Part shown: piece after piece, positions 1-32,020 of the stretch
Layout of the letters: every line of letters begins with the position of its first letter
How positions within the stretch are numbered: position 1 is the stretch's first letter
From: Saccoglossus kowalevskii
Lineage: Eukaryota; Hemichordata; Enteropneusta; Harrimaniidae
Reading direction: 5' to 3'
Length of the DNA: 32,020 nucleotides
Assembly: GCF_000003605.2 (NCBI RefSeq)
Contig: NW_003107593.1
Coordinates: 272,983 to 305,002, forward strand
Translations under genes and position numbers: made by a program
The notes under the pieces: model-generated
What the model was told of the DNA's origin: nothing
The model's input: only the letters and a program-made list of their open reading frames with translations
Database searches by the model: none

Positions 1-775
1 TACTTTTTCTCAAAGTCGGGAGAATGTCGGAGATTCATAATATATATTTGTATTCGTTTTCATATTGCTAATATTATTACATGTCATTTCGCTATAGTTA
101 ATTCGTTTACCTTTCGCATGAAGGATTCCTCTGAGTAATTCTCGACCAATTAGAATCATTTAATTTCAGCCAATCATTTTACTCTGTATTGTATCTTTTT
201 CTCCCGCGTACTTCATTTTGTATTTCCCGCTTACGTGTTTTCTCTCACGTTCGATACGCACCTATATAAAGGGCTAGTTTCGGAGTTTCGGGGCTCCTTA
301 TTCATGTGTTACATGTTTTTCTATGCCAGTTTATCCAGCAATAAACCATACCGTGTTTTGCATCCACATTGACTGTTTTATTCTGCCATCAAGTTCAACT
401 GAAGCGTATTATTATACCCCACAACGCCTACCATTTGGGGGGTTTCGGAAAACCAAATTGTCGTCGTAAGTACGCTTTTATTGTATGTATATGTGAATTT
501 TATCCGATTGTTATGATTTTCTAGTTACGATACGCGCCTGGAGCTTTATTTGTAACCTCGGGCGGACATCCGTGTATTTTCACCACCTGGCAACCACCAG
601 GATGAAAACAAAGGCCGAAAACTCACAGAAAAATGTACTTTGGGATAGTTGTTGAGACTACTGAACAGTGTAACAAGACTACCCCTACATGTGTAACATA
701 TATACATTTGGTTGCTCAAGATTACCTCAAAGTTGAGTATGTGCTGTTTCCTCAATTTTAGCTGTTTTATTATAG
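1..775. other. Intergenic, downstream of gene A; possible LTR-like or promoter fragment
   Basis: No gene is recognised. On the plus strand there is a TATA-like box at about 261-268 (ctatataaag), an AATAAA polyadenylation-type hexamer near 340, and a donor-like GTAAGT at about 467. A TATA box followed within 100 bases by a polyadenylation signal is the order found in the U3-R part of LTRs, so this may be a worn solo LTR. No TG...CA ends, target duplication or primer-binding site could be fixed, and a short plus-strand promoter with a first exon is the alternative. The 69-codon minus-strand open frame at 546-755 resembles nothing known. Confidence 0.3.
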
Positions 776-833
776 CATACGTCGCATGGATCTCATATCG
801 AACTCGACGCGGCGCGACGACTGTAGCGCCTCA
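776..833 (+). repeat. Diverged copy of dispersed GACGCGGCGCGACGAC repeat
   Basis: This stretch matches 6396-6456 over about 50 bases, sharing the core ATATCGAAC followed by GACGCGGCGCGACGAC. A third relative lies at 31306-31378 and shares the following AGCGCCT segment. Ends are not definable here, so it is an old, eroded copy of a non-coding element. Confidence 0.55.
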
Positions 834-1465
834 ATCTCCATAAGAGTGTCGATTGCAACAGCGCTACAACGTGACGATTTGAAATGAAAAAAAACGAGAA
901 ACCAGAACATGTGCATCTTAGTTGCACTACTAAATACAACGGTCAACAGAATGGCGTGAGATTTTCTTATACGCACTTCACGAACTAGACGTAATATTGC
1001 ATTGCATAACTTCACCTGGTTTTACCAAATCTCAACAAATAACTACAATTACAGCGTTCACTCTCCAATATATCACACTAACATGATATAATATAATATA
1101 ATAAAAACAGACATTCTTCAGTAAAAATTTCTACAGTTGAACGGGAGAATAATCTGAGCTGTCCGTCATGTCTGCCTTCCCCGCTGAGATCGGCATTTGC
1201 CGCAGTTCGAATTTAAATGGTCAATATATGCAGATTTATAAATGTGTATTTTATGTCTTTCCGAGTAGAAACAGTCGACAATGTGGGCTCAAATAAAATG
1301 AATTATTCTTTAAGTTGTGTTGAAATATAAAATAAAATTTTAAATAAAATATAATATAATTTTTTGTTAAAACAACACGGGAAATATTAACATGATTGCA
1401 TATGTATGCGTGTGTCACTGTAAATACATCGTATAAGCGATGTTGTCTTTAGTAATACGCTGCTG
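834..1465. other. Intergenic, 3' flank of gene A
   Basis: No gene is seen. The sequence is AT-rich, with a short ATAAT-type microsatellite at about 1083-1105 and AT-rich runs at 1320-1365. It should hold the 3' UTR of gene A, whose stop codon is at 1466-1468, but no canonical minus-strand AATAAA lies in the first 500 bases. The nearest ones are near 765 and 545. Confidence 0.5.
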
Positions 1466-2464
1466 TCACAGGCGATGTAACTGCCAACAGCTAAATAGAC
1501 GGACGCCGGCTTTATCAACAAGCGCAACAGCGCCATCGCTGGTCACGCTGACGCCCTGCGGCTTCGCAAATTTCTTGTCACCAATACAGCGCTTGATGCG
1601 GGTTTTGCACTCGCCCTCTACGTCATATACCCACAGGTAGTTAAGTTTTTCGTCTGCGACATACAAATTATTGCACTCATCTACCGCGATACCAGAAATG
1701 CCAGGAAATACGCGTTTGTCGCCAATGCAATATAAGAAGTGGCCTGACTGTGAAATTACTTGAACGCGACAGTTACGTGTATCAGCGACAAAGAGGTGAT
1801 CACGGCTGTCTATAGATAAACAGGTAGGGTAACGAAATGTTCCGGACATGGTGCCGAATTTGCCTATCACCTTGGTAACCGCATCGCCCTGTAAAACAAC
1901 AACACAACTGGATTTATGTGACACCACGTATAGCGCCCCCTCGCTGTCGAAGGCGAGACCCCATGGCCCGCGGATGGATTGATGGTGGTATCGCGCCACC
2001 AACGCCCCAGTTGCGGAAATTCTCAACACAGAGTCAGACGAATGGTCGGAAACTACGAGGTGGGTTTCGTTTTTCGTTAAAATTACCTCGCGTGGATCGA
2101 ACAACTGTTTTTTCGATATTTTGAAATTAGGACTATCGGGTGGATACTTCCAATTCGTCGACCCACCACGGGTGAATGCGCGTAGTTTCCTGTTGCCCGA
2201 GTCACACACGAATACGCTACCATCAGACGATACCACTGCAGCTCGCGGGCTTCGAAAGTCTGCTCTGACGGAATTACCTTCACCTATTCTGGCAATCAGT
2301 TCCGGTTCGAGTCTGGTAAACGTCGATGCGGATGAGATGGCAAGATCCGGTAAAGACGATGAGTTGTTGGAGTTTAAAGACAAAGTGTCGGCACTGAAGG
2401 ACAGTTCGTTGTTGCCAAACGCGCCACCAACGTGACCGTCGACGCGAGTTAAAGACGAACGCTT
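1466..2464 (-). CDS. Gene A, terminal coding segment: six-blade NHL beta-propeller
   Basis: This is one open frame ending in TGA at 1466-1468. Six repeats of NHL type can be read in order. Their cores include SPRAAVVSSDGSVFVCDSGN, FDPREVILTKNETHLVVSD, PWGLAFDSEGALYVVS, YPTCLSIDSRDHLFVADTRN, GISGIAVDECNNLYVADE and KPQGVSVTSDGAVALVD. The pattern of a proline turn, a hydrophobic strand, an acidic-Gly turn, then a V/Y-V-A/S-D strand is diagnostic. The last blade ends GVRLF, close to the stop, as expected for a closing strand. NHL propellers bind proteins or RNA in TRIM-NHL proteins; no RING or B-box precedes this one. The frame stays open upstream to about 2603, so the start at 2464 is only the proposed acceptor (GACAG at 2469-2465). 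That acceptor has a weak pyrimidine tract. Confidence 0.85.
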   Translation of the reverse strand, partial: KRSSLTRVDGHVGGAFGNNELSFSADTLSLNSNNSSSLPDLAISSASTFTRLEPELIARIGEGNSVRADFRSPRAAVVSSDGSVFVCDSGNRKLRAFTRGGSTNWKYPPDSPNFKISKKQLFDPREVILTKNETHLVVSDHSSDSVLRISATGALVARYHHQSIRGPWGLAFDSEGALYVVSHKSSCVVVLQGDAVTKVIGKFGTMSGTFRYPTCLSIDSRDHLFVADTRNCRVQVISQSGHFLYCIGDKRVFPGISGIAVDECNNLYVADEKLNYLWVYDVEGECKTRIKRCIGDKKFAKPQGVSVTSDGAVALVDKAGVRLFSCWQLHRL

Positions 2465-5400
2465 CTGTCCTTCCTCGAAACTGTACGCACTTTGAGCCCG
2501 GGGCAGGGATCGATTGTTTGACCACCACGAATGCCGCTTCCAGATCTTTTCTGCTTCGGAAAAACTTTCTCCCTTTCTTCGCCATGTGATACCGATCTAA
2601 TTAACACACTTCGCTGTTTTTCCGTCGTCTTTTTGTCAACGCAGGAATCTGAGAACTTGACGTTGAGCTGTGACCCGACAACAGTTCCGTTGTTCCGTGC
2701 TCGGCCATTATCTCCATGCGTTGGTTTTGTATCCGTATCGTAGTGCGTTTTTATTGACGGTTTGCTGTCTTGGACGGGCTCTTCCATCGCTAATAGTCCG
2801 AACAAAACTTGACTCAGTTCCGACGTTTCTAATGGAGTTGAACATTTTTCTGTTTTCGTCGAGGAACATTCGCTGTCAATTGATGTAATCACACACTGTT
2901 TTAATTGAGTATTTTCCAGTTGCATTACACCGTCAGTTTCAGTTACTCTCGCATCTTTTGTTGAATTGTCGTCCTGGTCGAACTTAAAAGTAACAGTTTT
3001 CTTGCAATCGCTGTCTGGCTTGTTTTTCAACGAAACAGCAAGATACGTTGGGCGGGATGTACCATCGGTTCTTTGATTATCGTGCGAGTTTTTCGACTAG
3101 AGATACGAAAAAAAGTATAAGAAAATGCGTGTTACATCGTGGCGCCTACAATATGTTGACTAGAGTCATTATAAATTTATCGCATTTCTGAGGTTAGAAG
3201 GATAAAGCAGACTGCGTGTATTGTATATCATATAATCCTACGTCATTGCAACATCGGTGACTTCCGGTGTCTGCGTACCGGATTAGGAATATGGCAACTG
3301 TTAGCCGTGATACAAAAGTAAAAAACGTTCCGTTCAATGGCAAACAATCATTGAGGACTATAGTTATACTATGTACTCACGTTTTGGAGAAATCTCGCGA
3401 TATTTATGACGTATGACGTCAATGTATGTCGTGAGCAATAATCTATCTAGATTTAATTATGCTAAACTGGTCGATATTATCTCATACATTGGACAATATA
3501 TGATTACGAGGACGTTACAAATAGTGATCTAAGGCCAAACAATAACTCATGATTGTGTTGAAATATCCATATACTATACACCCCTCATACCTATAACGAA
3601 ATAGCGGTATTGGCAGATACTGGCTGTAATTGCTTTATGGTCATTTCAAAAAATAAATACTCTTGTATTTTTCCAAATGTTTGTTTCTTATTTCTAAGTG
3701 TCATATCATTCAAAAAGTCAGAATTGCAAAAATGTATTTAGTGCTATACTAGTATCAAAAAATCCGCTAATAGAAATAAAACTCTTTTGACAGCATATTT
3801 TCATTAAGTAATAACTGTCATGCAGTATCACAGTTGTTGAGATTGTTTCGAGATGCGCCCTCTAGTGACAAAACATTTCTGTGACGCAATAACGGCGAAT
3901 GGCCGTCGAGATCTCGTTCATAGCGAGAGTGAGAGTCATGAGGTTTGTGTTTGCCACTGAAATAGTGTTCACAGTTCGTTCGGTCATCGCGTTCACCCTT
4001 ACCCTGCTCTATGTAACCATGGTAATTAGAGCAGTCGACGCGATGACGATAGAGAATAGAAAACGTAAGTCTCGTGACTCTCGCGCTCTGAACGAGATCT
4101 CGGTGGCCATTTCGCGTCTAAGATCTACTGATACACGGTGAATATTATTTAGATGTGTCGCTTTTCATTAACAATTACTGGTTTTACAATTTAATTTTTA
4201 GTTTTGTTATATTCTAAAATGACTACTGCACACAACCAATCAGATTTGTCTATTTGAACGACATTGATAACACCCATTAAGTTATGTTGTTGACGTCACG
4301 AAATCACGAAAAGGGCGCGACTTTGTATTGCATGTCCTATATGTGACCCGATGTACTGATTTGTTTTAATTTCTCCCTACTTTCTACATACTGTAAAACA
4401 TGTTGAAAAAGCGGCATGCAATTTTAGCGAATTGTAGTAAAATGACGTAATAACGAAATGTTGATTTAGCGAATCTCTCTTGTCATTGTTGATTTCTTTG
4501 TCTGGCGGCCATTTTGAATTGTCATAAAGTCATTAGTGACATCTTGAATTAGCGAATCAGTTCTCTCGCTAAATTCGCAAAAAAGACATGTTTTACAGTA
4601 TTATATACTACATTGTTTGCTTTCCACGTTTCTTTCAAGTCACGTTTTAACCTTTAAAGAAAGAGTCGACTGTTTTGCCTCCGTGTATAACATAAACACC
4701 CACTTTCCATATTTATTGAATTACTGTTAAAATGATAGCGATTTTCGTTGTTGGTTTCTTGTTGGCATTCGATAAGCGGTATTTTTTAAGATATACTGTG
4801 AAATACTTTAAAATAGCTTTATGCAATTTTAGCGAATTTGTCCCAATGCATGAATTAACAGAATCTTAGGTTAAAGCGGGATAGTCGTTACATGTGCATG
4901 CGTCAGATGATATTGTGTCATTGTTTACAAACAAGCGTCTACCCATGAGCCTTTGCGTTTTAGCGTGCGTTGTTATCGTCGTTTGGGACTCAATTCCCGC
5001 GCGTGCGCAGGGGACTACCCTCCCGCTATAACTAATAAGCCAAAGTCTCATTGCGAGAATGTGCTTTTATTTTAAATTAGCGACATCTTGAATTAGCAAA
5101 ATTACAGATTAGGTAAAATAGCATGTTAGCTAAAAACGGCATGTTTTACTATACAGTAACGAATCGCTTGAAGTACGACAAAGATTTAATAACCCGGTCT
5201 GAACTCACCAGTGCCGTGCGAAGACCCAACACTGCATTCTCTACATTCGATGCATATACATTATTGTACTCCTGGTCAACATGTCGATGCAAATCTGAAA
5301 GAAATCATAATTACCTTAACCTTTAGCAAATAGCGAATAATAAAGATTCGTATGATGACGTCGCCATCTAAGATAGAGACAACAACAGCTGAACATCGGA

Positions 5401-8400
5401 CTGGAAAGTCCGTGGAAATAGTCGATGAAATTGAATCAAGCATCGTTTATGATTAACAGTAAATGTCGATATATTGATACAGTCACGGGACGTGAGTTGC
5501 TCTCTTATAATTAAGCGTTCAGTAACCGGTAATAACTAATAATTTGTTAAATATTATACACAATTCACCTATGAATTTTGCATCATACTTCAAGTTCGTG
5601 ATTCGTTTAATATGCCCTACAGACTGACTGACATGCGATATAATGATAGACTAGCTGGTCCATCGATCGATCGATCTATTGGTTGATACATATATAGAAC
5701 ACAATCTGTTTTTAAATGGACGTACCATGAAAAGGCGGTCGTTTTTCCGGATCCACGTCCCAGCACTCCTGCATTATGCGCGAGAGTATTGTAGGACAGT
5801 CTTCGGGAATAGAACTTAGGTCTGGCCGGCTTCCTTGGCAAACGGCAGATATAAGGTGCCCATCATGATGGTTGTCAGTTGCTGTAATAACGAGATGTCA
5901 ATTCAACGTTCGTGCATAAAACAAGACAAGTGCCGATCGACTCCAAATCCACCGAAATGAACACCCGAAATACAACACCTACTCAACAACGCAGAGACTC
6001 TTTACTCGCTGATATATTCACTCACTGCTAATACTACAAGTATGATCATATTTCGTTCCCGAATATATAACTGTATGTACCATTCTAATATTGTGTGATG
6101 ACATCGTTTTCTAAGGGTTTCCATCGATTAGGAATTGCGATTAATTTGACTGATCTGTGAAAGCGTGAAAATTGCATACAAAAATATCGTATGTACAACA
6201 CGTATAAGCTGCCGGATCAGCTTTCGGAGTATTTCTTTAAATCAGTGACATTATGAACATTTCCTAATGTAATAGGTTTATTACATGAAATATATGACCA
6301 TGTCAATAAAAAATGCAAACTGCGTTTCTTGAATTATTTCCTCAGCATATTAGTATTATTCACACGTTCATAATAAACAATGTATTTTACACGCGTTGTA
6401 TACGTTGCTATGGGTTCAATATCGAACAGGACGCGGCGCGACGACCACCGCCCTTTAAACCAATATGCATTTATTTAGTTGTGAAATCCATTCCACTACG
6501 TTAAACTTCCTATATGGGAGCCAATAGGAACTGATTAACACTTCTTCTGAAAAAATGTTATTATATAGTAAAATAATATATTGATATAATCACCATGGCG
6601 ATTAATTCCAGAATTAGTTGCCACGTTCTCTAACTCGGGTGGCTGTGTCGTATTTCGAAGTATCGTTTCTCGTTGCCAAAAATAGAATAGTTGCAAGTTA
6701 CAAGGACGAACACAACATCATCCATCATCGTATCGATTGCATTGTTTTTTGTATTCTTTATAAGGTAGAATATTGACACTTTCTTCATCTTTACATTTTT
6801 GATATTTCATGTCACGAGGATGACGAAAATGGAATAAAAATATGGGGTCCCCGTACTTGTTTCGGGGAAATGGATGTACAAAATGGAGTGTAAATAGCAT
6901 GTTTTGTTATTTTTAGGGCATTTTACCATTGTTTTCTATGGAAAAGATTTATCTTAATATTTTGCCTTGTGACATATGGTGAAAAAAGATATATAGTGTC
7001 TTACAAAATATACAGTGACTCAAAGAAGTTCACATATTGTTGACTAATACTAAAATGAATAATTGTAGACAGAATTTGACACAAAATATTACTCCTGCTA
7101 TATGCGCTAAAAAAAACCGTCTGTGGCATTCTACCTTATTAAATGCATGTATATGTGAGGCGACAGTTGGTGTTATAAGTTTTACGCCACAATTATAATT
7201 TCTAACATGGCACGAAGTAAGCCGCTCTAATTTGAAAATAATAATAAAACTAAGCCATAAGTTTGGGAGTGGAATTTTACCGAAAAAACAACCGGTTTCA
7301 AAATGTATGACTGGTGGATTTAGAGTGTGAGTGCTCTCGTGGGTCAATATTGCCAAGATTGCCAAGATTCGGCTTCCCTCCATAAATCGCTACACTCAAG
7401 GATCTCCCACAATGACAAATACAATGACTGGTTTCGGTATACGAGACTTGTCGTTGACAATAAACACGACGTGTGGAAACAGGTGAAACGAACACTTATT
7501 TGAGATTCGCAATGCATTCCCAGTTGATATTTGTATTTTCCAGAGTCAAACGCACCGCGAAATTGACTCGCAATCGCGAAGTACGATTAGAAAATGCTTA
7601 ATGCATACTTACATGGGTAGCTCTCTAATCCAGTCACCAGCTCCCAGAGCACGATACCAAAACTAATATTAGAAAAAAACAAGTAATGTCAACGTGGCAT
7701 TCACACCATCCACATTATAGAGGGTTGGTATATTAATAACGATAATCTCCGGGGGCTCGGGGGGTCTTGGAGTTCTTGTAATCTGTTTACCATCGATGAT
7801 TGTTTTATGGGATCGTTGACTATATTTGATACGAGAAAATCGTTATTTAAACTGAAAACAAGAATTAATCAATTTGCCATTAATATGCGATTTGCCGTGC
7901 TACGGTGAAAACCTGTGACGACCACTGAAGCCAAACATATGTCATTTGGGTATTTGGGTTACGGTCACCTTTTGTTCAATTTCATTTACCATTGTGTATT
8001 GCAGATCCCAGTTGTACTAGTAGTTAGATTAGCGTATTCACCGACATCAGTTAATATGTTTAAACGAATCTTTTAGATGGAACTGCATCAAAAGTTTGAG
8101 AAACGGCTTTGTCCTAGCTAATTCAATGCGTGCGCAAGCCTTCGATACAAGCAAACATTTAATGTAGTCTTAAATACAAGTCAATGTTTTAAACAAAATA
8201 CTCTTTTTAAGATTCGGAGAAGCGATTTGTTAGACTGATCGCAATATTTAATAAAACATAATCATTTCCGATGATAATGCCACAACCCTTCCATTCTCCC
8301 ATTAACATCTTGTATTGTGTGTGGAGAAAGTATTTGGAAGAGTCACATTAAGACCCTATACAGCCCAAATTGAACGGTTTTGGTCACGGTAATACGATTA

Positions 8401-11400
8401 TCTTAAGTTAACGGGTGAGCACGCGGCGAAGCGTGCGATCATTTGACATTCAGTTTGACCCCTAAACTTACCTGTAAATATCATATACATTATCGAGTGG
8501 ACGGGTTGGATCGATCAAGAATTCAGGCGGGATTATACTCATATTTCTGGAAGAACGTCTTTTCTTGTTATTATTATCATTACTATAGCAACTGGAAAAA
8601 AATGCTTCTACAGTCGTGATACTGAAGTCACTTATCTGAAAATGTAAACAAAGCAATATAATAATTCATGACGTCAGCTTATTTATTATTCATAATATTT
8701 GCATATTTAAAAAGCAATATGGCTGACGAATCAATTTAATTTCAAAGTGGTTACACATGCATGAACCTACATGTATTTCGTGAATTCAAATAAATGCTCA
8801 CTCCGAAATGTTCGGTACGAGTCAAATGTGCTGTTCACCCAAAATTTCAACGTATTTTAACGCCGACTGAGTGAAAGTGTGTGTGAGAGAGAGAGAGCAG
8901 AGGTGGAAGAAAATAATGGGAAGATGGCGTATTGACCTATGATTTAGCCGTAATTGCCATTAATATCTTCATCCAAGCGTCAAATCAAATTACGTTAATT
9001 GATATGTAGATCAGCACTAGCATACAGCGGTGGCCTTGTCTACATCAATTATATCACTTGCCAGGGAACAAGTTTAACAAGAAATACTTAAACAACTTAA
9101 AAGACATTGGACTACCATCTACAGTCTGTACTAAAAATAACCTATTTCTGTGTGGCGTCTTCGAGAACATGTTCTGAAATGCTCACAGTTTAAAAGGGAG
9201 CGAAAAATAAATATGAGCCTCTACAGGAAATTGGACAATTGATCACATGACTACAAATTACGATGGAGTTGCGTTTTACATATCATTGACAGCTGAACGC
9301 ACGACAGTCAACGAGTAAAAAACGGCATTATCTAACAATATCAGGGGACTTTTCACGCGAACTTTCCTTTATATAACATGTGCAACAAGGACAAGCCATT
9401 TTGAACAGACCTGATATTATTAAAGGACGGTGGTCGTCGCGCCGTGTCTGTTCGATATGGGACTAGAAATTCGAACACGCGCTGTGTGACGACCACCGCC
9501 CTTTAATAGTTTTACTTGGTGAAGGCAGCCATATTGTCGCGTGACCTGGAAGTTGGGAACATACATGGCGATGACTCACTTAACAAAATGACCAAAGAAT
9601 TTCAGAAATACTGTACGTACAAAGAAAAGCCATACACAAACTTGTTTCCAAGGTAACAGAATATTTCACAAAATATCCAATTATATCAATCAACAAATAT
9701 GTTTCATCAAATCAGATAAAAAAACGCGCACACAACACATTGTTCATTATTGTCTCTCTTAATGCAGTACTAACATTGCTCAACACTGATTCAAAATTTG
9801 TAAAAACAACGTGTTTTACGTAACATGGGACCCATAACATACAGGGCGCTGTGTGACGACAGCGGCTTTAACTCCCTAGCTTCGCGTTTATTCGACTTTA
9901 TTTTGCGTAGCACATTTAAACTGACACTTCAGATAAATGTACGTACCAGTAACTGAAGACGCGGGCGCATTTCAATATTGCCTCATGTGGCTTTGTGTGC
10001 CACGAAAAAAAACCTTGTTGTATAATTTGATCACATGATGGTGTGCAGCTAAATATACTTTGAAAACAAATATCGAATAACTCGTATAGAACTACGTACA
10101 AACATGACCGTGAGCGGAACATTGGGGGTGTGCTACATCGAAAAGTAGGTTGAAAAAGAGCGCTTACACATGCTTTAAAGCGGGGTAGTCGTCACATGCT
10201 GATGCATCAGATGGCCATAGCGTGTCATTGTTTACAAACAAGCGTCTACCCATTAGCCTTTGCGTTTTTAGCGTGTGTTGTTATCGTCGCTTGGGACTCA
10301 ATTCCCGCGCATGCGCAGGCGACGATCCTCCCGCTTTAATATGCAAATAACATTCACAAGCCATCACGAAATGATAATTACAAATTAATATACCTTGACA
10401 TGAAAATCATCATCAATTAAAATGTTGTCCCGTTTCAGATTGCCGTGCACCACGCAGTTTTCATGGAGATACGTCATTGCTGCCAGCATCTCGTCTACCA
10501 TTCGATACTTGAGGGAAACAGGTACACGAGTTGACGATGTATTCTGCAGCTGTCTGAGCGATCCATGCTTCATATAGTCTAGAACGATCGAATAACTGTC
10601 GTGTTGCCTAATGAACCCATGTATCGGTACTAAATTCGGACCCGTTGCTATGGCAATTAGCGACTTAATTTGGGCTTCAATTCGGTCCAATTCTCTGCAA
10701 TTTAGAGCACATACAGAAAATATAATTGATAAAACGTCAGTGATTGGGGCACGTACGTGTTAACTTCTACATGTAAGGGAATTATAAATTAGCACAAAAG
10801 TGGTTATTATATTTGAAAATCAGTCAGTGGTATTTCTCTGTGCTGATGAAACGAATGTGCCGATTTTCTCGTTACTAGAATGCAGTTCACTGCAATATGA
10901 CGTCATGTACATACTGTCTAGTTTTATATCATTATTGCAACGGCGTAAACTAGCTTCTTTATAACAAACAATGTAGTTGTTTTGGACAAGCATTATTTTT
11001 TCTTAGCACCATAGTGTCTGACAAATCACAGGATTGGTTCAAATTCCTTTCAGCTGCGTTTCACGCACGGGTGGAATACAATGGAAAGAAAATGTTTACA
11101 TACACACTTCAGTTTTGCGCGAGGATGTTTCATACACTACCGTGGGGGGGGGGGATTAAAAAAATGGCGCAGTATCACGCTACAGCCGTGTTCTTTGATG
11201 CGATTGGTCAGCCCGTCGACACGTTGGGTAACGCAGATAAACGATCTTTGCGGCACGAAATCGTGCAAAACCTGTCAAAAGATCAGACGACATCAATGAC
11301 GAAGTAATCTCACACCCTTCCCCTAAAATGAATTGTTTCATTTGGTTTGCAGCAAGTGTTCACGACAAACCACGAACGTGGTGAATGGTGTTAGGCAATA

Positions 11401-14400
11401 CTCCAATAACAAACCGTTGTTGGCCTCAACGAACTACTTTAAACTAAATGCAGCAAAATAACATTACGTTGTGTTAAAAAGTATCCATCCGCTGATTGAA
11501 ACACACCGTACACTGTTGCTTTGATGGTCAGTTGATATGTGCATAGAATATTTGATACGCTTGTTTATTGGAGGAAAGTGTTTCAAAGACTAAATTGAGA
11601 GTATTGGCTTTCCGGCAAAAACTACAGCACAACTGAGTATCGCGTTACCAGAGACTGTGACGTTGGAGTGAGTGGGCGTTTCACACACTGAAGTGAAACT
11701 CTTTGCCGAGACTTCTAGTGTGCACTGATGATATCGAGACGTTATTGTTCACTAGTAGCAAAATTTGTTATGCTTGTAGAAACCTCCCAGTTCGGTAGCA
11801 GAGCGCCAGGCGCTGAGATACCAAGCACTGTAACAGCATCGTGCGCCCGTCAACATTAGAATTCACACAGTTAGCGCGTGCAATAAATTGCCACGTTATT
11901 CTGTTCTTGATATCTTTGAAGCATTTTTGCTTTGTCTTAAAAAAAGGTTGGTTTACCTTAGCTGAAATGTTGACTGGGTTGTCAAACTCAGCAAGCAAAT
12001 TATGCGTCCCTTTTTAATATTAGAAATTACAGCTTAGAATGAAAATAGTCTGCCACATACCATAATAATTCCCTTCATAGTCGCGCCCTCTCGCGACAAA
12101 GCGCTCCCAAGACGTTAATGAGCGAAATCAAGGTCGATATCTTCTTGATCTGTAGCCGTCTATTAATAATGATTATGTTTTCGTGTGTTTTTTTCTATAT
12201 TCTAAATGATAAAAGACTAGAAAACTAAACGTAGTTGTCGATTCGAACGACATTACTCGCTTATATGGGATACGTCCTTTTGACGACACGGATGTGCTCT
12301 GTCACTAAATAACACGGGTTATAGATTGGTATATTTTCAATTGCTTTGATTGATCTATGAATGAATGTTAGATTCACAATAAGACGGCATGGGACGACTG
12401 AAGATATTAATACTACATGCTTACTTTTATTCGTTTCGATTTATAACTCTTTCTCATTGAAAATTTCCGTGGGAGTCGCACATAATGGACTCCCGATTAA
12501 ATAAATGTGCACGTGTAACGTTTTCATTTTTTTTCGAGTTTTAATCAGAATTACCTTTTGCTCGTGTCTTTTTTTTGATTAAGTTACAATGCGTGTTACA
12601 GCCACGTACACTACAGGTCGACTAGTATTATATAACTATATGCACTCTAAAATAAAAAAAAACGGACTCTGAATCTACGATTCGTCGATTTTAAAAAAAA
12701 CGATGTAGCGTAAATCGTCCCTGTTATGTAATTTTCTCGTTTAGCTTCTGTTTTTGTAGGCGTATCCATAGCAACGCTGACGATTCCCCGTGCACGGAAA
12801 TGATTTGATTCATTTGGAAGAATGCACTGAATGTTATTATAGGTATTTTTGTTTCGCTAATATTATTATTATCGGAGTATACTGCCTGTATAGCGATGAC
12901 AATACACGACGCGACCTTTCTGTCTCCGTACCTCTGTTTCATTACAGACAAAAATATTATATATATTGTAATGGAATTTCAGAAATAGTTAGAAAAGGGG
13001 GGAGGTAACTTTAAATATGTGAGATTTAACTGATATTCATAGGTTTTGAGCGAAAAATGCATTTATATTCAGATTTTAAAATCTACGCCACAACAAAGAG
13101 CATTGTTCCATTTCCGAGATGTTTCTACTTTTCCCATTGATTTTGTTAGTGTATGTAAGAAATAATTTAAATTCATGTTTCCGACCCCCGGCGCTGAATG
13201 TTATTTATGGGCTGATTACAATTTTAAAGGTCTTGGTCTGTTAACATGGGATTATTACAAGTACAAGTAAAATAATGTGAAAAGAAACGGAAATAAAGCC
13301 ATCATGAGTTGTCGCATGAATGATTCTGCCTCGTTGATTATTCATGACAGATTACTAGTACATTCGCCAGTGTAATTCACTGAATACATGTTCTCAAACT
13401 GGCACACCTCGATCATTGAGGTACTTATCAGATCCCAAGAATGTGTGTCACGCAAATCAATGATCTAGCTTTTTCATTCACACCTAAATAAGGAATAGTA
13501 CAATTTACGATTTTCAGACTCTTTGGTTGCTTGGTAACTATGCGCGAGACAGTTTCGATCTCTTGGGCAAAATATAAAGTACAGGCATTGTGTTGTGGCG
13601 TCATTTGTTTACATTTTTGCCAACCAACATAAAATTATTGATAATGTCGCTCACTGATCATTAATTAACCAATGACCTGCCGTGACAAGGTTTCCCGTAA
13701 GTTGTCCTGTTAACAGGGACACATAGATGTATATTTAATATTCCAGCTCAGCGAACAACACCGTTGTGTTTTCGAGAGCGAATGACAGTTTTTGCTAACC
13801 AGCCACTGCGCACGTGTACGCGCCAACCAGTCACCGCGCACGTGTGTACGCGCCAACCAGTCACCGCGCACGTGTACGCGCCAACCAGTCACCGCGCACG
13901 TGTACGCGCCAACCAGTCACTGCGCACGTGTACGCGCCAACCACACACTCCAAACAGTGGCGGCGCTCTCACTTCCGTTCCTCTGGTTTCGGTTTTCACC
14001 ACTGTCACACCGTAATTTGCATATGTTCAGTAACCTGCATAAAAAATGTGGTGAATCACCACATTTTTTTTCAAACAAAGATTATATGCGTATAACCTTT
14101 ATGTCTTTTTACAAAATAAATACAGTGATGTTCATAAATAAGAAATCATCCAACAGAAAGTGTCCTAAGGTGTATACATGTTACTTTTGTACGAGACCTG
14201 TTTTTCAAAGTGGAAGTACATTCATGTTTACATGTGTGATGATTGGCTAAAGGAAACTTTCTGCTTTCGCATGTCAAAGTCTGTTTTACTTTATCAAAAC
14301 TACTTACACTAGTCTTGCGAAATCGCAAGATATAAATGAAGGGGAAAATGCGTGTGATAGCGAATATTCGAAGTTCATATACAAGAGCGGAATAACAATA

Positions 14401-17400
14401 TTTCAAAATTACTGCACAACACGAAGAGAATTCGAACGTATTTGATTAGGTTCTCTAGAACATATGCAAATTACGGTGTGGCAGTGGTGAAAACCCGAAC
14501 GAGAGGAACGGAAGTGAGGGCGCCGCCAGTGTTTGCCGCCAGTGTTTGCCAACCAGTCACTGCACAGGCGTACGCACCAATTAGTCACTGCGCACGCGTA
14601 CGCGCGAATAACGTAAAGTGCGATGGCCTATAATTACGGTTTTATTGGATAGGCGTATACTTATTTCATACATATCTTTTATTATTTGTAAACATATGTT
14701 TTTGTATAACGATCTACGGTTGGGTATGTCATTTCCATTTTTCAACATTTTATCAGCCTTAACAACAAAATACGCACATACGAATGCGCGTAAGCAGATT
14801 GCATCCGTTGACTGCACGCTGTAGCAATCTTCCACACGTTGCAAATAGATCATACGCGATAGATATTTATCTTCTCGTCACGTGTAACCAAAATCGTACG
14901 TAAAATTGCGCGCACGTGGAAGCTATCTGCTTTAAGGTAGAGATGCAGTTTACCTGACAGGTATTTTAATTAGTTAATTAGGAAACCAAGATGATCTCCC
15001 TTGTCCACAAAACTATATATTTTCAGAAAGCTTATTGTATGAATTTTAAAATTTTGTTAGTATTTTTTTTATGGATACTGTAGTTTGAAATATGCACAAA
15101 AATGTGCTTTTTTGGTCAAAAGTGATTTTAAAAAATAGCTTCTAAACCATGCTTCTGTTTCCTGTCAAAATTGGTTTACGGGCACATCTGTTTACTATGA
15201 AGAAAGTACCGTCTTGAAAACTGTCTACCAGTTGTCAATTTTGCAGGGCAGCAGCTCAAATTTCACTACTTCAAGTTTATGCATAAATTAACACCCATGC
15301 TAGTTGTCTGTACGATTGTTGTAACACTGTTCAACCAAAAACAATGCTCCGACGGCGTTTTAAAGATAAACACATTGTCAATCATTTGTGAAATTTTCAA
15401 AACAAAAGGTCAAAGCGTCTGGGAAATATTTTTTTTTAAAGTTCTGGGATGTGCTCTAAAAAGAAGCTGAGATAATTGCTAATTTGCATAACAATTCAGT
15501 CAGTGAGAAGTTTGCTAATGCTCATATTTAAAATGGCTGTAACAGTTCCAAATTTAAATGTATTATCGTTTTGTAAAAAGTTAAATATAGTGCATAATAT
15601 GGAGGTCCCGTCATTTCTTTTTTTCACCATTATTTTTGTACAACCTTGCTAAATCTTGCTAAGCATTCAAAAGAGAGAATGTTTGCACCTGTTATCTATA
15701 TTTTAAAATCGTCTTTTGAGTATGTTTCACTATTCACAATTCTACAAAATTTTAACAGTCTATAGCCAAGACTGTTTGGATGATAAAAAGCAAAAAAACA
15801 AAAATTTCACTCCAAAGTGCCCAAGAACCTGCATCTCCACCTTAAGCAAACAACCGCGAATGAATTTTGCCTTTAGTATCCTTCGTGTGTGCCAGGCTTT
15901 AGTGTGTCGTTCAACTTTATCTAAAATTAAATGGTTCGTCTCCGTCACGTCTTTTGGAGACGATGGAAAATTAATAACGTGACAACAAACATGTTTAATT
16001 CTATTTGACAGATTGATAGTCACTGAGCAAAAAGGGGGAGATCAATTTTAAGAAATTACCCCCAAAGCGCGCTTTATATATATATGGGCGATGGTCGATC
16101 AATATCTTTAAAAACTGCGAGTTAATTACTTAGACGTCGTGGTGCAAGAAAACTGCCTGAGAGCCCGCCACTAAGCCTCGTAATTAAATTCGTTGTTTGG
16201 CGTCCTCTGTGTGTAAATTTGGCTGATTTTTGCGAAGAAAGAAACACAGATTTTCCCATTAAAATAACAAAAGGTTTTTATTGAACATGTCTTTTTTCAG
16301 CAATTGTTGAAAAAAAAATGTAATGAATGTATGTATATGCATACAAACATACACTTGCAAAAGAGCCTTTTCAAGACAATATGAGACGATGATAGGCGCA
16401 GTATTCTCGGCAGGTAAGACTTTGGGGGGGGGGCATTTCTCATTCTAAGCTTACTTTCGCAATAAAAAGGCAATAAAAATATTAATATGTGCGAATTGCG
16501 GAGAATGTGTGATTAAATATGCAACTGAAACGAACCGCAACATTCAGACGCCCTGAACATGATTGATTATTAAATGATTAAGTACCTTTCAATGTCTGAT
16601 TTTCCGCTCACTGCGAGATCTCGCGTACTGCGTGAAAGGCGATGACCGAACGTTCTCAGAAAAATCCGAACGATGTCGAAATGCCGACTATAGTGAATGT
16701 GATACCCTCAATTCATCAAAATTTATCATCATCGAATGTGTATAGCACATAGCATTATTAAACGTGGAAATACCCTCCCCCCCCCCAAATACTTTCGCGT
16801 CTGTCGTATCTCACGCAAAGTTTCAGTTTGACGCCACTACGACGCAATGACCTTTGCTCATCCTGTTTGTACGTTCGACATCACGCATAAATCATGATTT
16901 TGCACATTGAAATCTTTGTTTTCACAATAAGTCCAAGACCACAACAAATGAATGTATTTACCACGAACAACAATAATTAAATGGAAAAAAAATGCTTTTT
17001 AATTATACATGTGAATTTGGTTTTATATAGTCTCTAATAGCAATATTGACGCTTTGTTCAAATATGTGTTTATTTATCGCATATACTCGCCTACAATTAA
17101 AATCTTTGAGGGGACGCAAACCACAAAAAAAAAATATTTATCACGGCCTAATTATCAATATTCCAGCCTTCCACCTATAATAATATGCTTTTTATTATGA
17201 TATGTGTGAACTTATTTTTATTAATCTGTTAATAATGTATGTGATGTCTTGGGTATGGCAACCAGATACACACATACACCTTAGTTCACGAGTTTAGCCA
17301 GGGAAGGGGGTTTTAGAATGACATTTAATAAATTCTTTCATTTGCGGTTACATAATAATGTCGATGATTCAGTGCATGTTAAATGTTTGTGGAAGTGTAT

Positions 17401-18257
17401 CGAGTGCACCATCACATCTGATGAAGCGTGGCGAACCACACAGAGGACGAAATTGCGTGTAGTTTGCTTCATACGCGCTGCGAGTATGATGACGCTGGTA
17501 ATACGCGCGTCAATATCAATATCATTATAAGCAATCAACCACAGTTGCGCATACACAATAAACAATGCGGCAACCTTGGCGCAGGTGCAAAGCAGGCGTT
17601 CCTACAGTCATTAGTTGTATTTGCACGTCGTATTTTGGTTCATGATTTGGAAAATTTATTATTGTGCATAATTATGTTTTGAACGATTCTTTGGATTCAC
17701 CTTTTTAATTTTGGGTAAGCATCTGATAATGTCGAACAATAGACGAGTTTCGAGTTATGGCGCCATCAGTTTTTGTGAGCCTATTTCTAGGTCGCGCAAT
17801 TTAACTGTTCCCGGCGTTATAATACGCTATCGAGCGTTTACGTAGCGAAATCACCACCACCCCTACGTAGACAAAATTGGAACGTTTTTTACTCTATAAC
17901 GTACAAGTTTCTACGGTAACGACGGAACTCAAAACTTAATCATGATTTTATGCGGTTATGAACTCGTACACCTTACAATAAATTTACATATCAACACGCC
18001 ATATTGATAACAAATATTAAACTGTATTGAAAACTTCCACATTGTACGTAAACACTAATAGACGACAAATAAACAACTTACTCGGTGCGTAATTTCTCGG
18101 CTGTGTATAACGTTTTCATGGCAACGAGTCCAAGAGTCTCATGTCTCCCAAGAAATAACTCGCCGTATGTTCCACTCGCGATGGGGCTAACTCGAGTTAC
18201 GGCATCAGCCTCGATTACAATGTCGCCGTGTTTCATGGCTGAACGAAGGGTGGCCAT
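1466..18257 (-). CDS. Gene A: RIPK-like pseudokinase fused to NHL propeller (spliced, whole gene)
   Basis: This gene was reconstructed from seven minus-strand coding segments: 18257-18082, 10694-10394, 8635-8472, 7662-7613, 5881-5726, 5294-5209 and 3096-1466. The first six total 933 nt, exactly 311 codons, and every junction has GT-AG ends and matching phase. Residues 18-311 form a kinase fold of RIPK/TKL type: glycine loop ASGTYG (27-32), VAMK with K48, a probable helix-C E65, catalytic loop HGNLKRDN (142-149), DFS (162-164), PPE (195-197), YSFGIVLWEL (213-222) and CWDVDPEKRP (270-279). A linker rich in Ser, Thr, Asp and Lys follows, then six NHL blades. The protein would be about 810 residues, without signal peptide or membrane span, so probably cytosolic. 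HRD is HGN, so phosphotransfer is doubtful. One frame change at 2603-2449 remains unresolved. The exon chain is read directly; the family assignment rests on motifs; the function is inferred. Confidence 0.85.
2465..2592 (-). other. Gene A: candidate 128-nt intron, or site of a one-base frameshift
   Basis: The linker frame entering from 3096 stops at 2449, while the NHL frame is open from about 2603 to 1466. They overlap for about 150 bases and differ by one missing base (or two extra). A donor after TCG at 2593 (GTATCA) and an acceptor at 2466-2465 would join them in phase, removing 128 nt. The acceptor has few pyrimidines, so the alternative is a lost base in one of the A or T runs of this stretch, with no intron. 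Confidence 0.4.
2593..3096 (-). CDS. Gene A, linker exon between pseudokinase and NHL domain
   Basis: The acceptor TTTTCGTATCTCTAG ends at 3097, and the exon opens in phase 0 with Ser-Lys-Asn, matching the phase-0 donor at the end of the 5294-5209 exon. It encodes 168 residues up to the proposed donor at 2592, or 216 if read to the stop at 2449. Composition is polar, with many Ser, Thr, Asp, Lys and Gln residues, no membrane segment and no recognised domain. It therefore looks like a disordered tether. RHIM-like or Death sequences, found C-terminal to the kinase in some RIPKs, were not seen. The coding assignment rests on the long open frame and the clean acceptor. Confidence 0.7.
3855..3868 (-). 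promoter_or_regulatory. CTCF-like core motif
   Basis: Read on the minus strand this is TCACTAGAGGGCGC, which fits 13 of 14 positions of the CTCF core consensus CCASYAGRKGGCRS. A 14-base match can arise by chance, and whether CTCF binds here is unknown. It sits about 40 bases left of the palindrome at 3896. Confidence 0.3.
3896..4114. repeat. Near-palindromic element, ~220 bp
   Basis: The left arm, including GAGATCTCGTTCATAGCGAG (from about 3906), is matched in reverse complement by the right arm ending at 4114, including GAGATCTCGTTCAGAGCG read on the minus strand. Pairing continues inward through TCATCGCG / CGCGATGA and TGCTCT / AGAGCA to a centre near the CCATGG at about 4017. It looks like a foldback MITE. 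No clear target duplication was identified. Confidence 0.65.
4389..4600. mobile_element. 212-bp MITE with TACTGTAAAACATG inverted ends
   Basis: The left end is TACTGTAAAACATG at 4389-4402 and the right end CATGTTTTACAGTA at 4587-4600, a perfect 14-bp inverted repeat. If the outer TA is the target duplication, the ends fit a Tc1/mariner-type non-autonomous element. The interior carries several TAGCGAAT motifs and no open frame of note. A related element lies at 4793-5158. Confidence 0.7.
4793..5158. mobile_element. Diverged TA-type MITE, interrupted by a nested TTAA element
   Basis: The left end TACTGTGAAATACTTT and the right end CATGTTTTACTATACAGTA resemble the ends of the 4389-4600 element, and both share the internal GCAATTTTAGCGAATT (here at 4823). 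The copy is longer because a 160-bp TTAA element sits inside it at 4871-5031. Removing that insert leaves about 205 bp, close to the 212 bp of its relative. Confidence 0.6.
4871..5031 (+). mobile_element. TTAA-flanked ~160-bp MITE, copy 1
   Basis: It begins TTAAAGCGGGATAGTCGTTA and ends with the inverted CTACCCTCCCGCTATAA; the right target site is mutated. It shares the internal CATTGTTTACAAACAAGCG and GGGACTCAATTCCCGCGC with copies at 10175 and 22825. TTAA target sites are typical of piggyBac-type transposition, but no transposase is present. The minus-strand open frame here is part of the element. Confidence 0.75.
5209..5294 (-). CDS. Gene A, exon 6: end of kinase domain and C-terminal extension
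   Basis: The acceptor TGATTTCTTTCAG ends at 5295 and the donor CTG|GTGAGT starts at 5208. It encodes the second and third bases of codon 283 (Asp), then residues 284-311, starting LHRHVDQEYNNVY and ending VLGLRTAL. This follows the CW...RP helix of subdomain XI. A Tyr-containing helical tail at this place also occurs in RIPK-family kinases. Both ends match the phases of the neighbouring exons. Confidence 0.8.
5295..5725 (-). other. Gene A intron, 431 nt
   Basis: Bounded by GTACGT and TTTCAG. It contains a short GATC-rich patch (ATCGATCGATCGAT) near 5662 and nothing else recognised. Confidence 0.7.
5726..5881 (-). CDS. Gene A, exon 5: kinase subdomains X-XI
   Basis: The acceptor TTATTACAG ends at 5882 and the donor GTACGT starts at 5725. 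It completes codon 231 and encodes residues 232-282 plus the first base of 283. The text HLISAVCQGSRPDLSSIPED, then CPTILSRIMQECWDVDPEKR and PPF, is a textbook kinase end: R-P, a turn, then C-W-x-x-x-P-x-x-R-P-x-F. This is the strongest single kinase exon. Phases agree with both neighbours. Confidence 0.93.
5882..7612 (-). other. Gene A intron, 1.7 kb, no other gene seen
   Basis: Contains a dispersed-repeat relative at 6376-6458 and otherwise AT-rich unique sequence. Open frames of 60-117 codons at 6718-7495 were checked; none shows a recognisable domain or adds a phase-compatible kinase segment. Confidence 0.6.
6376..6458 (+). repeat. Dispersed repeat, half of TTAA palindrome family
   Basis: The part from 6376 (AACAATGTATTTTACACG, then CGTTGTATACG) recurs at about 31292-31321 with one change. 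The part ending CGACGACCACCGCCCTTTAA is the same as the right end of the 87-bp element at 9420-9506. The copy thus links both families, but it lacks the matching left inverted end. Confidence 0.6.
7613..7662 (-). CDS. Gene A, exon 4: kinase subdomain IX
   Basis: This 50-nt micro-exon has acceptor TCTAATATTAG (ending 7663) and donor GTAAGT (from 7612). Joined to exon 3 it reads DIYSFGIVLWELVTGLESYP, the conserved DxYSFG...W helix F segment, with Ser214 split across the junction. Its length and phases fit exactly. It would be missed without knowledge of the family, as it is only 16 full codons long. Confidence 0.9.
7663..8471 (-). other. Gene A intron, 809 nt
   Basis: Bounded by GTAAGT and ATTAG. 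It is AT-rich, and no repeat or coding segment was recognised. Confidence 0.7.
8472..8635 (-). CDS. Gene A, exon 3: activation segment
   Basis: The acceptor TTTACATTTTCAG ends at 8636 and the donor CAG|GTAAGT starts at 8471. It encodes residues 160-213. It starts ISDFSITTVEAFF, where DFS stands at the DFG position, keeping the Asp. The loop carries a low-complexity stretch YSNDNNNKKRRSS (176-188), then SIIPPEFL where PPE stands at the APE position. It ends RPLDNVYDIY, continuing into SFG in the next exon. Phase 0 in, phase 2 out, agreeing with both neighbours. Confidence 0.9.
9420..9506. mobile_element. 87-bp TTAA-flanked palindromic MITE
   Basis: The left end TTAAAGGACGGTGGTCGTC and the right end (minus strand) TTAAAGGGCGGTGGTCGTC differ at one of 19 bases. 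TTAA occurs at both ends, as a target duplication would. The centre holds TTCGATATGGGACTAG and a second inverted pair. It is too short to encode anything. Diverged halves occur at 776, 6376, 9811 and 31292. Confidence 0.75.
9811..9875 (+). repeat. Diverged relative of the 9420-9506 / 6376 repeat
   Basis: The order is GTGTTTTACGTAACATGGGA, then GGGCGCTGTGTGACGACAGC, then GGCTTTAA. It matches the right part of the 87-bp element (GCTGTGTGACGAC) and the TTTTAC...ATGGG region of 6380-6415. Boundaries are approximate. Confidence 0.45.
10175..10339 (+). mobile_element. TTAA-flanked ~160-bp MITE, copy 2
   Basis: TTAA at 10175-10178 and 10336-10339 flank inverted ends starting AGCGGGG (left) and AGCGGGA (right, minus strand). 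The interior matches copy 1 closely, in the same orientation. It lies only 55 bases from the donor of gene A exon 2. Confidence 0.85.
10394..10694 (-). CDS. Gene A, exon 2: helix C to catalytic loop
   Basis: The acceptor AAATTGCAG ends at 10695 and the donor AAG|GTATAT starts at 10393. The first base completes Glu59, then residues 60-159 follow. Helix C (ELDRIEAQIKSL), PNLVPIHGF, hinge IVLDYMKHGSL, helix E MVDEMLAAMTYLH and the catalytic loop VVHGNLKRDNILIDDDFHVK are all in place. In the loop HRD is replaced by HGN, removing the catalytic Asp, while K146 and N149 remain. HGN also occurs in other known pseudokinase groups, such as receptor guanylyl cyclases, but the rest of the domain and the C-terminal extension point to RIPK/TKL. 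Confidence 0.93.
12083..12096 (-). promoter_or_regulatory. Weak CTCF-like motif
   Basis: The minus-strand reading TCGCGAGAGGGCGC keeps the AGAGGGCGC half of the core but differs at the left. It is listed only because better matches occur at 3855 and 22655. Confidence 0.12.
13793..13945 (+). repeat. 28-bp minisatellite with a CACGTG in each unit
   Basis: About five tandem units of the type CCAACCAGTCACCGCGCACG followed by TGTACGCG. Spacing is 28 bp except one 30-bp unit with an extra GT. CACGTG falls at 13811, 13839, 13869, 13897 and 13925. Two more diverged units lie at 14548-14605, beyond an inserted element. Open frames on both strands here are products of the repeat, not genes. Confidence 0.9.
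13951..14535. mobile_element. 585-bp non-autonomous element with ~78-bp inverted ends
   Basis: The left arm 13951-14027 starts CAAACAGTGGCGGCGCTCTC. The right arm 14457-14535, read on the minus strand, starts CAAACACTGGCGGCGCCCTC. Both continue ACTTCCGTTCCTCT and run on to CCGTAATTTGCATATGTTC with few mismatches. The interior has no recognised protein. Minisatellite units in the same orientation lie on both sides, so the element probably landed inside the array. A target duplication was not resolved. Confidence 0.8.
14041..14069. repeat. Perfect 14-bp hairpin inside the element
   Basis: AAAAAATGTGGTGA and TCACCACATTTTTT pair perfectly around one central base. It lies just inside the left inverted arm of the 13951-14535 element. 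Confidence 0.8.
14548..14605 (+). repeat. Two outlying units of the minisatellite
   Basis: CCAACCAGTCACTGCACAGG, then CGTACGCA, followed by CCAATTAGTCACTGCGCACG, then CGTACGCG. These are diverged units of the array at 13793, same strand and period, without CACGTG. Confidence 0.7.
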
Positions 18258-18288
18258 CTTAGATAATTATCGCTGATCCATGAATGGC
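18082..18288 (-). CDS. Gene A, first coding exon: start, glycine loop and VAMK lysine
   Basis: The acceptor TGCTTTTTCCACCAACAG ends at 18289 and the donor GTAAGT starts at 18081. Translation starts at ATG 18257-18255, in good context (AAG before, G after), with an in-frame TAA five codons upstream. Residues 1-58 are encoded plus two bases of Glu59. After ADAVTRVSP comes IASGTYGELFLG, a glycine loop with Ser in place of the first Gly, then GLVAMKTL with the ATP-contacting Lys48. The exit phase joins exactly to exon 2 at 10694, making the helix C TAEKLRTEELDRIEAQ. Bases 18288-18258 are 5' UTR. The domain begins about 18 residues after the start, so there is no room for an N-terminal domain. Confidence 0.9.
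18267..18281 (-). other. Short upstream ORF in gene A 5' UTR
   Basis: ATG at 18281-18279 followed by three codons and TAA at 18269-18267. It lies ten bases before the main start. Its effect on translation is unknown; four-codon upstream ORFs often permit reinitiation poorly at such short spacing. Confidence 0.4.
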
Positions 18289-19424
18289 CTGTTGGTGGAA
18301 AAAGCATTGACATTTATTGATAATCAACCAATGACACCGATAACCTCTTCATGACCCGAGCACGCCTATTTTATTTTAAAGAGATCTGAAAATCGAGGAA
18401 AAACAAGACTAACAAAGTTAATTCGTGTGCGTTTTTTTCTTCTTCTATTAAAAAAAAAATCTTCAAATGACAATAAGAAAAAAGACAATATATTTGTACG
18501 GGTTGGTAAACTCTATTGTTGGGCTCGACAATAAAACAAATGGTTTGGAACCGATGAATAGAAAACCACAAGTGGAATGTATTATTCAAACTCACGCCGT
18601 TGCATGAATACGTTTTTATTTCATTCTCAGTATGGTAACCTCGGCATTTTTGATTATTACATCTCGAATTCTTGTATATATACTAAAAACATACAAACAA
18701 AGGTAGTAAATATGACTGACATGCAGCAAACCACTTATGATTTGAAGAATATGCTCGCACACAATGATTTCCATTTCAATAAACTCAAATTTGATGTAGT
18801 TAATATAGTTTCACCTGGAGATGCTAATTAGACATATTTTCAAAATAAATATTCAATTCTGTTATGACAACATTAATATTTCATTAATATTCCACGAATG
18901 CTTTAAAAATATCGCTGTGAAATGTACATGTCTTGTTTCTATCACAGGCTGATCTTTGTGTAGATTCAAATCAATTAGTCCACATGCTTTGCGAAGTCGG
19001 GCACCTGTACGACTTCACTAGAATTATAATGGACGATGTCTGCTAGTTCAATAATACAATGTTTTATTTTGTAGTTGTTGTTTAGTGATTTACATCCAAA
19101 CGTCTATTAATAGTATACAATCTAAAGTACGTTTGTGCAAGCCTTGTACGTAGGCCACGGTACACTGCAGTGAACCGTGTGAGGATTTGAGAGATCTGAG
19201 CGAAACGTCGCGACTGCCACTACCCCTGTTACAACAGTGTCGTAAATATTGTGATACAAGTAGAAGTGGCTGGTTCCTCCATTGTTCACAACACACTAAA
19301 TTACACACGCAAGTAGTCGTTTTAACACGCCGCGTTTGGCACTAGATCGTTCCCTCTACTCTAAAGCACATGGTTGCTAAGGAAGCCATTTCTGTTTACA
19401 TTCCATATTTCCACGTTACCTTAC
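18289..19424 (-). other. Probable 5' UTR intron of gene A
   Basis: It runs from a strong donor (ACAGAG|GTAAGG at 19424) to a strong acceptor at 18289. There is no other feature except AT-rich sequence; plus-strand open frames of 74-84 codons at 18371-18831 look random. Confidence 0.45.
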
Positions 19425-19720
19425 CTCTGTGAAGCCGACAACAGCACGGTCTCGCCGATTTCAATTTACCGATCACCACAATCACTTTGCCTCAGTGTCC
19501 ACCGCCAGTGGTTCTTTACAGCTCCTTCACAATCACTTCAGGCCGTTCCCACCGACGTCACATGGCTAGCGTCCAACTCTCGGCATTGTCTGCCTCGTTT
19601 AGAAATCCTCAGTGCAACAAAGGCGTTCGCTCTCCTTTCGCTTTTACAGTGTCGTCGGCTATTCGCGATTCGTCGAGGTCAGTCGAGTGTATACGGATCA
19701 CGTGCTATGTTCACCTAGTA
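19425..19720 (-). promoter_or_regulatory. Candidate non-coding first exon and promoter region of gene A
   Basis: On the minus strand a GC- and CpG-richer stretch ends in the consensus donor ACAGAG|GTAAGGTAAC at 19425/19424. The exon start is not defined; 19720 is an estimate from where the CpG-richer composition fades. No TATA box was seen upstream, in keeping with a CpG-type promoter. Several upstream ATGs are present. The plus-strand open frames of 114 and 90 codons over the same DNA have no recognisable domain and probably reflect the base composition. Confidence 0.4.
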
Positions 19721-20170
19721 CACAAAACATCCGCTGAAAGAAATGAGGTCGCGATTTAAACATACAAAAACACGCCCAACACTAATCTTAACACTGCCAG
19801 TTAAAATGGACGTAAACAAAAAAAAAAACGTTGGAGCAGACCATTGATTTACGCTGCTTTAAAAAAAGAGATTGACATTGCAATTGTCTACTATGCGAAT
19901 TAGAAATAGCTGACATAAAATAAATAATAAATGTGCCCATATATAGCAACAGTTTTTTTGCGCTTATCTTATTTCACGTTGTCGGATCAAATACTAGTTT
20001 TACGGCGTGTTGCTATGAAAAAAACAATGCATTTTATGAATAATGTTGATTTGAGGGAAAATAAAATATTCACACCACTTACACTTTTGTGCCATCGTTA
20101 GGTTGTATCTATGTATGTACAGGTTTGGATTCGCTGACCTCCATTCAGGTGTGGTTACCTTTTCTGTTGG

Positions 20171-20184
20171 GCGCCCTCTTGTGA
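20171..20184 (-). promoter_or_regulatory. Weak CTCF-like motif
   Basis: The minus-strand reading TCACAAGAGGGCGC departs from CCASYAGRKGGCRS at two positions (first C, and Y to A). Confidence 0.2.
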
Positions 20185-22654
20185 CAACATATCTAATGCT
20201 CGTTCTATATGTTTTCAATATTCGGCTGGCTCCAAAAAACAAACGGTTAGCGTTATCGACATTTATTCACTGTAATTTACGAATGACCAAGTTCGTACGA
20301 TACATCAAGCAACATAGGTCAATGTCACACGAACACGAGGATGCACTATCGCGGTACTACGATAACGGAAGTTCCACTTTCAACCATGTGTTCAATCACT
20401 CGATGGCTCACACGGTTTTACCATAGACCCTCTACTATGGTTTTACGGAGCTACTTCTTTGGTCAAATATATCGCGTCTTTAACAGGGGGGGGGGGTGCA
20501 CCACGATTGCAGTCCGTTTGCCATTGACGAATGCGCACTGAATGTGACCTGTACACGACATGACACACACAGTTTTGTCTGGGGATATAGGCTACACATT
20601 AGTTTTTACCATAATGTAAATGTTTAATTTCACAAAACATAAAGATTTCAAGTGGCCTCCTTCCTAACCAGAATTAGACCTGATAATGAGAACACAGCCG
20701 AATACCAGGTATGTATATCCAAAGTTTGATATACTTTTCTACAGTTATGTATATAATAGTTCATCTTTCTCCGACAATAACATTGACTCCGCCATGTTTT
20801 TCAATAAACAAATTGTATATCACGTGATAAATAAAAACAAATATAATTGGCTAATCGCCGATAGTCGGCGACTGGGTGCATACGAACACTTTAAGATCCG
20901 ACTGTGCAATCTAGCCGTGAGCCAGCCCTAGGTGTGTGTCCGGCAAAAGTATGGTCCTGGCTCCTTGGTATCAGTATCTTCTCCCGATTACCACGAACAA
21001 GCGTCTATTTATTCACCCTTAAAACACAATCTTTATATGAGAGGAAGGTAGATTGTAAATGCAAACATTAGAAATTCAGAAATATTTCGCTCACCCAAAT
21101 CAGCTACATATAAATGAAAATATAAAAAGAAAATATGCATTAATTTCGCAACAAATTGTACCCGGACAGTATAAAGATACCGGCTTTAACCAAGTATGAA
21201 GCCACCAGCCTAGTATTTTTGAGAAAATATTGTATTTTAGTAAATAGCGTCAATTGTGTCCGTATTATACCGTTTTTACCATTGGTCCATATAGCGGAGA
21301 TACGTTATATCTCGTATTGTAGGCTAATGACATAGCTTAACAAAACTAAACATCGTGTATGGGTAAATATATTTCGTTATTCTGAATTAATTTATTGGGT
21401 TTTGAAAATTATACTCTAATTATGCACTCTTGTGCTTAAAATAAGCAACAAATATTGTAAAACAAATTTGGATAGTTTTACTCAAAATACGTCACTGTAA
21501 AATACAAAATAATGGTGTTTTATGTTACCATAATATTTTTGTTTTTGAAACTGAAAATAATAGATAATATTAAATACATATAAATATAGAGAAGGGGGAT
21601 CTTCCACGTACACATGTTTCCCTAACATTTTGATCACATTTCATTATATACAGTATACCTGAACTTGAAAACACTGAATTAAGCTTTTGTACTAATGAAT
21701 TTTCACTTTCATTTCCCTGCAATCATGTTTCAATAAAATCTGATTAAAATAAAATCCTGGGTGACTGGCGTTCTTCTAACAGATTTACACTTGTTTCCAA
21801 GGGCAACCCCCTGACAATTCTCATGATAATTCTTCTTTATTTATTTTTTTAGTTATAAACGAAGAATCTTTTTTTCAAAAGAGATGTTTCTACAGTAACC
21901 GAACCCGGACTTCTTCGAACATGTAATTGATCGCTACTTATGTCACTACTGACCCCTCCTGAAAAAGTCATAACATAACCTCTTGCATTATCTATTACAC
22001 ATTAATCACACAATATTGATGTTTCCATGGTAACCAAACCAACATCAATACAAAAATGTAGTTGGTTGTTTTCTTGTAATAATAATTTTCGAGAATCCAT
22101 TCATATTAAATTATCTTCCTGGTGGAGGTAACAAATAAGCACGACGAGCACACCTAAATTACTCTCCTTTTGCTGAATAATCATTATGATGTATATTTCA
22201 ACCCTATGCTCAAAGTGAGATTAATGACGTTTTCCTGAATAGGCGTTAGAGGGGCGCATATCAGAACAGTGAATAATTCGAACGATCACAGACTCTTCAT
22301 CATTACGAAGGACTTGCCTCATATGAGTACGGCCTTTACGTACAGTTTTACAAACCACCAAATTGTTCAGTCTTGCAACCATCTTGATTTTTAAATGTAT
22401 AATGTTCCAGAAACCGTGCGTGTGCACGCTATCTCGCATCATGATAGTTTACGTTCAATTACGGCCGACGAATCGCAATTTTTTTTTTCCTGGACTCGGT
22501 AAATACCTATAAAGCGCTCGCTGGGTTAATCTAGCCCACTGCCATTATGCATGATAGGCAAAACTACAACTGTCGCTGTGCGCGTCACTTCAAAACCATG
22601 AATAAAGAACGTATAGTAGTGACATTGGTATTTTGATGTGTAATTATATTGATG

Positions 22655-22668
22655 GCGCCCTCTAGTGA
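22655..22668 (-). promoter_or_regulatory. CTCF-like core motif
   Basis: The minus-strand reading TCACTAGAGGGCGC is identical to the site at 3855-3868 and fits 13 of 14 consensus positions. It lies between the two genes, on the 5' side of gene A, while its twin lies in the last intron of gene A. Binding is untested. Confidence 0.3.
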
Positions 22669-22824
22669 CGGAAATAATTTTGTTTTGTTGTTGTTGTTGT
22701 CATTTTGAGAAGCAAAACAGCTCGTTGTGAAGGTATCCTACAAACTTCACCAACATATTTAGGCAAATATAACAGGAAGCTGTTGCCCTTTTTTATTTTT
22801 ATTATGCAACATAAAACAACATTA

Positions 22825-22985
22825 TTAAAGCGGGAGGGTCGTTACCTGCGCACGCGCGGGAATTGAGTCCCAAGCGACGATAACAACACACGCTAAGAAC
22901 GCAAAAAAGCGGGTAGACGCTTGTTTGTAAACAATGACGCTATGGCCATCTGACGCATGCGCAGGTGACGACTCCCCCGCTTTAA
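22825..22985 (-). mobile_element. TTAA-flanked ~160-bp MITE, copy 3 (inverted)
   Basis: TTAA at 22825-22828 and 22982-22985 flank AGCGGGAGGGTCGTTACCTG and the inverted GGTGACGACTCCCCCGCT. The interior is the reverse complement of copies 1 and 2. The 60-codon minus-strand frame here belongs to the element. Confidence 0.85.
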
Positions 22986-23858
22986 CAATCACGCACTCTT
23001 TATACATATTGCATCTTTTTACATTATTGAGAGTGACATGTCATGTTTATTTTTCCAACAAAAAAGCACGTAAACACAATCTTACAACACTATGCTTATT
23101 GGGGTGGATTCTAAAGGCTAGGATTAGTACAGATATCGTTGTGTTGTGAGGGCGTATTCAAGATTGTGTGGTCTATATCACATTTGCATAAACGATCGCT
23201 ATGCATAAATTCAGATTACCGTTAGTCTACCATATTGTGATTGAGAATAAAGATAATTTTTGGAGCAATTGCTATATTTAAGGGTTGGGGATGCATTGGT
23301 AACATAATTTTAAATTTGAGTCAATTTCATCACCAGTGACAAATAATCCAAGAAATGGATAGAAAAAAATGTATGTGCGCTCAGAAGTTGAGGTTGGCAT
23401 AATTCAAAAAACATTGCGTAAAACCATTATATCTCGAAATGCAAGCCTATCTTGTGATAGTCATAATGTCAAAAGGTCAATCTGCTTGCACGAACCAATC
23501 AGATTGTCGGGATTTTTATGACATAATATGGACCTATGGAAAATTAATATACAGCTTTATTTATTACACTGAGTTGCCCTGATATATTGGATTGTAGTCT
23601 TTGTGGCAATCAATTCGATTGGGTGGGGTGGGCGATACAGGCCACTGATTGTCTGGTGTATACTTCAGGATATGTGTTGTATCGACGGATCTAGTTCCAA
23701 GCACCCGGCAGTGAAGACGGATATCGAACACAGGGTGGGCCGGGATATGAAAGACGTGCTTATTCTGTTAAACTTGTAAAACAAAATTCTCACAGGGAAC
23801 TTGGTATTTCTGATTTAATGTGGATATTTAGCCTTTTTCCCCCACATTGTCAATACGG
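22986..23858. other. 3' flank of gene B
   Basis: No gene is seen. On the minus strand an ATTAAA lies about 40 bases past the gene B stop (plus 23815-23820) and an AATAAA further on (near 23560). Either could serve as the polyadenylation signal. Confidence 0.4.
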
Positions 23859-24200
23859 TCAATATTGCATAATTTTTCGAGCATTGTAGTTGCCAATTTT
23901 CTGGAACAAATTTCTCAGTTGATCTCTTATATCTGGGGGACTGTGTTTTTTGCGCAATTTTCGCGATATAAACCAGTCTAATAGGTGTTTTGTTGACCCA
24001 GTTTGTTTTTCTATGAATTGTATATTGTTATCATTTAAATTCATTGCTTTGGCTAGTCGTTTCCGGTCAGGCAGTGTGGTGTCTAATAAATTACACAATC
24101 CCCTGAAAACGTTCCTTGGAAGTACCCTAGTTGAAGTTATGGCTGGGTTAATATCAGGTCGAGTCTCTTCAAAAGACACATTTACATCATCGGTATTGTC
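23859..24200 (-). CDS. Gene B, exon 5: Death domain
   Basis: The acceptor TGTTTATTTCAG ends at 24201; the stop is at 23859-23861. It encodes 113 residues, 508-620. After an acidic, Thr-rich lead (DNTDDVNVSFEETRP) comes a six-helix Death-type pattern: LPRNVFRGLCNLLD, RKRLAKAMNLNDNNIQFIEK, STKHLLDWFISRK and IRDQLRNLFQKIG, ending ARKIMQY. The DxW-like core Trp position is taken by a helix with Leu and Ala, and the W of LLDWF sits in the helix-4/5 region typical of UNC5-type Death domains. Assignment is by pattern. Confidence 0.82.
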   Translation of the reverse strand, partial: DNTDDVNVSFEETRPDINPAITSTRVLPRNVFRGLCNLLDTTLPDRKRLAKAMNLNDNNIQFIEKQTGSTKHLLDWFISRKLRKKHSPPDIRDQLRNLFQKIGNYNARKIMQY

Positions 24201-25553
24201 CTGAAATAAACAAACACAGCCGTTAGTCACTTTTTGAAGCTCCATTTCATGTAAATAAAAGAATAAACAATACAACAGTTTTGCAGATACACATTCTGAC
24301 GAGCTTGTTTCGTTACGCCAAGGTCACGCTATTGCCACATCTATTTTCATTTTTTTTTAGTTGAAGAGACAATTTTAATAGTTTGCATTTTTTTCGTTTT
24401 CTATGGAGTGCATAAAATGATATCCGTAGTATGAAATACAAAAACAAAACAAAAAAAAACAATGCATTAAGCGCGTGTTCTTTTAAATTCATATACGTTA
24501 TATTAATTCTCTGAGCATGCGCAATTACGTTGTTTCTTATCAAATAAATACGACATTGTGTACAGCATCTTTAGTTTACGTTAAATAAATGCTCAGTAAA
24601 TATAACAGCATGCACTATCGAGCAAAATAATCCATAAAATGCCTGACGTATTCCTACCTCAGTATTGAAAATCCACGGTTGTCTGTGCTTCACGCGCGCC
24701 ACTTCTTTCTGTCGCAGTGCCACAGTAGCTCTCAGCTCATTGCCTTCGGCTGTTGTTCTTTCAACATTAAATCTATAAGTTGAAAAACGTCCAATTGTTC
24801 CACCTTGGTCCCACAGATCCTTACCATAAAATATCTGCACAAAAACACAACGACATTGCCATGATACTGAAAACTTGCTTTCAAACCTGAATAAGAGGTC
24901 ACACATTAGAAATCATAGGGGTGGGGAGAGCATGACCTGTGTATTTTTTTCGCGGTGTTTTCTCTGAACATTTGTTTTGTGCCAACATTCTACAGCGTAG
25001 CGAGAAAAAACAATGTCAGTGAACTAATGCGTTTACATTTCGAACACGTACACATTGTACTCTATGCCACATACTCAGGGTGTATTCATACCGAATTTCG
25101 CTTGTGAAATATACGGCCACAAGATCTTACCACCTACCCGCCAATTTCAGGACGAGGCCATGGGGTTCTGTCATTGTAGAATACATAGATACCTGCTTCA
25201 CAAGCTGTTCCTCTGGTTTCCAGTTATTAGATGTCCCATCAATTTTACATTGTAGATCACCGTCGGTTCTCGATATAACAGTGCTACTAGAAGCACACAG
25301 CTTTCCTCCGAACTTACATCGTTCAATCCATTCCACTCGCTTCAATTCAAGTACATACAAATATAGAATAATAAGTTGTTGCACATTAACAGTAGTGTAG
25401 TTGATAGAGTCCAACCAATAAAAGTTTAGCCCGCGGGGCACTTGAGGGACAGTGGTATGCTGTAACACAAAACGCATTTCAATATGCGTGGTTTTCAAAC
25501 AGATAGCCGCGTCCATATGTACACACGGTGTTCAAGGAAACAAAACAAAACAA

Positions 25554-25584
<31 letters not shown>

Positions 25585-27789
25585 CAAAACAAAACAAAAC
25601 AAAACAAAACAAAACAAAACAAAACAAAACAAAACAAAACAAAACAAAACAAAACAAAACATAAGGGTATATTTTTTTCACAATAATTAGATACCAACAG
25701 AAAAGGGTTATTTTTCAATCGCATTTTCGTAATTTTATTTGTGAATCTCCCGAGCGAGCTGAAAAATGGGTGCCCATGCTCCAATTCGAATGTCCCGGGG
25801 AGCTTAGCCTGATCAGCAGTATACAGTATACACATTGACTGAAGGCTTTTCAATGCTTTTCTTTTATTTCTTTTTTATTTATATTACAGCCATGGTTTCT
25901 AGTTCTCAAAACATCGTAATATAAGGCGGTCGCCAGAACGCTATTTGCTTTTTTATAATGCAATTACAATTTCAAAACGCAGAACGTTGCATTCCACTGT
26001 ATACAACCCTATGGTGATTACTGAATTGTCATGGATATTCAACTGTATTCAGAAATTTTGTGATAAAAAGGTTAATCATCTTATTTATTATTTAAGGTAT
26101 CGTTTACAATATGATCCATTGATGCATTCAAATGCTGTGCGTCTCTGTGTTGCCGGGCAATGAAAATAACGCGACGCCATGTTTGTTACTGCTACGCGCA
26201 TGTGTAAAGAAATGAGAGAATACCTGTTCTTGCCCTGGAATGTCGTCGCATACTTGTAGCCTAAATTCAGTCAAGTATTTATCGTCTTCCCTTTTTTCCC
26301 CGGGTGAGTAGAACGTGAGAAGAAGGACACGCTTAGTTTGAATCTCAGAAGTTGGGTCCTTTCGCTCTGCAACGACCTTGAACACTCCAGCTTTATCTAC
26401 GAAGAATCAACGTCATGTTCGTTTACGATCAGTTCTAGATCATCCTTCTCCAACACTTTCCACGTGCCTCCTCCGTCGTTGTTTTGTTCAACTACAGCCA
26501 AACGGAGATCATATTCAGAAGGGTTGTAAGTGGAAAGTGGCAGTGTTAACAGCACAGGCTCTGTAATCGGGTTTTCAGATCCTAAAATAACTATGGGAGA
26601 AACAGTTGACGTGTTCTCATCTTCGGCACGGTAGAGATCGCAGTCGAGTGCAACATACACATCCCCAGACTTCCCGGTACATTCGTCACGTTGTGGTATG
26701 AACGCGCTAACTCCAGTGCCTTTCACACTGAGAAATGCACCATCGTCCTTCACGCGAGCTAATGTCATTAACGCGAGTTCCAAATTTTTTTCGTGAGCTT
26801 CTTCTTTCTTTGCCCAGTCTCTTAATATCTTGAGACGTTTTTTAAATTGGTCCTGTAATATGTCTGTAAACGATAACAATTATTGATAACTTCTGGCTGG
26901 ATAAATAAATGAGGAAAATGGAACAATGTTGTTAACCACAGGAAAAGATAGGGTAACGAATATAAGACGTCTTTGAAGGAAATGAGTTTATTTTGTCGGG
27001 AAGCCAAATATGTTTTCTTCCGCCAGATAGATCTTTAATCTGAGACCACATATCCGAATGTGCCACACTGTTTAAAACCTCCGTGTAACACCAATATGTA
27101 TAATAAAAAAAGAAAAATAACTTGAAATTCAAAATACACGAAGTGCGATTTAGAAAAAAAAAAATATTATTTATATATTCCGAAGCATGTTAATTATAGT
27201 ATTTAATGTTTTAGTAAATTATATTGTACAAACCGTCAGTAAGTATTTGTGCAGGGATTTCTGGTATCCCTGGTACAGGCTGTGGTGGTGGCGGCTGAAT
27301 CGGCCTACGTGAGCTTTTTTTAGGCAACTTTTCTACCAATAGTTCGAGTTTCTCGATACCGTATGCAACACTGCTCACAATACCACCACTCTTTCCTCGT
27401 ACTTTTCTTGAATACAGCTGGACCCTCGAATGGATTTCTGCACCGCCCTTTTTCTTCATCGGGATATTCAATTTCCATTTATTTTCCAGATACCCTAGGC
27501 TAATTAAGCGACTGCGTACTTTTGATAACTCGTTTGTAAGACGAGAGTGTATTGCTTCAAAACGGTACAATGAATTCAAATATTTTTTTATTTTAGGCGC
27601 CATATTTGTATTGCACTGACGAGTTTGATTTTGTAGAAGTAACTGACGAGCGAATCGTACTTGATTGATGTGCGCCACACGTTTTTGTACAATATTGGGG
27701 TATAGCTCAAGGATGTAATTCATCGCCGAAAAAAACTCAGCGAAAGGAAACGTGTCCCAGGCTTGTTTTATCTCGTTTAACTTATTCAT
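23859..27789 (-). CDS. Gene B: ZU5-UPA-Death domain protein (spliced, whole gene)
   Basis: Five exons: 27789-27234, 26863-26224, 25339-25193, 24834-24658 and 24200-23859, all with GT-AG borders and agreeing phases. If the missing base near 26400 is bridged, the product has about 620 residues. It comprises an unknown basic helical region (1-160), a proline-rich hinge (163-179), ZU5 (about 225-352), UPA (about 353-505) and Death (about 532-618). This is the order found in the intracellular part of UNC5 netrin receptors and in UNC5CL. There is no signal peptide, no Ig or TSP1 domain and no membrane span, so it should be a cytosolic adaptor. In UNC5 the ZU5, UPA and Death domains fold into a closed supramodule. 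Death domains recruit partners in apoptosis or NF-kB signalling, but the partner here is unknown. As written the frame is broken in exon 2, so either an assembly error or a pseudogene must be allowed for. Confidence 0.8.
24658..24834 (-). CDS. Gene B, exon 4: second half of UPA
   Basis: The acceptor GTTGTGTTTTTGTGCAG ends at 24835 and the donor GAG|GTAGGA starts at 24657. It holds 59 full codons, residues 449-507, phase 0 at both ends. It begins IFYGKDLWDQGG, corresponding to the aromatic-x-x-x-Trp strand that follows the Gln-rich junction in UPA. It continues with beta-strand-like TYRFNVERTTAEGNELRATV and ends PWIFNTE. Confidence 0.78.
25193..25339 (-). CDS. Gene B, exon 3: middle of UPA
   Basis: The donor CAG|GTATCT starts at 25192; the acceptor ATTGAAG ends at 25340 (a weaker site with an interrupted pyrimidine tract). 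It has 49 codons, residues 400-448, phase 0 at both ends: RVEWIERCKFGGKLCASSST and, further on, DLQCKIDGTSNNWKPEEQL. The GG-K-L turn and a following D-x-x-x-x-W are typical of UPA. The open frame continues about 60 codons upstream of this acceptor, so an alternative start a little further up is possible. Confidence 0.72.
25340..26223 (-). other. Gene B intron with (AAAAC)n
   Basis: This 884-nt intron is bounded by GTATTC and GAAG. It contains the pentanucleotide tract at 25541-25660 and no coding segment; long Phe-Cys-Val and Lys-Gln-Asn frames are products of the repeat. Confidence 0.7.
25541..25660 (+). repeat. (AAAAC)n microsatellite
   Basis: More than 20 tandem AAAAC units, nearly perfect, with one A-rich interruption near 25551-25560. 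Confidence 0.98.
26224..26863 (-). CDS. Gene B, exon 2: helix, ZU5 and start of UPA, with one-base frameshift
   Basis: The acceptor TTATCGTTTACAG ends at 26864 and the donor CAG|GTATTC starts at 26223. After the split Asp186 comes a charged helix (FKKRLKILRDWAKKEEAHEK). ZU5 then starts: FLSVKGTGVSAFIP, GDVYVALDCDLY, VSPIVILGSENPI, PVLLTLPL, GTWKVLEKDDLELIV. The frame then meets TAG at 26399-26397, while the neighbouring frame continues at once with FVDKAGVFKVVAER, the expected last ZU5 strand. Then RVLLLTFYSPGEK and FRLQVCDDIPGQEQ start UPA. The 640-nt length needs one more base to fit its phases, which locates a single missing base at about 26397-26405, in or next to the TCTTCG. No splice pair could remove it. 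Confidence 0.8.
26864..27233 (-). other. Gene B intron 1, 370 nt
   Basis: Bounded by GTTTGT and TTACAG; AT-rich, nothing else recognised. Confidence 0.65.
27234..27789 (-). CDS. Gene B, exon 1: unrecognised basic helical N-terminal region
   Basis: ATG at 27789-27787 (AAG before it) opens 185 codons, and the donor GAC G|GTTTGT starts at 27233. The region starts MNKLNEIKQAWDTFPFAEFF and looks alpha-helical, with repeated Leu/Ile spacing and many Lys and Arg (for instance KVRSRLISLGYLENKWKLNI). It ends in a proline-rich hinge IQPPPPQPVPGIPEIP (164-179). There is no signal peptide, membrane span or domain that I recognise. A diverged death-fold or coiled-coil domain is possible. It is linked to the ZU5 exon by matching phase (G|AC gives Asp). 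Confidence 0.7.
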
Positions 27790-28652
27790 CTTGGTCTTTG
27801 AGTTAGTAAAAAATCAACCAATTCCTGTAACCAAGAATAATCATACACAAGATCAGTATGGACCATAAACCGTAGGATCAGATCCTACATGAATTGAACT
27901 CAAAAAATGGTTGATCTGTACCCTGTGTTACTCAGACTGTGCCATCATAAATGGGGAGCTCAACACCACCGACTCATACACTGTAAATCTTGAAAGCAGT
28001 TTCCTGTTTTTCATTAAAACACACCGTTTTAACTGAAAACACACTATAGTGTTTTAATATTTCTATAAAAGATATTAAAACACTTTTTGGTGAAAATTAA
28101 GCACATTGTAAACACGCACAAATACACTTCTTCAAATAAAACGCTGAGTGTTTTAAAGGGGCATGGATGTGTCATTGTTTATTGATAGGACATTTATGGG
28201 ATAGTGCATCCAACTTTATGCAAGTAGTATTACCAAAATTGAGTGAAAAGTGTGGAGACTCATAAGTAAACATTATGGTATATATGCCAACCAGACAATG
28301 ACCGAAAGTGACGTAATTCAACGCATAATGAGATAAGTCATGACATTACCTTCAGCAAAACAAGTTTATGTCAAGCACCAGGTTGTGGAAGATTTTATTG
28401 GATGTATGCTTTTAATATATGGTCTTAGTACCTTGGTCTAAGAACAACTAGAAATCGAGACACGTAGTGAATTAAGTACCTCGTGGCCTAACGAATTCTG
28501 ATACTCCGCATATGGTGAACGGTAGTTGTAGTTGTAGTTCCAATTTCACATGTGATTGAAACATTTTTCTCGCAAAAAAACACTACAGAAATCAAAATCA
28601 CCAACTATTTTAAATGTTTCGCAATGCATAAGGCACATTTGTGTTCAAGAAA
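27790..28652. other. Upstream of gene B; AT-rich with inverted GTGTTTTAA motifs
   Basis: No gene is seen. AGTGTTTTAATAT (28048-28060) and ATATTAAAACACT (28072-28084) form a perfect 13-bp stem. Several more AAAACAC or GTGTTTT copies lie at 28015-28160, suggesting an eroded palindromic element. The promoter of gene B should be here, but no TATA box is evident. Confidence 0.45.
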
Positions 28653-29050
28653 TTAACTAAAACACTTTTCGTTTAAACTGTTTTTAATTGAGGCACTTCA
28701 AAAAACACAAATGCAATGTTTCAAGGTAAAATACCTGACTATGCATGTTTCATAAGCGTTTATGTAGAAAACATGTACAACTGCCCATAAGAGTAACTAA
28801 AATACTTTTTTTTTCAAACTGTTTTAATTTGAGGCACTTCAAAAAACAAACACGCATTCAACGTTCCAAGGTACCACACCCAACTATGCATGTTTGATAA
28901 GTGTTTATGTATACGACATCTACAGAAGTTTATAAGAGTAACTAAAACATTTTTCTTCCAAACCGTTCATTTTGAATCACCTCACAAAACTAATACACAT
29001 GCAATGTTTCAACCAAAAACACCGGACTATATAAGTATTCATATACTGTA
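28653..29050 (+). repeat. Diverged ~143-bp tandem repeat, 2.8 copies
   Basis: Units start with TAACTAAAA at 28653, 28794 and 28939. They share AAACTGTTTT, GGCACTTCAAAAAAC, GCAATGTTTCAAGG and CTATGCATGTTT in the same order. The third unit is the most diverged. Confidence 0.8.
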
Positions 29051-30525
29051 ACAGGACACTTTGGTATGTCGTCTACGGTATGCATCTATAATAGACACAA
29101 TGCTTATTATCGACTGTATGCACATATTTACAGGAAAAAATGCTCACATACGTCACCATTGGCAGCAGACATACTGTATATTTAGTGATGTATTTATTTG
29201 TTTTAGTATTTTCAATAATAACAAATTGTATATATACATGTAATTTGCGAAGGTACCACATACCTTGACAAGTTTAATAACCAATGGAATTAAACATGCA
29301 CGGTATTGGATGACGCAGCGCTAGACTGGCGTTAATTCCCTGTGATCTAATCATTAGATTCATTTTCTTCATAGCTATTATTCTATTGGCGGAGCCTCTG
29401 TGTTGAATCGCAATATGGTGATTACCACACACCTGTGCAAATTTGAGTCTAATTCAAATGAGCTCCCCTAAGTCTCTAATAATAAATACAATATGAAAAC
29501 AAATATTAAACTATAATTTAGTTCGCTACCTCTTTGCAAACATTTTGAGATACCTTTCGTAAACGACGGTGTTCACGATGAACACTATTATATGTTGCGT
29601 GTTTAAGCAACTTGTATGTCGTGCGCACACTCATTCATGATTGAATTATACTATCGGGAGTGTGAGGACAGCTAGCATATTCGTTAAAGAAGCAACAACA
29701 ACTTGGACCGTATGATGCTCTGTTAAAGTTTCTGGGAAAGGGTACCGGAAGTTATCTTAAACAATCCTGAAGGTATGGTGATATGGTTACTCCGTTACGA
29801 AACGTGTGAAAAGTGTAAATGATAGAGCCAGTGTCGGTAGTTATGTACTGTATTGATATTTGCAGCGACCTCAATTCATTCCATTATGTGCAGGATAACT
29901 GATTAAACTCAATTAAACCCAGAGACATAATCTGAGTTACCAAATAAAATCATAGAAATGTTACACAGAATTTAACAGGAAAATGCAATTCAGTGTGTGT
30001 TAATGGTGTGTGGTCAGATTACAAGCGCGTTTATAACAACAGTAATATTTCACATCGCGTATTTCTGATTCGAATATCGCATTGTAGCAATTAAATTAAA
30101 CATTACACACTGAATTTCATACTTTTCAGATTTTAAGAGAAAAAGATCGAAGAAGACAAGTTGATATTTGCTAATATTTAGAATTAATTTTGTCCTGTTA
30201 ATATAGTGTGAAATGCCATATACCAAACTTCCCGTTTTAGGAGGTGATTTTAAAAGTGGTGAAAATAAGCAATCAAACCATTTGACGAATGGAAAAGTGA
30301 AACATGAATGAAATAGAATTATAGATGTAGTGCATATACACTGAATCGAGGATTGAGGGTGAATAGGATCGCAATAAATGATATTAATGATTTTTTTTTG
30401 TTCCAAAGTTTTTTGCCCGGAATTTAATGTTCCCCGAAAGACTGTATTCGACACAACAATATCACATGAGAACAGATTGGGCACTTTCAGTTCTGTCAGT
30501 GAGGAAGGGGGTTTACAGATGGGAA
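29051..30525. other. Intergenic; one unassigned 144-codon frame
   Basis: AT-rich, with no clear gene. A minus-strand open frame at 30050-30484 has 144 codons, rich in Phe, Ile, Leu and Tyr (for instance LVFFDLFLLKSEKYEIQCV). It shows no known domain, and its composition is what AT-rich DNA gives by chance. I do not call it. Confidence 0.5.
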
Positions 30526-31024
30526 TGCTGAATTGTTCGAGTTACGGACATTGAATTACGAAAACATCGAGTTACAAAAATGACCACGCCCATATTTCAG
30601 AAACCTCGCCCACTTTTACTAAACCACACACAAATTGTAACTCGATGTCGAATCAACAATTAATATATTTTTATTTTTGTTGAACGTCTACATTTAGTAA
30701 CTTGAACTTTACCAGTAATTAACAGTTGACAAACTTCGAGTTACAGGAAATATACATCTTTAAACGAAATAAAGCATCTACTAGTATATTGCCGGTAACT
30801 CGAAATCCGGTTAACTGTTATTTAAAGTTTCAGTCATTTAAAGTGGACGTTCAACAAAAATAAAAATATGTGTTGCCCGTAACTGGAAGTTCTGTTACTA
30901 GTAATTGTTAATTCGACATCGAGTTATAATTTAGGTGTAGTTTAGCAAAAGTGGGCGCGGTCACCTTTGTACCATTTTTTGATGTTTTAAGTAACTCAAC
31001 GTCCGCAACTCGAACAATTCAGCA
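30526..31024. mobile_element. ~500-bp foldback element, near-complete imperfect palindrome
   Basis: The left end TGCTGAATTGTTCGAGTTAC (30526) is answered by the right end, which read on the minus strand from 31024 is TGCTGAATTGTTCGAGTTGC. Matching continues inward through TAACTCGATGTCGAAT, TTTTTATTTTTGTTGAACGT and TTCGAGTTAC to the centre near 30775. The arms are thus about 240 bp each. The motif CGAGTTAC and its complement recur along both arms. No protein is encoded. Target duplication was not resolved. Confidence 0.8.
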
Positions 31025-31291
31025 CACCTAATGCGTTTAATTATAAAATACTTGAAGAGATTTTAAAGTGGCAACAAAAATACCTAGACTGACAGTGTAA
31101 CCATTATAGATCATCAGCGCTTTCATTCACTGCTTTCTTAAAAGCAGACCTGGACCACTCTCTTTCATGACCGTGGGAGCATCGAACCATTAAAAAGTTT
31201 TCGTCGATTTCAAATCCCACATGAGGTTAAAAAATAACAAGGAGTCCCCTGTAAGGTAGGCTGTGGAGTGTTTTTAAATTTCGTGTAAACA

Positions 31292-31378
31292 AACAATGTA
31301 TTTTACACGTGTTGTATACGACGCTATAAGTCCACGTAGAACATAGAACACCACGCGGCGCCGCAATCAGCGCCTATT
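31292..31378 (+). repeat. Relative of dispersed repeat at 6376 and 776
   Basis: AACAATGTATTTTACACG then TGTTGTATACG equals 6376-6405 with one change; the following ACACCACGCGGCGC and AGCGCCTATTGAGG match the 776-833 copy. Ends are not definable. Confidence 0.55.
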
Positions 31379-31544
31379 GAGGTAAGTGGATATTAAAACA
31401 TGGAATGGTTATATCACTCATTTTTTACCAGTACATAAGGTATATTAGGCTTTTTTGAGGATTGCAATATACATCTTTGTTTCTATTGATTTAATATTTG
31501 TACATGTCCCCATTCGAATGTCACATTTACTTCCGCAATGTGCT

Positions 31545-32020
31545 ACACATTGTATACCACACATTGCTACACGTTGTATGCCACACGGTGCTACACATTG
31601 TATACCACACGGTGCTACACATTGTATACCACACGGTGCTACACATTGTATACCACACGGTGCTACACATTGTTTACCGCACGGTGCTATACATTGTATA
31701 CCACACGGTGCTACACATTGTATACCAAATGGTGCTACACATTGTATACCACACATTGCTACACATTGTATACCACACGGTGCTACACATTGTATACCAC
31801 ACGGTGCTACACATTGTTTACCGCACGGTGCTATACATTGTATACCACACGGTGCTACACATTGTATACCAAATGGTGCTACACATTGTATACCACACAT
31901 TGCTACACATTGTATACCACACGGTGCTACACATTGTATACCACACGGTGCTACACATTGTTTACCGCACGGTGCTACACATTGTATACCACACATTGCT
32001 ACACATTGTATACCACACGG
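31545..32020 (-). repeat. 24-bp satellite with 144-bp higher-order period, open at right edge
   Basis: About 20 tandem units of the kind CTACACATTGTATACCACAC plus GGTG. The variant TTTACCGCAC recurs at 31673, 31817 and 31961, exactly 144 bp apart, so blocks of six units were copied together. One minus-strand frame reads as a Cys-rich octapeptide (CGIQCVAP), is open through the window edge, and ends after a unique tail at 31445. All three plus-strand frames of the consensus are also open, so openness alone does not show a gene. It is treated as satellite DNA; a repetitive Cys-rich protein remains possible. Confidence 0.85.

Follow-up and report, generated by a model that had tools for sequence, protein, structure and literature searches.

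Organization of the locus

The window analysed here is a stretch of 32,020 nucleotides (C207:272983-305002) in an animal assembly of 572 Mb and 4830 contigs. A DNA search of the assembly returned the window alone, and neither a second copy nor a second haplotype was present. All parts of the gene described below lie on the minus strand. In the order of transcription, they are six exons for a kinase domain (18257-5209), an exon in the same phase encoding a polar linker (3096-2450), and an open frame encoding an NHL propeller (2596-1466). The last two overlap and are read in different frames.

The kinase exons encode a RIPK1-type pseudokinase

Kinase exon 1 (18082..18257) holds the ATG start, the glycine loop and the β3 lysine, Lys48. 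Exon 2 (10394..10694) encodes αC and the catalytic loop VHGNLKRDN, in which Asn144 replaces the catalytic Asp, and exon 3 (8472..8635) carries DFS in place of DFG, together with PPE. Exon 4 (7613..7662) contains SFGIVLWELVTG, exon 5 (5726..5881) reads RPD...CWDVDPEKRPPF, and exon 6 (5209..5294) ends in phase 0 at a GTGAGT donor at 5208. All internal borders were GT-AG, and the joined exons gave 933 nt, or 311 codons, free of stops. The sequence-only reading had described exactly such a six-exon, 311-codon, phase-continuous kinase, and this part of it holds.

Profile searches located both of the domains that had been proposed, with Pfam PK_Tyr_Ser-Thr matching the kinase chain (E 1.3e-42) and Pfam NHL matching the propeller frame (E 3.1e-21). 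Against the PDB, the kinase chain matched RIPK1 best, at 143 bits (E 9.4e-41), compared with 110 bits for RIPK4 (E 1.3e-30), 90 for B-raf, 89 for RIPK3 and 88 for RIPK2; closeness to RIPK1 is expressed here by these bit scores and not by a tree. The RIPK-like label given earlier agrees with this ranking.

The catalytic loop begins at residue 141 and, with HGN where HRD is expected, has no catalytic Asp. The gene retains the glycine loop (SGTYGEL), the β3 lysine (Lys48, in VAMK) and the Asp of the DFG motif, although the motif itself reads DFS. At the position of the αC Glu the alignments differ, blastp pairing a Glu and phmmer a Gln. By its matches, the kinase half is a real RIPK1-type domain. 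It is also, by its motifs, a pseudokinase, because the catalytic Asp is lost and DFG has become DFS; the same call had been made before, and both motifs can be read directly.

The propeller frame

The open NHL frame (1466..2596, stop included) comprises 376 codons and is open throughout. It begins with the remainder of the linker, which extends to ~2310 with weak coding signal, and continues into the six-bladed NHL (~2310-1469). Residues 95-371 of the frame aligned with residues 4-277 of the 281-residue TRIM3 NHL structure, and six blades were counted by eye. TRIM71 and TRIM3 were the best PDB matches, with Brat and PknD also matched. Pfam returned propeller-type matches alone for this frame, and no Death, CARD or ankyrin domain. 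A single-sequence AlphaFold2 model of the frame had a mean pLDDT of 45.4, which is too poor to carry any weight. On the profile and structure matches, the NHL half is real. The propeller is basic (pI 9.1), and the frame has no Met upstream of it.

The linker exon and the break in the reading frame

The linker exon (2450..3096) begins at a good acceptor and, joined to the GTGAGT donor at 5208, extends the kinase in phase 0. The 5208 donor and the 3096 acceptor scored 11.2, the highest of six pairs, compared with 4.5-9.9 for the five kinase introns; the donor and acceptor weight tables behind these scores follow the general animal consensus and are not fitted to the species. In kinase phase the exon runs for 215 codons to a stop at 2451-2449. 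The encoded segment is polar, with 73% of 200 residues drawn from STNQDEKRPG, and is probably disordered. Pfam found nothing above its cut-off in the linker frame, including Death, CARD and ankyrin, and there was no RING or B-box match in the frames 3096-2452 and 2596-1469. The RHIM core [IV]Q[IVLC][GS] was absent from the kinase, linker and NHL frames. No membrane segment was predicted in the linker frame by hydropathy (top 19-residue Kyte-Doolittle mean 0.74), and no paralogue of the linker was found in the genome at E up to 1.

The kinase-phase frame ends at the stop at 2449. The NHL lies in a different frame, which opens at 2596, and the two overlap by 148 nt; an uninterrupted frame from kinase to NHL is absent from the assembled sequence. 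In the sequence-only reading, the in-phase exon continued by way of a polar linker to the six NHL blades. The phase, the acceptor and the NHL are borne out, but the kinase frame stops at 2449.

Coding signal was scored with a codon model for which 15 long open frames from the same genome served as the training set. Scores were positive for the linker frame over ~3080-2480 and for the NHL frame from ~2510 on, placing the change of frame between linker and NHL at 2478..2510. The best direct switch scored 79.05 bits at 2497, and all positions in 2478-2510 were within 2 bits of it. The signal was patchy. Over 2870-2750 another frame outscored the linker frame, and over 2390-2300 the NHL frame scored about zero and the opposite strand 8.8-9.6. 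The stretch 2448-2312 added just 1.4 bits ahead of the propeller.

The start of the linker exon was more distinctive. Its first Met lies at 2925, after 57 codons that scored 14.8 bits, compared with a maximum of 11.5 among 1622 stop-free windows, mutually overlapping, from noncoding DNA of the window. With the nearest NHL paralogue (L002) left out of the training set, the 57 codons scored 14.7 against a maximum of 11.6. By synonymous codon choice alone the linker did not stand out (462 of the 1622 noncoding windows reached its score), and neither the kinase exons nor the NHL did so clearly, so this test does not discriminate. The coding evidence is therefore one of codon and amino-acid composition. 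Since the 57 codons before the Met are coding-like, the linker exon probably depends on a coding exon further upstream that ends in phase 0, and by the same scores it is probably not a first exon itself. Between 5208 and 3097 there was no candidate running from an ATG to a phase-0 donor with a donor score of at least 1. Four control stretches of equal size held 0, 2, 2 and 1 ATG-to-donor candidates, and because the controls hold so few the missing candidate is only mildly telling.

Programmed -1 ribosomal frameshifting was considered and set aside: the exon has no in-frame X XXY YYZ heptamer within 3096-2450.

Related kinase and NHL genes in the same genome

Among the matches listed, the two counts of kinase matches came to at least 34 and at least 48, and other NHL matches to at least 47. 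RIPK1-like loci were found on C2340, C205, C1340 (two loci) and C4796. The donor at the 3′ border of exon 2 falls at a codon position common to all five RIPK1-like paralogues compared, and the acceptor of exon 3 at a position common to all three compared. The catalytic Asp was present in each of the eight other kinase loci in which the loop was read, RIPK1-like or not (C3649, C2340, C3165, C2345, C1340 twice, C205 and C4796). Loss of the Asp thus appears special to the window gene only among the loci seen, which are few of the at least 34 and at least 48 matches.

RIPK1-like loci on two contigs (L028:5641-6012 and L024/L025) have candidate tails of their own. On C1340, ankyrin repeats lie downstream of the RIPK1-like kinase exons, and on C205 a frame containing a RING lies about 2 kb downstream; each is a candidate for the same gene as its kinase. 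These layouts would fit the idea of RIPK1-like kinases with differing tails in this lineage.

The nearest NHL paralogue among the 47 others listed is at C764:123357 (L002), with 33-34% identity. The 783 residues scanned of its protein, which has a long and polar N-terminal region, contained neither a RING nor a B-box. A tblastn search of the 30 kb upstream, in which N fills the first 3.3 kb of the retrieved stretch (L009), detected no kinase, and C764 does not occur among the 34 kinase matches listed. A further NHL gene (L003) has a RING domain, recognized by eye, and like L002 is an NHL gene without a kinase. Among the matches listed, no other contig had kinase and NHL matches closer together than 100 kb; on C3165 and C3574, which have both kinds, the distance exceeds 100 kb.

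One gene or two

We favour a single gene of about 850 codons, to which we give a probability of about 0.6. It would consist of the RIPK1-type pseudokinase of 311 residues, a linker of about 260 residues and the six-bladed NHL, with the frame broken once. In its favour, coding-like sequence precedes the first Met of the linker, the splice pair between kinase and linker scores highest of the six, the NHL has no start of its own, and no alternative first exon was found. Against it stand the frame break, the patchy coding signal, the linker without a paralogue, and the nearest NHL paralogue, for which no kinase was detected in the 30 kb upstream. Since the kinase frame stops at 2449 and no acceptable intron joins the two frames, the exon chain is good to about 2500 and then requires a change of frame. 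The break is most likely a small assembly error, and otherwise a real frameshift allele. The kinase-NHL fusion proposed from the sequence alone is thus upheld in part, by the coding signal before the Met, its passage from one frame to the other, and the missing NHL start; the frame break had been overlooked.

The locus could instead hold two neighbouring genes, a pseudokinase gene ending just past exon 6 and, apart from it, an NHL gene with a true first exon that has escaped detection. If the 5208 donor is ignored, exon 6 stays open for 19 more codons before a stop, and an AATAAA follows at 5071; the same strand of the window has 46 such motifs in all. NHL genes without a kinase occur in this genome, as L002 and L003 illustrate, and the want of a second close kinase-NHL pair among the matches listed also suits separate genes. 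A missed exon may lie at 4039-3821, where a segment of 73 codons scored 11.1 bits and six controls scored slightly less (7.9-10.2). However, the linker exon is coding-like before its Met and in phase with the kinase, the interval 5208-3097 has no ATG with a usable phase-0 donor that could serve as a first exon, and the donor that reading through exon 6 would ignore is a strong GTGAGT. We therefore consider two genes unlikely. Much the same standing is given to a young pseudogene or natural frameshift, in which the protein would end at 2449 as a pseudokinase with a 215-residue tail and the NHL would go untranslated. The assembled sequence does change frame there, with neither an acceptable intron nor a slippery heptamer to restore it, yet the kinase exons, the splice sites and the 376-codon NHL frame are all open, and a lone break is the pattern expected of one assembly error. 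This outcome, too, is improbable.

An additional intron inside the linker exon would account for the change of frame without invoking an error, and would leave kinase and NHL in one gene. Within the exon, GT-AG and GC-AG pairs of at least 20 nt were scored. By coding signal alone such an intron is tolerated: a gap of 20-22 nt scored 78.4 bits, compared with 79.05 for none, and a gap of 149-151 nt scored 76.0, at a cost of 3 bits. The weakly coding stretch 2448-2312 is followed by a fair acceptor (1.3) at 2313. The splice sites, however, are poor. The top GT-AG pair (584 nt) scored 1.4, against 4.5-11.2 for the six accepted pairs, and the best GT donor for the 2313 acceptor gave a joint score of 58.6. 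The best joint score overall was 70.0, against 79.05 for the direct switch, and it belonged to an intron of 26 nt with a splice sum of -2.8. An intron of 26 nt is below the size workable in animal splicing. The direct switch carries no penalty in this comparison, which therefore favours it over any intron. Even so, we regard an extra intron as very unlikely, and the single gene broken once by a probable assembly error remains the preferred reading.

Comparison with known proteins

The window gene shares the N-terminal kinase of RIPK1, its best PDB match, with 32% identity over 262 residues. It differs from RIPK1 in having no catalytic Asp and, in the frames scanned, no RHIM core or Death domain, with an NHL in their place. 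Proteins of the RIPK4/ANKK1 type likewise place a C-terminal domain of recognition repeats after a RIPK kinase; there the repeats are ankyrin and here they are NHL, and the window gene encodes a pseudokinase. The six-bladed NHL is shared with TRIM-NHL proteins (TRIM2/3/71, Brat), but the window gene has no RING or B-box Pfam match upstream of it.

The layout of kinase and NHL is shared with mycobacterial PknD, whose sensor (1rwi) matched the NHL at E 9.2e-16. PknD is an active membrane receptor kinase of bacteria, with its NHL outside the cell. The window gene, in contrast, has a RIPK-type pseudokinase and no hydropathy-predicted membrane segment between kinase and NHL. HGN replaces HRD in the JAK JH2 domain and in the plant HGN receptor pseudokinases, as it does in the window gene, but their kinase families and partner domains are unlike those found here.

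A survey covering the RIPKs of ten deuterostomes lists Death for RIPK1 (with RHIM in vertebrates), CARD for RIPK2, ankyrin for RIPK4 and LRR-ROC-COR for RIPK6/7, and reports no RHIM for the RIPK1 of amphioxus and starfish either; the term NHL does not occur in the main text of that survey (PMC11507063). MLKL is the subject of a further paper (PMC11476962). Structures of NHL domains include the PknD sensor domain and Brat (PMC6107167), and malin and TRIM32 have been modelled on PknD (PMC3160408). The titles and abstract openings searched, from openly available papers, contained no animal RIPK-NHL or other kinase-NHL protein. The earlier statement that no animal counterpart has been described is provisionally in keeping with this search. 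If RNA confirms the gene, the pseudokinase with NHL would be a new combination of known parts, again provisionally.

Possible function

A kinase domain without the catalytic Asp would be expected to phosphorylate poorly. It may still bind nucleotide, because Lys48 and the Asp of DFG are retained. The pseudokinase could dimerize with, or dock on, those RIPK1-like kinases of this genome in which the Asp is retained, and the basic propeller could bind an RNA or protein client and deliver it to a RIPK1-like complex. A non-catalytic scaffold with the propeller as its client-binding module is thus a reasonable inference by analogy. This proposal draws on the scaffold role of RIPK1 and on client binding by TRIM-NHL proteins; in vertebrates, RIPK1 is both kinase and scaffold.

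Taken as a whole, the picture would be of an intact gene that joins a RIPK1-derived pseudokinase to an NHL, in an intracellular, non-catalytic version of the PknD layout. The NHL would have replaced a Death or ankyrin tail, and the protein would serve immune or death signalling together with RIPK1-like paralogues that are active. We see the chances of this fuller account as evenly balanced.

The role of a RIPK is set by the domain that follows its kinase (Death, CARD, RHIM or ankyrin). If the gene is as proposed, an NHL tail would bring RIPK-type signalling together with a module whose other known setting is in TRIM proteins that bind RNA or substrates. A dead kinase ahead of it would separate out the scaffold role of RIPK1, and the gene would point to the swapping of tails as a way in which RIPKs diversified in invertebrate deuterostomes.

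Other features of the window and assembly

Directly upstream on the minus strand, 27813-23859 encodes ZU5 (Pfam E 8e-5) and Death (Pfam E 9e-5) domains, with a stop after the Death. The nearest PDB match of the ZU5 part was UNC5B, weakly (E 0.57), and the Death part had no meaningful match. If ZU5 and Death belong to one gene, it would be a second gene of death-signalling type beside the pseudokinase.

A dispersed element of ~72-83 nt, in copies 91-94% alike, occurs in two introns of the pseudokinase gene (4958-5031 and 10266-10339) and, inverted, upstream of it (22823-22905). A 28-bp tandem repeat in five copies lies at 13797-13943, with a related copy 640 nt away at 14548-14608, and inverted arms (13938-14028 and 14458-14548) lie by this repeat. 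At 25538-25661, 25 copies of AAACA produce long chance open frames. A 24-bp tandem array of 20 copies at 31540-32020 has several open frames, with CGIQCVAP repeats, and reaches the end of the window.

In the mitochondrial contig (17,037 bp), cox1 (L047:3352-4938) lies on the strand opposite to frames resembling cox2, nad1 and nad2, all named by eye. In cox1, AGR codons are almost absent and AAA is read as Lys.
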